59,780 bases of DNA, from the NCBI GenBank assembly GCA_017617575.1, contig JAFZVY010000139.1, positions 1-59,780 on the forward strand, written 5' to 3'. A model generated the notes under the pieces. It was not told where the DNA came from, made no database searches, and worked only from the letters and a program-made list of their open reading frames with translations. The first letter of the stretch is position 1. Every line of letters begins with the position of its first letter. The position numbers and the translations under genes were made by a program. Of this stretch, positions 1 to 59,780 are shown one piece after another. This DNA is from Bacteroidaceae bacterium (GTDB taxonomy: Bacteria > Bacteroidota > Bacteroidia > Bacteroidales > Bacteroidaceae).

Positions 1-76
1 ATGTTATAGTACAAACACATTATAAAAAAGTCGTTAAGTAAATACATTTTGTAATAGTAACGTATATCCATAAATA

Positions 77-115
77 AAACGAGTAGATTGACATTGTGTT
101 GCAATCTACTCGTTT
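77..115 (+). terminator. hairpin terminator at left edge
   Basis: Perfect 14-bp arms (77-90 and 102-115, core CGAGTAGATTG) around an 11-nt loop, followed by a T-rich stretch on the plus strand. It probably ends a rightward gene lying left of the window. The rest of 1-672 holds no convincing gene, only the repeats listed separately. Confidence 0.6.
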
Positions 116-370
116 CTTTATATTTATAACAATTCACTTCCAAAGTGACATCTTTACAATTAACGTGTTTTCATTTGATGGAAAACTGGCATGCAATTTA
201 CATACAAACATAAGATACACCAAAGGCACACCTAAGGGACAGATAAGGGAATGGCAATTCTAAGAGGGTAAACCTAAATTAAGAACAAGCTAAAACAAAG
301 TCAACCTTTAGAATAAGTTAGGAATAAAGTGGACAACTAATATTGTTAGACTGCAGAATGTTGAAAATAC

Positions 371-457
371 GTCGCGAACGTACTCGTAGTACGTGGCGAG
401 CGTACTCCAAGTACGTTGGGGACGTACTGAGAGTACGTTCCCGTACGTACTGGATAC
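371..457. repeat. 22-bp tandem array of GTAC palindromes
   Basis: Four consecutive units start at 371, 393, 415 and 437 (22, 22, 22 and 21 bp). Each contains CGTACT and most end in AGTAC; the spacing is exact while the bases between are degenerate. It lies in the gap downstream of a TonB receptor gene. No coding potential. Function unknown. Confidence 0.75.
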
Positions 458-474
458 GACCCACTAAACGTCAT

Positions 475-617
475 GACTTCACTATGAAGTCGAAGTAAGA
501 CAACATGTGTTGTCTGCGAATGACACGAACCTTTAGCTCGGCGAAACCAATGCTGTCCACATGATTGACGGACTAAAATGATTCGTGTAATTGGCTACGC
601 CGAGCTAAAGATTCGTG
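475..617. repeat. cluster of palindromes with a 26-bp inverted repeat
   Basis: GACTTC-ACTAT-GAAGTC and GACAACA-TG-TGTTGTC sit side by side near 475-516. Then a long inverted repeat follows with arms at 524-549 and 592-617, sharing CTTTAGCTCGGCG and CACGAA with about three mismatches over 26 bp and a 42-bp spacer. It could be a small palindromic mobile unit or the terminator region of the minus-strand receptor gene whose stop is at 673. Confidence 0.65.
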
Positions 618-672
618 GTTTAATATATTTCCCACACATAATCTTGTAGAACAGAAAAAATGAGCACCTACG

Positions 673-2808
673 CTACCCCTTCATTCTGTCCTGCATGTCC
701 TTGCCTGCACCAGAGCCTTTGTACTTGCTACGGACGGTGTTGAAGCGATAGGTACATGTGAAGTTGAACTTATGCGTGGAGAAGCGGTTGTTCTGCTGTG
801 TCTTGTCGTAACCAGTATCGCAGTATTCGTTACGATGGTTACGCTGGAGGATATCGACCACGGCTGCACGTAGCGTAAGGGCGTTGTCACGCAAGAAGCT
901 CTTCTGGAGTACCACGCCAAGACGGCAGTTGTTGTAGTCGTCGTAGAAGTTCTGGCTGTGACCCTTTGAACGGAACATGAAGTTGACGTCTGCCCGCCAG
1001 TTGTGACCAAGGTTGAACGTGTTGAACATATTGGCGGTAAAGACAGGGTCATTATGCTTCAAGGTGCGATAGCCACCCTCGGCACGCACATCCTCCACGT
1101 CGAGCGTGAGGTATTGCTTAGCCATGCCCACGGTAGCGTTGCATGACCAGAAGCCGATGCGAGGAGTCATACCGAGGTATGCACTCAGTTCGTTGATTGG
1201 CTTGTCGAGGTTGATATGCTTACACAGCACCACGTTGTCCTCGCCAAGGAACGTCCACTGGGTGATGCCGTCGATGCTTCGCTCGTATGAGCCTGTGAAG
1301 GTGAGCCACTTCCACGAAGCATTAAGCGTGAACTCGTGCAGCATCTCGTTCTTCAGCGTGGCACTACCAGCCTGAAGCAAGTAACGGCTTATGTAGGTCA
1401 CGGCATCGTTCATGGCAAAGTAACTTGGGCGGTAGGTCTTCGTTCCATACGACACACCCATCTGCACCTTGCCCAGCTGAGTGGCAAAGGAAGCCGAAGG
1501 AAACACGTTGTCCATAGGACGACGGAACGAGCCTGTGCCTATATGGTCGGCATAGTCAAAGACGTTATGCTCATACCTCACTCCCACGGTAGCCTCGCCT
1601 ATGTTGCCAAGGTCACATGAGTATTCCACGAAGGCAGCTACGTTGTCCTCCTTGATGTCGGCATCAGAGTCGGCGATGTTTGCCTTGTCCACGTTGTAGG
1701 CGGTATGTCGCCTAACGAAAGACATCTCCGTACCAACCTCAACCTCACCCTTCCATACGGGATAGGACAGAATGAGCTTGGTGGCATAGAGGTCGCTCTC
1801 AGCACTCGAACCACTCTTGATGATGTCCGTGGCGTTGAGTCCGCGCTCAGTATTCACCCTGTCGGTCTTGTCGTCAGCCTTCATGTAATCCACGTTGAGG
1901 TCTATGCCAAGGCTACCCACCTTACCGTTGTAGTAAGCATTAGTGAGCCAACCGAGCGGCTTGGTAGGCTTGCTCACCTGCTCAGAGTAGAGATGATCCA
2001 TGAACACGCCGTCCACATGAATGTCCTCATCATATATCACCCTGTTCTCCGCATTCATCTCGCTACTCACATCCACCCTTGCACCCACAGAGTGATTGTC
2101 AGATATCTGCCAGTTAGTACCAGCCGTATAGGTCACGCCATCCTTCTTCCATGTCATCGTGTAAGGACCATTCTGGTGGAACACCTTACCCGTATATGAC
2201 TCTTCCTCCAGAGTGCTGTACTGGCGGTAGTCCTGATGCCAAGCCCACACAGAGCCGAAGACATCGACATTGTGCATACGATAGTTCATCGCCACCTTGC
2301 CATTAGGCGTGTTGAAGTTATAGCGCAAGTCCTGTTCGTCAGCAAGGGCAGCGTTGAAGCCAAAGCCCTCACCAGCCTGCTTCCTTGTACGAATCCTAAC
2401 CACGGCCTTCACCGTGGCATCATAAGCCGCACCAGGGTTGTTGATTACCTCCACGTCACGCACTTCCTCGCTACGCAGATGCTTCAACTCACTTGCATCA
2501 CGCATCATCCTGCCGTTTATATAGATTACGGGAGCGCCCTTGCCCAGCACCTCAAGACCGTCTTTACCACCAGTCATACCGGGAACCATCACAAGCATTT
2601 CCTCAAGCGTACCAGACTTTTCGAGTGCAGTACCCTCTATGCGTGTCACCATCGCATTACCCTTCAATCGGGTGTTAGGAAGGTCGCCCTTCACCACTAT
2701 CTCCTGCAAAGACTCAAACTTAGCCACAGACACCGAGTCGTTATCGCTTGCCTGAGCACCCAAGGCGCATGAAGCACACGCCACCATCATACATACAACC
2801 TGTTTCAT
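673..2808 (-). CDS. TonB-dependent outer-membrane receptor
   Basis: About 711 residues. It starts with a signal peptide (MKQVVCMMVACASCALGAQA); the ATG at 2808 is preferred over an upstream TTG at 2823. A plug domain follows (roughly residues 35-150; segments EIVVKGDLPNTR and VIYINGRMMRD and the end of the plug VEVINNPGAAYDA are typical of the family) and then a long beta-barrel with many aromatic-ended strands. It lacks the N-terminal CarboxypepD_reg-like domain found in many Bacteroidetes receptors, and no SusD partner is adjacent. Substrate cannot be told from sequence. Its own promoter-like box (TATCTTTGC, about 2833-2841) suggests it is separate from the riboswitch operon upstream. Confidence 0.85.
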   Translation of the reverse strand: MKQVVCMMVACASCALGAQASDNDSVSVAKFESLQEIVVKGDLPNTRLKGNAMVTRIEGTALEKSGTLEEMLVMVPGMTGGKDGLEVLGKGAPVIYINGRMMRDASELKHLRSEEVRDVEVINNPGAAYDATVKAVVRIRTRKQAGEGFGFNAALADEQDLRYNFNTPNGKVAMNYRMHNVDVFGSVWAWHQDYRQYSTLEEESYTGKVFHQNGPYTMTWKKDGVTYTAGTNWQISDNHSVGARVDVSSEMNAENRVIYDEDIHVDGVFMDHLYSEQVSKPTKPLGWLTNAYYNGKVGSLGIDLNVDYMKADDKTDRVNTERGLNATDIIKSGSSAESDLYATKLILSYPVWKGEVEVGTEMSFVRRHTAYNVDKANIADSDADIKEDNVAAFVEYSCDLGNIGEATVGVRYEHNVFDYADHIGTGSFRRPMDNVFPSASFATQLGKVQMGVSYGTKTYRPSYFAMNDAVTYISRYLLQAGSATLKNEMLHEFTLNASWKWLTFTGSYERSIDGITQWTFLGEDNVVLCKHINLDKPINELSAYLGMTPRIGFWSCNATVGMAKQYLTLDVEDVRAEGGYRTLKHNDPVFTANMFNTFNLGHNWRADVNFMFRSKGHSQNFYDDYNNCRLGVVLQKSFLRDNALTLRAAVVDILQRNHRNEYCDTGYDKTQQNNRFSTHKFNFTCTYRFNTVRSKYKGSGAGKDMQDRMKG

Positions 2809-2831
2809 TCCTTCGTTTTTCAATTATCTTG

Positions 2832-2842
2832 ATGCAAAGATA
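2832..2842 (-). promoter_or_regulatory. Bacteroidetes -7 box for the 673-2808 receptor
   Basis: Reverse strand reads TTATCTTTGCATC, matching TAnnTTTG. A TTTG about 25 nt upstream may be the -33 element. The implied 5' leader is very short (about 20 nt). Confidence 0.5.
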
Positions 2843-2887
2843 ATGCTCCCCTACACGATGGCAAAGGACTATCAAACACAAGAAAAG

Positions 2888-2934
2888 CCATTGTAAACAT
2901 TTTTTACGAAGCGTGTAAAAAATGTTTACAATGG
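2888..2934. repeat. perfect 20-bp inverted repeat
   Basis: Arms 2888-2907 and 2915-2934 are perfectly complementary (CCATTGTAAACA...; 7-nt loop). It lies just upstream of the receptor promoter and downstream of the terminator-like hairpin at 2959-2996, so it could be a second terminator for the leftward operon or an operator. Confidence 0.75.
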
Positions 2935-2958
2935 CAGGAGGAGGGGAATGATAACAAT

Positions 2959-2996
2959 AATGGAGCGCACCAACGACATGATTGGTGCGCTCCATT
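2959..2996 (-). terminator. hairpin terminator after the DUF4374 gene
   Basis: 15-bp arms (AATGGAGCGCACCAA, 2959-2973 and 2982-2996), 8-nt loop, 20 bp beyond the stop of the DUF4374 lipoprotein gene. Confidence 0.65.
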
Positions 2997-3016
2997 GTTT
3001 TATACGCCAAGAACCA

Positions 3017-4396
3017 TTACTTGTTCTTTACGACAGAGAGACGGTTGAAGTAATAACCACCCTCGATGCGAGCACCAAGAGAAACAGCACCTGTATTTAC
3101 GTCATATACATAGATGCGTGGAGAACCGTACTTAGCCTCATCTGGATTCACACCAAGATAAGCCTTGTTATTGAATACAGCCACACGATCTGTGAATGAG
3201 CCACAGCTTGCAGGGAGTGTCTCACCATTGTATGTAAGCTCAGTAAACTTGTCTGAAGCGATATCGTAGATGTAATAGTAGCTGTTGAAGGCATTCTGTC
3301 CCCAACCATTATCATATACAGTCATGTCAGAGATAAGTCCTGCCTTTACAGGGTTAGTGACATAGAGAGCACACTTGCCATTACCGATGTACTCAGCTGT
3401 GAGGATCTTACCATTGTCCACCTTGCCAAGACCGAGGTAAGTCTGGTCAGTTGTGTATTCACCATTCTTAACACGAACGAGTGAACCATACTGTTGAGCG
3501 TCTTTCTCTGCATTAGGAATCTTTGTTCCACAAGCGATGTAGAGGTCGCCATTCTCATCAAAGAACATCTTGTCCTGCTGCAACTCTCCGTATGCAGTAC
3601 CAGCCATCTCGTCAACACGAGTCTCACGACAAACATGCTTTACTTCCATTGTCTTAGCATCAATAAAGGCGATGTAGAAACCAGCCTCAGCATCTGTACC
3701 AGCATCTGTGAAAGCATAGATGATAGTGTTGTCGGCCTTACGGTAAGTAGCAAGACCACTTGTACAGAATGCAGTCACACCACCCTCACGGAATGACTTA
3801 GTAGCCTCTGTAAGGTCGAGAGTTCCCTCATCAACGATGGCAAGAATATTCTCGCTATCAGCAAGGCGTGTCCACATGATTGTATTGTCCGCATATTTTG
3901 ACTTACGGCTCACGCTACGGTTAGCACCAAGGATGACGAGAGAATTGTCAGAAGTCCAAGCGTGAGTATATTGGCGAGTAAGGAATGTGTTTGTTGCAAA
4001 CTCATAACGTGTAACATTATTAACGCCAGTATTGCTTACCTGATACTTGCCATACCAAGTGTTCTTGAGAGGAGATGCCTCATAGTAGTATGCACCCTTG
4101 ATGATAGCCTCTGAGTTGATGTCGGCTGTAATGTCCGCACCAATACCCTTCATGCTTATTGTTGTGTCAGGATTAGAGAGAGCGTCAATATCCACGCTAC
4201 GGACAAGAGTAGCCGTAACGCCTGTAGAAGACATACCAGTAGTACCGCCCACACTTACGAGGAGGTCGAAGTGATAGTCACCCTTATTGGCAACAGGTGC
4301 TGGAACATTATCATCATCATCATCCGAACAAGAGGTAACTCCTGCTCCGAGAGTCAAAACAGCAGCCATGGCTGCAAGATACTTAATTGTTTTCAT
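3017..4396 (-). CDS. DUF4374 surface lipoprotein
   Basis: 459 residues. Lipoprotein signal peptide ending GAGVTSC with the acylated Cys at position 23, followed by SDDDDDN, a run like the Bacteroidetes lipoprotein export signal, so display on the outer face of the outer membrane is inferred. The body looks like a repeated beta-propeller (recurring strand-rich units such as NGDLYIACGT, NKAYLGVNPDEAKYGSPRIYVYDV). It matches my knowledge of DUF4374, a family encoded beside TonB receptors; XusB, a siderophore-binding partner, is to my recollection a member. It lies 119 bp after the receptor gene and downstream of a cobalamin riboswitch with no clear promoter between, so a corrinoid-capturing role analogous to BtuG is an inference. 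Confidence 0.75.
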   Translation of the reverse strand: MKTIKYLAAMAAVLTLGAGVTSCSDDDDDNVPAPVANKGDYHFDLLVSVGGTTGMSSTGVTATLVRSVDIDALSNPDTTISMKGIGADITADINSEAIIKGAYYYEASPLKNTWYGKYQVSNTGVNNVTRYEFATNTFLTRQYTHAWTSDNSLVILGANRSVSRKSKYADNTIMWTRLADSENILAIVDEGTLDLTEATKSFREGGVTAFCTSGLATYRKADNTIIYAFTDAGTDAEAGFYIAFIDAKTMEVKHVCRETRVDEMAGTAYGELQQDKMFFDENGDLYIACGTKIPNAEKDAQQYGSLVRVKNGEYTTDQTYLGLGKVDNGKILTAEYIGNGKCALYVTNPVKAGLISDMTVYDNGWGQNAFNSYYYIYDIASDKFTELTYNGETLPASCGSFTDRVAVFNNKAYLGVNPDEAKYGSPRIYVYDVNTGAVSLGARIEGGYYFNRLSVVKNK

Positions 4397-4515
4397 CGTT
4401 GTTATGTTTATATTTAATGAATATTTACTATGATAAATAACGAGCCAAAGACGACTCGAGGAGAGACATCACCCATAGAGTAACCTCTCCACCTATGTAG
4501 CAAGGGACTGGGGGC

Positions 4516-6711
4516 TTATCTTATATACACCCTGAACTTTGCCGTGAAGCTGCGCCCTGGTTTCTGAAGCTTGTAGTCATCATACATTGTGGCATCAAAG
4601 AGGTTGTTGCACATAAACGTGAGGTTGTACCTCTCATTCTTCCATGAGTACGTGAGCGAGGCATTATGCATGTTCTGGGTAGGAATCCTTGCCTTGGAAG
4701 GAAGATAGCCATAGCTCTCCCATGTGAGATAGAACCAATGCACGTACTGATAGTCGTAACTAAAGCGAAGACAGTCGGATGCATGCAATAGGTTGTGGCG
4801 TGAGAGCGTAAGCTCTGCATTTCCAAAGAACCAAGGCTTGTTAGGAATACGATTGCGATAGGTGGCACTACGATTGCCGTTGTCAAGGTACTTGTTCATG
4901 TCCTTGCTATCCTGCCAACATGCATTGGCTGACACCTGCAACCAGTTGGAGTAAGAGTAGCGCACCTCACCTTCCAAGCCATGCGTATCCACATCGTTCA
5001 CATTCTCGTATTGTGCCGTACCGTCGGAGTCACTTATGCGAAGATGAATGTAGTCCTGTGTGAAACGTAGGAAGCCATTCAACTCGTAATATAACGACTG
5101 TTCCTGTGCCAGCTTCACGTTGCCATACAATCCGAGGTTCATGTTATGGCTCGTCTCTGGACGCAAGGCAAGATTGGCGTATGTGGTCGTGCCGTTGCCA
5201 AGCTGTTCCCTTGCCTGTGGAAGACGGACGGCATGCTCGTAGCTGAACTTTGGCGAGAACCATTCATAGACATTAAAGCGCACAGCCATACCATAGCCCC
5301 AGTAGGTCTTAGTGGCAGAACGCTCCACATCATTTGAATGCGTGAGCCAATAGAGGTCGTTCTGTTCCGTACGCACATGATTGATGTAGTCCTTCACGAA
5401 GAAAGCGGACACCAGTCGGTCGTCCAACAGGCTCTGGTCATAGTTGAGACCTATGATTTGCTTTTCTATACAATCGTCAGAAGGCGTGAACGTAGCATCC
5501 ACATCCTCCTTGGCGCAATAGTCCTCAGCCGTGTCGTAACGCTTGTTTCCGGTACGGTTGTACATATAGTTAAGCGAGAGCGAGTGCTGGTCGTTGAACT
5601 CATAGCAGAAGTTAGCCCTGCCTATGGTGAGCGGACGCTTGTAGTGGCGATATTGCTTGCCTCGTCCATTCGTCTCGTTCTTAGTGGCAAGGCGTGACGT
5701 ACCGTCCCATGTGTAGCGATGGAAGGTAGTGTCAATCGTCACGCTATGGTCCCAAGTGTGCGAAAGACTGAGCAACGTAGTAAGCTTGTCCGTAAGGAAA
5801 CCACGCTTGCGATAGGTGGCATGAACGTTAAGGGCGTCGCTGTTACGCTCTGCCTTGCCATAGACGATGGTTTGTACCGTACCCGTCTGCAACTGCTTTT
5901 GCGAAACGGAATAACCGAGACCCACAAAGAACTGGTCTGCCCACGACTTATGCTCCACACCCATATCCACCTGTGCCTGAGTGGAGAAGTAACGGTCGTG
6001 AAATCGCTTACGGCTCACCGTGTCGTAACGTCCCACGCCTGCGTTCCACACCTCAACTCCATGAACCTTGTAGTCGTTCTTGGTGTAGTCAACCGTAAAC
6101 TGAGGACGGAGAAGCAAGCCTTTCTTGTTAAGCACCACCTGCGAGTTGACGTCTGCACGATAGGTATGGAAACTACCCACGCTCACAGAGGCATCCACAA
6201 ATGACTTATGCTCCTTGCGAGTCACGATGTTTATAGCTCCGCCAAGTGCATCGCCACCGAGGAAGGCAGGAACAACACCCTTGTAAATCTCAACATGGTC
6301 GATGGTGTTTACCGGGAAATTGCTCAGGTTGACGCTATTGCCACGCAACGTCATAGGCACTCCGTCAACGTAATAGCGGATGGAGTTGCCAGTCATACCG
6401 TTGACCGAGAGGCTGTAGTCAGAGCCAAGTCCTCCCTCCGTACGTATGTTTATACCTGCGGTACGACTAATGGCATCGGCAAGAGTGGTCAAGGAATTAA
6501 CCTGTGAATGGATATCCACGGCATTAAGGCTGAAAGCTCCCTCCTTCAGTTGTTGCACACGGCTCTTGCCCATAACGACAACTGTGTTGAGCTCCAACGA
6601 ATCACGGGGTTCACCATTTTCCAAGTATTTATTATTGTCTCCCACAGCCATACAACCGACAGCACCTGTCAGCCACAGACCGAAGACAATAATCCGTCGA
6701 TTTATCGTCAT
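4516..6711 (-). CDS. TonB-dependent receptor, cobalamin-riboswitch controlled
   Basis: 731 residues. Signal sequence at the N terminus, a TonB-box-like stretch (SLELNTVVVMGKSR), plug domain about residues 45-165 with conserved elements IRYYVDGVPMTL and VEIYKGVVPAFLGGDALGGAINIVT, then a barrel ending in RSFTAKFRVYIR, with a terminal aromatic-rich strand. The leader of this gene is a cobalamin riboswitch, so it probably imports a corrinoid or a cobalt-related ligand across the outer membrane. It is the first gene of a likely operon with the DUF4374 lipoprotein. Its barrel and plug differ clearly from the second riboswitch-controlled receptor at 29330-31456, so the two probably differ in ligand or partner. 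Confidence 0.88.
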   Translation of the reverse strand: MTINRRIIVFGLWLTGAVGCMAVGDNNKYLENGEPRDSLELNTVVVMGKSRVQQLKEGAFSLNAVDIHSQVNSLTTLADAISRTAGINIRTEGGLGSDYSLSVNGMTGNSIRYYVDGVPMTLRGNSVNLSNFPVNTIDHVEIYKGVVPAFLGGDALGGAINIVTRKEHKSFVDASVSVGSFHTYRADVNSQVVLNKKGLLLRPQFTVDYTKNDYKVHGVEVWNAGVGRYDTVSRKRFHDRYFSTQAQVDMGVEHKSWADQFFVGLGYSVSQKQLQTGTVQTIVYGKAERNSDALNVHATYRKRGFLTDKLTTLLSLSHTWDHSVTIDTTFHRYTWDGTSRLATKNETNGRGKQYRHYKRPLTIGRANFCYEFNDQHSLSLNYMYNRTGNKRYDTAEDYCAKEDVDATFTPSDDCIEKQIIGLNYDQSLLDDRLVSAFFVKDYINHVRTEQNDLYWLTHSNDVERSATKTYWGYGMAVRFNVYEWFSPKFSYEHAVRLPQAREQLGNGTTTYANLALRPETSHNMNLGLYGNVKLAQEQSLYYELNGFLRFTQDYIHLRISDSDGTAQYENVNDVDTHGLEGEVRYSYSNWLQVSANACWQDSKDMNKYLDNGNRSATYRNRIPNKPWFFGNAELTLSRHNLLHASDCLRFSYDYQYVHWFYLTWESYGYLPSKARIPTQNMHNASLTYSWKNERYNLTFMCNNLFDATMYDDYKLQKPGRSFTAKFRVYIR

Positions 6712-6779
6712 TTACTTAATTAGTTAGTTATGTCCTTCCTTCGTCCTATCCCCTGAGGACAGATGGGTAGTGTCTATGA

Positions 6780-6958
6780 AATGAGGCAGGTCTTCTGACT
6801 TCGTCCTTTGTAAAAACGCCTTCCCAACACACCCTGTACCCATCGGATGCAGAAGTCAGTGGCACCTTGCTTTTACCAAGAAAAAAAGGACTTACAGCAG
6901 CAGGGACTGTTCAGGATTCTCACCCGATTCCCTTTTAATCATAAGTATGAACCTCTTT
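6780..6958 (-). promoter_or_regulatory. cobalamin riboswitch 1
   Basis: On the minus strand the hallmarks occur in order: GGTGAGAATCCTGAACAGTC, CTGCTGCTGTAA, GCCACTG, GGGAAGGC and the B12 box AGTCAGAAGACCTGCC (complement at 6785-6801). A promoter box TAATTTTGC lies just upstream (complement at 6965-6973), giving a transcript that starts with the aptamer. It ends about 70 bp before the receptor ATG at 6711, so B12 should repress translation or transcription of the receptor/DUF4374 operon. Confidence 0.95.
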
Positions 6959-7100
6959 CGGTCAGCAAAATTACAACAAATATATTATTTGGCAATACTC
7001 TTTGACAAAATAATTTAGCGTGTTTCATTTTGTCCTACTTTCTTGCATACTTCATTCTCCCTAAAATACGCTTTTGGATAGTGACTTCCCTCACGACCTA

Positions 7101-7152
7101 ATTTTAACTCCCTCGGTAGAAAAAAAATTTTTCCTCCCGAGAGAGTTAAAAT
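7101..7152 (-). terminator. hairpin after the SSS transporter gene
   Basis: 16-bp arms with one mismatch (ATTTTAACTCCCTCGG and its complement, 7101-7116 and 7137-7152) around an A/T-rich loop, 74 bp beyond the transporter stop at 7226. It separates that gene from the riboswitch promoter. The rest of 6990-7225 shows nothing else. Confidence 0.55.
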
Positions 7153-7225
7153 AGCCTCACAAGAGAATCTATAGAGATTCTTTCAATATTTCGTTTTGTG
7201 CGCATTCGTTCTGTTTCTTTTTGTC

Positions 7226-8653
7226 CTACTCTTGATGTTTTTTTGCGACAACGAGCAATCCCAAGAATGTGAGCATACCGTTGAGCATCAAGAGTTCGTA
7301 GCCGAACTTATAGCCATAGTGCTGGAGGGTGAAAGCATCAAGGGCATAGCAAAGCAAAGGGGAGGCTATGGCTATGAAGGGAACGAGACGAGGACGTGGC
7401 ATCCGTCGGGTCAACATTCCGAAGGCGTAAAGTCCAAGGAGAGGGCCGTAGGTGTAGCTCACCAAGGTGTAGATAAGGTCGATGACACTATTTGAACCTA
7501 TCCACTTGAACAGAAGGGTGAAGAAAACAAACACAGCCACCATCACGATGTGGACCTTACGACGAATGTTCTCACCTTGCTCGTCCGTGGAATCGTTGCC
7601 AAGGATGTCGATACAGAAAGATGTGGTAAGAGCCGTGAGCGCACTATCCGCACTTGAGAATGCACTTGCAATAACACCTATGGTGAATAATGCCACGACG
7701 GCATTTCCCATAACACCCGTGGCAGCAAGCCCCGTGAGGAGGTCATCACCCTTCTGGGGAATGTCCATGCCAAGATGTCCATAAAGGGCAACAAGCAATA
7801 TTCCTAATATAAGGAACAAGGCATTAACAGGGATGAAGAGTATGCCGTAGGAACACATGTCCTTCTGTGCCGAGCGCAAGTCACGACAAGTAAGGTTCTT
7901 CTGCATCATGTCCTGGTCAAGGCCTGTCATCACGATTACCACGAACACGCCACTTAGGAACTGTTTCCAGAAGTTCTGGCGACTCACGAAGTCGGAGAAC
8001 TCAAAGATGCGTGAGTGAGGGCTACTAACCACAGCATCATAAGCCTCGCTCCAATCCATGCCGAGCATATCGACTGCCTTCACCATGATAAGGATGAGTG
8101 CCACGATAAGGCAAAGTGTCTGAAGGGCATCCGTCCATACAAGCGCCTTTATTCCGCTACTACAAGTATAGAGCCAGATGAAGGCAAGCGTCACGATTAC
8201 CGTGAGCCAGTAAGGTATGCCGTAGTCGTCAAACACAAACTGCTGGAGGATAAGGCAAGCCACATAGAACTTGGCAGCCGACGAACTGAGCTTAGACACG
8301 ATAAAGAACCATGCTCCCGTCTTGTAACTCACACTCCCAAATCTCTTGTCAAGATAACCATAGATGCTCGTAAGCCCCATCCTATAATAGAGAGGAAGGA
8401 GGACAAATGCCACAACGAGATAGCCAAAGAAGAAACCTATGCACATCTGTAGATAGGTCATGTCGCCTGTCATCACCATACCCGGAACGCCAATAAATGT
8501 CACTCCAGAGAATGACGCTCCAACCATACCGAAGGCCACCAACTGCCATGGCGACTTACGATTGCCACGGAAGAAAGCGTCATTACCCCTCGTTCCCACA
8601 AGATGCGAAACGAGGAAGAGCAAAGCGAAATATAGTAGGAACGTTAATAGCAT
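7226..8653 (-). CDS. sodium:solute symporter family transporter
   Basis: 475 residues, about 13 hydrophobic segments. N-terminal motif FRGNRKSPWQLVAFGMVGASFSG and the segment WTDALQTLCLI are typical of SSS permeases; ASAFSSADSALTALTTSF matches the conserved Na2-site region of TM8. Length fits the family. Substrate is not predictable; Bacteroidetes members near this size are often annotated as sialic acid or unspecified solute symporters. No partner genes adjoin it. It is transcribed toward riboswitch 1 but separated by a hairpin, so membership in the corrinoid operon is unlikely. Confidence 0.85.
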   Translation of the reverse strand: MLLTFLLYFALLFLVSHLVGTRGNDAFFRGNRKSPWQLVAFGMVGASFSGVTFIGVPGMVMTGDMTYLQMCIGFFFGYLVVAFVLLPLYYRMGLTSIYGYLDKRFGSVSYKTGAWFFIVSKLSSSAAKFYVACLILQQFVFDDYGIPYWLTVIVTLAFIWLYTCSSGIKALVWTDALQTLCLIVALILIMVKAVDMLGMDWSEAYDAVVSSPHSRIFEFSDFVSRQNFWKQFLSGVFVVIVMTGLDQDMMQKNLTCRDLRSAQKDMCSYGILFIPVNALFLILGILLVALYGHLGMDIPQKGDDLLTGLAATGVMGNAVVALFTIGVIASAFSSADSALTALTTSFCIDILGNDSTDEQGENIRRKVHIVMVAVFVFFTLLFKWIGSNSVIDLIYTLVSYTYGPLLGLYAFGMLTRRMPRPRLVPFIAIASPLLCYALDAFTLQHYGYKFGYELLMLNGMLTFLGLLVVAKKHQE

Positions 8654-8825
8654 TTTGGAGTTCGTGAGTTTTTATGTTTTTGAGTTTTTATGTTATTGTG
8701 GGAAATTAGCTTCCTAAGTTCTCACGTGAAATTGTGAGTTTGTTAATTTGTGAGTTTTTTAGCTTATGCAGAGGTAAGTTTTCCACGATAACAAAAAAAC
8801 TTACAAACTCACAAACTTAAAAACT
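8654..8825. repeat. interspersed repeat of the GAGTTTGTGAGTTTTT family
   Basis: The gap between the SSS gene and the divergent membrane protein is filled by runs such as GTGAGTTTTT and ACAAACTCACAAACTTAAAA, in inverted orientation on either side of a central segment. Related tracts occur near 37886-38104, 48708-48745, 50430-50470 and 53336-53370. Confidence 0.6.
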
Positions 8826-8833
8826 TATTTTTT

Positions 8834-8846
8834 ATTACCTTTGCAC
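8834..8846 (+). promoter_or_regulatory. promoter box TTACCTTTGCACC
   Basis: Consensus-like Bacteroidetes -7 element 25 bp before the ATG at 8871. It overlaps the alternative TTG start at 8841, which is therefore rejected. Confidence 0.6.
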
Positions 8847-8870
8847 CAAACCATAAAAACAGAAAGCCTT

Positions 8871-9545
8871 ATGAAACTAAGAGACAGTCTTAAAATTATC
8901 GCTATTGCCATGTTGATAGAAAGCATAATAGGAGCTTTCAGGCAACCTTATATGGATAACTTCGACTCACTTTACGAGAGCTTCGGACAAGTAGCAACCA
9001 TAGTAAAGTTCTACTACATGGATGTTTCCGTATGGTTGCAGCTTCTCCTCTATCTCCTCTTCTCATGGCACATAGTATGGATGGGCTCAAGAATACCGAG
9101 CAGCAATTTTAGTTCGTACTTCGTACTCGATGCCATCGTGGCTATTGCCAACGCCATAGTCATCACCATGTCATACGACTATGCGGTATATGGCTTCTTC
9201 CTCAAGATTATTGCCGAGGCAGCAGGTATCGTTACTTGCTTCTGTGCAGGATGGGCTTTGTACAAGGACCTTCACATCAAGCCTGTACAGACAATATGCC
9301 TCTCATACTGGGTACTCTCACTCCGTCACCTGCTCTATTGCATGGTACTTGCCATCACAGGTTTCGTTTACGGTCTTGACGGACTTTCATCCGATGCGTT
9401 GCGTAACCACACCACCATCATGATTGCGTGGGGTCTTGTCGTTCCGTTGCTTCTCGTAAGCCGAGTGATGCTCTTCGTGGGAGTAAAGAACCTGAAGATT
9501 AATGCTGACATAAAAGAGAAAGAGCAAGAGTTAAAAGTAGTGTAA
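8871..9545 (+). CDS. six-helix integral membrane protein, unknown
   Basis: 224 residues from ATG 8871. About six hydrophobic helices: around residues 6-22 (LKIIAIAMLIESIIGAF), 50-70 (VWLQLLLYLLFSWHIVWMG), 80-100, 110-132, 145-168 and 185-207, ending in a charged tail (INADIKEKEQELKVV). No motif I recognise. Its 3' end overlaps the end of the convergent cbiB gene by 47 bp. Own promoter, so monocistronic. The family is not recognised; function unknown. Confidence 0.75.
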   Translation: MKLRDSLKIIAIAMLIESIIGAFRQPYMDNFDSLYESFGQVATIVKFYYMDVSVWLQLLLYLLFSWHIVWMGSRIPSSNFSSYFVLDAIVAIANAIVITMSYDYAVYGFFLKIIAEAAGIVTCFCAGWALYKDLHIKPVQTICLSYWVLSLRHLLYCMVLAITGFVYGLDGLSSDALRNHTTIMIAWGLVVPLLLVSRVMLFVGVKNLKINADIKEKEQELKVV

Positions 9546-10518
9546 CTACCATCAATATCTCCGCAACGAGCGATATGCTGACCGACAACAGCATATCGCT
9601 CGTTGTCAGTTTACGGTCATTAGTACCAATATAAGGCTTGTAGAAATACTGCCCGAAGTAATTGTGAGGACCGCCAAAGCGACAGTTTAGTATTCCTGCC
9701 AAGGCTGCCTCTGGCCATCCCGAGTTAGGCGAAGCATGTTTAGGACCATAGAAACCTATGAAGCCAAGGTAATACTTCCAACCCAAGCCATTGCCCTTAA
9801 CCATTCCCACCATACACATCACTTTATAAGCCAAGAGTATGAGGAATGCGGTAAGACGTGCAGGAACGTAATTGGCTACATCGTCTATCCTTGCCGCCCA
9901 ACAGCCGAAATCCTTGTAACGCTCGTTCTGATAGCCTATCATGGAGTCGAACGTGTTTATCATCTTGTAAGCCACCATACCCGGGACGCCAAGGATGAAG
10001 AGCCAAAAGAGAGGGGCAACGACTCCGTCGGACAGGTTCTCGGCAAGCGTCTCAAGGGCTGCCGTTCGGCATTCCTGAGCAGACAACTCGCTCGTGTCCC
10101 TTCCCACTATACGAGCCACCTGTTTGCGTCCGTCCTCCACGCTCCTGTCCATAGCCTCAAACACCATCCTCACCTCCTTACGCAAGGTATGGCCGGCAAG
10201 GCAATAGAAGATAAGCAAGGAGCTGAACACGATGTAAGGCAACTCAACCAGCCATACATTACCCAAAAGATGACTTGGCATGAGACTTGCCACAAGAGGA
10301 GTGAGCGATGCGAGGCACAGGCTCACGAGACAATACACAAGTATGATGCTTGCAACGGAAAACAACGCTCCCTTTGCCATGCGATGATTCCCCTTGTTGA
10401 GCATACGCTCACCCATGGCAATCCACCGTCCCATCCACACTATAGGATGTGGCAGGCGTTCTGGGTCACCAAAGACAAAGTCGAGAAACCAACCGAAAAG
10501 CAAAGGGAGAGTTGCCAT
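9499..10518 (-). CDS. cbiB: adenosylcobinamide-phosphate synthase CbiB
   Basis: 339 residues. CbiB amidates adenosylcobyric acid with (R)-1-aminopropanol phosphate at the inner membrane, late in cobalamin synthesis. Diagnostic sequence: FGWFLDFVFGDPERLPHPIVWMG at the N terminus, the internal ETLAENLSDGVVAPLFW and YKMINTFDSMIGYQNERYKDFG, and SPNSGWPEAALAG near the C terminus; four or five membrane helices. Full length for the family. It lies apart from the main cob cluster, about 4 kb from cobD. Its last codons overlap the convergent gene ending at 9545 and contain a near-perfect 17-bp inverted repeat. Next upstream gene is a BACON-like lipoprotein only 9 bp away (stop at 10528), so co-transcription with it is possible. 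Confidence 0.95.
   Translation of the reverse strand: MATLPLLFGWFLDFVFGDPERLPHPIVWMGRWIAMGERMLNKGNHRMAKGALFSVASIILVYCLVSLCLASLTPLVASLMPSHLLGNVWLVELPYIVFSSLLIFYCLAGHTLRKEVRMVFEAMDRSVEDGRKQVARIVGRDTSELSAQECRTAALETLAENLSDGVVAPLFWLFILGVPGMVAYKMINTFDSMIGYQNERYKDFGCWAARIDDVANYVPARLTAFLILLAYKVMCMVGMVKGNGLGWKYYLGFIGFYGPKHASPNSGWPEAALAGILNCRFGGPHNYFGQYFYKPYIGTNDRKLTTSDMLLSVSISLVAEILMVVTLLLTLALSLLCQH
9564..9605. terminator. 17-bp hairpin inside the 3' end of cbiB
   Basis: Arms 9564-9580 and 9589-9605 (CAACGAGCGATATGCTG and complement) with an 8-nt loop. It lies 19 bp past the stop of the rightward membrane protein gene, yet encodes residues TTSDMLLSVSISLV of CbiB. It probably ends the rightward transcript; no T-run follows. 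Confidence 0.5.
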
Positions 10519-10527
10519 AGTGCCACC

Positions 10528-11088
10528 TTATTTATTAGGGTTCTGTACGAAGTATTGTGTACCTTTCCTCTCGCCACTCATAACGCTAATGGAGAATGTG
10601 CGACGACCCTCGAAAGAAGGAACGGAAACGCTTACCACCTTCTCTTCACAGTTCACCTTAAAACCATCCTCATTAAACTCATAGCAAGGATTAGGCTCGG
10701 AAGACTTTATGGTAAACACCTCAAGAACCTTATTTTGTAAGCTGTCAAGGGCTGCCGCATCAATAGGAACAGTCTTGCTCTCGCCACCATACACCACAAT
10801 CTTGCTATAGCCAACGTGGAACAACTTGGCTTCATAGTCACTTATGTATTTTGCATTATACAACCATGGATTGCCACTCTTGCACACAAAGGTATAGTCA
10901 CCTCCGCTTGCAGGAACAACCACGTATGAGTTACCATCCTCCAGCACCACACGGTTGTAGTTGTCCTCCTCCCATATGATGTTTTCTACCAACTCTGGCT
11001 CGTCATCAGTCTCCTTGTCAGAGCCACAAGAGGCAACAGACATCATCATGGCAGAAGCCATAACATAGACAAAAGCTTTTTTTATCAT
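10528..11088 (-). CDS. small BACON-like lipoprotein, copy 1
   Basis: 186 residues. Lipoprotein signal MIKKAFVYVMASAMMMSVASC (Cys 21) followed by an acidic linker (SDKETDDEPE). The stretch VVPASGGDYTFVCKSGNPWLYN resembles the start of BACON-type immunoglobulin-like domains, in which GG-x-YTF is followed by a conserved Trp; the C-terminal VVSVSVPSFEGRRTFSISVMSGERKGTQYFVQNP fits the closing strands with a final Q. The next gene upstream is a diverged paralogue. Likely a cell-surface or periplasmic binding module; no enzyme domain attached. Confidence 0.7.
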   Translation of the reverse strand: MIKKAFVYVMASAMMMSVASCGSDKETDDEPELVENIIWEEDNYNRVVLEDGNSYVVVPASGGDYTFVCKSGNPWLYNAKYISDYEAKLFHVGYSKIVVYGGESKTVPIDAAALDSLQNKVLEVFTIKSSEPNPCYEFNEDGFKVNCEEKVVSVSVPSFEGRRTFSISVMSGERKGTQYFVQNPNK

Positions 11089-11118
11089 ATCTTGAATTTT
11101 GTTTCTTATCCTACCATA

Positions 11119-11664
11119 CTACTTCTTATCCGCATTCTGGATGAAACACTTGTCATCAAAGATGTCACCTGCAGTAAGGTTCACCTTGAGTGTTCTGCGG
11201 TTCTTACTTGCAGGAATTATAACCCTAACGCTATAATCCGTACAAACAACATGTACGCTATCAACCATTTCCACATAATATGGAGTGTTGAAAGTTTTTA
11301 CAGGATAAGAAGGAGGCATACTATTTATACTATCAAGTGTTGCGCTATCAACCTCCACGGTGTCAGGTTCATCATATGGCACAACAACAGCCCCCGTATC
11401 GCTTGAATAGTAATAATGCATAACACATTCATCACTTGCAGATTCCGCGCCACAAACCCATGGCTTGTAGTTTTGGCAAATAAAAGTGTAGTCACCACCA
11501 GCCTCTGGAACTTCTATATTTCCAGCAGCATCACGCTTATAGCCGTCATGTTCCCATGCCATTGGCTCCCAGTTGCCCAACTCGTCTTCCTTGTCAGAGC
11601 CGCAAGAGGCTGCAGACATCATTATGGCAGAAGCCATAACCAAAATTATACCATTACTTTTCAT
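11119..11664 (-). CDS. small BACON-like lipoprotein, copy 2
   Basis: 181 residues. Signal MKSNGIILVMASAIMMSAASC (Cys 21), then SDKEDELGN. The same layout as its neighbour: EVPEAGGDYTFICQNYKPWVCG near residue 60 and VRVIIPASKNRRTLKVNLTAGDIFDDKCFIQNADKK at the end. Paralogous to 10528-11088 (about 30 bp between them), so a tandem duplication. A promoter-like TAATTTTG (complement near 11691-11698) precedes it. Function unknown; the domain call rests on the GGDYTF-W pattern and the repeated C-terminal pattern. Confidence 0.7.
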   Translation of the reverse strand: MKSNGIILVMASAIMMSAASCGSDKEDELGNWEPMAWEHDGYKRDAAGNIEVPEAGGDYTFICQNYKPWVCGAESASDECVMHYYYSSDTGAVVVPYDEPDTVEVDSATLDSINSMPPSYPVKTFNTPYYVEMVDSVHVVCTDYSVRVIIPASKNRRTLKVNLTAGDIFDDKCFIQNADKK

Positions 11665-11825
11665 TTCAGAATATGTTTTTATTGAATTTGATTACAAAAT
11701 TACGACTTTTTTCCTTTGAGTAAACCATAATCATGTTTTTTCTTCCACATAAAAACAAAAAAGGTTGGCAAAATCCGAAGATAATGCCAACCATAATATC
11801 TTAATTAAATGTCAAAGTCTTATAA

Positions 11826-12353
11826 TTAGAACTTGAATGTCAAACCGAATGAGAGAGCCTCACCATTTGCAGAAAGACCAAACTTGCTGTACAGATCCTT
11901 TACATTGTGGTATCCAAGATAACCAAGCTTAGCATCGAGTTCAACCTTTGGAGAAAGCTCAACCTTTACACCTGGACGTACACCAATGTTGAATAATGTA
12001 GCATCGTCATAGTTACCCTCATAAGAAACCTTACCAAAGCCGAAACCACCATCGATGAAGAATGTAGCAATACCACACTTAGCGAAGTTGTAACGAGCAA
12101 ATGGAGAAATAACGAAAGCATCCTTTGCCTCAGCATTAGCAACATCACCATAATTTGCATATTCAAGCTCGAGAGCGAGATCCCAGTTCTCATCAAGTGA
12201 GTAACCGATTGTTGGAGCGATAGTGAAAGTTGTGTTAGAATCACCAACCTTTGGAGATGTAACATCAAAACCTACTGAACCGCCGAGCCAAACCTGTGCA
12301 GAAGCACAAAGAGAAGAAGCTGCTACAAGAGCAGTAAGAATAATCTTTTTCAT
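11826..12353 (-). CDS. outer-membrane beta-barrel protein (OmpX/OmpW-like size)
   Basis: 175 residues. Signal peptide MKKIILTALVAASSLCASAQ, then alternating strand pattern with about eight amphipathic strands (VWLGGSVGFDV, TFTIAPTIGYSL, WDLALELEYANYG, AFVISPFARYNF, ATFFIDGGFGFG, LFNIGVRPGVKVEL, VELDAKLGYLGYH, ALSFGLTFKF) and a C-terminal Phe, as in small porin-like barrels inserted by BAM. Its leader shares a hairpin and box with the next gene upstream (12928-13596). Role unknown. Confidence 0.85.
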   Translation of the reverse strand: MKKIILTALVAASSLCASAQVWLGGSVGFDVTSPKVGDSNTTFTIAPTIGYSLDENWDLALELEYANYGDVANAEAKDAFVISPFARYNFAKCGIATFFIDGGFGFGKVSYEGNYDDATLFNIGVRPGVKVELSPKVELDAKLGYLGYHNVKDLYSKFGLSANGEALSFGLTFKF

Positions 12354-12360
12354 AATTTTA

Positions 12361-12465
12361 ATGTTAGTTTTTTAGTTTTCCTACTCTTTTTTATCAATTA
12401 GAAATTTTAACATAACGAGGTTTTCGGAATCTCCTCGACCATTGTTTTTTGCGGTGCAAAGTTAA
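12361..12465 (-). promoter_or_regulatory. promoter and structured leader, porin-like gene 1
   Basis: Promoter box TTAACTTTGC (complement 12456-12465) followed on the transcript by a hairpin CGAGG-AGATTCCGAAAA-CCTCG (complement 12416-12437) and then TCTAATTGATAAAAAAGAG and GTAGGAAAAC before the start codon. The same order and loop sequence precede the gene at 12928-13596. Confidence 0.7.
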
Positions 12466-12927
12466 AGCATAAAAAGAAAAACGACCAAGGATTTTTGAGG
12501 GGAAAACCCCTTTTGTTCTATTATCGACAACTTTTTTTGACTAACAGAGCAACCACTCTGAACAAATATCAAGAAAAACAAACATCAAATGTATGGTTTT
12601 AATTGACAAGAATTAGGTAAAAGATAACGAGCGATTGGCCCAAATCCATGGTTCAACAGATGAAAAATATCGTTAATTTGACATTTTGCAACCACGTTAC
12701 GAAGCATCCACTTACCTTTTGCCACATGAACATTCGGGGAAAAATTAGGGAGGGTTAACGAACCATTAACGAAGGATTAAGGAAGGTTGACACTCCGACA
12801 TTTTGCAAGCATTCCATGGTTTTTCATGCTTGATTGATAAAATCAAATCTATGGAGTAAAAACAAAAAAGCTGGCACTATCCGAAGATAATGCCAGCAGG
12901 TTATACGTTTACACCTTATATATAATA
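12466..12927. other. intergenic gap with repeated upstream motifs
   Basis: No gene seen. Stretches such as TTTTGTTCTATTATCGACA and TTGACAAGAATTAGGTAAAA recur in diverged form at the matching distance upstream of the neighbouring porin-like gene (13750-13875), showing that the duplication or shared control extends about 170 bp beyond the promoters. A segment near 12740-12800 is rich in GGTTAACGAACCATTAACG-like repeats. Confidence 0.5.
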
Positions 12928-13596
12928 TTAGAATACCCAACCGAGGTGAAGAGCAGGTTCAGCATATAAGCCGAAAGAAGTTTTGCTCCTGTTGCTCTCC
13001 CTCTTAATTGTAGTATCGCCTTCCTTGATTTCAAAATCCTTGTATGATCTTGTAGAGAGTGAAACACCAAACTCTGCACCCACATAAAGGTTCTTGTAAA
13101 CAAAGAAGTTTATGCCTGTGAATCCATTGAGACTGAAAGTTGTTGAGCAAGGATTAACATTGTTTTCAGCAATATACCATCCATCATCAGCAATAGTACC
13201 ACTAGAAAGCTCTTTATTACCAACCTTTGCACCACCGAATGATGAAGAAAAACCAAGCTGACCACCAGCATACAAGTCAAGACGGCCAAAAGAAGCAAAG
13301 TGATTCTCAATACCCAAGTCGAGAGAGAAAGAACCAGAATGCTTGCTTACGTCATTATCACCCTGCTTGTCAGAAGTACCATCGTAAGCAAAACCAAGGT
13401 TGAGACGAACAGCATTCTTGTCAGAGATGAAATATCTTGCGTTGATAGAACCGCCATTAAGTCTAGTTGTGTTGAAACTTGTAGAGAATGGATTGAAACC
13501 TACCTCAAGGGCGATGTCACCAGTCTTTGACTCATACTGTGCATTAGCGCACAAAGAAAATGCTGCAACAAGTGCAGAAAGTACGATCTTTTTCAT
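12928..13596 (-). CDS. outer-membrane beta-barrel protein
   Basis: 222 residues from ATG 13596 (an upstream TTG at 13614 is not preferred). Signal peptide MKKIVLSALVAAFSLCANAQ nearly identical to that of the gene at 11826-12353. Strands typical of an eight- to ten-stranded barrel (GDIALEVGFNPFS, INARYFISDKNAVRLNLGFAYDG, GSFSLDLGIENHFA, RLDLYAGGQLGFSS, TSFGLYAEPALHLGWVF). C-terminal residue is Phe, as usual for BAM substrates. The mature part differs from its neighbour, but the leader is shared. Confidence 0.85.
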   Translation of the reverse strand: MKKIVLSALVAAFSLCANAQYESKTGDIALEVGFNPFSTSFNTTRLNGGSINARYFISDKNAVRLNLGFAYDGTSDKQGDNDVSKHSGSFSLDLGIENHFASFGRLDLYAGGQLGFSSSFGGAKVGNKELSSGTIADDGWYIAENNVNPCSTTFSLNGFTGINFFVYKNLYVGAEFGVSLSTRSYKDFEIKEGDTTIKRESNRSKTSFGLYAEPALHLGWVF

Positions 13597-13706
13597 AAAT
13601 TTTTTCTTGTTCAAAAATAAATAGTTTTTCCTACTCTTTTTACCAATTAGAGAATTCCCACGAACGAGGTTTTCGGAATCTCCCCGTCCTTTTTAGCGGG
13701 TGCAAA
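13597..13706 (-). promoter_or_regulatory. promoter and structured leader, porin-like gene 2
   Basis: Promoter box TAAATTTGCACC (complement near 13700-13710). The leader hairpin CGGGG-AGATTCCGAAAA-CCTCG (complement 13665-13686) keeps the loop of leader 1, with a stem base changed A to G as a wobble pair. It is followed by TCTAATTGGTAAAAAGAG and GTAGGAAAAAC. Conserved structure with a conserved loop argues for a regulatory RNA element. Confidence 0.7.
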
Positions 13707-13710
13707 TTTA

Positions 13711-14284
13711 GAGCATAAAGCTAATATTGACCAAGAAAATTTAAGAAGAAAAGCCGATTTGTTCCATTATAGATAAATCATTTTAACTTATAGAACATAT
13801 CATCTTAACAAAAATCAAGATTTATCGACATTAAAAGAGCAGTTTTTATTGACAGAAATTAGGTAAAACAAAACGAGTTGTTACAGAAAATCCTTGGTGT
13901 AGATAACGAAAGCACACAAAAAAAAGTTGCCACTTCTCAACGAAGTAGCAACTATTTCCCAAAAGTCTTAACAGACCACTCTGTATAAATATTTGGCATA
14001 AGGATATACGTAATTGATGAACTAAAGAAAAAGCTATTATTAATTTTTGAACATTGCAAAGATATGAGCATTCCCGTAATTACACTTTCACTTACAACGC
14101 AAATACATACCAAATTACATTTGAGACATTTTTGTTTGTCTTATTTAGGAAAGGAACATACATTTGAGACATAACTTATTGTAATTATTGTCAAAAATCG
14201 GAACTCACAAAGCAAGTTTATGAAAAAATTTTTAAGCGACTATTCAAAGAATTGATAGCTTTCCCCAAAGATTGCTTCTTAATT
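13711..14284. other. gene-free gap downstream of cobD
   Basis: No ORF with family features. It holds motifs shared with 12466-12640 (TTTATTGACAGAAATTAGG) and a 13-bp direct repeat ACATTTGAGACAT at 14117-14129 and 14160-14172. A/T-rich. I see no clear terminator for cobD. Confidence 0.4.
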
Positions 14285-15295
14285 TCACAAAAACAGCCAC
14301 TCTCCAATAGCATCTATGAGTTCGTCGTTCTCCTCTTTTTCCTGTACGGCAATACGGAAAAATGACGAATCAAGTCCTTCAAAATTGCCTGCATCACGAA
14401 TAAGTATGCCATGTTGAGTGGCAAGGTACTCCTTCAGGGAAGATGCTTTTCCCATCCTTAACTTGCACAACAGAATATGTGTGTCGGATGGCCATGTCTC
14501 TATGCAACCCAGTTTCTGAAGTTTCTCAGCCACCCTCTCACGTTCCGCAACGAGCGTGTCAACGTCAAGACGGTACTCATCCTCATGCGCAAGGAGGTAA
14601 TGACCTGCATCTATAGCAACCTGATTGACCGACCACGGCATTCGCTGAAGCCTTATGTTCTGAAGCAAAGCCTTGCTTGCCGTGATATAGCCGATGCGAA
14701 GTCCCGGAACGGCATACTCTTTAGTCATGCTATGAAGCATGATGACATTAGGCAATCCCACCGCTTCCTTTGGCGTAATCTGAGGCTTGAGGGTGAAAGG
14801 CGCATAACTTGCATCAAGCACAAAGATGACATCCTCATGTGCCTTGAAGCATTTCATCAACTCATCCTTATCTATTACGCTTCCCGTAGGATTATTAGGA
14901 TTGCACAACCACACCATCTGCGCACGCTCAGGTATCTGGTCGAGTGCATAGATGGAACATAGCGTGTGCTCGTGTATGCGACAGGCATCCGCATATTCGG
15001 AGAACGTAGGCATGAGTATTGCCGTCTTACTCCTTCGGAATGTCTGGGCAATAAAATATATTGCCTCTGTTGCGCCATTAGTCACACACACCTCGTCTGG
15101 CTTGATGCCAAGCATCATGGCAAGCTCTGCCTCCAGAGAGGTAGGTGAAGGCTCTGGATACGAAGCCACATTATCCAACTTATCTGCAAGATAACAATAC
15201 AATCCTTCATGGTCGAAGTGATTATACACATTTGAACTGAAATTTATACGTATATCCTTGTACCTATATACGTCATCTCCGTGACCGTTAAGCAT
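14285..15295 (-). CDS. cobD: L-threonine-O-3-phosphate decarboxylase CobD
   Basis: 336 residues from ATG 15295 (the in-frame TTG at 15301 is less likely). PLP-dependent fold-type I aminotransferase-like enzyme that makes the aminopropanol phosphate used by CbiB. Characteristic sequence: LNGHGDDVYRYKDIRINFSSN at the N terminus, YPEPSPTSLEAELAMMLGI, VTNGATEAIYFIAQTF, VWLCNPNNPTGSV and the PLP lysine in SMTKEYAVPGLRIGY. It lacks the zinc-binding C-terminal extension of some enterobacterial CobD proteins. It follows cobQ by about 28 bp on the same strand, so co-transcribed. A histidinol-phosphate aminotransferase is the alternative, but the N-terminal motif and context favour CobD. Confidence 0.9.
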   Translation of the reverse strand: MLNGHGDDVYRYKDIRINFSSNVYNHFDHEGLYCYLADKLDNVASYPEPSPTSLEAELAMMLGIKPDEVCVTNGATEAIYFIAQTFRRSKTAILMPTFSEYADACRIHEHTLCSIYALDQIPERAQMVWLCNPNNPTGSVIDKDELMKCFKAHEDVIFVLDASYAPFTLKPQITPKEAVGLPNVIMLHSMTKEYAVPGLRIGYITASKALLQNIRLQRMPWSVNQVAIDAGHYLLAHEDEYRLDVDTLVAERERVAEKLQKLGCIETWPSDTHILLCKLRMGKASSLKEYLATQHGILIRDAGNFEGLDSSFFRIAVQEKEENDELIDAIGEWLFL

Positions 15296-15323
15296 AAGCA
15301 AAAGCCCCTAAAATAATGAATTA

Positions 15324-16880
15324 TTAATTCTTAATTATCTCATATATCTTATTTATATCCACATATCGCCTTACGTGTTCTGCAAGTTGGTCATACTGCC
15401 TATCCTTGAACTCCTCGGCAGTCATGACAGGTGCTTCGCTGGCACGCTTGGCAAGAGGACTTACCACATAATCTATGACAGCAGGATTGTCAAGTATGCC
15501 ATGAACATAAGTACCAAGGCACTTGTCCTGAATATAAACGAGAGGTAACTCTTCTTCCGCAAACTGTTCGTGGCGTTCTCCATCCCCATAGAGTGGGAGG
15601 GCTGGTGAGAGGGTCTGCATCTTCTTCCTTGTCCTTCCCTGATGAATCTCATATCCCTTGCAAGGCTTACCGTCGAACTCGAACTCTACCTGTTGCGTCA
15701 CCTTATCGGCTGTCATAACCGTCTCAAGAGGCAGGATGCCAAGACCTGGGAGACAAGGCACACTACCTTCCACGCCATCGGGGTCGCTCACCATCTGCCC
15801 GAGCATCTGATAGCCACCACATATACCTATGACGGTCTTACCATCCTTGTGCGCACGTATTATTGCTTGTGCCACCCCATTGCGACGAAGCTCGCCAAGG
15901 TCGTCAAGCGTTGCCTTCGTACCCGGAAGGATGATGATGTCCGCCTTCTCTATATCCTTTATATTATTTGTATAGAAAAGATTCACTCGCTCGTCTCTCT
16001 CAAGGATGTCAAAATCCGTGAAGTTGGAGATATGTCTAAGCAAGATAACCGCCACCTGCACTTTACGGCATAACTCGTATTGTGGTGACTCATTCCCCTC
16101 ACCCTCGAGGGAGGTCGGGAGGGGGGCCTTCCTTTTCCTATCAAGTTCCACGCTATCCTCTTCCTCTATGACAATATCCTTGAACATAGGAACAACACCA
16201 AGGACAGGCACTCCACATAGTTCCTCCATCATCCTTCGTCCTTCGTCAAAGAGACGTAGGTCGCCACGAAACTTATTGATGATAATACCCTTTATCCTTG
16301 CCTTATCCTCTGGTGTCTGCAACATGATACTTCCATACACGCTGGCAAACACGCCACCACGGTCGATGTCTGCCACAAGTATGACATCTGCATCAGCATG
16401 ACGTGCCATAGGCATATTGACAAGGTCAGAATCACGCAGATTTATCTCCGACACACTTCCTGCACCCTCCATGACGATGGGATTATACTTGACAGCAAGA
16501 CGGTCGAAAGCATCGTTTACCGCCAGCCTCAGCTCTTCCCTACCCTCCTTACGGAAATAGTCGTAAGCAGAGCGGTTACCAATAGGCTTGCCGTTGAGCA
16601 CAACCTGAGTGGTATGTTCCGAGTTAGGTTTCAGGAGCAAAGGGTTCATGTCTGTATGTGGAGCCAGTCGTGCCGCCTCTGCCTGTACGGCTTGTGCACG
16701 TCCAATCTCATATCCCTCAGGTGTGGCATACGAGTTGAGAGCCATATTCTGCGCCTTGAACGGAGCAGGATGATAGCCATCTTGTAGAAAGATACGGCAA
16801 AGAGCCGTGGCAAGCACGCTCTTTCCCACGTCACTACCCGTTCCCACCAGCATCACAGGATGTAATCGTTGTTCTGTCAT
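15324..16880 (-). CDS. cobQ: cobyric acid synthase CobQ/CbiP with repeat-derived inserts
   Basis: 518 residues. Glutamine-dependent amidation of the b, d, e and g carboxyls of adenosylcobyrinic acid a,c-diamide. N-terminal ATPase-like domain with P-loop GTGSDVGKS (13-21) and FKAQNMALNS; C-terminal class I glutamine amidotransferase domain with nucleophile C354 in GICGGYQMLG and H460 in GTYVHGILDN. The linker (residues about 251-264) reads APLPTSLEGEGNES and is encoded by a G/C-rich repeat (16092-16128) of the type seen between genes here; a second repeat-like stretch, LSPALPLYGDGE (about 424-435), precedes the catalytic His. Both lie outside the catalytic motifs, so the enzyme is probably active. 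Confidence 0.95.
   Translation of the reverse strand: MTEQRLHPVMLVGTGSDVGKSVLATALCRIFLQDGYHPAPFKAQNMALNSYATPEGYEIGRAQAVQAEAARLAPHTDMNPLLLKPNSEHTTQVVLNGKPIGNRSAYDYFRKEGREELRLAVNDAFDRLAVKYNPIVMEGAGSVSEINLRDSDLVNMPMARHADADVILVADIDRGGVFASVYGSIMLQTPEDKARIKGIIINKFRGDLRLFDEGRRMMEELCGVPVLGVVPMFKDIVIEEEDSVELDRKRKAPLPTSLEGEGNESPQYELCRKVQVAVILLRHISNFTDFDILERDERVNLFYTNNIKDIEKADIIILPGTKATLDDLGELRRNGVAQAIIRAHKDGKTVIGICGGYQMLGQMVSDPDGVEGSVPCLPGLGILPLETVMTADKVTQQVEFEFDGKPCKGYEIHQGRTRKKMQTLSPALPLYGDGERHEQFAEEELPLVYIQDKCLGTYVHGILDNPAVIDYVVSPLAKRASEAPVMTAEEFKDRQYDQLAEHVRRYVDINKIYEIIKN
16092..16128. repeat. G/C-rich repeat inside cobQ
   Basis: CCCCTCACCCTCGAGGG followed by AGGTCGGGAGGGGGGCC: same composition and order as intergenic units at 53980-54029 and 54041-54090. 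It is translated in frame as the interdomain linker of CobQ. Confidence 0.65.
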
Positions 16881-16939
16881 TTGAGTTCAAGAATTAAAAA
16901 GTCGTGTAAAATTACACTTTTTTGTTCTAAAGACAAAAT

Positions 16940-17377
16940 TTAAGGTAACAACTCTGCCCTCATCCTCACTTCCATCCTCGTGTTGCCACACTCGAGCACA
17001 TCGCCATCGTGGAGGATTATGCCGTCGTTGGTAAGCGGAGAGCCGTTGACGAAGAACGGAACGGAAGGAATGCGCCATGAGTACGTAGGATTGGCGGTAC
17101 GCACATTCACGCAACAGCCACGGCACATGGAGCAGGCATGCTGACGGTCGGAACGGATACCCTTGGGGCATTCCGTGCGCCATTGTCCGAGACGAAGGTG
17201 CCATCCGTCATCACCCTTGGTGAGCTGACATTGGAACACGTCCATCGTGGCATCATCCACGGCTATCACATTGTGAGCCTCATCCGTCATACGACCGATG
17301 GTGATGATTGTCCTTGCACGAGAAAGGAAGCTGTCGAGCACATACTCATGAGTGCCTATTATGATTGTTGTAGCCAT
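16940..17377 (-). CDS. FHA-like protein with a cysteine cluster
   Basis: 145 residues. The C-terminal part, VPFFVNGSPLTNDGIILHDGD followed by VLECGNTRMEV, matches the closing strands of FHA phosphothreonine-binding domains (VNG-x-x-L ... L-x-x-GD-x-L-x-x-G), and ITIGR near residue 27 fits the start. Between them is an unusual cysteine-rich loop CPKGIRSDRQHACSMCRGCC (about residues 69-88), which could bind zinc. No signal peptide or helix, so cytoplasmic. It lies 59 bp upstream of cobQ on the same strand and may lead the cobQ-cobD transcript; no role in B12 synthesis is known to me. Confidence 0.7.
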   Translation of the reverse strand: MATTIIIGTHEYVLDSFLSRARTIITIGRMTDEAHNVIAVDDATMDVFQCQLTKGDDGWHLRLGQWRTECPKGIRSDRQHACSMCRGCCVNVRTANPTYSWRIPSVPFFVNGSPLTNDGIILHDGDVLECGNTRMEVRMRAELLP

Positions 17378-17486
17378 AAGCGAATGTTTTTATTTCGTTG
17401 GTAAAAATACGAACATTATGTCGAATGTCCAAACTTTTCAGTTTCCACTTTTCACTTTTCACATATAATTGCTTATCTTTGCCAAC
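17378..17486. promoter_or_regulatory. divergent promoter region of the cob cluster
   Basis: 109 bp separate the leftward FHA-cobQ-cobD genes from the rightward cbiJD-cbiL-cbiA genes. The rightward box TTATCTTTGCC is at about 17473-17483, only a few bases before the ATG at 17487, implying a very short leader. No cobalamin riboswitch is visible here, so unlike the uptake operons the biosynthetic genes are not under one at this site. Confidence 0.5.
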
Positions 17487-19367
17487 ATGATTCTAATATT
17501 CGGAGGAACAACGGAAGGACGCATCGCAGCAGAGACTCTTGATGATGCAGGCAAACCATTCTACTACAGCACCAAGTCGGGGCTACAGGAGGTGGCCATG
17601 CGCCATGGCATACAGATTACGGGGGCCATGACGCAGGACGACATCGTGGACTTCTGCAAGGAGCACGCAATAGTGTGCATGGTGGATGCCGCACATCCCT
17701 TTGCCGAGAACCTGCACAAGACGATAGCCGAGGCTGCACGTAAGACGAGCATACCTGTCATACGACTTCTGCGTCCCGCATCGGGAAGGATAAATTGCGC
17801 AACCTATTGCAAAACATACGACGAGGCGATAGCCGCAATGGAGCAACAAGGCGTGAAACGACTCCTCGCACTCTCAGGAGCAAACACCATAAGCAAGCTG
17901 AAGCCTTTCTGGACACATCACGATACATACTTCCGCATCCTTCACAGGAAGGAGAGTATTGATATCGCAGACAGGAACGGATTGCCAAAGAACCGTCTCC
18001 TTTTCTATAATGAGGACAACGAACTGCCATCCGTAGAGGACGAGACTGCCATGATGCAGAGCGTACATGCCGACGCAATCATAACCAAGGACTCAGGCGA
18101 GAACGGAGGAATGCCAGCCAAGACGGAGGCGGCACATCGTTTAGGGTTAAGAATATTCGTCATCGAGCCACCTGTCTTGCCAGCCAGTTTCATCATAGTT
18201 ACAGGCAAGTACACGTTACGAAGGGCTATCGAAGGGCTATCGAAGGATTTCTTCCCTCTCCGCACAGGAATAACGACGGGTGCCTGCGCCACCGCAGCAA
18301 CCAAGGGCGCACTCCTTGCACTCTTAACTGGCGAGCCACAAGAGGATGTCAGCTTTGCACTTCCAGATGGCGAGGTACTCACCATATCCATAACTGACAC
18401 CATCCTTGGCAATGGCTATGCTGAATGTATAGTTACAAAGGATGCTGGCGACGACCCAGACGTGACAAACAGATGCAGGATTCACTCACGCATAAGTAGA
18501 GGAACACAGGGCATCTGCTTTATTGGTGGCGAAGGTGTTGGTACCGTCACCCTTCCCGGTCTCGGTCTTGAGGTTGGCGGTCCTGCCATCAACAACACCC
18601 CACGCCTTATGATGACCAACGAGATAAGAGCCATAACGGACGAAGACTTTGACGTGACCATATCCGTGGAGGGTGGCGAGGAACTTGCACAACGCACATT
18701 CAACTCCAAGGTAGGTGTGGTAGGAGGCATAAGCATCATCGGTACTTCTGGCATTGTCCACCCTCTCAGCAACGAGGCTTTCATTCAGAGTATGCGACGA
18801 GAGATAGAGGTGGCAAAAGCAATAGGATGTCAACACCTCGCCTTTGTTTCTGGAAAGAAAGCGGAGGAACAATTACGACAAAGCAAGGCCCCCCTACTCC
18901 CAAAGGGGGCGGCTATCCAGGACAATGGGAATGGAGCAAATGATTCACTTACGCTCCCTTTTGAGAGAGAAAGCAACAATTCCTCATTCCTAATTCCTAA
19001 TTCCTCATTAAAACCTCATTCCTCATTAAGATATATCCACTACGGCAATGCCATAGGAGAGGCACTGAAGGCTGCTTATGAAATAGGGTTCCGTAAAGTG
19101 ACACTCGGCATAATGATAGGTAAGGCCGTGAAACTGGCGGAGGGAAACCTCGACACCCACTCACATAAGGTGACTATGAACAAGGACTTCCTCAAGTCGC
19201 TGGCAGGTGACGATGCCGACAAGATAAACGGAATAACACTTGCAAGGGAACTGTGGGACATCATGCCACAATCATTCTTTGACAAGATAAGGAACGAATG
19301 CTACAAGCATTGCCGAAGTGTGTTCCCAGAGGGAGAACTTGACATTATGTTAATTAAGGACAAGTAG
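17487..19367 (+). CDS. fused precorrin-6A reductase / C1-methyltransferase, CbiJ-CbiD
   Basis: 626 residues from ATG 17487. Residues 1-250 are CbiJ/CobK (MILIFGGTTEGR, STKSG, DAAHPFAENL, IITKDSGENGG), the NAD(P)H-dependent precorrin-6A reductase. Residues about 255-626 are CbiD (RTGITTGACATAATKGALLALL, NNTPRLMM, THSHKVTMN), which methylates C1 using SAM in the anaerobic pathway. Fusion of consecutive activities is known in this phylum. Residues about 467-514 (KAPLLPKGAAI ... NNSSFLIPNSSLKPHSSLR) are an insertion encoded by interspersed repeats. It sits before YIHYGNAIGEALKAA, in a loop where CbiD proteins normally have only a short connection. Confidence 0.93.
   Translation: MILIFGGTTEGRIAAETLDDAGKPFYYSTKSGLQEVAMRHGIQITGAMTQDDIVDFCKEHAIVCMVDAAHPFAENLHKTIAEAARKTSIPVIRLLRPASGRINCATYCKTYDEAIAAMEQQGVKRLLALSGANTISKLKPFWTHHDTYFRILHRKESIDIADRNGLPKNRLLFYNEDNELPSVEDETAMMQSVHADAIITKDSGENGGMPAKTEAAHRLGLRIFVIEPPVLPASFIIVTGKYTLRRAIEGLSKDFFPLRTGITTGACATAATKGALLALLTGEPQEDVSFALPDGEVLTISITDTILGNGYAECIVTKDAGDDPDVTNRCRIHSRISRGTQGICFIGGEGVGTVTLPGLGLEVGGPAINNTPRLMMTNEIRAITDEDFDVTISVEGGEELAQRTFNSKVGVVGGISIIGTSGIVHPLSNEAFIQSMRREIEVAKAIGCQHLAFVSGKKAEEQLRQSKAPLLPKGAAIQDNGNGANDSLTLPFERESNNSSFLIPNSSLKPHSSLRYIHYGNAIGEALKAAYEIGFRKVTLGIMIGKAVKLAEGNLDTHSHKVTMNKDFLKSLAGDDADKINGITLARELWDIMPQSFFDKIRNECYKHCRSVFPEGELDIMLIKDK
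18886..19030. repeat. composite repeat insertion inside cbiD
   Basis: Contains a C/G palindrome (CCCCCCTACTCCCAAAGGGG), then runs of the unit ATTCCTCATTCCTA. The second part matches one arm of the inverted repeat inside cbiA at 20873-21030. Reading frame is preserved. Confidence 0.7.
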
Positions 19368-19413
19368 CCCCTCTCACCCCCTACCCTCTCTCCCTCTATG
19401 GCGAGAGGGGTGA
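19368..19413. repeat. C/G-rich hairpin repeat between cbiJD and cbiL
   Basis: CCCCTCTC (19368-19375) pairs with GAGAGGGG (19403-19410); the first base follows the stop codon directly. Sequence order (CCCTCTCACC, CCCTCT, CTCTATGG) resembles the stretch in cobQ that encodes LSPALPLYGDGE. Could cause partial termination inside the operon. Confidence 0.55.
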
Positions 19414-19477
19414 CTAATGCAAAAGTACACAATCTATCATTTGTGACCGTCATTGGTAACAAACCTAACAACCACAC

Positions 19478-20194
19478 ATGAATCAAGAATCACAAATAGC
19501 TTTCCTCTCTCTTGGCACGAGTGCAGACAACGTAACCATCGGATGCGCCAAGATGATAGACGAGGCAGACAAGATATATTGCTTTGGCTCACACGGCAAG
19601 TCACATTGTGCCGATATCATAGGAGACATCACCAGCCTTGACAAGGTGGAGGTGATAGACATCCCCATGTCAAAGAACAGGACACAGGTGATGGCTGTGT
19701 ACGAAAGCCTTGCCTCACACATAGCAAACGAGCATGGCAAAGGAATGAAGATTGCCGTTGCCACAGAGGGCGACACAGGTCTCTTTGCCACCACCCACTA
19801 TGTGATGGACAAACTCACAGAGCGTGGCATCCCTTGTCGACAACATGCTGGCGTACCTGCATTCATTGAAGCGGCAGCAATAGCAGGACTTCACCTTGCC
19901 AAACTCAATGAGAGACTCATCGTCATACCCGGAACAACGACAGCCGAGGAACTGGCGCAACTCGTAAACAATGGAACTAACGTGGTAATAATGAAACTAT
20001 CCATGGCAACAGATGCCGTGCACAGGTGCATCTGCGCACATCCAGAGTTCCAATACCACTATTTCCGCAACATAGGAATGGAAAGCCAGGAACACATAAG
20101 TGACACAACCATACTAAGGGACTTGGACTTTCCGTACTTTTCGCTGATGATAATAGCCGCCCATACCACAAAGGGAGCTAAATTTATGAATTAA
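19478..20194 (+). CDS. cbiL: precorrin-2 C20-methyltransferase CbiL
   Basis: 238 residues. SAM-dependent tetrapyrrole methylase that adds the C20 methyl to (cobalt-)precorrin-2. Class III methylase signatures: FLSLGTSADNVT at the N terminus, VATEGDTGLFATTHYV (SAM loop), CRQHAGVPAFIEAAAIAGL (substrate and SAM site) and IPGTTTAEELAQLV. The product assignment follows the resemblance to CbiL/CobI and the cluster; another methylase of the family (CbiF, CbiH) is possible but less fitting. Separated by 110 bp from cbiJD and by 4 bp from cbiA. Confidence 0.82.
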   Translation: MNQESQIAFLSLGTSADNVTIGCAKMIDEADKIYCFGSHGKSHCADIIGDITSLDKVEVIDIPMSKNRTQVMAVYESLASHIANEHGKGMKIAVATEGDTGLFATTHYVMDKLTERGIPCRQHAGVPAFIEAAAIAGLHLAKLNERLIVIPGTTTAEELAQLVNNGTNVVIMKLSMATDAVHRCICAHPEFQYHYFRNIGMESQEHISDTTILRDLDFPYFSLMIIAAHTTKGAKFMN

Positions 20195-20198
20195 GATA

Positions 20199-21572
20199 AT
20201 GGCTTCATTTCTCATAGCAGCCGCAACATCCAACAGCGGCAAGACAACAATAATGATGGGACTCCTCCGTGCCTTGAGGAACAGAGGACTGAAGGTGCAA
20301 CCCTTCAAGTGCGGTCCTGATTATATTGACCCGATGTTTCATTCCATGGCATCGGGCAATGACTCCGTGAACCTCGACACTTGGATGGCAAGCCCAGAAC
20401 AGATGGCAAACATGTTCCGCACCTACGCCAAGGATGCTGACGTATGCGTGGTGGAAGGTGTGATGGGACTGTACGACGGCTACGACAAGTGGCATGGAAG
20501 TAGTGGTGAGATTGCAGCCATGCTCGACATCCCCGTGATACTCGTGGTCAACGCCAAGAGTGCCGCCTACTCCGTTGCCCCACTCATATATGGATTCAAG
20601 AATGCTCCTATCATACCTTGCGAGGATGGCACACGCAAGCCAGTCAACATAGCAGGAGTGATATTCAACATGGTGGCATCAGAGAGCCACTTCAAGTACC
20701 TCAAGGAAGCTTGTGACGACATAGGCGTCCCTTGTCTCGGCTACGTAGCAAAGAATCCTGCCCTCGTTGTTCCAAGTCGCCACCTCGGACTCACCATCAC
20801 AGCAAAGGAAGAGACGGAACGCCTCATCCAGCTTGCTGCCGAGGAAGTTGAGAGGGGGGTAAACATGGAGTATTTATTTAATGAGGAATTAGGAATGAGG
20901 AATGAGGAATTGTTACTCTCTCGCCCAATTCCAATACCATCATCAAATAATGCAATATCACTCGACGAAAAGACAAACCATTCCTCATTCCTAATTCCTA
21001 ATTCCTCATTAAAAACCAATTCCTCATTAAAATCTGTCGCCATCGCTCGCGACGAGGCCTTCAACTTCATCTATCGCAACAATATTGATGTGTTGAGGAG
21101 CATGGGTGAGATAAGGTTCTTCTCCCCACTCCGTGACAAGGAGTTGCCAGAGTGCGACCTGCTCTACCTGCCTGGCGGTTATCCAGAGCTGTTTGCAGAC
21201 GACCTCGTGAAGAATGAGCAGATGCGACAAAGCATAAGACGATTTGCGGAGAACGGAGGACACATATATGCTGAATGTGGTGGATTCATGTATCTTTGCA
21301 ATCGAATAGATGATGCGCCTATGTGTGGTGTTTTCCCATTCATTGCAACGATGGAAGGCGCACATCTGCACCTCGGCTATCGTCTGATGGAACGTGACGG
21401 GGCTGTCATCAAGGGGCACGAGTTCCATTACTCATGCATAAAACCGATAGTGGAAATGCCAGACAGCATCACCGTTGAGCGATGCCAACGCTCGGCAAAG
21501 GGCACACCAGTAGATACTGCCATCTATCATTACAAGAATGTAACAGCTGGTTACACCCACTGGTACTTCTGA
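20199..21572 (+). CDS. cbiA: cobyrinate a,c-diamide synthase CbiA with repeat insertion
   Basis: 457 residues. Amidates the a and c carboxyls of cobyrinate. N-terminal P-loop SNSGKTTIMMGLLRAL, FKCGPDYIDPMFH and EGVMGLYDG; C-terminal amidotransferase with LYLPGGYPE, nucleophile C360 in YAECGGFMYL, and H in GHEFHYS. Residues about 226-278 (NEELGMRNEELLLS ... NHSSFLIPNSSLKTNSSLK) are encoded by an inverted repeat and sit in the linker between the domains. Starts 4 bp after cbiL. Without the insert the length would match the family, so activity is probably kept. A strong terminator follows at 21610. Confidence 0.94.
   Translation: MASFLIAAATSNSGKTTIMMGLLRALRNRGLKVQPFKCGPDYIDPMFHSMASGNDSVNLDTWMASPEQMANMFRTYAKDADVCVVEGVMGLYDGYDKWHGSSGEIAAMLDIPVILVVNAKSAAYSVAPLIYGFKNAPIIPCEDGTRKPVNIAGVIFNMVASESHFKYLKEACDDIGVPCLGYVAKNPALVVPSRHLGLTITAKEETERLIQLAAEEVERGVNMEYLFNEELGMRNEELLLSRPIPIPSSNNAISLDEKTNHSSFLIPNSSLKTNSSLKSVAIARDEAFNFIYRNNIDVLRSMGEIRFFSPLRDKELPECDLLYLPGGYPELFADDLVKNEQMRQSIRRFAENGGHIYAECGGFMYLCNRIDDAPMCGVFPFIATMEGAHLHLGYRLMERDGAVIKGHEFHYSCIKPIVEMPDSITVERCQRSAKGTPVDTAIYHYKNVTAGYTHWYF
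20873..21030. repeat. inverted-repeat element inside cbiA
   Basis: Left arm near 20879-20911 (AATGAGGAATTAGGAATGAG) and right arm near 20980-21010 (CATTCCTCATTCCTAATTCC) are near-complementary over about 32 bp, with an extra CAATTCCTCATTAAAA unit after it. About 158 bp, a multiple of three within error, open in the cbiA frame. Looks like a palindromic mobile repeat. Confidence 0.75.
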
Positions 21573-21609
21573 TAACAGGCAAAGACATACCTCACTAAGT
21601 GATTAACGA

Positions 21610-21646
21610 AATTAGCCGTTCGGAACAAATGTCCGAACGGCTAATT
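21610..21646 (+). terminator. terminator of the cbiJD-cbiL-cbiA operon
   Basis: Perfect 15-bp arms (AATTAGCCGTTCGGA and complement), 7-nt loop, followed by ATTTTATAAT; 38 bp beyond the cbiA stop. Confidence 0.85.
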
Positions 21647-21659
21647 ATTTTATAATGGT

Positions 21660-21802
21660 CTGCGAGTTTTTCCCCATGCCATCCTCGGAGCATCCAACAG
21701 TCCGAAAGGCAAGAAACGTTACGCACGCACCAAGAGCATTGACGTGTACTAAATAAGTTGACACTTTTTGTAGTCCTAAAGTGTCAACTTATTTAGTACA
21801 CG
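21660..21802 (+). repeat. possible IS remnant ending in a perfect 25-bp palindrome
   Basis: Arms 21743-21767 and 21778-21802 are perfectly complementary (CGTGTACTAAATAAGTTGAC...) around a 10-nt loop. Just before it an open frame encodes ASNSPKGKKRYARTKSIDVY and stops within the left arm, like the basic C-terminal tail of a transposase. Either a degenerate insertion sequence end or a gene-tail plus terminator. Confidence 0.4.
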
Positions 21803-21847
21803 CCAATTCACCGTGGTGAATAGGGTTTTCACCATTTAGTCCGAAGG

Positions 21848-21976
21848 TTATGCCTTTGGACTTACGGTATCATTGTCTATGACAAATTCATTTGCACCAC
21901 GACTGTTCTTAGTCTTTGAATAGATTGAGCAAGCAAGAGAGACGACCATTATCTCTGCAATTATTGATACTACCAT
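21848..21976 (-). CDS. small 42-residue membrane-type peptide
   Basis: Start ATG at 21976: MVVSIIAEIMVVSLACSIYS is a hydrophobic helix, then a polar tail KTKNSRGANEFVIDNDTVSPKA. A consensus promoter box TACCTTTGCAGCG (complement 22004-22016) lies about 30 bp upstream, and a hairpin (AGTCC..GG / CC..GGACT, 21840-21864) overlaps the stop. These flanks support a real small gene; the family is not recognised and the protein could be a membrane-inserted regulator or toxin-like peptide. Confidence 0.5.
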   Translation of the reverse strand: MVVSIIAEIMVVSLACSIYSKTKNSRGANEFVIDNDTVSPKA

Positions 21977-22003
21977 AATCGATTGTTGTTTGTTTTGTTT
22001 ATT

Positions 22004-22016
22004 TTCGCTGCAAAGG
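22004..22016 (-). promoter_or_regulatory. promoter box for the small peptide gene
   Basis: Reverse strand CGTCGTACCTTTGCAGCG fits TAnnTTTG at the usual place; the transcript would have a leader of about 25-30 nt. Confidence 0.55.
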
Positions 22017-22185
22017 TACGACGGGAACAAATGCCACGAAACGAAAGATAATAGATTCTTACGATAGTTCCATTCGGCATTTGTAATCGGTTTTCACGAT
22101 AGTGCAATTCATGCTTGTTATCGTTATTATCTATAGCTACTATTGAAGAAATCTTAAATATCCGATAGCATATTCATAAAAAAGT

Positions 22186-22199
22186 ACCTACCTTTGCAC
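22186..22199 (+). promoter_or_regulatory. promoter box for the LysR gene
   Basis: GTACCTACCTTTGCACC upstream of the LysR-type gene at 22286, leaving a leader of about 80 nt. Nothing else is seen between 22017 and 22285 apart from A/T-rich sequence. Confidence 0.55.
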
Positions 22200-22285
22200 C
22201 GTTATTTAGGATATTTCAGACTTCACTTGCGAGAAGCAAAGAGGATTGAAAGAATACAGATTAGGTAGAATATAATATTGTAAAA

Positions 22286-23188
22286 ATGGAACTTCGTCAA
22301 CTTAAATATTTCACTCGTGCGGCGGAAATCATGAATTTCAGCGAAGCTTCACGACAACTTCACATAACGCAGAGCACCTTGTCGCAGCAGATAAAGCAAC
22401 TGGAGGCGGAGCTGGGCGTGGAACTGTTCATACGCGACTCGCACCACGTGCGACTGACAGACATAGGAGAGGCTTTCCTCCCAGAGGCTCGTCGCACAAT
22501 CTCGGCTGCAGAGACATGCTGGTCACGCATTCAGGACGTGAAGGGACTTGAGGTAGGCGAACTGAACATCGGTTCGACATACACGTTCCTGCCTCTGCTC
22601 AAGGAGACGGTTCTTGACTTCTACAAGACGCACCCTAAGATAAAGATAAACCTCTACTGCCACTCGATGGAGACGCTCATGAAGATGGTGAACGAGGAAA
22701 AGATAGACGTGGCTTTGTCGTACAAGCCTAACGAGAGCTATCCGGGCATTGACTCGCACATATTGTTCGACAACCGCCTCGTGGTGGCGGTCAGCGAGAC
22801 AAACCCCGTGGCAAAAGCATCAAGCATACGACTTCCAGAGCTTGAGAACCTCCCACTTGCCATGCCAGCCAAGGGACTTCAGGCGCGCAACTGCTTTGAC
22901 CGACTCGTATGTGGACAGGACTACCGCTTCAACGTCAAGCTGGAAGTGAACGAGGTGAACCTTCTTCTCGACATCGTGCGTGAGAGTAACATGGCAACCG
23001 TCATCAGTCATGCAACCGTGGCACGAGTTCCCGGACTCAAGGCACTTACGCTCGACACTCAGGGAACATCAATGGAAGGAGCTTTCAACGTAAGGAAAGG
23101 GGCATATATGAAACTAGCGACCAAAGAGTTCCTGCGCCTTCTGTGCGAGAACAAGTCGTACAGCATGGCACTCATGGAACTGTTCTAA
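22286..23188 (+). CDS. LysR-family transcriptional regulator
   Basis: 300 residues. N-terminal winged helix-turn-helix (residues about 1-60: MELRQLKYFTRAAEIMNFSE, LHITQSTLSQQIKQLEAELG) and a C-terminal effector-binding domain (GELNIGSTYTFLPLLKETV from about residue 90). The N-terminal layout and length resemble OxyR/CynR-type members. No regulatory cysteine pair characteristic of OxyR is obvious. It lies 58 bp upstream of a YidE-type transporter gene in the same direction, so it probably controls that gene. Ligand unknown. Confidence 0.88.
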   Translation: MELRQLKYFTRAAEIMNFSEASRQLHITQSTLSQQIKQLEAELGVELFIRDSHHVRLTDIGEAFLPEARRTISAAETCWSRIQDVKGLEVGELNIGSTYTFLPLLKETVLDFYKTHPKIKINLYCHSMETLMKMVNEEKIDVALSYKPNESYPGIDSHILFDNRLVVAVSETNPVAKASSIRLPELENLPLAMPAKGLQARNCFDRLVCGQDYRFNVKLEVNEVNLLLDIVRESNMATVISHATVARVPGLKALTLDTQGTSMEGAFNVRKGAYMKLATKEFLRLLCENKSYSMALMELF

Positions 23189-23246
23189 GTCCCCTTTTCC
23201 TTACTCTACATAAAACATTCAATCAAATAAACTCATAACTCAAAAC

Positions 23247-24923
23247 ATGTGGTTCTATAATCTTTTCATGGGAAGCGGAGTGGCTCATTCCGTTCTTCTC
23301 ATTGCGCTCACCATTGCTTTCGGACTGGCTCTCAGCCGCGTCAAGATAGCAGGAATATCATTGGGCGTAACGTGGGTTCTGTTCGTAGGAATACTGGCAA
23401 GCCACTTCGGTCTTATCCTCGACCCAGAGACGTCGCACTTCGTCAAGGAGTTCGGACTCATACTGTTCATTTACAGCATCGGAATGCAGGTGGGACCTGG
23501 TTTCTTCTCATCATTCAAGCAGGGAGGCGTGTCGCTCAACATCCTTGCCACATCGCTCGTACTGCTCGGTAGCGTAACAGCATTCGTAATCCATGTCATC
23601 ACCGGCGAGAGCCTTGAGGCAATGATTGGCGTACTATATGGCGCTGTAACCAACACCCCTGGTCTTGGTGCGGCACAGCAGACATTCAGCGACATGAACA
23701 ACGGAGAGACAAACTCCATCTTTGCACAGGGATATGCAGTGGCCTACCCTCTCGGCGTGGTGGGCATCATACTCAGCATCATCCTCACTCGCTACATCTT
23801 CAAGATTAACTTTGAGAATGAGCAGGAGCTTTACAACAAGAACAACTTCAACGAGGACTCGCAGGTGAAGGGCGTCACGCTTGAGGTGACCAACGAGGCT
23901 GTGGCAGGCAGAACGATACAGGAGTTGCAGGAGCTTGCAGGCAAGAAGGTGGTAACTACACGACTCATGCACCGACAGTCCAACGACGTGGAGCTTGCAA
24001 CGTCCGACACTCGCCTTGAGATGGGCGACCGTCTATATCTCGTTGCAAAGCCTGCCGACATTGAGACATACAAGGTGCTGCTCGGCACAAACCACTCGGA
24101 TGCCAACGACAGTATGCTTGAGAGCGAAGAGAAGAGTAACCTCGTATCCGAACGACTCATCGTTACAAACACGTCTTTGCAGGGCAAGCGTCTTGCCGAC
24201 CTTGACCTCAACAATACGTTCCACGTAAATATCAGTCGTGTTCGCCGAAGTGGCATAGACATCGTGGCTCATTCTTCCGTGGTTCTTCAGATTGGAGACC
24301 GCCTTACAGTGGTTGGAACAAAGGATAACGTTGACAAGGTGGAAAAGCTATTGGGCAACTCAGTCAAGCGACTCGATGAGCCTCAGCTGTTCACCATCTT
24401 CCTTGGCATCGCACTCGGAGTGATGCTCGGCTCGCTCCCTATCTTCTTCCCGGGAATGCCTGTGCCAGTCAAGCTTGGACTTGCAGGAGGACCACTCATC
24501 GTTTCCATACTCGTAAGCTGCTACGGTCCTAAGTTCCACCTTGTGACTTACAGCACGACATCAGCAAACCTCCTTATGCGTGAGATAGGCATCTGCCTGT
24601 TCATGGCATCGGTAGGACTGGGAGCTGGTATTGGATTTGTCGATACAGTCATGAACGGCGGTTACTGGTGGGTACTCTACGGATTCATCATCACGTTCGT
24701 TCCTTGTATGATAGTTGCCGTCATGGCGCGTCTCATATTCCACAAGAGCTACTTCACCATTGCCGGAATGATAAGCGGTGCAACAACCGACCCACCTGCA
24801 TTGGCTTACTCCAACAGCATCTGCGGTAACGACCAGGCTTCCATCGCCTACTCTACCGTCTATCCGCTCACGATGTTCCTTCGTGTCCTTGTGGCACAGA
24901 TACTCGTGCTGTTGGCTATATAA
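23247..24923 (+). CDS. aspartate-alanine exchanger (YidE/YbjL-type) transporter
   Basis: 558 residues. Two membrane halves of about five helices each (residues 5-185 and 380-558) flank two RCK_C/TrkA_C regulatory domains (about 203-290, VKGVTLEVTNEAVAGRTIQE, and 293-375, VSERLIVTNTSLQGKRLADL). Repeated motif GAVTNTPGLGAAQQ in the first half and GATTDPPALAYSNS in the second is typical of the AAE family duplication. Inner-membrane carrier; substrate not predictable, often dicarboxylates or amino acids. Preceded by a LysR gene and followed by a hairpin at 25023. Confidence 0.9.
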   Translation: MWFYNLFMGSGVAHSVLLIALTIAFGLALSRVKIAGISLGVTWVLFVGILASHFGLILDPETSHFVKEFGLILFIYSIGMQVGPGFFSSFKQGGVSLNILATSLVLLGSVTAFVIHVITGESLEAMIGVLYGAVTNTPGLGAAQQTFSDMNNGETNSIFAQGYAVAYPLGVVGIILSIILTRYIFKINFENEQELYNKNNFNEDSQVKGVTLEVTNEAVAGRTIQELQELAGKKVVTTRLMHRQSNDVELATSDTRLEMGDRLYLVAKPADIETYKVLLGTNHSDANDSMLESEEKSNLVSERLIVTNTSLQGKRLADLDLNNTFHVNISRVRRSGIDIVAHSSVVLQIGDRLTVVGTKDNVDKVEKLLGNSVKRLDEPQLFTIFLGIALGVMLGSLPIFFPGMPVPVKLGLAGGPLIVSILVSCYGPKFHLVTYSTTSANLLMREIGICLFMASVGLGAGIGFVDTVMNGGYWWVLYGFIITFVPCMIVAVMARLIFHKSYFTIAGMISGATTDPPALAYSNSICGNDQASIAYSTVYPLTMFLRVLVAQILVLLAI

Positions 24924-25022
24924 ACATGCTGTTGGCAAAACAAAAACAGTCAAACCCATCCGTGGGCATGACTGCATGACAATCGGATATAATAGTTTTT
25001 AGACATACATATAAGTTTTTTA

Positions 25023-25054
25023 ACCGTCATCGGGCAGTGATGCCAGATGACGGT
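25023..25054 (+). terminator. terminator of the YidE-type transporter gene
   Basis: ACCGTCATC / GATGACGGT arms around a 14-nt loop, then CGCTCTTTT, about 100 bp past the stop. Confidence 0.7.
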
Positions 25055-25090
25055 CGCTCTTTTAAACATAGGCATTGAGCAAAAAAAAAG

Positions 25091-25125
25091 TGATGCTTCA
25101 AGAGTCAATGACCCTTGAAGCATCA
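25091..25125 (-). terminator. terminator of the 25188-26510 gene
   Basis: 12-bp arms (TGATGCTTCAAG and complement), with a run of nine T on the minus strand after the hairpin. Confidence 0.8.
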
Positions 25126-25187
25126 TATTCCGTTGCTTGCTACACCTTATATATTATATATCACCTTTTTTATATAAAGACACAAGC

Positions 25188-26510
25188 TTATATTTCATAA
25201 CTAACATCACGAAGATGAACCTTGATGACCTTTTCCTTTGTAGTCTCAGGCATGAATGTCATTCGCTGTACGATATGCGGATGTTCCTCTATCGCCTTCC
25301 TAATCTTGGAGAGCATCGGACGTCGTATGTCTGCATCCGTAATATCTGGCGCAACCTCACGAGTGGCAAGTGAAAGGTATGTTGTCTCAAAGCGGTGCTG
25401 CGCTGCCTCAAGATATTTCACGTCATTCAATCCATTGGCTGCAATGTTGAATCCTCCGTAATGGAGCGTCTCGCTGATAAGGAACACGTAGAACGCAGAT
25501 TCCTTTGGTCCTATGTCGAGGGGCTCGTCCGTTTCTCCGTCAACGGTACGAGTGACAACGGTCAACACATTCTTGCGATTGTATGGATGAACGACAAGAC
25601 GGCTGCTTGCACCCTGTCGGTATGTGAGGAGGTCGAAGAGTGTGCGGTAGAAACCTGAATACACGATGCGGTCTTCCTCCATAATCTTGTTACGGATGAC
25701 GAACGATGTAGAATTCTGGCACTTCATAAAGTGGGATATCATGTCGTCCACCTGTCCGAGCACATCCTTCTTGAGAGGCACGATGAGATAATGCACCATC
25801 ATGTTGTCATGAGCCATGGATGCACCAATCCTAACGATGATGGAAGGACCGTGGATGTCAAAGTCAAAGCCGAGCTTGCCAAGGATAAGTTCCCTGAAAA
25901 GACTCTCAGACGTCATGTCCTTCAAAGACTTGGCAATGGCATCTGCCTTGTCGTCCCCCTGCGAAGGCGACAAGTAGTATATCATGTCGTGGAGCAAGGT
26001 GCCAGCCGACGATAGATGCTCAACCATCTTAGGGAGATAGACGAAATCGAAGTCGCCCACCTTGAAGTGATTGACTATATACGAATAATTGGCGAGGATG
26101 AAACCGTTCATCCCTTCGTCATAACCATTCTCCACAAAGAGCACCTGATTGTCGTTTAGCATGATGTCGCTACTTGGCAGAGACACCAGCGTGCCTGTCT
26201 TGTCGCCAGTCAAGCATTCGCGACATGCAAGGAGAAGCAATGCTTCCTCCCTACAGCACGAACCATCGGAGAGGCTCAGCTGCGAAAGCTCTGACATGAA
26301 CGAAGCAAGTTGCCTTACCGGCATAGTTCTTAGTTCGCCAAATGCCTCGGAGAGAGTCATTGACATTGCCTGTTCGCGCAGTTCTGGGGTGATGTCGTAC
26401 TTACTGCACATCTCCCTTACGAATGCTATCTCGTCATTTGAAATGAGTTCATCGGCCCTCATCATATCATAGATGATACGGTAGATACTCTGTCGTGATA
26501 TGTCGCGCAT
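25188..26510 (-). CDS. TerB-like N-terminal domain protein, unknown
   Basis: 440 residues, no signal peptide or membrane helix, so cytoplasmic. Residues about 1-100 (SIYRIIYDMMRADELISNDE, FVREMCSKYDI) are helical with acidic residues spaced as in TerB/DjlA-N domains, which sense or bind metals. The rest is not recognised: mixed alpha/beta with conserved-looking stretches (NGFILANYSYIVNHFKVGDF, FLISETLHYGGFNI), and a C terminus KIRKAIEEHPHIVQRMTFMP. Single gene with its own terminator; function unknown. Confidence 0.6.
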   Translation of the reverse strand: MRDISRQSIYRIIYDMMRADELISNDEIAFVREMCSKYDITPELREQAMSMTLSEAFGELRTMPVRQLASFMSELSQLSLSDGSCCREEALLLLACRECLTGDKTGTLVSLPSSDIMLNDNQVLFVENGYDEGMNGFILANYSYIVNHFKVGDFDFVYLPKMVEHLSSAGTLLHDMIYYLSPSQGDDKADAIAKSLKDMTSESLFRELILGKLGFDFDIHGPSIIVRIGASMAHDNMMVHYLIVPLKKDVLGQVDDMISHFMKCQNSTSFVIRNKIMEEDRIVYSGFYRTLFDLLTYRQGASSRLVVHPYNRKNVLTVVTRTVDGETDEPLDIGPKESAFYVFLISETLHYGGFNIAANGLNDVKYLEAAQHRFETTYLSLATREVAPDITDADIRRPMLSKIRKAIEEHPHIVQRMTFMPETTKEKVIKVHLRDVSYEI

Positions 26511-26588
26511 ATTGTAGTTATTTTATCAGGAATGTTCAAAGCCTTAATTCTTCTCTTTCCCATTGGGGATGGCTGGCGAAGCGGAGAA

Positions 26589-26789
26589 CTACATATCCAG
26601 GAGAGTGGTAGAAGTATCACGCAAGCGTGCATCGAAGTGGTCGGTCTTGTTTCCCTTACCATCTGTCTTAACGCTGATACGTGCTGTATTCTGCTCCTTC
26701 CATTGTTCGAAGCTACTGCCCGCCAAGAGTGTTGTCCTAATCTTTGTTACCTTAATCTCTACAGAGGGGTTACTATACTGTTTCTTCAT
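26589..26789 (-). CDS. small conserved-type protein (MKKQYSNPSVE...)
   Basis: 66 residues from ATG 26789. The N terminus MKKQYSNPSVEIKVTKIRTTL followed by LLAGSS resembles a class of short Bacteroidales proteins beginning MKKxYxxPxxxV and carrying LLAxS around residue 25; their role is unknown to me. A promoter box TAACTTTGCACC (complement 26838-26850) lies about 55 bp upstream. The tail (KTDGKGNKTDHFDARLRDTS) is polar. It reads toward the TerB-like gene, 78 bp away. Confidence 0.55.
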   Translation of the reverse strand: MKKQYSNPSVEIKVTKIRTTLLAGSSFEQWKEQNTARISVKTDGKGNKTDHFDARLRDTSTTLLDM

Positions 26790-26835
26790 AAACAAGTAGT
26801 AATGCTATAAATTAATTTATTCTTAGTACCTTAAA

Positions 26836-26850
26836 AAGCGGTGCAAAGTT
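26836..26850 (-). promoter_or_regulatory. promoter box for the small protein gene
   Basis: Reverse strand GGTAACTTTGCACCGC fits the consensus -7 element and supports the ATG at 26789. Confidence 0.5.
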
Positions 26851-27003
26851 ACCACAAAATTAAGTAACAACAAAAAAATATGCTAAGAAGTAGAATCTGC
26901 GAGTTCCGATTCGATGATTTATGCAAAGAAATGCGGTAGTTAAAGTGCAGCGGTACGCATCCATGCGCAAAAAATTAAATAAACATGAGCTAAAAATAAA
27001 AAG

Positions 27004-27035
27004 GCTCATGAGACAAGCGGGCTTATCTCATGAGC
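27004..27035 (-). terminator. terminator of the second riboswitch operon
   Basis: 10-bp arms GCTCATGAGA / TCTCATGAGC, followed on the minus strand by CTTTTTATTTTT. The stop codon of the BtuF-like gene lies inside the hairpin. Confidence 0.85.
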
Positions 27036-28213
27036 TTATAGTACTTAGGAGTATAGTGCGGGAGAATGTCAGGATGGAAAGCCTTGACAAAATCAGCAAG
27101 AAGAATATGCGGCTCTACCGGTGATAATTCACGGTAAGGCGTAGATGCAACATTGCAGAAGATGACGTGCTTGTTCTTGAACGCCTTGAGGTCGGCATAT
27201 CGTGCATCCTCTGCCTCAAGTTCGCGAAGTGTAAACTCACCATCGAAGCTTCCATCTATCTGCCAATAGTCAGCATTGACAGCCTTGGCATAGACACTCT
27301 CGAAGTCGAGCGTAAGACCGCCAGCCTCCTCGTGTTCCTTCATAATGTAGTCAACACCAGCGTCCTTGAAAAGCTGCGCCATGTAACTATTGCCACCCAT
27401 AACATACCAACCGTCACGTATCTGGCGACCAGAGATAATGGTTGGCAGATGTGTGCCACTTGCAGAGTTGGTACGAGACGTTGTTCCTGCATCAGCAGAA
27501 TGCTGAGCCTCATCACGAAGGGAAGTCTGCACCTCTGCCTTCAAAGTGTTGTACTTCGTCTCGATGTCAGCAAAGACAGCGTTGGCACGACGTGGCTCGC
27601 CAGTAAGAAGGCCTATTAGCTTAATCCATTCTGCCTGACCAAGTGGATTGGTCTCTCTGTAGCCATGATGCGGAATGAGTGGAATGCCACAATCCTTGAG
27701 TGCCTCATAACCTCCATGCTTGCTGGTAGATATGAAGATGTAGTCGGGACGTGAGGCAATGACAGCCTCGATGTCGAAGTTGCCTTCCTTACCTATCCTG
27801 ACAGTCTTACCTTCCTTCTCCTGCTGCTTAATGCGAGGGTTGAAAAGATGACGAATGCTCGTCATACCCACTACTCGTTCTTCCAGTCCGAGTGCTTCAA
27901 AATTGCCAAGCTGAAGGGCTGTCATGCACACAAAGCGCGACTTTGGCTCAGTGATAACGAGTTCAATAGGCTTAGTGTGCGACGCAGGGTCAGGATTGGA
28001 TATGGTGACGTGTATGCCATCTTTCTTGTAATCGACACGCAGTCCCTTTGCGTACCTTATATATACAGTATCGCTGAACTCCGATGCCTTGGCAAGGATG
28101 GAATCCTGCTGACGGAAAAGAGAGTCGGCACTCATCCCTTCGGAGGGTGCCGACTTGTTGCCGCAAGAGACAATTGCAAGTGCGGCTATAAGTATCAATA
28201 TTATTTGCCTCAT
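27023..28213 (-). CDS. BtuF-like substrate-binding lipoprotein
   Basis: 396 residues. Lipoprotein signal MRQIILILIAALAIVSC with Cys 17, followed by GNKSAPSE, which lacks an acidic surface-export run, so it is probably tethered in the periplasm. The body is a class III periplasmic binding protein (FVCMTALQLGNFEALGLEERVVGMTS, EAVIASRPDYIFIST, ADYWQIDGSF, VIFCNVASTPYRELSPVEPHILLADFVKAFHP), the fold used for vitamin B12, haem and siderophores. It is the last gene of the operon headed by riboswitch 2, 14 bp after the CbiK-like gene. No permease or ATPase (BtuCD) follows, so these must be encoded elsewhere. A polar insert near residues 230-250 (AQHSADAGTTSRTNSASG) is unusual. Confidence 0.85.
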   Translation of the reverse strand: MRQIILILIAALAIVSCGNKSAPSEGMSADSLFRQQDSILAKASEFSDTVYIRYAKGLRVDYKKDGIHVTISNPDPASHTKPIELVITEPKSRFVCMTALQLGNFEALGLEERVVGMTSIRHLFNPRIKQQEKEGKTVRIGKEGNFDIEAVIASRPDYIFISTSKHGGYEALKDCGIPLIPHHGYRETNPLGQAEWIKLIGLLTGEPRRANAVFADIETKYNTLKAEVQTSLRDEAQHSADAGTTSRTNSASGTHLPTIISGRQIRDGWYVMGGNSYMAQLFKDAGVDYIMKEHEEAGGLTLDFESVYAKAVNADYWQIDGSFDGEFTLRELEAEDARYADLKAFKNKHVIFCNVASTPYRELSPVEPHILLADFVKAFHPDILPHYTPKYYKLMR

Positions 28214-28227
28214 AATGCTGTTGCACC

Positions 28228-29343
28228 CTATTCTTCTGGGTACATTGAGTGGTAAACCTCAGTCAACTCGATTGGGTTCTTTGTATGCTCAATCCATACG
28301 TTGAGTATCTTGCTGAAGTCAAGGAGACCACGAAGCTCACCATCAGGGAGGTCATGAGTTGAAATCTTTTCGTACTGTGCTACGTTCTTGAAATACTCAA
28401 ACCAAGAATTCTCTTCTGAGTCTGGCTCTTCTGCATTCCAATACTCTTCACCCTGTCCGTACATATCGTTGTGAGCGTGGTCACCAGCAATTGACATGAG
28501 TGCGTTGAGCACAATCTCCTTTGATTCTGGGAATGCACCATTCTCCTTAATACGTGCCCATACATCTTCCTTCTTGTTTGCATTCTGATCAACAGTACCT
28601 ACGAAGTAGTTGTGGCTGAACTTCTGAAGCTCTGTCTCAAGCTGCTCGTAACGTACATTTGCCTTATAGATGTCGTAGTCATGCTCCTCGCTTGATGGGT
28701 TACCATGTCCCATGAAAGCAACTGTCTTTGTCTTTGCATCTTCCTTAAACTCCTCGTTGAGGATTGAAGCTACGTTCTTAACATCATTCTCGCTGTTAAG
28801 AAGTGGAGTTCCGAGACGTACTTCAACTTCTGAAAGGTATTCGTCATCAAGGTCACCAAGGTAGTTGTTACCAAAGTCCTTGATATAGTTAATAACACGA
28901 CCATACTCTTCACCAGGGATTACCTGAAGTGACTGAACAGTAATCTGCTTGTACTTAACAGCACCAAAAGCATGCAACCAGAAGTTAGGTGCATAGTAGT
29001 TGCGCTGTTCTGCACCGTCATCCTTGTGCTCCCATGCTGCTGCACGGTTAATACAGATGGCTGATGAGTAAGAGAGATAAACATCGCAGTCTGGGAATGC
29101 CTGCTGGTAAGCCTTGACTGTATTGTCAAAAGAGTTGAACGCAGCCTGCCATGTTGAACCGAAAGCCACGAGGAGGATTGCCTTGTCACTCTTCTTCTGT
29201 GCGCTAACCTGAGCGTCAACGGCACGCTGGTAGCGAGTGTAGTTGTCAAGAACTTCATCCTTGTCGTCGTCAGAGCAGGATGTTACGGAAAAAGTTGTCA
29301 ACACTGCAAGAGCAGCGATGAACAATGATTTAATCTTCTTCAT
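28228..29343 (-). CDS. surface-type lipoprotein of the CbiK cobaltochelatase family
   Basis: 371 residues. Signal peptide with lipobox SVTSC (Cys 23) and the acidic run SDDDKDE, as in surface-exported lipoproteins. From residue 54 the CbiK fold begins: AILLVAFGSTW, ITVQSLQVIPGEEYGRV (residues 134-150), RLGTPLLNSENDV, FMGHG with H213, and SIAGDHAHNDM with H289. H213 and H289 align with the metal-binding histidines of Salmonella CbiK, so the active site looks complete. CbiK inserts cobalt into sirohydrochlorin in the cytoplasm; an outer-membrane form resembles IhtB/FetB of Porphyromonas gingivalis, encoded beside a TonB receptor. The gene overlaps the receptor gene by 14 bp (ATG before its stop), so translation is coupled. 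Confidence 0.92.
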   Translation of the reverse strand: MKKIKSLFIAALAVLTTFSVTSCSDDDKDEVLDNYTRYQRAVDAQVSAQKKSDKAILLVAFGSTWQAAFNSFDNTVKAYQQAFPDCDVYLSYSSAICINRAAAWEHKDDGAEQRNYYAPNFWLHAFGAVKYKQITVQSLQVIPGEEYGRVINYIKDFGNNYLGDLDDEYLSEVEVRLGTPLLNSENDVKNVASILNEEFKEDAKTKTVAFMGHGNPSSEEHDYDIYKANVRYEQLETELQKFSHNYFVGTVDQNANKKEDVWARIKENGAFPESKEIVLNALMSIAGDHAHNDMYGQGEEYWNAEEPDSEENSWFEYFKNVAQYEKISTHDLPDGELRGLLDFSKILNVWIEHTKNPIELTEVYHSMYPEE

Positions 29344-31456
29344 AGTTGTTTTGTTTTTTGATGTTAGTATTTATTTTTCTTCCTTGATGGAACTTTATAC
29401 TGAATGAAGCATACACCATAGTTGGTGGTGTAGTAGTACCAAGATGATAAGGTCTTGGCGTACGGTCCACATGATTGAAAATATTGTCAACTCCGGCTTC
29501 CACCTTATATGTAATAGAGGCGGACTGTTTACCTATCTCGTGGGAAGTGTTCAACTTCCACACTTGATAGCGTTTACCATTACCATCGTTCTGGTAGTAA
29601 CGCATACTACTACCCTTTGAATAGAGTCCCACGCCCAGTCGGTACGACCGTCCGAAGCGGTGACGCCAAGTGACATAGGTATTCCATCGCCAGTGTGCCA
29701 TACCGTCAATTGTAACACGTACAAGTCGCTCCGACTTGTCGTCGTAAGCGTGGGCTTCCGTGTCGAGATAGCTAACATTTCCACCGACTGCAAGGTCTGA
29801 CGTCACGTTGTATGCGAGGTTCATGTCCACTCCACACGAGCGAGCATCCTCCATATTCTTGTACATTCGTGGCACAAGGTCTGCACTACCGTCACCATAA
29901 TATTGCACATCGCCCTCTGGCACCATACTTAGAGGTACATTGACGAGCGTTATCATATTGTCAAGCCAGTTGGCATAAGCCGTTGCAGAAACGTTGAACC
30001 TTGACGTACGGTACTCAACACCACCTGTGACGTAGTTGCTAGTCTGAGCCTTCAGCCCCTTGTTGCCCATATAATAAAAGGTCTTTGCACCCATTTGACG
30101 CAAATAATGGTAGTTGAGTTCCTTAGGCGTAGGTGCCTTGAAGCCCTGACTCCATCCAAGACGAACACGCCAATCACCCATGCTGAACATAGTGCTCACC
30201 TTCGGCGTGGCACGGAAACCGAAGCCTCCATTTTCATTGAGTCGAAGTCCTGCTGTCACGTTGAGCCAAGCAACAGGGTTAAGTTCATCCTGCACATAAA
30301 GAGCGGCAGTCCAGTCGTCTGCTTCGCCTCCACGCACTCGCATCGGAGCGTTGAGGTAGTCATAACGATACTCCATACCTGCGTTCAACGTGTTATATGG
30401 AAGATGGAACACACCCTTGAGCACAGCCATTGTCCTCTGCTGGTCGCTTTGCAAGTTACGTTGTCCTGCGAAATACGGGAAGTAGTTCGTAAATCGTCCG
30501 TTAGGCTCATAACCATCCTCCAACGTCGTAGCTGTATATTTGTAGTAATAGGCATGCTTGTTCCAATCCACATCGAGCGTTATGGCATCCCCATCTTTCA
30601 ACTTCCATTTGCCACCAATGGCGGCACTCGCATTACGGTACATGAGGTCGTAGGTATAGACATCGCACGAAGGATGATTGCCATCTTGCGGACGGTTGAT
30701 TATCTTACCATAGTACGAGCCTTCGGCATACGCCTCAAGCTTTTGACTTGCCGTATAGGTGACGCGCTCCGCAACCTGCCAGTTAGTATAACGATTCACA
30801 GTCTTGTTCTTCGAGTCATGCAGAAGCTTAGCCTCAGCATATTCGTCCGATGTATTCTGCCATCCGTCTGTGTGCTGCGTCTGGAAGTTGGTATAGGAGT
30901 TCCAGCGCCCGAGACTTACACCCACGCCATTATGCTGTCTGATGTCGTTGTACGTGCCGTATCGTGTCGTGTTCTCCAAGAACACACCTCCCTCCCTATG
31001 CTTTCGAGTGATGATGTTCACCACTCCTGCTATGGCATCACTACCATAAAGGGCACTCTGCGCACCTTTCACAATCTCAATGCGCTCAATATTGTGAGGG
31101 TCGATAAGTCCGAGGTCGTTCTCACCACCATTGTCGCCATGCAATCTCCTACCATCAATGAGAATGAGTACGTAACCATTGCCCAGACCACCCAGTTGCA
31201 TTTGGCTACCCATATCCCCTTCGTTGAAGGCAAACGATGCCGTGAGCCCTGAGAGAATGTCCTCCAAAGAACGTCCCCCATAGCTATCAAGCACCTTGCG
31301 TGAGATTACCTCTGTCTGTACAGGAGCATCCTTCAACAGGCGTTCCGTACCCGTTCCAGTCACTACGACCTCACGTAGCGTATCGCTCTTTTCCTGAGCA
31401 CCACATACGCAGACAGAGCCCGCCACGAGGACGAGAACCGTCATCAATCTTTTCAT
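29330..31456 (-). CDS. BtuB-like TonB-dependent receptor
   Basis: 708 residues from ATG 31456 (an upstream in-frame start at 31510 lies near the riboswitch and is rejected). Signal peptide MKRLMTVLVLVAGSVCVCGA, TonB-box-like DTLREVVVTGTG, plug about residues 25-150 with YVLILIDGRRLHGD and RIEIVKGAQSALYGSDAIAGVVNIIT (BtuB/FepA/CirA type), then a 22-strand-type barrel ending VYASFSIKF before a short polar tail. First gene of the riboswitch 2 operon with the CbiK-like and BtuF-like lipoproteins. Ligand: cobalamin or another corrinoid; a tetrapyrrole such as haem is the alternative. Confidence 0.9.
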   Translation of the reverse strand: MKRLMTVLVLVAGSVCVCGAQEKSDTLREVVVTGTGTERLLKDAPVQTEVISRKVLDSYGGRSLEDILSGLTASFAFNEGDMGSQMQLGGLGNGYVLILIDGRRLHGDNGGENDLGLIDPHNIERIEIVKGAQSALYGSDAIAGVVNIITRKHREGGVFLENTTRYGTYNDIRQHNGVGVSLGRWNSYTNFQTQHTDGWQNTSDEYAEAKLLHDSKNKTVNRYTNWQVAERVTYTASQKLEAYAEGSYYGKIINRPQDGNHPSCDVYTYDLMYRNASAAIGGKWKLKDGDAITLDVDWNKHAYYYKYTATTLEDGYEPNGRFTNYFPYFAGQRNLQSDQQRTMAVLKGVFHLPYNTLNAGMEYRYDYLNAPMRVRGGEADDWTAALYVQDELNPVAWLNVTAGLRLNENGGFGFRATPKVSTMFSMGDWRVRLGWSQGFKAPTPKELNYHYLRQMGAKTFYYMGNKGLKAQTSNYVTGGVEYRTSRFNVSATAYANWLDNMITLVNVPLSMVPEGDVQYYGDGSADLVPRMYKNMEDARSCGVDMNLAYNVTSDLAVGGNVSYLDTEAHAYDDKSERLVRVTIDGMAHWRWNTYVTWRHRFGRSYRLGVGLYSKGSSMRYYQNDGNGKRYQVWKLNTSHEIGKQSASITYKVEAGVDNIFNHVDRTPRPYHLGTTTPPTMVYASFSIKFHQGRKINTNIKKQNNYEED

Positions 31457-31527
31457 CAGTTTATTGATATGAGACACAATAGTACGGAGACCTATTCCTG
31501 GGCACACCATACGTTAAGTAAAGAGGA

Positions 31528-31703
31528 AGAGGCAGGTTTTCTGACTCGCCATTGAATGGACACCTTCCCAAGGAGATGATACTCCTCAGTGGCTATAGTG
31601 ACCGTCCATTCCATAAATAATGGCACACAGCTGCAGGTACAGTTCAGGTTTCCCACCTGATTCCCTCGCACGGGGCATACTGGCTGTAATCCCCGTTCAC
31701 CAA
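31528..31703 (-). promoter_or_regulatory. cobalamin riboswitch 2
   Basis: Minus strand shows GGGAATCAGGTGGGAAACCTG, CTGCAGCTGTG, GCCACTG, TTGGGAAGG and the B12 box AGTCAGAAAACCTGCC (complement 31531-31546). Promoter box TTACCTTTGCC (complement 31710-31721) lies just upstream. The aptamer ends about 70 bp before the receptor ATG at 31456. Confidence 0.95.
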
Positions 31704-31848
31704 ATCCTCGGCAAAGGTAACATGAATAATCGTAAACACCAAACAAGTGTAACTAAAAATTCTCATACAACAACATTACGACAATACAAGTCGACACTTC
31801 CCTCACACGAAGTCAAATATTCCCGACTTCCCTACCCTACAGAAAAGC

Positions 31849-31878
31849 CCCATCCACAGCATCACTGCTATGGATGGG
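31849..31878 (-). terminator. terminator of the ECF sigma operon
   Basis: 13-bp arms with one mismatch (CCCATCCACAGCA and complement), 4-nt loop, then CTTTTC on the minus strand. It lies 124 bp past the last gene of the operon. No gene is seen in 31722-32002. Confidence 0.65.
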
Positions 31879-32002
31879 ACAAAGCTTGTTATAACTATAA
31901 ACTAATCAAATATATTTGTATTTATTTTCCTGCGTTCCACTGACCCGACTATCACCAAGCATCCTATAGACAAACTTCGTGATGCCCAGCCTGCAAGCAC
32001 CC

Positions 32003-32890
32003 TTAACGGAACATGTTCCTTATAGGGTTCTTCAACTCAAACACAGGGAAATTAGTGTCGAAGACCTTCTCCTGAATGTAGGTAGGAAGACCTGAACGCT
32101 TCCACAACTCCGTCACAGTAGCTCCGTCCTCACCCTTATATGAAAGTTTGTACGTATCATCATCAACCCAAGTGATAGTACAATCCGTACCGAACTCCTC
32201 AGTCACATTTGCACCCTTGTACTTAACAGGACGAAGCACGAAGTACATACGTATCTGGTAAGGACCTCCAATATTATATGCGTGGAAATACACATCCTCG
32301 TCATACACCTTATACATATCATTTGGACAAGTCATAAGCACGTCAATATCACCAATCTTAGTGAATGAACCTACTCTAAACCAACCACCATACAGTTTGT
32401 TCTTCTTAGGATTGCCCTTGAGATTCTGCTTGCACAGTTCAAAACAACGAGCCACACGCGCATCAACTCCGTCCTTGGTATAATACTCTGTTATGAACTC
32501 CTTGTATGGGAACAGAGCGTCGTGAGGCATGATGGTATTGTACCATTTAAGATTAAATGACTTGCCATCGCAGTCATACACACGAATATCCTTTCCATCC
32601 ACACCCATTGGCACGTCACCTGTATAGTTGAAAGGCTTAGCGTCATTCTGCAACACAGACACTTGGAAATCAACATGTGGAACAGTCACATCCCTACGGA
32701 CGACCAGCTGAAGTGTTGACTTGTCCGTACAATACTTATACTGTTCAATCTCTGGAACGGCATCCTTACGATTGCCTTCAAAGCTAACCTTTGTCCATCT
32801 AAACAATCCGCGAGGATTTACATTCTGTGCACTTACCATTACAGATGCAAGGCACACACCAAGGAATAAAGCAATTTTCTTCATAATCAT
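32003..32890 (-). CDS. secreted protein of the ECF operon, unknown
   Basis: 295 residues (a second ATG two codons in may be the real start). Signal peptide MKKIALFLGVCLASVMVSAQ, cleaved near AQNVNPRG. No lipobox. Features: GLFRWTKVSFEG at the mature N terminus, GGWFRVGSFTKIGDIDVLMTC, CTITWVDDDTYKLSYKGEDG, suggesting a beta-rich lipocalin-like body, but the family is not recognised. Last gene of a four-gene operon (24 bp after the previous one). Exported to periplasm or beyond. Role unknown. Confidence 0.75.
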   Translation of the reverse strand: MIMKKIALFLGVCLASVMVSAQNVNPRGLFRWTKVSFEGNRKDAVPEIEQYKYCTDKSTLQLVVRRDVTVPHVDFQVSVLQNDAKPFNYTGDVPMGVDGKDIRVYDCDGKSFNLKWYNTIMPHDALFPYKEFITEYYTKDGVDARVARCFELCKQNLKGNPKKNKLYGGWFRVGSFTKIGDIDVLMTCPNDMYKVYDEDVYFHAYNIGGPYQIRMYFVLRPVKYKGANVTEEFGTDCTITWVDDDTYKLSYKGEDGATVTELWKRSGLPTYIQEKVFDTNFPVFELKNPIRNMFR

Positions 32891-32914
32891 TATAAATATT
32901 TAGGTTACAAAATA

Positions 32915-34036
32915 TCAATTTTTAATTATCTTCTCTCGTCCGTGAACGTAGTTCTTCACACGTTTCCAGTCCTTAGGAATCCAGTATTCGCCCTCCACCT
33001 CAAGGCGAAGCACATACAGGCGACCATCATTACCCATATCAGCAACGACATAGCTGGACAGAGCCACGTTGTTCACAGTAAGCTTCGTGATGTTCTTAAT
33101 GCCACAAAGGGAGAAGTAACGACCGGAATACTCCATCACGCAACATTGTCCCAGCTCATTATCCATGTGGTTCTCCGCCTTACGGAACAACTGCCCATAT
33201 ATACGTTTCGCTTCCTCTGGCGACTCTACGACATAGAGCGTACCCTTGGAATGGCTGTCATTAGAGCCATAGTACAAGCCATCCGTGAGATAATAGGCTT
33301 TAGACTTATCCATGCCATCAGCCTCGCCATGAACATATTCCACACTATGCTTCTTAGCTTTTGCTTCAGTCATAAGACCATCAAGAAGTTCGTCAAAGGC
33401 ATCAATATGGAATCCAAAGTATGACTTGTAAAACTCATTCTCCTTATTTTCCATATAAATGATATTTCCACGACCATTCACATAGTCAAAGATAACGAAC
33501 TCTTTAGCACCATAATATGCACGGCGGTTCTTACCTTTCAAGGTGTTGAGCAATTCATTTTCAAACCTACGGTATGAGTTATCATACGTACAATAATGAC
33601 ATCTTTCAAAATAGTCATCCATCGTATAGTTATAGAAGTCTCCATATTCCTCTTGTTCGAGAACGCAATCCTCGTTCTCGCCATACGCCTTGATTGACAA
33701 CGAGTATGCGATAGTGTCCTTACCCATTACGTGCTTATTACATCGGTAAGCCTCTACAGAATGCATCGCAACACCTTCAAGATACATACAGATGCTATCC
33801 ACAAGCTGAGGTACACGATGCCCAGCATCAAGTCTCTCACCAGCCATGAGCACATCCTTATCCTCAAAGCGCACATAGACCCTGCGTCCAAGGCGACCTT
33901 TCTCCGTAATCCTTGCCACCGACACCCTTGCTCCTTTCTGGGCAAGTCCCTCAAGATAGCCACACAAGCCACCACCTTGCGCCCATGCTGTAAGGTTTGC
34001 CAGCACCAATACTAAAAAAGCAATAATCCCTTTCAT
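32915..34036 (-). CDS. secreted protein of the ECF operon, unknown
   Basis: 373 residues. Signal peptide MKGIIAFLVLVLANLTAWAQ. Mature protein is rich in Tyr and Glu, with CHYCTYDNSYRRFENELLNT (a CxxC pair near residue 150), KEFVIFDYVNGRGNIIYMENK and a C terminus LRLEVEGEYWIPKDWKRVKNY. No domain recognised. It follows the candidate anti-sigma gene by 17 bp and precedes another secreted protein by 24 bp. Being in the operon of an ECF factor suggests a signal or stress-related envelope function, by inference. Confidence 0.75.
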   Translation of the reverse strand: MKGIIAFLVLVLANLTAWAQGGGLCGYLEGLAQKGARVSVARITEKGRLGRRVYVRFEDKDVLMAGERLDAGHRVPQLVDSICMYLEGVAMHSVEAYRCNKHVMGKDTIAYSLSIKAYGENEDCVLEQEEYGDFYNYTMDDYFERCHYCTYDNSYRRFENELLNTLKGKNRRAYYGAKEFVIFDYVNGRGNIIYMENKENEFYKSYFGFHIDAFDELLDGLMTEAKAKKHSVEYVHGEADGMDKSKAYYLTDGLYYGSNDSHSKGTLYVVESPEEAKRIYGQLFRKAENHMDNELGQCCVMEYSGRYFSLCGIKNITKLTVNNVALSSYVVADMGNDGRLYVLRLEVEGEYWIPKDWKRVKNYVHGREKIIKN

Positions 34037-34053
34037 ATCACCATCGTGTTATT

Positions 34054-34713
34054 TTATTCGTTATCGAAGTCATCCCTAACCACGGCAACAGCCTCGTTTA
34101 GGTTAGCCATACAACTTCTAAATTCTTCCAAATCCATATCGAGCACCATGACAGGCTCATCTACCTCCGCATAGTCATCGCCATACTCACCAGCAACAGC
34201 CTCACGAACATCATCCGTTTCCTCTGCCTGAGCAATATATAGACGACGAGCATTAGTGATGCGGTGAATATCCTTTATCATCATCGACGCATCGTCCGTA
34301 TCCACAGATTTTTCCTGCACATCTGTCTTACCAGCAACGGTATCAGCACTCACAGAATCGACCTGTGACACATCATTTTCGGAATCAGCCTGAGCAACCA
34401 AAGGCAAAGCATCATTTCCGCTATTACCACAGAAGAGGAAAGCACCGACCACCATCACGACTGCCACGCATGAAGCAACGCTCCAACTCATCCACATCCT
34501 TCTGCGACGTTCCCTTGCCTCCTTGCGCTTCTGCATGATGTCATCATACATAGCCTCTCCAAGAGTCAAATCGCCAAGCATCTCTGCAATGGCACGCCAC
34601 TCGGTAGGAGCATCCTCACGAGCCACCTCCAAGGCAAGCTGTCGCTCCTCCTCTGGTGTCGTCTCGCCCGCAAGATAACGGTCAATAAGTATGTTTATAT
34701 CCTTTGTTGTCAT
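34054..34713 (-). CDS. candidate anti-sigma factor, single membrane helix
   Basis: 219 residues. N-terminal cytoplasmic part (about 1-70) with MTTKDINILIDRYLAGETTP and EEERQLALEVARED, typical of the short N-terminal region of FecR-like and other anti-sigma proteins; one helix at about residues 72-93 (SWSVASCVAVVMVVGAFLFC) after an arginine-rich stretch; then an acidic periplasmic part of about 120 residues without a recognised FecR domain. Start overlaps the sigma gene stop (ATGA). Position and layout support an anti-sigma role; it is shorter than FecR. Confidence 0.7.
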   Translation of the reverse strand: MTTKDINILIDRYLAGETTPEEERQLALEVAREDAPTEWRAIAEMLGDLTLGEAMYDDIMQKRKEARERRRRMWMSWSVASCVAVVMVVGAFLFCGNSGNDALPLVAQADSENDVSQVDSVSADTVAGKTDVQEKSVDTDDASMMIKDIHRITNARRLYIAQAEETDDVREAVAGEYGDDYAEVDEPVMVLDMDLEEFRSCMANLNEAVAVVRDDFDNE

Positions 34714-35243
34714 AGACTCATTTTTCTTTTTAATTCCGTAAACAGTTTCTTTCGCGCCATAGATATCATGCTCTGCACAGACGCCTTAGGTATTCCAACC
34801 TGTTGGGAGATATCCTCAGTAGTTAGTCCTTCCAGTTGTCTCATCTCGAACAGTTGCCTTTCACGAGGGTTAAGACTCTGAATTGCGTCTTCTATCACGC
34901 CTTGCATCTCCCTTGCCTCAAGTACCTCATGTGGAGAAGGACTCGTGTCCGTCGGCTGTGCCTTAGGAGTATCATCCTCACCATCACAACCATTGTCATC
35001 CATCCTGATAACCTTCAAGTGTTGCCGTCGGTACATATCTACGCATACACTCTTCGCTACCCTTACCGACAAAGCCTCAACATTCCGATTTTCGTCCAAC
35101 CTCTCACATAGCCTCCACATACGGACAAGAGTCTCCTGTGCCACATCCTCTGCATCGTCCATCGACTCAAAGAAGTCGTATGCTACTTGGACAATCCTCG
35201 GACGCAGCCTTTGAGCTATATGTTCAAAGGTTAATCGGTTCAT
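34710..35243 (-). CDS. ECF RNA polymerase sigma factor
   Basis: 177 residues. Region 2: FFESMDDAEDVAQETLVRMW (about 24-43), contacting the -10 element; region 4: NPRERQLFEMRQLEGLTTED and IPKASVQSMISMARKKLF (about 125-170), a helix-turn-helix for the -35 element. Between them an acidic linker (DDNGCDGEDDTPKAQPTDTSPSP). First gene of a four-gene operon; a promoter box TATTTTTGCAG lies near 35333-35343 on the minus strand. No TonB receptor adjoins it, so it is not a classical SusR-like or FecI trio. Confidence 0.93.
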   Translation of the reverse strand: MNRLTFEHIAQRLRPRIVQVAYDFFESMDDAEDVAQETLVRMWRLCERLDENRNVEALSVRVAKSVCVDMYRRQHLKVIRMDDNGCDGEDDTPKAQPTDTSPSPHEVLEAREMQGVIEDAIQSLNPRERQLFEMRQLEGLTTEDISQQVGIPKASVQSMISMARKKLFTELKRKMSL

Positions 35244-35764
35244 CTCTCAGGAATGATATTAACTGTTTCTACCCTCTATACGCAAATACCGTATAGAACT
35301 TAAGTTAGAAAAAAGAGTTTTTTTGCTTTTCTTCTGCAAAAATACATTTTTTCCCTTTCAACCACCTTATTTTATACTTGTTTTTTATCATTAAATAATG
35401 TAAAGTGGAGATTACAGTCCTTCGTGTCGAATTTCAAGCGTCACGAAAAAGATGTTAAAAATTATTAATTTAGGTGAGGTGCGGGGGTAAAAGAAAGATA
35501 AATGAAGTGGAATAGTTTATATTTGTGTGGTAATCCAGAAACATTTCTTCGTGCTCCATTTCCAAAGGGGGTAGCAAGAAACTTAAATGTTAAAAATGAT
35601 GCTCAATGAAACTGGTGGTGACACGAAGCCAATACGAAGGAAGCACGAAGGGTTGTCGAAGGATTAGGGGTAGATAATTGTGCCCATACATATTTGGGCA
35701 TTTGGAATAAAAAAATAAAAGGTGAAAATAAAGCATAAAAAAACAATCTAACACACGCAATTCT
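35244..35764. other. intergenic gap with CGAAGG-type repeats
   Basis: No gene supported. Contains the promoter of the sigma operon (near 35338), and at 35620-35670 an irregular run of CACGAAGG/TACGAAGG/TCGAAGG units every 10-12 bp (read on the other strand as PSTTLRASFVLAS). A TGCCCA/TGGGCA hairpin lies at 35681-35701, and a stretch TTTCCAAAGGGGGTAGCAAG at 35560-35579 resembles part of the repeat inside cbiD. Confidence 0.45.
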
Positions 35765-36424
35765 ATGAACATAAAAAAGACATTGACAGTTATTCTTGGA
35801 CTTGTACTTGCCCTGCCAATATGCGCAGAGGAGAATCCTTTCATGCATAAGAGAAGTGTGTCTCTCTTCATTGGCGGACAGACAAAGACGGAGGTGGACA
35901 AGGACGACGATGTGGATTCAAACATCAACCTCGGATTGCAAGCCAACTTGTTCCAGATAAAGCTTCACAAGGGCATTATAGAGGATATGCTATGCTTCAA
36001 GATGGACATTGGATTGGATTTCACCTATGCTCGCTACAACAGGCGCACGACAGAGCTTAACACGAAGCATGACATCGACTGGCGTCCACAACAGGTGGAG
36101 GCGGGCGTGAGTCTTGGTCCTTCGGTTCATATTGCACCTTTTGAGATGAGGCGTGAGCTTCAGTTCATGGCTTACTATCATTTTGTACCTTCGGCATCTG
36201 CCCACATCGAGGACACCAACGTGTATGCAGCCTTCTGCCCTATGCAGAGCGTAGGACTTGGCATGAACTGGAAGTTGATGGGTATCGGTTTTGAGCATCG
36301 CTGGGGCTCAGCCAAGTACAAGACGTACGACATAGAGGACAAGAATGAAGGTGCCCACGACACAGGCGAGAAGACTAAGTTCAAGACAACCGCAGACAGG
36401 TTCTACATTCGCTTCAACTTCTAA
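35765..36424 (+). CDS. secreted outer-membrane-type protein, unknown
   Basis: 219 residues. Signal peptide MNIKKTLTVILGLVLALPICA, cleaved before EENPFMHKRS. Repeated amphipathic strands (SVSLFIGGQTKTEV, INLGLQANLFQIKL, CFKMDIGLDFTYARYN, VEAGVSLGPSVHIAPFEM, LQFMAYYHFVPSASAHI, QSVGLGMNWKLMGIGFEHRW) and a C-terminal strand RFYIRFNF ending in Phe suggest a small beta-barrel. Single gene followed by a terminator. No specific family assigned. Confidence 0.75.
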   Translation: MNIKKTLTVILGLVLALPICAEENPFMHKRSVSLFIGGQTKTEVDKDDDVDSNINLGLQANLFQIKLHKGIIEDMLCFKMDIGLDFTYARYNRRTTELNTKHDIDWRPQQVEAGVSLGPSVHIAPFEMRRELQFMAYYHFVPSASAHIEDTNVYAAFCPMQSVGLGMNWKLMGIGFEHRWGSAKYKTYDIEDKNEGAHDTGEKTKFKTTADRFYIRFNF

Positions 36425-36455
36425 TCTATTAGGAAATTTCAAATCTCAAATTTAT

Positions 36456-36495
36456 AATTTATGCCTTCGGAGCAGTTGTTCCGGAGGCATAAATT
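36456..36495 (+). terminator. terminator after the 35765-36424 gene
   Basis: 16-bp arms with one mismatch (AATTTATGCCTTCGGA and complement) around an 8-nt loop. Confidence 0.6.
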
Positions 36496-36556
36496 TGACA
36501 TTATAGATTTGACATTCATTCTTAAATTATAAACTTGCAATTTGAGATATGAAAAA

Positions 36557-36572
36557 CATTTCGTACCTTTGC
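36557..36572 (+). promoter_or_regulatory. promoter box for metY
   Basis: TTTCGTACCTTTGCACTC about 40 bp before the ATG at 36607. No SAM riboswitch or other leader structure is visible. Confidence 0.6.
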
Positions 36573-36606
36573 ACTCTCAAACGGATAAATAAAACAGAAC
36601 GAAAAA

Positions 36607-37884
36607 ATGAAGAAGAATCTTGAAACCATCTGCATTCATGGCGGATGGAAACCAACAAAGGGTGAGCCACAGCAGCTCCCAATATATCAGAGTACAACGT
36701 TCAAGTATGATACAAGCGACCAGATGGCTCGCCTCTTCGACCTCAAGGACGAAGGTTACTTCTACACTCGACTTGCCAATCCAACAAACGATGCCGTAGC
36801 CAAGAAGATTAACGCCCTCGAAGGCGGTGTGGGGTGCGTGCTCACAAGTTCAGGTCAGGCAGCCAATTTCTATGCTATTTTCAATATTTGCGAGGCTGGC
36901 GACCACTTCATCACAAGCAACACTATCTATGGAGGTACGTTCAACCTCTTTGGAGTGACGATGAAGAAGCTTGGCATAGAGTGTACTTTCATCGACCCAG
37001 AGTGGGACGACGAGCGCATAGAGAAGGAGTTCCGTCCTAACACCAAGTGCTTCTTCGGCGAGACAATCTCCAACCCTGGCGGTAAGGTGTTCGACATCGA
37101 GCGTTTTGCCAAGATGGCTCACAAGCATGGTGTGCCACTCATCGTGGACAACACATTTGCAACTCCTGTCAACTGTCGTCCTTTTGAGTGGGGATGCGAT
37201 ATAGTGACACACTCAACTACAAAGTACATGGACGGACACGCTACTCAGGTAGGTGGAGCAGTAGTAGATAGCGGAAACTTCGACTGGGAGGCATACGGAG
37301 ACAAGTACAAGGGACTTACTACTCCAGATGAGAGCTACCACGGACTCACTTACACCAAGGCATTTGGCAAGGGCGCATACATGACAAAGCTCGTGAGCCA
37401 GCTCATGCGCGACCTTGGTAGCATCCCTGCACCACAGAACTGTTTCCTCCTCAACCTCGGCCTTGAGACTCTTGCACTTCGTATGCGTCAGCATTGTGCC
37501 AACGCCCAGAAGGTGGCAGAGTGGCTTGAGAAGAACGAAAAAGTCGGATGGGTAAACTATTGCGGACTTCCATCAAACAAATATTACGAACTCGGCAAGA
37601 AGTACCTTCCTAACGGTTCATGTGGCGTTATTGCATTCGGCCTCAAGGGTACTCGTGAGGATGCCATCAAGTTTATGGACAACCTCGAGTTCATCTCTAT
37701 CGTGACACACGTGGCAGACGCACGTACTTGTGTACTTCACCCTGCAAGCCACACTCACCGTCAGTTGTCAGAGGAGCAGCTTCGCGAAGCAGGCGTTGCC
37801 CCAGACCTCGTTCGTCTCTCAGTAGGTATCGAGAATGCAGACGACATCATAGCTGACCTTGAGCAGGCAATGAAGAAGATGTAA
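36607..37884 (+). CDS. metY: O-acetylhomoserine sulfhydrylase MetY-type
   Basis: 425 residues. PLP enzyme of the Cys/Met metabolism family making homocysteine from O-acetylhomoserine and sulfide, giving direct sulfhydrylation to methionine. Motifs: LETICIHGGWKPTKGEPQQL, YFYTRLANPTNDAVAKKINAL, LTSSGQAANFY, ETISNPGGKVFDIERFA, VDNTFATP and the PLP lysine in THSTTKYMDGHATQVGGAVV; C-terminal HPASHTHRQLSEEQL and VRLSVGIENADDI. The length of about 425 fits MetY rather than the shorter MetB/MetC enzymes. Monocistronic. Confidence 0.9.
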   Translation: MKKNLETICIHGGWKPTKGEPQQLPIYQSTTFKYDTSDQMARLFDLKDEGYFYTRLANPTNDAVAKKINALEGGVGCVLTSSGQAANFYAIFNICEAGDHFITSNTIYGGTFNLFGVTMKKLGIECTFIDPEWDDERIEKEFRPNTKCFFGETISNPGGKVFDIERFAKMAHKHGVPLIVDNTFATPVNCRPFEWGCDIVTHSTTKYMDGHATQVGGAVVDSGNFDWEAYGDKYKGLTTPDESYHGLTYTKAFGKGAYMTKLVSQLMRDLGSIPAPQNCFLLNLGLETLALRMRQHCANAQKVAEWLEKNEKVGWVNYCGLPSNKYYELGKKYLPNGSCGVIAFGLKGTREDAIKFMDNLEFISIVTHVADARTCVLHPASHTHRQLSEEQLREAGVAPDLVRLSVGIENADDIIADLEQAMKKM

Positions 37885-37885
37885 T

Positions 37886-38104
37886 AAGTTTTTGAGTTTT
37901 TGCGGAATGGATTAAAAACGAAAATTTAGAAAATTAAAGAAAATTTCTTTTCAACACAGAGGACACGGAGACCACAGAGTTTCTATTGTCATCATAAATA
38001 TTATTCTCTGAGTTCTCTGTGCCCTCTGTGTTTCGAAATTATATATTTTTCGTCCCCCTTCCGCAAGAACTAAAATACTCACAAACTCAAAAACTTAAAA
38101 ACTC
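37886..38104. repeat. nested palindromic element
   Basis: Outer arms: AAGTTTTTGAGTTTTTGCGG (37886-37907) against TTCCGCAAGAACT...AAACTCAAAAACTT (38059-38104). Inner arms: AACACAGAGGACACGGAGAC (from 37953) against TTCTCTGTGCCCTCTGTG (to 38033). The element fills the gap between metY and the ABC-F gene, so the whole could be a palindromic mobile unit or a bidirectional terminator. Confidence 0.65.
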
Positions 38105-38143
38105 AATTTTTAATTTTGCATTTATAATTTTTAATTTCATCAC

Positions 38144-39928
38144 ATGCCATCACCATTTCTTGAGGTCCTCGGACTTACCAAACGCATAGGTCATCGTGTA
38201 CTCTTCGAAGACATATCCTTCACGATAAACGAGCGTGAACACATAGGACTCATCGCCAAGAACGGAACGGGAAAGTCAACCCTCCTCAGCATTATAGCTG
38301 GTCACGAGGGACATGATGGCGGTAAGATGATATTCAGGAACGACCTGAAGATTGGCTATCTTGAACAGAGTCCAAAGATTGACAAGTCGGAACTGGAAGG
38401 AAAGAGCGACGAATACATACAGCTATACAAGCAGTACCTCACTCAGATGAAGATAACCGAGGAGGAGGCAAGTCGTCCCGACACACAGCTGTCGGGTGGA
38501 CAGGTCAAGCGCATAGCACTTGCAAGGGTGCTGGCATCACAGCCAGACATGCTCATCCTCGACGAGCCTACCAACCACCTCGACCTTGAGATGATTGAAT
38601 GGCTTGAGAACTTCCTCTCCCGTACTACGATGGCTTTGCTCATGGTCACTCACGACCGATATTTCCTCGACCGCATCTGTTCCACCATCATCGAGATGGA
38701 CGACATGCGTCTCTACACATACAAGGGCAATTACGCCTACTATCTGGAGAAACGTCAGGAGCGACTTGAGAACATGAATGCCTACATAGCCCGTGCCAAT
38801 AACCTCTATCGTACGGAACTGGAGTGGATGCGCTCCACGCCATGTGCACGTTCAAGCAAGGCTCGCTACCGCATAGATTCGTTCTATGAGCTGGAGAAGG
38901 TTGCCAAGACACGCATCACGGACGAGAAGGTAAAGCTGGAGATGAAGGGCACGTACATCGGCTCAAAGATATTTGAGGCAAAGGATGTATGCAAGTCTTT
39001 CGGCGACAAGGTTATCCTCAAGGACTTTGAATATAACTTCACCCGTTACGAGAAGATGGGTATCGTGGGAAACAACGGTACGGGAAAATCCACATTCGTG
39101 AAGATGCTCCTCGGACTTGAGCCTCACGACAGCGGAACAATCGAGATTGGCGAGACCGTCCGCTTCGGACATTATAGTCAGGAGGGAATGAAGTTCCGCG
39201 AAGACCAAAAGGTCATAGATGCTGTACGCGACATAGCCGAGTACGTGGATATGGGTGGTGGCGAGAAGCTTTCCGCAAGTCAGTTCCTCCAGCATTTCCT
39301 CTTTCCTCCGGAAGAGCAGCATAGCTACATATACAAGCTGAGTGGTGGCGAACGCCGAAGACTGTACCTCTGTACCGTCCTGATGAAGTCGCCTAACTTC
39401 CTCATTCTCGACGAGCCGACTAATGACCTCGACATCGTGACGCTCCAGATACTTGAGGAGTACCTGAAGAACTTCAAGGGATGTCTCATCATCGTTAGCC
39501 ACGACCGCTACTTCATGGACAAGGTTGTTGACCACCTCCTCGTGTTCAACGGTAATGGTGACATACGTGACTTCCCTGGTAACTACTCACAATATCGTGA
39601 GTGGAAGATAGCCAAGGAAAAGGAAGAGAAGGCAAAGCTTGAAGCATCAGTCAAAGGTAGCAGCTCCCAAGCTGCATCCCAGCCAGCGAGTGACAACAGA
39701 AATGCCAATCGCGCCCGCAAACTCACATTCAAGGAGAAGAAGGAACTGGAACAACTGGAGAAAGACCTTGAGACGCTTAATAAGGAGAAGGAAATCATCG
39801 AGGCTGCCCTCTGTGGTGGTACGACATCTGTTGAAGAAATAACACGTATGTCGAAACGCCTTCCTGAGCTGAACGACGAAATAGACGAGAAAGAGATGCG
39901 CTGGCTCGAACTTAGTGAATTTGCTTAG
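38144..39928 (+). CDS. ABC-F family ATPase, Uup-like
   Basis: 594 residues. Two ABC domains with no membrane segment: Walker A LIAKNGTGKST (about 38-48) and GIVGNNGTGKST (about 310), signatures LSGGQVKRIALAR and LSGGERRRLYLCT, Walker B MLILDEPTNHLD and FLILDEPTNDLD. A C-terminal coiled coil (FKEKKELEQLEKDLETLNKE, about 530-560) is preceded by a Ser/Ala/Asn linker, as in Uup. ABC-F proteins act on ribosomes or DNA metabolism; an antibiotic-resistance subtype is less likely given the layout. A promoter box TAATTTTGCATT lies near 38111. Confidence 0.88.
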   Translation: MPSPFLEVLGLTKRIGHRVLFEDISFTINEREHIGLIAKNGTGKSTLLSIIAGHEGHDGGKMIFRNDLKIGYLEQSPKIDKSELEGKSDEYIQLYKQYLTQMKITEEEASRPDTQLSGGQVKRIALARVLASQPDMLILDEPTNHLDLEMIEWLENFLSRTTMALLMVTHDRYFLDRICSTIIEMDDMRLYTYKGNYAYYLEKRQERLENMNAYIARANNLYRTELEWMRSTPCARSSKARYRIDSFYELEKVAKTRITDEKVKLEMKGTYIGSKIFEAKDVCKSFGDKVILKDFEYNFTRYEKMGIVGNNGTGKSTFVKMLLGLEPHDSGTIEIGETVRFGHYSQEGMKFREDQKVIDAVRDIAEYVDMGGGEKLSASQFLQHFLFPPEEQHSYIYKLSGGERRRLYLCTVLMKSPNFLILDEPTNDLDIVTLQILEEYLKNFKGCLIIVSHDRYFMDKVVDHLLVFNGNGDIRDFPGNYSQYREWKIAKEKEEKAKLEASVKGSSSQAASQPASDNRNANRARKLTFKEKKELEQLEKDLETLNKEKEIIEAALCGGTTSVEEITRMSKRLPELNDEIDEKEMRWLELSEFA

Positions 39929-40008
39929 CCATATTCACACTCTTCCGCACATCAAGCAATATCTTGGACAAAAAAATATACGAAATTTTTACTCACTTTC
40001 TGTTTTAT

Positions 40009-40021
40009 TGCTTAACTTTGC
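40009..40021 (+). promoter_or_regulatory. promoter box for the nucleotidyltransferase gene
   Basis: CTTAACTTTGCGC, about 45 bp before the ATG at 40066. Confidence 0.55.
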
Positions 40022-40065
40022 GCACAGAATTCGTAAAATCTCATTAACAAAAAACATTTAAATAT

Positions 40066-40989
40066 ATGAAACCAACTCTTTTCCTCCTTGCTGCAGGTAT
40101 GGGAAGCCGCTATGGTGGCCTCAAGCAGCTTGACGGTCTTGGCCCTAACGGCGAGACAATTATGGATTACTCTATCTACGATGCTGTAAAGGCAGGATTC
40201 GGTAAGATCGTATGGGTTATCCGTAAGGATTTCGAGGAGCAGTTCCGCACTCAGATTCTCTCTAAGTACGAGGGCGTTGTTCCTTGCGAACTTTGTTTCC
40301 AGAGCATTGACGCTCTTCCAGAAGGATTCAAGTGTCCAGAAGGCCGTGAGAAGTCATGGGGTACAAACCATGCAGTTCTTATGGGTAAGGACATCATCAA
40401 GGAGCCATTCTGTGTTATCAACTGTGACGACTTCTACAACCGTGACGCATTCATGGTAATCGGCAAGTTCCTCTCTGAGCTTCCAGAAGGTTCACGCGGA
40501 CAGTACGCTATGGTAGGATTCCGTTGCTGCAACACACTCTCTGAGAACGGTACAGTATCTCGCGGTGTTTGCTCTAAGAATGCAGAGGGTCACCTCACAA
40601 CTTGTGTAGAGTGTACTAAGATTGCTCGTCTTGAGGACGGTTCTGTTGCTTACCGCAAGGACAACAAGGAGGATGGTGAATGGGTTAAGATTGATCCAAA
40701 CTCACCAGTAAGTATGAATATGTGGGGATTCACTCCTGACTACTTCGAGTACTCTGAGGCTTACTTCAAGGAGTTCCTCTCAGATCCAGCAAACATCTCT
40801 AACCTCAAGTCAGAGTTCTTCATTCCACTCATGATTAACAAGCTTATCAATGAGGGAACAGCAACTTGTAAGGTTCTCGACACTACTTCTAAGTGGTTCG
40901 GTGTAACATACTCAGAAGACCGTCCTGATACAGTTGCTCGTATCGCTAAGCTCGTTGAGGAGGGTGTTTATCCAAACAAGCTCTTCTAA
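40066..40989 (+). CDS. sugar nucleotidyltransferase
   Basis: 307 residues. N-terminal NTP-transferase signature LAAGMGSRYGGLKQLDGLGP (about residues 7-26), metal-binding INCDDFYNRDAF near residue 125, MNMWGFTPDYFEYSE near 225, and IPLMINKLINEGTATCKVLD, matching the GT-A fold family used to activate sugar-1-phosphates. Codon use looks biased toward frequent codons, as in highly expressed genes. Exact sugar unknown. Followed by a clear terminator; single gene. Confidence 0.85.
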   Translation: MKPTLFLLAAGMGSRYGGLKQLDGLGPNGETIMDYSIYDAVKAGFGKIVWVIRKDFEEQFRTQILSKYEGVVPCELCFQSIDALPEGFKCPEGREKSWGTNHAVLMGKDIIKEPFCVINCDDFYNRDAFMVIGKFLSELPEGSRGQYAMVGFRCCNTLSENGTVSRGVCSKNAEGHLTTCVECTKIARLEDGSVAYRKDNKEDGEWVKIDPNSPVSMNMWGFTPDYFEYSEAYFKEFLSDPANISNLKSEFFIPLMINKLINEGTATCKVLDTTSKWFGVTYSEDRPDTVARIAKLVEEGVYPNKLF

Positions 40990-41049
40990 TAGAATGGTAA
41001 AACTCGACACTCATTGCCGAGGAAAACTTTATATTTAATCACAGTTTTG

Positions 41050-41077
41050 GAGGCTGTACAAGTAATTGTACAGCCTC
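41050..41077 (+). terminator. terminator after the nucleotidyltransferase
   Basis: 11-bp arms GAGGCTGTACA / TGTACAGCCTC, then TTTTACATT. Confidence 0.88.
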
Positions 41078-41201
41078 TTTTACATTCTGATTTGATTCTT
41101 TTGAGCTCTTTGAATCTTTTCGAGTGGAGCGCACCTTATTTTTCACTTTTCACTTTTCTCTTTTCACTCAAATTCACTATCTTTGCACCCGTATAAAGTA
41201 T

Positions 41202-41528
41202 ATGCCAAGATTTATGGAACTAAACTATAGACAACTATTCTCCACATCAAAAGCCAAATGGTATATTGCAACAGTTATCTTCCTGCTTGTAATCATGTTT
41301 TATGGCGAGGCGAGACTTATCGACCGTTATCAGCAGAGAAGGGAGATTGGACGCCTAAAGGAGGAAATCCGTAAATACCAGGACACTTTTGAAAAGGACA
41401 AGGCAACCCTTGAAAGGTTGAAGAACGACCCTGACGCCGTAGTAGAGGTGGCTCGTGAGCGTTATTACATGAAGACTGAAGACGAAGATATTTTTATCAT
41501 AGAAGAAGAAAAGACAGAAGATGAGTAG
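41202..41528 (+). CDS. FtsB/DivIC-like septum formation protein
   Basis: 108 residues from ATG 41202 (ATG at 41214 also possible; the longer upstream reading is not supported because the promoter TATCTTTGCACCC lies at 41178-41190). One membrane helix (WYIATVIFLLVIMFYG, about 20-38), then a coiled coil (RREIGRLKEEIRKYQDTFEK, about 50-90) with the motif DPDAVVEVARERYYM, as in DivIC/FtsB/FtsL-type division proteins that bridge FtsQ and the septal synthases. Acidic tail. It overlaps the following gene by 8 bp. Confidence 0.85.
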   Translation: MPRFMELNYRQLFSTSKAKWYIATVIFLLVIMFYGEARLIDRYQQRREIGRLKEEIRKYQDTFEKDKATLERLKNDPDAVVEVARERYYMKTEDEDIFIIEEEKTEDE

Positions 41529-41919
41529 TAAAATAGCTGGATATCTCGAAATAGTAGGCTTGGTGACACTCGTGGTATCCTCAATGGCGTGGATGTCACA
41601 CGGGGAATGGGTGCCATACGTATATACATTAGGTGCAGTCATCTTTGCCATAGGACGACTGACGGTACAGCAAACCATTGGTTCGGACAACATCTCCGAT
41701 GCCAAGTTACGCATTACTGTAAAGAGGCTTCTGAGGCAAAGGTCATTTGCCGTTTTCGCACTCCTTTTTAGTGCCATGCTCATGTTTATGCAACCGGGAT
41801 GGTACCTTGGCAACAACTTCTATTTGACACGATTTGCTTGGTTCGTTCCGTTCCTCGTATTCGTAATTATTGAGGTATATACAGCATTTCGACTCCCTTC
41901 TGTGCTTAAAAAATGTTAA
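41521..41919 (+). CDS. small membrane protein, four helices
   Basis: 132 residues, start overlapping the DivIC-like gene (8 bp). Four hydrophobic segments: about 7-25 (LEIVGLVTLVVSSMAWMS), 33-50, 80-98 (FAVFALLFSAMLMFMQPG) and 104-122 (FAWFVPFLVFVIIEVYTAF). Conserved-looking MQPGWYLGNNFYLT and the polar stretch SDNISDAKLRITVKRLLRQR. Unrecognised family, but coupled translation with a division protein suggests a cell-envelope role. Confidence 0.75.
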   Translation: MSSKIAGYLEIVGLVTLVVSSMAWMSHGEWVPYVYTLGAVIFAIGRLTVQQTIGSDNISDAKLRITVKRLLRQRSFAVFALLFSAMLMFMQPGWYLGNNFYLTRFAWFVPFLVFVIIEVYTAFRLPSVLKKC

Positions 41920-41973
41920 AATTGACGCATTTCAATTTTTTTTCCAAAAAGATAACAGACATTTCCCAAATAT

Positions 41974-41986
41974 AAATTATCTTTGT
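41974..41986 (+). promoter_or_regulatory. promoter box for purB
   Basis: AAATTATCTTTGTGG. It gives a 5' leader of about 130 nt before the ATG at 42125. Confidence 0.5.
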
Positions 41987-42124
41987 GGGCAGAAAACTAA
42001 ACAACATAAATACAACAAGTATAAGTAGAAAGAACAGTTGAAATTAGTAAGACGAGATGTCAATATTTTAGAAGGTTTTAGTAAACTTGACATAGTTGGA
42101 ATAGACACATTATTTTGATATAAA

Positions 42125-43471
42125 ATGAAACTTGACGCTCTTACGGCCGTTTCACCAATAGATGGTCGCTACCGAAGCAAGACTGACGCCTTGGCTTCTT
42201 ATTTCTCAGAATACGCACTTATCAAGTATCGTGTGCGTGTGGAAATTGAGTATTTCATAACTCTTTGCGAATTGCCACTTCCTCAGTTGAAGTCGTTCGA
42301 CCATGCAATGTTCGAACCACTTCGTGATATCTATCGCAACTTTACGGAAGAAGATGCACAGCGTGTGAAGGACATCGAAAAGGTGACTAACCACGATGTG
42401 AAGGCTGTTGAGTATTTTATCAAGGAACAGCTTGATAAGATAGGCAATTTCGAGGCTTACAAGGAATTCATACACTTCGGACTTACAAGTCAGGACATCA
42501 ACAATACATCAGTTCCACTTTCAATCAAGGACGCCCTTGAGGAAGTGTTCTACCCACAGGTGGAAGAACTCATCGCTCAACTTCAGGAGTATGCAGATGA
42601 GTGGAAAAACATCTCTATGCTCGCTAAGACTCACGGACAGCCAGCTTCCCCTACTCGACTTGGCAAGGAAGTAATGGTTTACGTCTATCGTCTTACAGAG
42701 CAGCTCAACCAACTCAAGGCTTGCAAGATTACAGCTAAGTTTGGTGGCGCGACAGGTAACTACAACGCTCACCACGTGGCATACCCAGAGTATGACTGGC
42801 GTGAGTTCGGTAATAAGTTCGTTGCAGAGAAGCTCGGTCTTCAGCGTGAGCAATGGACAACACAGATAAGCAACTACGATAACCTTGGTGGCGTCTTTGA
42901 TGCCATGAAGCGTATCAACACAATAATCATCGACCTTGACCGTGATTTCTGGATGTATGTATCCATGGAATACTTCAAGCAGAAGATTAAGGCAGGTGAG
43001 GTAGGTTCTTCAGCTATGCCTCACAAGGTAAACCCAATCGACTTCGAGAACTCTGAGGGTAACCTCGGTATGGCAAATGCAATCCTTGCATTCCTCAGCC
43101 AGAAGCTTCCTGTAAGCCGTCTCCAGCGTGACCTTACAGACTCTACTGTTCTCCGCAACGTCGGCGTGCCAATGGGTCACATGGTCATCTCAATCCAGTC
43201 AACCCTCAAGGGTCTTCGCAAGCTCCTCCTCAACGAGGCTGCCATCAACCGCGACCTTGACGAGTGCTGGGCAGTATGTGCCGAGGGTATTCAGACAATC
43301 CTCCGCCGTGAGGCTTATCCACATCCATACGAGGCACTCAAGGCACTTACACGTACAAACTCAGCCATCACGGAAGAGTCTATCAAGACATTCATCGAAG
43401 GTCTCGACGTGTCTGAGAGCGTAAAGGCAGAGCTACGTGCCATCACTCCACATTCTTACACAGGAATGTAA
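42125..43471 (+). CDS. purB: adenylosuccinate lyase PurB
   Basis: 448 residues. Fumarase/aspartase superfamily enzyme that cleaves SAICAR and adenylosuccinate in purine synthesis. Signatures: LTAVSPIDGRYRSKTDALASYF, FGLTSQDINNT, LAKTHGQPASPTRLGKE, GGATGNYNAHH and the superfamily loop GSSAMPHKVNPIDFENSEGN (about residues 295-315). Full length. Codon use is strongly biased. Single gene. Confidence 0.96.
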   Translation: MKLDALTAVSPIDGRYRSKTDALASYFSEYALIKYRVRVEIEYFITLCELPLPQLKSFDHAMFEPLRDIYRNFTEEDAQRVKDIEKVTNHDVKAVEYFIKEQLDKIGNFEAYKEFIHFGLTSQDINNTSVPLSIKDALEEVFYPQVEELIAQLQEYADEWKNISMLAKTHGQPASPTRLGKEVMVYVYRLTEQLNQLKACKITAKFGGATGNYNAHHVAYPEYDWREFGNKFVAEKLGLQREQWTTQISNYDNLGGVFDAMKRINTIIIDLDRDFWMYVSMEYFKQKIKAGEVGSSAMPHKVNPIDFENSEGNLGMANAILAFLSQKLPVSRLQRDLTDSTVLRNVGVPMGHMVISIQSTLKGLRKLLLNEAAINRDLDECWAVCAEGIQTILRREAYPHPYEALKALTRTNSAITEESIKTFIEGLDVSESVKAELRAITPHSYTGM

Positions 43472-43735
43472 GCAAAGTGAATCAAGAATTAAGAGTTAAG
43501 ATTTTGCCAAACAAAAATCAATAAAGACTTAGAGTAAAAACATCTTAGGCTTTAATTCTTATTCTTTTAAGAAATAGCGAACAGAGTAAAATACACTTTT
43601 CACTATTCACTTTTCTCTTAAGCATAGAAACAATAAACTAAACACATAATTTTTTAACTTAAAAATTTTTCATAGCCCGCTACTTTAGAATCCTATTTTA
43701 TTTCGGGTGAAAAGAATTTATTATTATTACGTATT

Positions 43736-45166
43736 ATGAGTGAATTAGATGAGTGGCAGGGAACTCCTGCTGAAAGCAATTCTGAAAATGCTAACGGTGG
43801 CCGTGAGGGCTATCGTTCTTATGGTAACCGTGAGAATGGTTATAGTTCTAATGGTCGTGGAGACCGTCCACAGCGTCCTCGCTTCAATCGTAGCAGCGAG
43901 CGTGTAACTTACGGTGGCAACACAGGTGGCGACCGTGGTTTCCGTCCAGCAGGTTTCGGTGGAGCAAGTGAGGAAGGTGGTAGCCGTCCAAGCTATAACG
44001 CTGGACAGCGTTCTTCATACAATAACAACAGAGGAAACTACGGTGGTGGAAACTACGACAATGGTCAGGGCGGATATCACCAGCAGCGTCCTTCATACAA
44101 TAGCAACCAGGGTGGTGGCTACGGTAATAACCGTGGTGGCTACAATCAGGGTGGCAACAACCGTGGTGGTTACAACCAGGGCGGTCGTGGTGGCTATAAC
44201 CAGGGTGGTAACAACCGTGGTGGATACAACCAGCAGGGTCGTGGCGGTTACAACCAAGGTGGCAACAACCGTGGCGGATACAACCAGCAGGGTCGTGGCG
44301 GATACAACCAAGGCGGACGCGGTGGCTACAACCAGGGCGGACGTGGCGGATTCAACAATAACAACCGTCAGCGCGGTGGATATGATCCAAATGCTAAGTA
44401 TAGCATGAAGAAGCGTATCGAGTACAAGGAGTACATCGAGGATCCAGACGCACCAATCCGTCTTAACAAGTTCCTTGCTAATGCTGGCGTTTGCTCACGT
44501 CGTGAGGCAGACCAGTTCATTCAGGCAGGTGTAGTTAAGGTAAACGGCAACGTGGTAACTGAGCTTGGTTCTAAGGTACAGCGTACAGACGAAATCCACT
44601 TCCACGATCAGCTTGTTTCAATCGAGAAGAAGGTATATGTTCTCCTCAACAAGCCAAAGGATTACGTTACTACATCAGACGATCCACAGCAGCGTAAGAC
44701 TGTCATGGAGCTTGTAAAGAACTGCTGCCGTGAGCGTATCTATCCAGTAGGCCGTCTCGACCGTAACACAACTGGTGTTCTTCTCTTCACTAACGATGGT
44801 GACCTTGCTTCTAAGCTTACTCACCCTAAGTTCCTCAAGAAGAAGATTTACCACGTTACTCTCGACAAGAACTGTACAGCAGCTGACATGCAGCAGATTG
44901 CAGAGGGTATCACCCTCGAGGATGGCGACATCCACGCAGACGCAATCTCTTACGCTTCAGATACAGACAAGAAGCAGATTGGTATCGAAATCCACTCTGG
45001 AAAGAACCGTATCGTTCGTCGTATCTTCGAGAGCCTCGGATACCGAGTTTGCAAGCTCGACCGCGTAATGTTTGCAGGTCTTACAAAGAAGGGACTCAAG
45101 CGTGGCGACTGGCGCTACCTCACAGAGCAGGAAGTTGCTATGCTTCACATGGGAAGCTTCGAGTAA
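43736..45166 (+). CDS. RluB-type rRNA pseudouridine synthase with RGG/NQGG low-complexity N terminus
   Basis: 476 residues. Residues about 1-222 are disordered and made of repeats such as RGGYNQGGNNRGGYNQ and YNQQGRGG, rich in G, N, R, Y and Q. Then an S4 RNA-binding domain (about 238-285, IRLNKFLANAGVCSRREADQ) and the pseudouridine synthase domain with the catalytic Asp in YPVGRLDRNTTGVLLFTNDG (about 336-355) and KNRIVRRIFESLGY. The core matches RluB/RluE/RluF enzymes acting on 23S rRNA. The extension resembles eukaryotic RGG and prion-like domains, which bind RNA and condense. Own promoter region, followed by a hairpin near 45196-45227. Confidence 0.93.
   Translation: MSELDEWQGTPAESNSENANGGREGYRSYGNRENGYSSNGRGDRPQRPRFNRSSERVTYGGNTGGDRGFRPAGFGGASEEGGSRPSYNAGQRSSYNNNRGNYGGGNYDNGQGGYHQQRPSYNSNQGGGYGNNRGGYNQGGNNRGGYNQGGRGGYNQGGNNRGGYNQQGRGGYNQGGNNRGGYNQQGRGGYNQGGRGGYNQGGRGGFNNNNRQRGGYDPNAKYSMKKRIEYKEYIEDPDAPIRLNKFLANAGVCSRREADQFIQAGVVKVNGNVVTELGSKVQRTDEIHFHDQLVSIEKKVYVLLNKPKDYVTTSDDPQQRKTVMELVKNCCRERIYPVGRLDRNTTGVLLFTNDGDLASKLTHPKFLKKKIYHVTLDKNCTAADMQQIAEGITLEDGDIHADAISYASDTDKKQIGIEIHSGKNRIVRRIFESLGYRVCKLDRVMFAGLTKKGLKRGDWRYLTEQEVAMLHMGSFE
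44110..44350 (+). repeat. tandem repeats encoding GGYNQGG/RGG units
   Basis: Repeats of about 18-30 bp (GGTGGCTACAACCAGGG variants) encode the low-complexity region; silent differences between units show it is an old, protein-selected repeat. Confidence 0.8.
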
Positions 45167-45252
45167 TCTAACGTATAACGAATAAAGAGTAGGCTCTAGT
45201 TCTTCTAGTTCAATCTAGAACAACTAGGGCTTCTCATTGAAATAACAAACAC

Positions 45253-46674
45253 ATGAAAAGAACTAAGATTGTGGACCTCCTCCAGAGAAGGGATTTTGGA
45301 GCAGAGGTTACTGTAATGGGTTGGGTTCGTACAAAGCGTGGCAGCAAGGCTGTCAACTTCATCGCCTTGAACGATGGTTCAACAATCAACAATGTTCAGG
45401 TCGTAGCTGACGTAGAGAAGTTCGACGCTGAAATGTTCAAGACTATCACTACTGGTGCTTGTCTCTCAGTCACAGGTACTATGGTAGAGTCTATCGGTTC
45501 AGGTCAGGCTGTAGAGGTACAGGCAACAGACATCAAGGTCTTTGGAGAGTGTCCAGCAGACTATCCAATGCAGAAGAAGGGACAGTCATTCGAGTATATG
45601 CGTCAGCACGCTCACATGCGTCTCCGTACAAATACTTTCGGTGCTGTAATGCGCATTCGCCACAACATGGCAATGGCAATACACACTTACTTCCATAACC
45701 ATGGCTACTTCTACTTCCACACTCCACTTATCACAGCATCCGACTGTGAGGGAGCAGGACAGATGTTCCAGGTTACAACAAAGAACCTCTACGACCTCAA
45801 GAAGGACGAGAACGGTTCTATCATCTATGACGATGACTTCTTCGGAAAGCAGACTTCACTCACAGTATCTGGTCAGCTTGAGGGAGAGCTTGGTGCAACT
45901 GCACTCGGACAGATTTATACATTCGGTCCTACATTCCGTGCAGAGAACAGTAACACACCTCGCCACCTTGCAGAGTTCTGGATGGTTGAGCCAGAGGTAT
46001 GCTTCATCGACATGGACGACCTCATGAACCTTGAGGAAGACTTCATCAAGTTCTGTGTAAAGTGGGCTCTCGACAACTGTAAGGACGACCTTGAGTTCCT
46101 CAACAAGATGATTGACAAGGGACTTATCGAGCGTCTTGAGGGTGTGCTCAAGGAAGACTTCGTACGTCTCCCTTACACTAAGGGTATCGAGATTCTTCAG
46201 GAGGCAATCAAGAACGGCAAGAAGTTTGAGTTCCCATGTAACTGGGGCGACGACCTTGCATCTGAGCATGAGCGTTACCTCGTAGAGGAATACTTCAAGA
46301 AGCCAGTCATCATGACTAACTACCCAAAGGCAATCAAGGCATTCTACATGAAGATTGACGACAAGAAGCCAGTCTTCAATGGTAAGGAGATGGAAGAGAC
46401 AGTACAGGGTACAGACGTACTCTTCCCACAGATTGGTGAGATTATCGGTGGTTCAGTTCGTGAAGAGAACTACGACAAGCTCGTAGGAGAGATTGAGGCA
46501 CGCAACATCCCAATGAAGGATATGTGGTGGTATCTCGACACACGTAAGTTCGGTTCATGTCCTCACGGAGGATTCGGTCTCGGTTTCGAGCGTCTCATCC
46601 TCTTCGTTACAGGTATGCAGAACATTCGTGACGTTATCCCATTCCCACGTACTCCAAAGACAGCAGAGTTCTAA
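45253..46674 (+). CDS. asnS: asparaginyl-tRNA synthetase AsnS
   Basis: 473 residues. Class IIb synthetase: N-terminal OB-fold anticodon-binding domain (about 1-105; [23 protein letters not shown]), then the catalytic core with motif 1 near [20 protein letters not shown], motif 2 in [23 protein letters not shown]-type sequence ([19 protein letters not shown]) and motif 3 [16 protein letters not shown]. Asn specificity is supported by [15 protein letters not shown]. It charges tRNA-Asn. Follows the pseudouridine synthase gene by 86 bp and has its own terminator. Confidence 0.97.
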
Positions 46675-46699
46675 TCAATTGGGACGTTACATATATATA

Positions 46700-46730
46700 A
46701 AGGTGTCAAGACTATATGTCTTGACACCTT
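46700..46730 (+). terminator. terminator of asnS
   Basis: 12-bp arms AAGGTGTCAAGA / TCTTGACACCTT, then TTTGTTTTT. Confidence 0.88.
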
Positions 46731-46814
46731 TTTGTTTTTACTTAATCTTTTATCGACGAGACCGCTTCCCCAAGTTTTATTTTAAGCCATTGGTACACCA
46801 CCCATGCAAAATAA

Positions 46815-46830
46815 ATTGTTGCGCAACAAT
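46815..46830. repeat. 16-bp perfect palindrome ATTGTTGCGCAACAAT
   Basis: Fully symmetric, without a loop, between convergent asnS and the YolD-like gene. Its symmetry suggests a dimer-binding site or a weak terminator; no partner regulator is evident. Confidence 0.45.
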
Positions 46831-46845
46831 ATTCTCAAGAACGTA

Positions 46846-47055
46846 CTAATTTAATTCTATACTTAAATACATATCGCCTTGTTGCATGAGGTTCTCATTC
46901 TCTGCTTCGTCGATGCGCTCGCTGTGTCCAGACAAGGCTTCGAAGGCTGAGAACTGTGCAGCTCGTGACATCATCGACATACGTGGATGATGATTGGATA
47001 CGGGATGCGGCAAATCTATGATGTCGCTATAATCGTCTTCTTTTTCTTCCTTCAT
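46846..47055 (-). CDS. YolD-like partner of a Y-family polymerase
   Basis: 69 residues. Sequence YSDIIDLPHPVSNHHPRMSM followed by SRAAQFSAFEALSGH resembles the short YolD-like proteins encoded with UvrX/UmuC-type polymerases in Firmicutes. It overlaps the polymerase stop codon (ATGA), so translation is coupled. A UmuD-like regulatory or clamp-targeting function is an inference; no peptidase motif is present. Confidence 0.75.
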   Translation of the reverse strand: MKEEKEDDYSDIIDLPHPVSNHHPRMSMMSRAAQFSAFEALSGHSERIDEAENENLMQQGDMYLSIELN

Positions 47056-48563
47056 GCTTTGTGTCCTCCTATTTGTGAGTTACGTTCCTTGGCAGTTGCA
47101 CCTTCTGCAAAGTTTATACCGTAGAGAATGGAATTCTTGCCAAATCGTTTCTTTATGGCAAGCTGTGCTTCTTGTATGCGCCGCTCTTTTTCCTGTCGCT
47201 TGCGTTCCTTTTCCCTTGCTTTTATCTCTTCCTGATAATCTACGAATAAGTCTAGTTGAACGGCTTTTACTTGTTTACTCTTTTCTTCCTCCTCTATAAC
47301 GTTATTGGCTGAAATGTTCAGACGACGAATAAGCAAGTTGGGATTGACAATCTTGTCATAGAGCGAAAGTGTAGCTTCGACAATCTGCCTTGACGATGAC
47401 GTGTGTTCGTTGAGTCGTACCACACCATTTGCTTTTTTCGGTACTTGCCTACCATAATAGTCGTACTTAACAGGTCCATCGTATTTTACGTTCACTTCGG
47501 GATTGTTTATATTCACGGCATCGTAACCGATATAAAGTCCTAGTTGGTCAGTGACGCGACGTCCTTCGACAAGTCTGAGAGCCATGTCTATAGCCATTTC
47601 CTGCACCACGACACGAGCCTTTGCCCAGTCGTAAGGACAAGTGAGAACCTGTCCACTACTATATGAGTTCGTGGTAGGTCGGTATGCCTTGATGTAGTCA
47701 ATGGTACATGGTTCCCATCCCCATGCATGGTCAATGAGTAACTCTGCTTGTACACCAAACATCTTGTACAATAGATTTTCGTTTTCAAGCGACAAACGTG
47801 CAAGTTTTCCCATCGTGTCTATGCCTATATTTGCAAGTCGCGCTTCCGTCCCCCTGCCCAAACGCCAGAAACTGGTGAGAGGCTTGTGGTTCCAGAGAGT
47901 CTTACGATAGCTCATTTCGTCAAGCTCGGCTATGCGCACTCCGTCCTTGTCGGCAGGGATGTGCTTGGCTACAATATCCATTGCCACCTTGCATAGGTAG
48001 AGATTCGTTCCAATGCCAGCCGTGGCGGTAATGCCTGTGGTCTTTAGCACGTCACGTATCATAGTCATGGCAAGTTCGTGAGCCGTCATCTTGTATGACT
48101 TGAGGTAAGTCGTAGCATCTATGAACACCTCGTCAATGCTATACACGTGCATATCCTCTGGCGCAATGTATTTGAGATAAACCTTATGGATGATGGCACT
48201 CATATCCAGATAGTGCGCCATGCGCGGAGTAGCAACGATATAGTCCACTTTATACTCAGGATGATTCCTAAGAACCTTGTCATCATACGACGTTCCCTTG
48301 ACCTGACCTTTACACTCAATGTAACGCTTGGCATTTACTTCCCTTATGCGTTGAGACACCTCAAACAGACGTGCCCTACCACCCAAGCCATAAGACTTGA
48401 GCGATGGCGTAACAGCAAGACAAATAGTCTTCTCCGTACGACTTGCATCAGCCACGACAAGATTGGTGGTCAGTGGGTCAAGCCCTCTAGCCACGCATTC
48501 CACGGAAGCGTAGAACGACTTCAAGTCTATAGCGATATATTGACGCTCAGTTTGTTGTGCCAT
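47052..48563 (-). CDS. Y-family translesion DNA polymerase (UmuC/UvrX-like)
   Basis: 503 residues. Palm motifs with catalytic acids: YIAIDLKSFYASVECVARG (Asp about residue 13) and VYSIDEVFIDAT (Asp/Glu near 143-144). Finger region RTEKTICLAVTPSLKSYGLG; helix-hairpin-helix SFWRLGRGTEARLANIG; little finger and a C-terminal coiled, charged tail (KAREKERKRQEKERRIQEAQ). Length exceeds DinB (about 350), so it belongs to the UmuC/UvrX-type. Cotranscribed with a YolD-like gene. The promoter box TACCTTTACG (complement near 48591-48600) is back to back with the vsr promoter. A LexA box was not evident. Confidence 0.9.
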   Translation of the reverse strand: MAQQTERQYIAIDLKSFYASVECVARGLDPLTTNLVVADASRTEKTICLAVTPSLKSYGLGGRARLFEVSQRIREVNAKRYIECKGQVKGTSYDDKVLRNHPEYKVDYIVATPRMAHYLDMSAIIHKVYLKYIAPEDMHVYSIDEVFIDATTYLKSYKMTAHELAMTMIRDVLKTTGITATAGIGTNLYLCKVAMDIVAKHIPADKDGVRIAELDEMSYRKTLWNHKPLTSFWRLGRGTEARLANIGIDTMGKLARLSLENENLLYKMFGVQAELLIDHAWGWEPCTIDYIKAYRPTTNSYSSGQVLTCPYDWAKARVVVQEMAIDMALRLVEGRRVTDQLGLYIGYDAVNINNPEVNVKYDGPVKYDYYGRQVPKKANGVVRLNEHTSSSRQIVEATLSLYDKIVNPNLLIRRLNISANNVIEEEEKSKQVKAVQLDLFVDYQEEIKAREKERKRQEKERRIQEAQLAIKKRFGKNSILYGINFAEGATAKERNSQIGGHKA

Positions 48564-48565
48564 CT

Positions 48566-48748
48566 ATTTCTTCTCTTGTTATAAATTTGGGCGTAAAGGT
48601 ATGCAAAAAAAAGGATTTTTCCATAACTTTGCAGCGAATATTGGTTGGCTTACAAAGCTATGTTAGTAAGCACCCTAAAAACTTTGGAACAAACATTCCG
48701 AAAGAACAAAAAAACTTAAAAACTCACAAACTTAAAAACTTACAATCC
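48566..48748. promoter_or_regulatory. divergent promoters of the polymerase and vsr genes
   Basis: Leftward TACCTTTACG near 48591-48600 and rightward CATAACTTTGCAGCG near 48621-48634. The remaining part holds a tract of the ACTTAAAAACTCACAAACTT family (48708-48745). Confidence 0.5.
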
Positions 48749-49288
48749 ATGCCTACTTCGCTGCAACGACATAATAACATGGCTGCCATTCACAGCAAGG
48801 ACACCAAGCCTGAGATGGTTGTCCGTCGTTACTTGTGGAGTCACGGTTTCCGCTATCGCCTTAACCATTCACGCTTGCCGGGTAAACCAGACATTGTGCT
48901 AAGGAAATACAGGACGTGCATCTTTGTCAACGGCTGCTTCTGGCATGGGCACAACGTGGCAATAACGGAAACAACAGCCGATGCCGTAATAGACAACAGC
49001 GAATGTTGCAAGATTCCGAAATCAAACCGTTCATTCTGGTTGAAGAAGATTTGTCGCAACCAAGAGCGTGACCGCGAGGTGCAACAGAAACTTGCAATGA
49101 TGGGGTGGCATTGTGTTACCGTATGGGAATGCCAACTATCACCCAAGCAGCGGGAACAGACACTTGCATCTCTTGCATACACCCTCAACGGCATATATCT
49201 TGACGACCACACCGTAAGTCATTACATCATCCCGGATGATGATGGACTCATGGTTGCAGAAGACGACGCTACGGATTATAATAAATAG
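48749..49288 (+). CDS. vsr: very short patch repair endonuclease Vsr
   Basis: 179 residues from ATG 48749. Features of the family: NNMAAIHSKDTKPEMVVRRY and LWSHGFRYRL near the N terminus, LPGKPDIVLRKYRTCIFVNG and CFWHGHN with catalytic Asp and metal-binding His/Cys, and KKICRNQERDREVQQKL toward the C terminus. Vsr nicks at T:G mismatches produced when 5-methylcytosine deaminates, so it normally accompanies a Dcm-type methylase. No methylase or restriction gene is in the window. The C-terminal tail is longer than in E. coli Vsr (about 156 residues). Confidence 0.93.
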   Translation: MPTSLQRHNNMAAIHSKDTKPEMVVRRYLWSHGFRYRLNHSRLPGKPDIVLRKYRTCIFVNGCFWHGHNVAITETTADAVIDNSECCKIPKSNRSFWLKKICRNQERDREVQQKLAMMGWHCVTVWECQLSPKQREQTLASLAYTLNGIYLDDHTVSHYIIPDDDGLMVAEDDATDYNK

Positions 49289-49350
49289 TACATATATTAA
49301 CCCAAAACGGGAGGAGATGTGTGGTCTATGATAAGAACGTAATAACAAAA

Positions 49351-49381
49351 AGAGAGACAACAAATGGTTTGTTGTCTCTCT
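49351..49381. terminator. bidirectional terminator between vsr and tRNA-Val
   Basis: 14-bp arms AGAGAGACAACAAA and complement, 3-nt loop, with A and T runs on both sides. Confidence 0.88.
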
Positions 49382-49387
49382 TTTTTA

Positions 49388-49402
49388 GTGGGCGTTGACG
49401 GA
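49388..49402. repeat. 15-bp duplication of the tRNA-Val 3' end
   Basis: GTGGGCGTTGACGGA occurs here and again at 49435-49449, across the 3' end of the tRNA gene. The copies are 47 bp apart in direct orientation. Confidence 0.75.
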
Positions 49403-49435
49403 GTGTCTTATTGACGAACTGTCATCGTCACTGCG

Positions 49436-49510
49436 TGGGCGTTGACGGATTCGAACCGCCGACCCTCTGCTTGTAAGGCAGATGCTCTGAACCAGCTGAG
49501 CTAAACGCCC
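49436..49510 (-). tRNA. tRNA-Val (anticodon TAC)
   Basis: 75 nt on the minus strand. Acceptor GGGCGTT pairs with AACGCCC, D arm GCTCAGCTGGTTCAGAGC, anticodon arm CTGCCTTACAAGCAG with TAC, T arm GGCGGTTCGAATCCGTC; discriminator A. CCA is not encoded. A promoter box TACCTTTGCACC lies on the minus strand at 49538-49549. Confidence 0.97.
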
Positions 49511-49537
49511 GGTAGATGAGTGTATCTGTTTCTCAAA

Positions 49538-49549
49538 TGCGGTGCAAAG
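49538..49549 (-). promoter_or_regulatory. promoter box for tRNA-Val
   Basis: Reverse strand CCTTACCTTTGCACCGC, matching TAnnTTTG, 30 bp before the tRNA 5' end. Confidence 0.55.
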
Positions 49550-49736
49550 GTAAGGAGTTGTGAGCAAATATCCAAATGTTTTGCGTATTATTTTCGCAAG
49601 ATGATTGTATCGGTTGGAATACGTCATGCTAAATGTTAATAAAATTTAATATCTATTGTTCGCCTCACATATTATTTTGCTACATCCTCTTATAATTGTA
49701 TATTTGCTCTGTTTTTTGAAAAATCTAAATGAATAT

Positions 49737-50432
49737 ATGGTTAAAGAGATATATAGTTGCCTTGTGGCATCATTATTGTTTGTGTTGACCTTTACGTCTT
49801 GCTCTGATTCCTACACCGTCAGCGGTACGTCGTTGCAGACTGTTCTTGAGTCTAACACGGCTTATCTGGAATACAACAAGGGTTCAGAGATTATTAAGGT
49901 CGATTCGTGCGAGATTGTTCACGGCAAGTTCTCCATGAGCGGAAGCGTGGATTCCGTCATGTGCGTCATCCTCAACCTTGGCGTGTGCCAGTTGCCAGTG
50001 GTACTGGAGAAGGGCGACATCAAGGTGAGCCTTCAGAACTCACTCATAAAGGTTGAGGGTACTCCTCTTAATGATAAGTTGTACGTGTTCCTTAATTCTC
50101 GTGATTCCCTTACCATGCAGTTGGCAGAGTTGCCACATAGGGAGTCAGAGCTTATCCTGAGCGGTATTGACCATGACGAGATTCTCCGTCAGCTTGGTGA
50201 AGACGAGGCAGAGCTTAGGGTGGCACTCGACAAGTTGGAGACTAAGTTCATCACGGACAACTTTGACAATGTTCTTAGCGTCACTTGGTTCCTTCAGCTT
50301 TGCGACCAAGAGTTCAGCAAGTACGGACGTCCTATGACAAACGGTCAGATTGAAGAGATATACAGTCTTGCTCCTGACAACTTCCGCGAGAATCCAATGA
50401 TTAAGAACTATATGGATTCAGCTAACAAGTAA
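49737..50432 (+). CDS. DUF4369-like lipoprotein
   Basis: 231 residues from ATG 49737. Signal MVKEIYSCLVASLLFVLTFTSC with Cys 22, then SDSYTVSGTSLQ. The opening (YTVSGTSLQTVLESNTAYLE, IIKVDSCEIVHGKFSMSGSV) matches the N-terminal DUF4369 beta-domain of Bacteroidetes thiol-disulfide lipoproteins, but the thioredoxin domain that usually follows is absent; the C-terminal half is helical (LRVALDKLETKFITDNFDNV). Its promoter TATATTTGCTC is near 49698-49708 and a terminator follows. Confidence 0.8.
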   Translation: MVKEIYSCLVASLLFVLTFTSCSDSYTVSGTSLQTVLESNTAYLEYNKGSEIIKVDSCEIVHGKFSMSGSVDSVMCVILNLGVCQLPVVLEKGDIKVSLQNSLIKVEGTPLNDKLYVFLNSRDSLTMQLAELPHRESELILSGIDHDEILRQLGEDEAELRVALDKLETKFITDNFDNVLSVTWFLQLCDQEFSKYGRPMTNGQIEEIYSLAPDNFRENPMIKNYMDSANK

Positions 50433-50515
50433 GTTTTTAAGTTTGTGAGTTTATGAGTTTTTAAGTTTTTGCAAAAGACTCATATTAGCAACTTACAGAA
50501 ACTAAGGCACAACAA

Positions 50516-50545
50516 AAGGGCTTGCATCACTTGATGCAAGCCCTT
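50516..50545 (+). terminator. terminator after the DUF4369-like gene
   Basis: 14-bp arms AAGGGCTTGCATCA and complement, 2-nt loop, then CTTGTTTTTTT. Confidence 0.88.
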
Positions 50546-50571
50546 CTTGTTTTTTTATAAATGAAAATCTC

Positions 50572-50651
50572 TAAACTCAGAGAGCACTGAGTTTTTTAAA
50601 ATATCTAAAACTTCATTTACAATCTATGAGTACTCCGTGCTCTCTGTGTTT
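50572..50651. repeat. inverted repeat of the CACAGAG family
   Basis: Left AAACTCAGAGAGCACTGAGT (50572-50592) against right ACTCCGTGCTCTCTGTGTTT (50631-50651). Same repeat family as inside 37953-38033 and 56440-56570. Confidence 0.6.
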
Positions 50652-50666
50652 TCGATAAAACTAATC

Positions 50667-52790
50667 TTAGCGGTTCATGCTTACGATAAGTTCCTCGTTG
50701 TTCTTTGTGTTCTGAATCTGCTTGAGCACGAATTCCATTGCCTCTACCGATGTCATGTCGGCAATGTGCTTGCGGAGCACCCACATACGGTTGAGAGTCA
50801 TTGGGTCGAGGAGGAGGTCGTCACGACGAGTAGATGAAGCAACAAGGTTGACGGCTGGGAAGATACGCTTGTTGGCAAGTGTGCGGTCAAGCTGAAGCTC
50901 CATGTTACCTGTTCCCTTGAATTCCTCGAAGATTACCTCGTCCATCTTTGAACCTGTGTCGATAAGTGCTGTTGCAATGATAGTGAGTGAGCCTTGTCCC
51001 TCGATGTTACGTGCAGCACCAAAGAAACGCTTTGGCTTCTGGAGTGCATTGGCGTCAACACCACCTGAGAGCACCTTACCTGATGCTGGGCTTACGGTGT
51101 TGTATGCACGTGCAAGACGTGTGATTGAGTCAAGGAAGATTACCACATCGTGTCCGCACTCTACCATACGCTTTGCCTTCTCAAGCACGAGACCTGCAAT
51201 CTTCACGTGGTTCTCAGCTGGGGCATCGAATGTTGATGCGATAACCTCGGCATTAACCGTACGTGACATATCTGTTACTTCCTCTGGACGCTCGTCGATG
51301 AGGAGCATGATGAGGTAAGCGTCTGGATGATTGCGTGCTATGCTATTGGCAATGTCCTTCATGAGGAGTGTCTTACCAGTCTTTGGCTGTGCCACGATGA
51401 GCGCACGCTGTCCCTTACCGATTGGTGAGAAGAGGTCAACGATACGTGATGATGGCGAATCCTTGACGCCGCTACAGAGTTTGAACTTCTCCTCTGGGAA
51501 GAGAGGTGTGAGGAACTCGAATGCTGCACGGTTGCGAACGAATGATGGCTCGCGTCCGTTGATTGAAATGATGTCCGTGAGTGGGAAGAACTTCTCTCCG
51601 TCTCTTGGTGGACGAATTGTTCCGTGAACCACATCACCAGTCTTGAGTCCGAAGTGTTTAATCTGCTGCTGGCTCACGTAAATGTCGTCAGGAGATGGAA
51701 GATAGTTGTAGTCGGCACTACGGAGGAAACCGTAGTTGTCGATAGTCTCAAGTACGCCTGATGCCTCAAGGATGCTGTCAAAATCGTATTCCTTGTGCTT
51801 GAATACTGTCTTGGCTGGCTCTTCCTCCTCATACTGCATCTGTGGCATCATCTGGTTGCCAGCAGGAGCATAAGGTGCATAGTCGTTGTTTCTTGGTTCG
51901 TTGAAGATGTCCATTGGGCTTGGCATGCCAAATATCTCCCTCATGGTTGGAATGTCCTCAACGATTATGAAGTCAGTACCATCAGTTGGTGGTACGAATG
52001 AATTATTCTTGATGATTACCTCCTTTGGCTCGGCATCGTCTGTGTAGCCAGCCTCTGGGATAAACTCAGAGAAGTCGATGTCAGAGTTTGAAGAATTGTT
52101 TGAAGCCTTTGCCTCCTCAAACTCTTCCCTTGACATGAACTCAGGGATGCTGTCGGCATCGTCCTCTGTTGGTGCAGCAGGCTCTTCAGCCTTCTCTGCT
52201 ACAGGCTCTTCCTCCTCGGCAGCCTTCTTTGTAGCAGCCTTTCTGCCCCTCTTCTTTGGCTCTTCAGTGGCTACAGCCTCTTCTTCGCCCTTATCTTCAT
52301 TATCTGTTGCCTCGGCAGCAGCTGCTGCTGCCTTGGCTTCCTCTTCAGCCTTCTTCTCAGCGGCAGACTTACGTCCACGCTTCTTTGGTGCAGGAGCATC
52401 CTCAGATGTGAGAACCAACTCCTGCTCTTTTGTATTTTCGTTTGACTTCATCTTTTCTATGCTATCATCAACGAGTGCCTTAGCCTCGTCAGACAATTCT
52501 GCAAAAAGCGAATCGTCCTTAGTTACCTTCATTGTCTTATCCACCTTCTTTGCCTTTGACTGGTTGGCACTATATACCTTGTCAACGTTCTTCACGCTTA
52601 CTCTTGAGCGCTTGCGTGCAGGTGTGTTATCGTTTGCATTGCTTTGTGCAGCAGAAACGGCTTGCTCATCAAGAATCTTGAACATAAGGTCGTCTTGCTT
52701 AGTCTTGTCAGCACCCTTGATGCCCATTTCCTTTGCAATCTTCTTAAGTTCGGAAAGTGTCATTCCGTCTAATTGCTCTTTGTTATACAT
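50667..52790 (-). CDS. rho: transcription termination factor Rho with long disordered insert
   Basis: 707 residues, against about 420 in E. coli. Residues 1-45 are the Rho N-terminal helix bundle ([20 protein letters not shown]), then about 270 residues rich in Lys, Glu, Ala and Asp ([40 protein letters not shown]), an RNA-binding cold-shock-like domain (about 340-410, [21 protein letters not shown]) and the RecA-type ATPase with Walker [14 protein letters not shown] and [12 protein letters not shown]. Hexameric RNA helicase that ends transcription. Extensions of this type are known in Bacteroidetes Rho proteins. Preceded by a structured 5' leader. Confidence 0.97.
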
Positions 52791-53035
52791 ACCTTAGTAT
52801 AATGTATTTTATTATAATCTGAGTGAAAGACGCTACTCCTTGCGCAGGTAGCAGTCGTGTGTGTACAAGAATAGTACACGAATTGCTAAAGACTGATTAA
52901 CCGTGGCTAATCGTTAGCAAATTGGAAGCACGTTCTAATATTTAGAACCAGCTTGAATTGAAATTGTTTTAGTGGAAAAATGATATCGGACGGAAACGTC
53001 CCTACCTAAATTCGACGCAAAGGTAAACAATATAT
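52791..53035 (-). promoter_or_regulatory. rho promoter and long structured leader
   Basis: Promoter box TTTACCTTTGCGTC (complement near 53016-53030). The transcript would have about 225 nt before the ATG, with five small hairpins (in plus coordinates 52988-53001, 52932-52948, 52883-52920 nested, 52861-52879, 52832-52852). The stems include GGACG/CGTCC, GTTCTAA/TTAGAAC, TTGCTAA/TTAGCAA and GTGTAC/GTACAC. A leader of this kind suggests autoregulated termination, as known for E. coli rho. Confidence 0.6.
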
Positions 53036-53164
53036 ATTGAGCGACCAACATTTTTCGTAAAAAAATGTTTCGTTCCCCAGAGTTTTTCTGCATTTAGTGA
53101 TGCATAAACCGCAAAATGGTGCGATAAAGAGTTTTTTTCTTGTCCGAAGGAGTGGCAAAATCAT

Positions 53165-53299
53165 ACGAGGTAAGATATGGTAAATCGAACGAGGTACGAT
53201 GTGCAACATCGATAGTAATCGAATTGGTATATCGATAGTAAACGAATTACCATATCGATAGTAATCGATTTACCACATCGATTACTATCGAATTTGAAT
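53165..53299. repeat. 23-bp tandem array of ATCGAT palindromes
   Basis: Four units of exactly 23 bp at 53208, 53231, 53254 and 53277, each starting ATCGAT and containing AGTAAxCGA or its complement, preceded by two related 24/19-bp units with ACGAGGTA. It lies between the rho promoter and the 3' end of engB. Not CRISPR: no constant repeat and no unique spacers. Confidence 0.75.
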
Positions 53300-53368
53300 G
53301 CCATTTTCTGGCGGTGTTCCCAACCTCTGCGAGAACTAAAAAACTCAAGAACCTAAGAACTTAAAAAC

Positions 53369-53971
53369 TTACTTCTTCAGACTCTTGTTTATGTTCTCAA
53401 TGAAGTCGAGGAGTTCGTCACGTCCGAGCTTGGAAGATGAAGATGTGATGAAATGCTGTGGAAGTTCCTCCCACTGTTCCTTGAGCTGTTCGATGTAGGC
53501 TTCCACCTGCTTCTGCGCCTTCTGCTTGCTCAGTTTGTCTGCCTTGGTAAAGACGATGACGAATGGCACGCCATTCTCGCCCACGAAGTTGAGGAAGTCG
53601 AGGTCCTTCTTCTGTGGCTCATGGCGAATGTCGATAAGCACAAAGAGACAGGTCAACTGCTCACGGTCGAGGACATAATGAGAGATGAGGTTGGACAACT
53701 TGTCCATCTCACGCTTGCCACGAAGGGCGAAACCATATCCCGGGAGGTCAACGAGATACCACTCGTTGTTGATGAGGAAATGGTTCACGAGCATGGTCTT
53801 ACCCGGAGTGGAAGATGTCATAGCCAACTTAGACCTGTTGGTAAGCATATTGATAAGCGATGACTTACCTACATTGCTTCGTCCTATGAACGCATATTCT
53901 GGAAGGTCTGTCTTTGGACACATATCTGCCCTTGGCGAAGAACCTTTGTATTCTGCTGAGATTATATTCAT
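53369..53971 (-). CDS. engB: ribosome biogenesis GTPase EngB/YsxC
   Basis: 200 residues. TrmE-Era-EngA-like small GTPase assisting large-subunit assembly. G1 [16 protein letters not shown] (about residues 29-44), G3 [10 protein letters not shown]4 FTKADK and G5-like SSSKLGR. Length fits the family. The end of the gene is followed by an ACTTAAAAACTT tract (53336-53370). Preceded at 145 bp by tex on the same strand. Confidence 0.96.
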
Positions 53972-53979
53972 AATTGGAG

Positions 53980-54125
53980 CCCCCTCCCTTCCTCCCCGAG
54001 GGGAGGTGACCGTCAGAGGCGATTAGAGTTTTTATGTTTGAGGCCCCCTCCCGACCTCCCCGAGGGGAGGAGGATAAAGCCCTTGTCCCTATGGTAACCC
54101 AGTCCCCTCCCTGTAGGAAGGGTTA
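53980..54125. repeat. tandem C/G-rich repeats between tex and engB
   Basis: Two units, 53980-54029 and 54041-54090, share GCCCCCTCCC ... CCTCCCCGAGGGGAGG; a third diverged part follows (CCCAGTCCCCTCCCTGTAGG). The CCCCGAGGGG core can form a hairpin. The same kind of sequence is found inside cobQ. Confidence 0.7.
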
Positions 54126-54132
54126 GGGTGGG

Positions 54133-56286
54133 TCAGAGACCCTTCATCGACAAAGCAAGGCGGTCACGTTGAAGGTCAACGCTTATCACCTTTACCTGTA
54201 CGTGCTGGTGAAGTTGTACCTCGCTTGCAGGGTCTTTGACGAAATGGTCTGCAAGTTCGCTGACGTGTACAAGTCCCTTGGTATGAACGCCCACATCCAC
54301 GAAGCAACCGAAGTTGGTGATGTTGGTGATGATGCCCGGAAGTATCATTCCCGGCTGTACGTCCTCAAGCTCCTTCACATCCTTGGAGAATGAGAATGCC
54401 TCAAGCTGCTGACGTGGGTCGCGTCCCGGCTTCTCAAGCTCCGCCATGATGTCCTGAAGGGTTGGGAGTCCTATCTTGTCCGTCACGTATTTGTTGATGT
54501 CTATCTTTGCACGTATAGCCTTGTCAGCAAGAAGCTCAGCCACTGTACACTTCTGGTCCTTTGCCATCTTCTCCACCACAGGATAGCTCTCAGGGTGAAC
54601 GGCACTATTGTCAAGAGGCTGCTTGCCACCACTCACACGGAGGAATCCAGCTGCCTGCTCAAATGCCTTTGGACCGAGCTTAGGTACTTTTAACAGTTCC
54701 TTACGACTCGTGAACGCTCCGTTCTCTGCACGATAGTTCACGATGTTCTGTGCTATGGCAGGACCAAGACCTGATATGTATGTGAGAAGATGCTTGGAAG
54801 CGGTATTCACATTGACGCCCACCTTGTTCACACACATCTCCACCGTCTGGTCGAGCGAGTGCTTCAATGCCTTCTGGTCAACGTCCTTCTGGTACTGTCC
54901 CACTCCGATGGAGTTAGGGTCTATCTTCACAAGTTCTGCCAATGGGTCCATGAGACGGCGACCGATGGACACGGCACCTCTCACGGTCACGTCATAGTCC
55001 GGGAACTCCTCACGTGCCACCTTGGATGCTGAATAGATGGATGCTCCATCCTCGCTAACCACGAACACCTGTATGTCGCTTGGGAGGTGAAGACCGTTGA
55101 CGAACTCCTCCGTCTCACGGCTTGCCGTACCGTTACCGATGGATATTGCCTCTATCTTGTATTGCTTCACGAGAGTCCATATCTTGTTCTCTGCCTGTGC
55201 CCTCTCACTCTTTGGTGGGTGTGGATAGATAGCCTCATTATGCAGAAGGTTACCCTCGGCATCTAGACACACCACCTTACATCCCGTACGGAATCCTGGG
55301 TCGATAGCAAGTACACGCTTCTGACCGAGAGGTGCGGACATAAGAAGCTGCTCGAGGTTCTTCACGAAGATGCGTATTGCCTCTTGGTCGGCAAGTTCCT
55401 TGCTTGAGTTGGCAAACTCCGTCTCGATGCTTGGCTTGATAAGACGCTTGAAGGCATCTTCCACGGCATCCCACACCATCTCTGCACTCTTGCTTGAGTT
55501 GCGGAGGAACTGACGGTCAAGGCGGTCAAGGCAACGCTCGTCGTCTCCGCTAATGCTCACCCTCAGTACACCCTCTGCCTCGCCACGACGCATGGCAAGG
55601 AGACGATGCGATGCACACTTGGCAAGTCGCTCGGAGAAGTCGAAATAGTCGCGGAACTTCTGTGACTTAGCCACCCACTCGTCATTCTCCTCCTTTGGCT
55701 TGATGACCTTAGAAGTGATGACGGCATCCTTCTTGAAGTTGAAGCGCACGATGTTACGTGCCTCCTCGCTCTCACTCACCTGCTCGGCTATGATGTCCTT
55801 GGCTCCTTGAAGAGCCTCCTCCACGTTCTTCACGCCCTTTTCTTCGGAAACGAACTCCTTGGCTTTCTTCTCCACGTCCGCATTAGGATTTTGAAGGAGG
55901 AGGAACGTAGCCAATGGCTCAAGTCCCTTCTGTCGTGCCACCTCAGCCTTAGTCTTTCGCTTAGGCTTGTAAGGGAGGTAGATATCCTCCAATTCCGTGG
56001 CATCCCATGATGCCTCGATACGTGTCTTAAGCTCTGGAGTCAACTTGCCCTGCTCCTCAATGGTCTTGAGGATGGTCTCCTTACGCTTCTCTACTTCCTT
56101 GAGCTTGTCAAGGTTGTCGCTTACGCTTGCCACCTGAACCTCATCGAGTGAACCTGTTGCCTCCTTACGGTAACGGCTGATGAAAGGGATGGTGCATCCC
56201 TCCTCAAGAAGGTTCACGGTATTCGCTACCTGACGCTCAGATATGCCTGTAGCCTTAGATATTAGTTTTGAAAATATTGGATTCAT
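54133..56286 (-). CDS. tex: RNA-binding transcription accessory protein Tex
   Basis: 717 residues. Tex_N helical domain at the start (SKATGISERQVANTVNLLEE, about 8-30), YqgF-like nuclease-fold domain (about 320-430; VLAIDPGFRTGCKVVCLD and SIGNGTASRETEEFV), helix-hairpin-helix region (TYISGLGPAIAQNIVNYRAE, about 510) and a C-terminal S1 domain (ITNITNFGCFVDVGVHTKGL, about 650-715). Complete length for the family. The protein binds RNA and acts in transcription. Confidence 0.96.
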   Translation of the reverse strand: MNPIFSKLISKATGISERQVANTVNLLEEGCTIPFISRYRKEATGSLDEVQVASVSDNLDKLKEVEKRKETILKTIEEQGKLTPELKTRIEASWDATELEDIYLPYKPKRKTKAEVARQKGLEPLATFLLLQNPNADVEKKAKEFVSEEKGVKNVEEALQGAKDIIAEQVSESEEARNIVRFNFKKDAVITSKVIKPKEENDEWVAKSQKFRDYFDFSERLAKCASHRLLAMRRGEAEGVLRVSISGDDERCLDRLDRQFLRNSSKSAEMVWDAVEDAFKRLIKPSIETEFANSSKELADQEAIRIFVKNLEQLLMSAPLGQKRVLAIDPGFRTGCKVVCLDAEGNLLHNEAIYPHPPKSERAQAENKIWTLVKQYKIEAISIGNGTASRETEEFVNGLHLPSDIQVFVVSEDGASIYSASKVAREEFPDYDVTVRGAVSIGRRLMDPLAELVKIDPNSIGVGQYQKDVDQKALKHSLDQTVEMCVNKVGVNVNTASKHLLTYISGLGPAIAQNIVNYRAENGAFTSRKELLKVPKLGPKAFEQAAGFLRVSGGKQPLDNSAVHPESYPVVEKMAKDQKCTVAELLADKAIRAKIDINKYVTDKIGLPTLQDIMAELEKPGRDPRQQLEAFSFSKDVKELEDVQPGMILPGIITNITNFGCFVDVGVHTKGLVHVSELADHFVKDPASEVQLHQHVQVKVISVDLQRDRLALSMKGL

Positions 56287-56671
56287 AATCTAACCTGACC
56301 TTCCTCCAACCCCGTTCCTCCGTCGAGCAGGGCACTGCTCTTCCCTCATTTCGGGACAGAGAGACATTCAATCTCTCTTCTGCGCCCTTATTCGCCTTTC
56401 AGGACGGGGAGAAGAATGATTTGTTCGCTCATAGTTCTCAACACAGAGTGCACAGAGAACTCAGAGGAATTATAATTAACAATAAATAATTAGCATGCTG
56501 GCATCGCCACTTTGCATTATGTTTTCTGGATTCTCCTTTCCCCTCTGTGCTCTCCGTGTTCTCTGTGTTTACAGAAACAAACAATTTTGAATTATGCATT
56601 CTTAATTATTCATTCACAGAGTGACTTCTCCCCGTCCTGAAAGGAAGGGGTTGGGGGAAGGTCCTCCTCAC
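56287..56671. other. intergenic gap with nested inverted repeats
   Basis: No gene. Outer arms CTTTCAGGACGGGGAGAAG (56396-56414) and its exact complement (56625-56643). Inner arms of the CACAGAG family: AACACAGAGTGCACAGAGAA (56440-) and TCTCCGTGTTCTCTGTGTT (to 56570). Another CGAGCAGGGCACTGCTC hairpin lies near 56314-56333. The element is about 250 bp between tex and the GH105 gene. Confidence 0.7.
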
Positions 56672-57892
56672 TTACTTCTCCGCCCTATACAGTTCCGTCA
56701 ACGCCATAATCCAAGGACCAAGTCCCTTTGGGTCGTTGTCTGCCTGTTGTTCCTTAATATAGTATTCATAACTGCCGTTGCGAGTATCGCTCAGCCCAGC
56801 CACCTTGCACACATGCTTCAGTACCACGAGACCATTCTCGTCCTCGTCCACGAAGTGATGCTCTATACCCTTGAGCGTCTTGACTGCCTCCTTGTGGTAG
56901 CTCTCGTCAAGATAGCCGAGACGTGCGCCCTTCAAGAACACATAAGCCATCATAGGCGTTACGGACATCTCAAGATAGTTGTCAGCCTTATCCGTCACGT
57001 CAAGCACCTGATGCCATGCACCCGTCTCCTCGTCACGCAGCTCAAGCATCCTTCCGCACAGGCTCTGCAGTATGTATGTAAGCGAGTCAATAGCTCCCTG
57101 GTCTTGTGCATAGTATGTTGAACTGTTGTTCTGGTAAATCTCAAGGTAGTCAACAAGTGCCATCAGGTACCAGCCCTCGGCACGTCCCCATGCGTGTGCA
57201 CTTCTACCCGTTTTCTTGTCAGCCCACGACTGCACGCTATCCGCATCCCAAGCATGGTGAAGGAGCTTGCACTTGTCGCAATAAGCCCTGTTGTACATAA
57301 GGCAGAACTGATGCTCCACGTCGTCCATGCTCATGGCACGCTTCGTACCTTTCTCGAACCACTGTGAGTATTCAGCATAGAACGGCGCACTCATATAGAG
57401 CCCGTCAAGCCACATCTGTTCGGGATAAATCTGCTTGTGCCAGAATCCACCGTCCAAGGTGCGAGGCTGTATCTCCAACTGATGGCGAAGGGTGTCCATC
57501 GCCTTGCGGTATTTCCTCTTGCCCGTATAGTCAAGCATACGGAACAGCAGCTTACCGCTGTTGATGTCATCCAGCTTGAACGCCTGCATGTCATAGTTGC
57601 GGATAGAACCATCCTCGCAAACGAGCGTGTCGCAATAGCCATCCACATACTCATACACCATCCTGCGGTAGCCATCATCGCCCTGCACATCGGCAAAGTC
57701 GAGCATAGCCTTCAGTTCCAGTCCCTGCGTGTAGTTCCACTTAGGCCCCTTCTTCGTATCTATCATCCATGCCTTCCTGTAACGTGCCATCTCCGACGCC
57801 ACAATCCTGTGTATCATCTTCTCCGTCTTGCTCTGCGCACCAGCGGAGAGAGAGACCACCAGCAGGAGTATTAGTAATATTAGCTGTTTCAT
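56672..57892 (-). CDS. GH105 unsaturated rhamnogalacturonyl/glucuronyl hydrolase
   Basis: 406 residues. Signal peptide MKQLILLILLLVVSLSAGAQ. (alpha/alpha)6-barrel enzyme that removes the 4,5-unsaturated uronic acid left by polysaccharide lyases. Sequence signs: WNYTQGLELKAMLDF, DGGFWHKQIYPEQMWLDGLY with catalytic Asp 163, HAWGRAEGWYLMALVDYLEI (about 230-250), and QVLDVTDKADNYLEMSVTPM. Substrate is likely pectin or a glycosaminoglycan-type uronide. No lyase or SusCD pair lies nearby, so it is not in an obvious polysaccharide locus. Exported, probably periplasmic. Confidence 0.9.
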   Translation of the reverse strand: MKQLILLILLLVVSLSAGAQSKTEKMIHRIVASEMARYRKAWMIDTKKGPKWNYTQGLELKAMLDFADVQGDDGYRRMVYEYVDGYCDTLVCEDGSIRNYDMQAFKLDDINSGKLLFRMLDYTGKRKYRKAMDTLRHQLEIQPRTLDGGFWHKQIYPEQMWLDGLYMSAPFYAEYSQWFEKGTKRAMSMDDVEHQFCLMYNRAYCDKCKLLHHAWDADSVQSWADKKTGRSAHAWGRAEGWYLMALVDYLEIYQNNSSTYYAQDQGAIDSLTYILQSLCGRMLELRDEETGAWHQVLDVTDKADNYLEMSVTPMMAYVFLKGARLGYLDESYHKEAVKTLKGIEHHFVDEDENGLVVLKHVCKVAGLSDTRNGSYEYYIKEQQADNDPKGLGPWIMALTELYRAEK

Positions 57893-57948
57893 AATATCTA
57901 TGCTTAGCCCTTTACCGAACTCGGCAAAGGAAAATTATGAATTATGAA
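57893..57948. repeat. AATTATGAATTATGCATTATG tract
   Basis: Short run of units AATTATGA around 57933-57962, overlapping the end of the next gene. Similar AATTATGCATTCTTAATTATTC is at 56591-56612. Confidence 0.45.
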
Positions 57949-59589
57949 TTATGCATTATGAATTCCTTCAAGGTACTGCGCAAGCATCTCTGCACATCGC
58001 TCGCCATCCACGCCTGCTGAGACGATACCTCCTGCATAACCTGCACCCTCGCCACATGGGAAGAGACCCTTCACACGCACATGCTGGAGCGTCTCCCTGT
58101 CACGTATGATGCGGACAGGCGCACTTGTACGTGTCTCCACACCAATGAGGACCGCCTCATCCGTGAGGAAGCCGTGGCTCATCTTGCCGAAGTTCCTGAA
58201 GCCCTGCTGCAGGCGAGTGGTGATGAACTCAGGCATCCAGAAGTGGATAGGAGTGGATATGAGTCCCGGAGTGTATGACGACTTAGGAAGGTCGTAGCTG
58301 CCCTTGCGATTCACGAAGTGAGCCATTCGCTGGGCAGGAGCCGTCTGTCGCATGTTACCCTGAATCCAAGCCGTCTTCTCGAGGCGTTCCTGAAACTCAA
58401 GCATGGCAAGCGCACCACTCTTAGTCTCCACACCCTCCACAGGAGGCAACTCCATGAGCGAACGGTCAGCAAGGTCTTCCACGTGAAGTTCAACCACCAT
58501 ACCGCTATTGCTCCATGGCGAGTTACGCTGAGAGTTCGACATACCGTTGACCACAATCTGGTGAGGACCGCTGGCAGCAGGCACTACCGTACCACCCGGG
58601 CACATGCAGAACGAATACACTCCGCGTCCCTCCACCTGAGTGACGAATGAATATTCTGCTGCAGGAAGGTACTTGCCCCTTCCGTTACGATTATGATACT
58701 GTATCTGGTCAATCAGTTCGCTTGGGTGCTCAAGTCGCACGCCCACGGCTATGTCCTTAGCCTCTATTTCTATGCCCTGAGCATGGAGGTAGCGATAGAC
58801 GTCACGTGCCGAGTGACCCGTGGCAAGGATGACAGGACCCTTGATGTGAGAAGAATGAAGAGTGCTTGACGATGAATCGTCAGCTGTGCTCTCCACCTCT
58901 ATTCCTTCCACCTTGTCGCCCGACATGAGGAAACCAGTCATCTTTGTCTCGAAATGCACCTCACCGCCACATTGGATGATGGTGTTGCGCATATTCTCTA
59001 TGATGAGCGGCAACTTGTCCGTACCGAGGTGTGGATGTGCATCTGCAAGGATGCTCGTGCTCGCACCATGCTGGCAGAACACGTTGAGAATCTTATCCAC
59101 ATTGCCACGCTTCTTGCTACGGGTGTAGAGCTTGCCGTCGGAAAAAGCTCCTGCGCCACCCTCGCCAAAGGAGTAGTTGCTCTCAGGATTTACCTTGTGC
59201 TCACGACTAATCTTGGCGATATCCTTTCTGCGCTCGTGTACCGACTTGCCTCGTTCCACGACGATAGGTCGCACACCAAGCTCTATAAGCCTCAAGGCTG
59301 CAAACAGTCCTCCAGGACCTGCACCCACGACCACAGCCTGCGGACAACCCTCCACGTTCCTATATTCCGTATGCGTGTATTCGTCGTCCTGAGGTTCCTC
59401 GTTGATGTAGCAACGCACCTTTAGATTGATGAATATTGTTCTCTGTCGGGCATCCACGCTACGCTTCAACACACGCACAGCATTGATGGTCCTCACGTCC
59501 ATGCCCTTGTCCTTGGCAAGGAATGCCTTTATATTCTGTTCGCTTGCTGCCTGCTCTGGCAGAACGCGAATTTGATATTCCTGTATCAT
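57949..59589 (-). CDS. NAD(P)/FAD-dependent oxidoreductase
   Basis: 546 residues from ATG 59589; the upstream reading to 59649 lies beyond the promoter-like TACCTTTGCGC (complement near 59609-59619). An N-terminal domain of about 90 residues (EYQIRVLPEQAASEQNIKAF) precedes the Rossmann FAD site VVVGAGPGGLFAALRLIELG (about 88-107) and a second-dinucleotide segment VILATGHSARDVYRYL. C terminus FPCGEGAGYAGGIVSAGVDG is typical of this family of uncharacterised FAD-dependent dehydrogenases. Substrate unknown. Single gene. Confidence 0.88.
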   Translation of the reverse strand: MIQEYQIRVLPEQAASEQNIKAFLAKDKGMDVRTINAVRVLKRSVDARQRTIFINLKVRCYINEEPQDDEYTHTEYRNVEGCPQAVVVGAGPGGLFAALRLIELGVRPIVVERGKSVHERRKDIAKISREHKVNPESNYSFGEGGAGAFSDGKLYTRSKKRGNVDKILNVFCQHGASTSILADAHPHLGTDKLPLIIENMRNTIIQCGGEVHFETKMTGFLMSGDKVEGIEVESTADDSSSSTLHSSHIKGPVILATGHSARDVYRYLHAQGIEIEAKDIAVGVRLEHPSELIDQIQYHNRNGRGKYLPAAEYSFVTQVEGRGVYSFCMCPGGTVVPAASGPHQIVVNGMSNSQRNSPWSNSGMVVELHVEDLADRSLMELPPVEGVETKSGALAMLEFQERLEKTAWIQGNMRQTAPAQRMAHFVNRKGSYDLPKSSYTPGLISTPIHFWMPEFITTRLQQGFRNFGKMSHGFLTDEAVLIGVETRTSAPVRIIRDRETLQHVRVKGLFPCGEGAGYAGGIVSAGVDGERCAEMLAQYLEGIHNA

Positions 59590-59688
59590 ACCTTTATTAT
59601 TATCCAAGCGCAAAGGTATGCATAAATATTGAAACGAGCAAATGACCATTTCCAGATTTGAACTATTCTGTCGTTTTTACATATATGC

Positions 59689-59720
59689 AAGAGGGCGTGT
59701 CACGATGGACACGCCCTCTT
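59689..59720. terminator. hairpin terminator near right edge
   Basis: 13-bp arms AAGAGGGCGTGTC / GACACGCCCTCTT with a 6-nt loop, downstream of the minus-strand gene that ends at 59745. Confidence 0.75.
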
Positions 59721-59744
59721 GTTGGTATGGCAAGGAAAGCCTTC

Positions 59745-59780
59745 TTATATCCTTGGCTTCTGCACTATGCGGATGACAAG
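59745..59780 (-). CDS. C-terminal fragment of a gene running out of the window
   Basis: On the minus strand the last codons read LVIRIVQKPRI followed by TAA at 59745-59747. Position ahead of a terminator supports a real gene tail; too short to identify. Confidence 0.4.
   Translation of the reverse strand, partial: LVIRIVQKPRI

Follow-up and report, generated by a model that had tools for sequence, protein, structure and literature searches.

The operon described here appears to serve vitamin B12 synthesis by salvaging a precursor: a chelatase would load it with cobalt outside the cytoplasm and so feed CbiL, the enzyme that follows the chelatase in the corrin pathway; we put the probability of this reading at roughly 0.55. 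It lies on the reverse strand of a 59,780-nucleotide stretch of DNA from a Bacteroidaceae bacterium (the window).

The operon leader is a cobalamin riboswitch aptamer (31514-31719; RF00174, E = 8.9e-17) that covers the full model (positions 1-189) and scores 75.3 bits, above the gathering threshold of 31.5. It is followed by a TonB-dependent outer-membrane receptor (ORF at 29330-31510; PF07715 Plug and PF00593 beta-barrel domains), a CbiK-family chelatase made as a lipoprotein (28228-29343; PF06180, E = 8.3e-36) and a periplasmic-binding lipoprotein (27023-28213; PF01497, E = 2.2e-20), the same arrangement that an earlier note on this DNA had read from it. Judged by eye, the true start of the receptor is probably an inner ATG near position 31456, which would give it a signal peptide. 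The 14-bp overlap between the receptor and chelatase genes, by which the note had taken the two to be translationally coupled, is present at 29330-29343 and recurs elsewhere: of 34 other loci, 18 have an overlap of 14 bp and 27 one of 11-20 bp. The labels given to the flanking proteins fared less well. "BtuB-like" holds loosely for the receptor, whose closest solved relatives are Cir and PirA, with E. coli BtuB third by name (4e-13 over the plug), and which falls far below the cut-offs of the BtuB equivalogs (105 vs 599.7 bits for TIGR01779 and 83.6 vs 836 for NF007926). "BtuF-like" is right as to PF01497 membership, but the only other matches of that lipoprotein are weak ones to PDB entries of siderophore type (iron-complex and enterochelin binding proteins); its cysteine context, CGNKSAPS, is without an acidic export signal. 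The operon contains no BtuG, BtuH or BtuJ-type lipoprotein, its two lipoproteins being the PF06180 and PF01497 proteins.

The chelatase aligns with positions 1-259 of the 262 in PF06180 but does not earn the name of the NCBIfam equivalog NF047852, for which it scores 80 against a cut-off of 400. As the note had stated, Cys23 is followed by SDDDKDE (CSDDDKDE with the cysteine), and H213 (in FMGHG) and H289 (in AGDHAHNDM) are present. Together with E146, these histidines align with E89/H145/H207 of Salmonella CbiK, which we take to be its catalytic residues, and all three are conserved in every one of the 44 lipoprotein members that we compared. The substrate of CbiK is sirohydrochlorin. The closest solved relative of the window protein is Porphyromonas gingivalis FetB (PDB 9b86), with which it shares its fold. 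Scored by eye and by script, each of the 35 lipoproteins of our family sample has 2-5 acidic residues among the seven that follow the cysteine, an export signal that would fit display of the chelatase on the cell surface. The view that these proteins are only mislocalised copies of a housekeeping CbiK was rejected: of 62 CbiK genes counted in the family sample, 56 N-termini were read, and all carry a signal peptide or lipobox as judged by eye. The lipoproteins do not form one strict clade (AU test, p = 1.1e-8 against), because the copies from genomes G002 and G081, with the ambiguous signal IPSCMAQ, and a signal-less enzyme from G198 nest inside.

The linkage of riboswitch, receptor and chelatase is conserved. 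In 121 Bacteroidaceae genomes we found 35 CbiK lipoproteins, including that of the window, and a same-strand riboswitch and related receptor lie upstream of all 35. For the 34 other loci the receptor relative (37-69% identity) is directly upstream in every case, and RF00174 precedes the CbiK match by 2,314-2,554 bp in 29 and by 4.4-5.2 kb in five. Among the named loci, the receptor is upstream of the CbiK lipoprotein in 80 of 80, and a riboswitch was found in each of the four scanned, including those of Phocaeicola abscessus, Phocaeicola oris and Prevotella pectinovora. The survey of other receptor-CbiK pairs that the note had suggested thus found a riboswitch in every locus scanned, 34 in the family and four named; the B12 control of the operon that it had proposed is supported. 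Cbi or CobD genes follow on the same strand within 7 kb in 25 of the 34 loci and occur inside the 8-kb flanks of 64 of the 80 named ones.

Across the family the lipoprotein follows corrin-ring synthesis, not B12 use or haem need. Both the lipoprotein and CbiD are present in 34 of the 121 genomes, the lipoprotein only in one, CbiD only in 11 and neither in 75 (Fisher p = 2.4e-19, with genomes taken as independent and kinship ignored). The lipoprotein is therefore missing from 75 of 76 CbiD-negative genomes, and in the sole exception, G025, the contig stops inside the second receptor, where its kin carry cbi genes. Nine genera contain both-positive and both-negative genomes, and genera g3 and g12 have CbiD both with and without the lipoprotein; the co-occurrence could in part reflect joint inheritance of one gene cluster. 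Eight of the 11 CbiD genomes that lack the lipoprotein carry a secreted CbiK instead; the remaining three (G051, G068 and G084) have no CbiK, and therefore another route exists.

This distribution bears on whether the CbiK lipoprotein performs any chemistry at all. It might simply bind B12, cobinamide or other corrinoids for the receptor, as BtuG, BtuH and BtuJ do, and the riboswitch in 35 of 35 family cases would suit that role, as would the variety of corrinoid-binding lipoproteins in Bacteroides B12 loci described in the accessible parts of three reports (PMC10404256, PMC8941943, PMC12751083). We consider plain capture unlikely, though still to be reckoned with, because B12 riboswitches are near-universal (119 of 121 genomes) whereas the lipoprotein, one broken contig apart, is confined to genomes that make the corrin ring; moreover, E146/H213/H289 stay intact even though six genomes carry, besides the lipoprotein, a secreted copy that has decayed. 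The note's suggestion that the protein binds a corrinoid and passes it on is accordingly the weaker of its options: of the ligands that it had named, "a corrinoid or a cobalt tetrapyrrole", the distribution links the gene to the second rather than the first, and taken together, the genomes favour a compound from earlier in the pathway, sirohydrochlorin or cobalt-sirohydrochlorin, and a role in inserting the metal.

The same pattern weighs against a haem function, in which the chelatase would strip iron from haem or bind haem for the receptor, as proposed for IhtAB/FetB. The closest solved relative is, after all, named as a haem-binding protein; FetB is reported, in the accessible part of the source, to bind haem and to act as a chelatase on porphyrins, inserting manganese into protoporphyrin (PMC13402209); the haemin-responsive regulator HaeR binds the P. 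gingivalis iht promoter, increasingly so under haemin limitation, by a source seen in part (PMC3764172); and HemC is missing from 117 of the 121 genomes. Despite that near-universal absence, the lipoprotein is limited to CbiD genomes, the broken contig aside, and a B12 riboswitch lies at its locus; IhtB of P. gingivalis is not under Fur control and changes about twofold with iron and haem, according to the portion available of PMC10913741. We rejected haem as the main role, as the gene tracks CbiD rather than the absence of HemC, and give it very little credence.

What these genomes seem to lack is the start of the pathway. Four of the 121 genomes have HemC, among them one of the 45 with CbiD, and SUMT exceeds its cut-off in three of the 121, again including one of the 45; 44 of the 45 CbiD genomes have neither and therefore seem unable to make sirohydrochlorin. 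Nor is there a substitute chelatase of the CbiX class, since CbiX matches coincide with CbiK genes at 18 of 19 places. The lipoprotein is the sole CbiK in 17 genomes, and in six more a second, secreted CbiK has lost the E/H/H residues that the lipoprotein retains. These 23 genomes, in which a second CbiK is absent or decayed, speak against a division of labour in which the receptor imports a metal-free precursor, handed over by the lipoprotein, and leaves cobalt insertion to a secreted CbiK or a CobN-type protein in the periplasm. Secreted CbiKs do occur in many genomes, at several loci near receptors and cbi genes, and we regard this arrangement as improbable. Against our main reading, the lipoprotein also turns up in HemC-positive genomes, namely G031 within the family and G194 and G354 outside it; G282, of the same genus, is HemC-positive too. 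A strict rule that an exported CbiK means a HemC-negative genome is false outside the family, where exported CbiKs were read in seven HemC-negative and three HemC-positive genomes (the G282 CbiK being left out), and the three signal-less CbiKs are all in HemC-positive genomes.

The G198 enzyme, which belongs to the lipoprotein clade and has no signal peptide at its start, adjoins genes for CbiM, CbiQ/ABC with a precorrin-2-dehydrogenase-like domain, HemA, HemC and a CobA-HemD fusion. Its placement outside the clade was rejected (AU p = 0.0025), in a grouping named post hoc with the tree already seen. HemC is present in G198 and absent from its two sampled family members that bear the lipoprotein. 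That a clade member sits with sirohydrochlorin and cobalt genes counts further against mere corrinoid capture, and its CbiM/CbiQ cobalt transport neighbours might suggest that the protein uses its chelatase fold to bind cobalt at the cell surface and supply it to the receptor for corrin synthesis. Cobalt uptake of this kind would be compatible with control by B12 and with the link to corrin synthesis, but it leaves the tetrapyrrole source of HemC-negative genomes unexplained, and a free ion should need no TonB receptor and binding protein unless a cobalt complex is carried; we think it quite improbable.

For salvage of a precursor, the window and its source genome supply the later steps. On the forward strand are a CbiJ-CbiD fusion for corrin ring synthesis (17469-19367; TIGR00312, 319.9 bits, cut-off 200; TIGR00715, 117.5, below 129.85), the cobalt-factor II C20 methyltransferase CbiL (19478-20194; best match TIGR01467, 115 bits, below the cut-off of 163) and CbiA (20199-21572; NF002204, 438.9 bits, cut-off 254); on the reverse strand are CbiP, or cobyric acid synthase (15324-16880; NF001989, 601.5 bits, cut-off 273), a CobD-like aminotransferase (14285-15301; TIGR01140, 273.9 bits, slightly below 290.55) and CbiB (9499-10518; TIGR00380, 211.8 bits, cut-off 165.9). 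By best match, with some calls below curated cut-offs, the source genome has CbiL, CbiH-C, CbiE-T, CbiG-F, CbiJ-D, CbiA, CbiP, CobD and CbiB. HemC, and SUMT above its cut-off, are absent from this 86% complete genome and likewise from 97-99% complete kin (G012, G056, G073, G088, G101 and G113). A second cobalamin riboswitch (6768-6971, reverse strand; RF00174, 95.9 bits) leads another receptor (4516-6711, reverse strand; PF07715), whose relatives adjoin secreted CbiK genes in other genomes. It is paired with a lipoprotein (CSDDDDDN; 3017-4396, reverse strand) that matches no Pfam family and has relatives beside the receptor elsewhere.

We propose that when B12 is short the riboswitch would permit expression of the operon, and the lipoprotein chelatase, exposed on the outer membrane, would capture a sirohydrochlorin-type tetrapyrrole that other bacteria have released, and load it with cobalt. 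The coupled receptor would then carry the cobalt tetrapyrrole across the outer membrane, the binding lipoprotein would deliver it to an ABC importer, after which CbiL and the remaining corrin pathway would complete the vitamin in the cytoplasm. In this scheme we infer what the substrate is, that the metal is cobalt and that metallation precedes import, as well as display at the surface rather than on the inner leaflet, the importer and the direction in which the riboswitch controls expression.

Salmonella CbiK (1qgo) is cytoplasmic, whereas the Desulfovibrio vulgaris enzyme (2xvx, 2xvz) is periplasmic by its PDB title, unlike the window lipoprotein; to our knowledge, neither has a lipid anchor or an outer-membrane receptor as partner. 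B. thetaiotaomicron takes up corrins rather than making them. The Bacteroides Btu loci (BtuB-BtuG, BtuH, BtuJ), as far as the accessible accounts go, share with our operon a B12 riboswitch, a TonB receptor and lipoproteins with acidic signals, but those lipoproteins are corrinoid binders (the beta-propeller BtuG, the jelly-roll BtuJ) and not chelatases. Tetrapyrrole precursor salvagers (Shelton et al. 2018, PMC6461909) also combine corrin synthesis with a lack of the early tetrapyrrole steps; in the part of that paper available they are defined by missing genes, are mostly Firmicutes and were tested for ALA use, and it names no dedicated uptake system.

The closest likeness is to Iht/Fet of P. 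gingivalis (IhtAB-CDE). The earlier note had contrasted our operon with that system, a contrast that falls, since the accessible text of PMC3764172 reports a B12 riboswitch and BtuB-homologous receptor there too, along with a CbiK-family lipoprotein. The Iht/Fet locus includes ABC genes, whereas the window operon is adjoined by a binding protein only. P. gingivalis has a complete gene set from precorrin-2 onward and none for making precorrin-2, according to the portions seen of PMC4410737 and PMC6461909. Iht/Fet is described for haem iron or manganese-porphyrin, and the parts of those accounts at hand do not mention a B12-precursor role. More tentatively, and with the odds in our view somewhat against it, B12 synthesis may start outside the cell, by cobalt insertion at the outer membrane into scavenged sirohydrochlorin that a dedicated B12-controlled receptor imports, with Iht/Fet as the same device. 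That would explain how P. gingivalis has a corrin pathway without a start, which was reportedly posed as an enigma in 2000. No literature title that we found proposes B12-precursor import by a receptor and CbiK lipoprotein, in a search that covered mainly open-access papers.

The operon provides a named candidate for the route by which corrin-making Bacteroidales that lack early tetrapyrrole genes may acquire the ring. Our reading predicts that a B12 precursor passes between microbes of the gut, rumen and mouth. It also gives reason to re-examine proteins now filed under haem uptake.

The window operon, in which a cobalamin riboswitch (31514-31719, minus strand) is followed by a TonB-dependent receptor and a CbiK-family lipoprotein chelatase (28228-29343, minus strand), has counterparts in many relatives. 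In our sample of 121 genomes of the family, several of them incomplete, profile searches found the CbiK family (PF06180) in 44 and the cobalamin riboswitch (RF00174) in 119; inspection of the loci, with signal peptides and their absence called by eye, identified lipoprotein CbiKs in 35 genomes, a single one in each, with the window's own counted. Each of the other 34 is preceded by a riboswitch on the same strand (2,314-2,554 bp away in 29 loci, 4.4-5.2 kb in five) and has, immediately 5′ of the chelatase gene, a receptor 37-69% identical to that of the window. For six low-scoring secreted CbiKs, no such riboswitch was found within 12 kb upstream on their contigs. Outside the family, the riboswitch precedes the receptor in five of six lipoprotein loci inspected; in the sixth (genome G283), receptor and chelatase come last in the gene order cbiHC-cbiET-cbiGF-cbiL-receptor-chelatase, all on one strand. 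A related receptor was found at all 80 loci of the best 80 of 545 relatives, and the riboswitch at all four of these that were scanned; the nearest come from Bacteroidaceae and Bacteroidales of rumen and gut, and the 80 include the isolates Phocaeicola abscessus, Phocaeicola oris and Prevotella pectinovora. At two loci (L010 and L011, in G002 and G081) one receptor is followed by tandem CbiK genes, a lipoprotein and a copy with an ambiguous signal (IPSCMAQ); this copy keeps the catalytic residues and groups within the lipoprotein clade.

The lipoprotein co-occurs with CbiD, our marker of corrin-ring synthesis: in counts over the 121 genomes, uncorrected for kinship, 34 have both, one has the lipoprotein only, 11 have CbiD only and 75 have neither. 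Both-present and both-absent genomes coexist within nine genera, in two of which (g3 and g12) CbiD is also found without the lipoprotein. In the single genome with the lipoprotein only (G025), the contig ends within the second riboswitch-led receptor, at a point where congeners run on into cbi genes. Cbi or CobD genes lie within 7 kb downstream on the same strand in 25 of the 34 family loci, in 28 when both strands are considered from -6 to +9 kb, and anywhere in the locus in 64 of the 80 named loci; in G063 and G045 the gene that follows the chelatase encodes CbiL, the enzyme acting directly after it. The window's own genome, at 86% completeness, covers all steps from CbiL to CbiB by best match, and CobU is present as an ORF identified by eye.

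At 3017-6971 (minus strand) the window also has a second receptor led by a riboswitch, paired with a lipoprotein that carries an acidic signal and matches no Pfam family. Relatives of this pair directly adjoin secreted CbiK genes in G066 (L049), G283 (L149) and G355 (L151), so it may form a parallel precursor route. An AT-rich repeat (18961-19037 and 20877-21038, both orientations; 43-63 bp copies, 89-91% alike) looks like a small mobile palindromic element; it lies in frame within the CbiJ-CbiD and CbiA genes, adding the peptide SSFLIPNSSL to both enzymes.

HemC occurs in only four of the 121 genomes, and among these G031 alone has CbiD; SUMT exceeds the cut-off in three, and among CbiD genomes only in G031, the weaker matches belonging to different methyltransferases (CbiF and CbiH, for example, in the window's own genome). 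Judged by these two markers, 44 of 45 corrin makers therefore appear to lack the capacity for sirohydrochlorin synthesis. In G031 (L064, contig C49) the two matches share one open frame of ~680 aa, and no other genome in the family sample combines such matches with a lipoprotein CbiK.

CbiX matches overlap CbiK genes at 18 of 19 places. The lipoprotein is the sole CbiK in 17 family genomes, and in six further lipoprotein-bearing genomes the second copy is stripped of catalytic residues; on predicted gene content, at least 23 of the 35 genomes, among them G025, thus have the lipoprotein as their only intact chelatase of the CbiK/CbiX class, with G012's second copy left out of the tally. All 44 lipoprotein members in the comparison retain the chelatase residues, which points to probable chemistry rather than mere binding. 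Of the decayed secreted CbiKs without a riboswitch (L009, L012, L016, L044, L045 and L046), five adjoin a gene resembling, by eye, the ABC-F-like ATPase at 38144-39928 of the window and may have a new role.

A HemC-positive genome of the same order and a different family (G198) provides a comparison. Its sole CbiK, whose N-terminus has no signal peptide, comes first in a compact run (L147, 9136-16834) with CbiM, a CbiQ/ABC-SirC-like fusion, HemA, HemC and CobA-HemD; the CbiQ/ABC protein bears an NAD-binding domain of the precorrin-2 dehydrogenase kind, and a scan of the locus found no riboswitch. In the 1.19 Mb of this genome examined, CbiL, CbiE-T, CbiG-F, CbiJ-D, CbiB, CbiP and CobD are present; CbiH-C and CbiA were not found. 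This CbiK nests in the lipoprotein clade (47 rows, support 100/98), and among proteins of solved structure FetB of Porphyromonas gingivalis is closest to it (E 5.6e-51); a tree excluding it was rejected (p 0.0025), for a long-branched group defined post hoc from the tree. Two sampled members of its family (G283 and G355) have no HemC and do have a lipoprotein CbiK. Together these observations tie the clade, as far as gene content can, to cobalt and to sirohydrochlorin in cells that synthesize this tetrapyrrole, with predicted export in kin that do not. There are exceptions: in G031, G194 and G354, HemC and a lipoprotein CbiK occur together.

The P. gingivalis Iht/Fet system is of the same kind as the window cassette. 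Its B12 riboswitch and BtuB-homologous receptor are on record, as is binding of its promoter by a haemin-responsive regulator (both in PMC3764172), and PMC10913741 and PMC13402209 describe it as a system for haem, iron or manganese-porphyrin. Genes leading from precorrin-2 to cobalamin, and none for making precorrin-2, are reported for P. gingivalis in PMC4410737. A Tannerella forsythia vesicle paper includes CbiK in a table whose row code C may denote a cytoplasmic prediction (PMC4604654). Bacteria of the window's type resemble precursor salvagers as defined in PMC6461909.

From the co-occurrence with CbiD, the missing HemC and SUMT and the G198 comparison, we read the operon as a putative uptake device for a sirohydrochlorin-type precursor, into which cobalt would be inserted outside the cytoplasm, before or after the outer membrane; ligand, metal, membrane side and importer are all putative. 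The operon would be repressed when B12 is abundant. The new elements are a candidate device for uptake and metallation, the tie to corrin synthesis that it shows across the family, and the comparison with G198.
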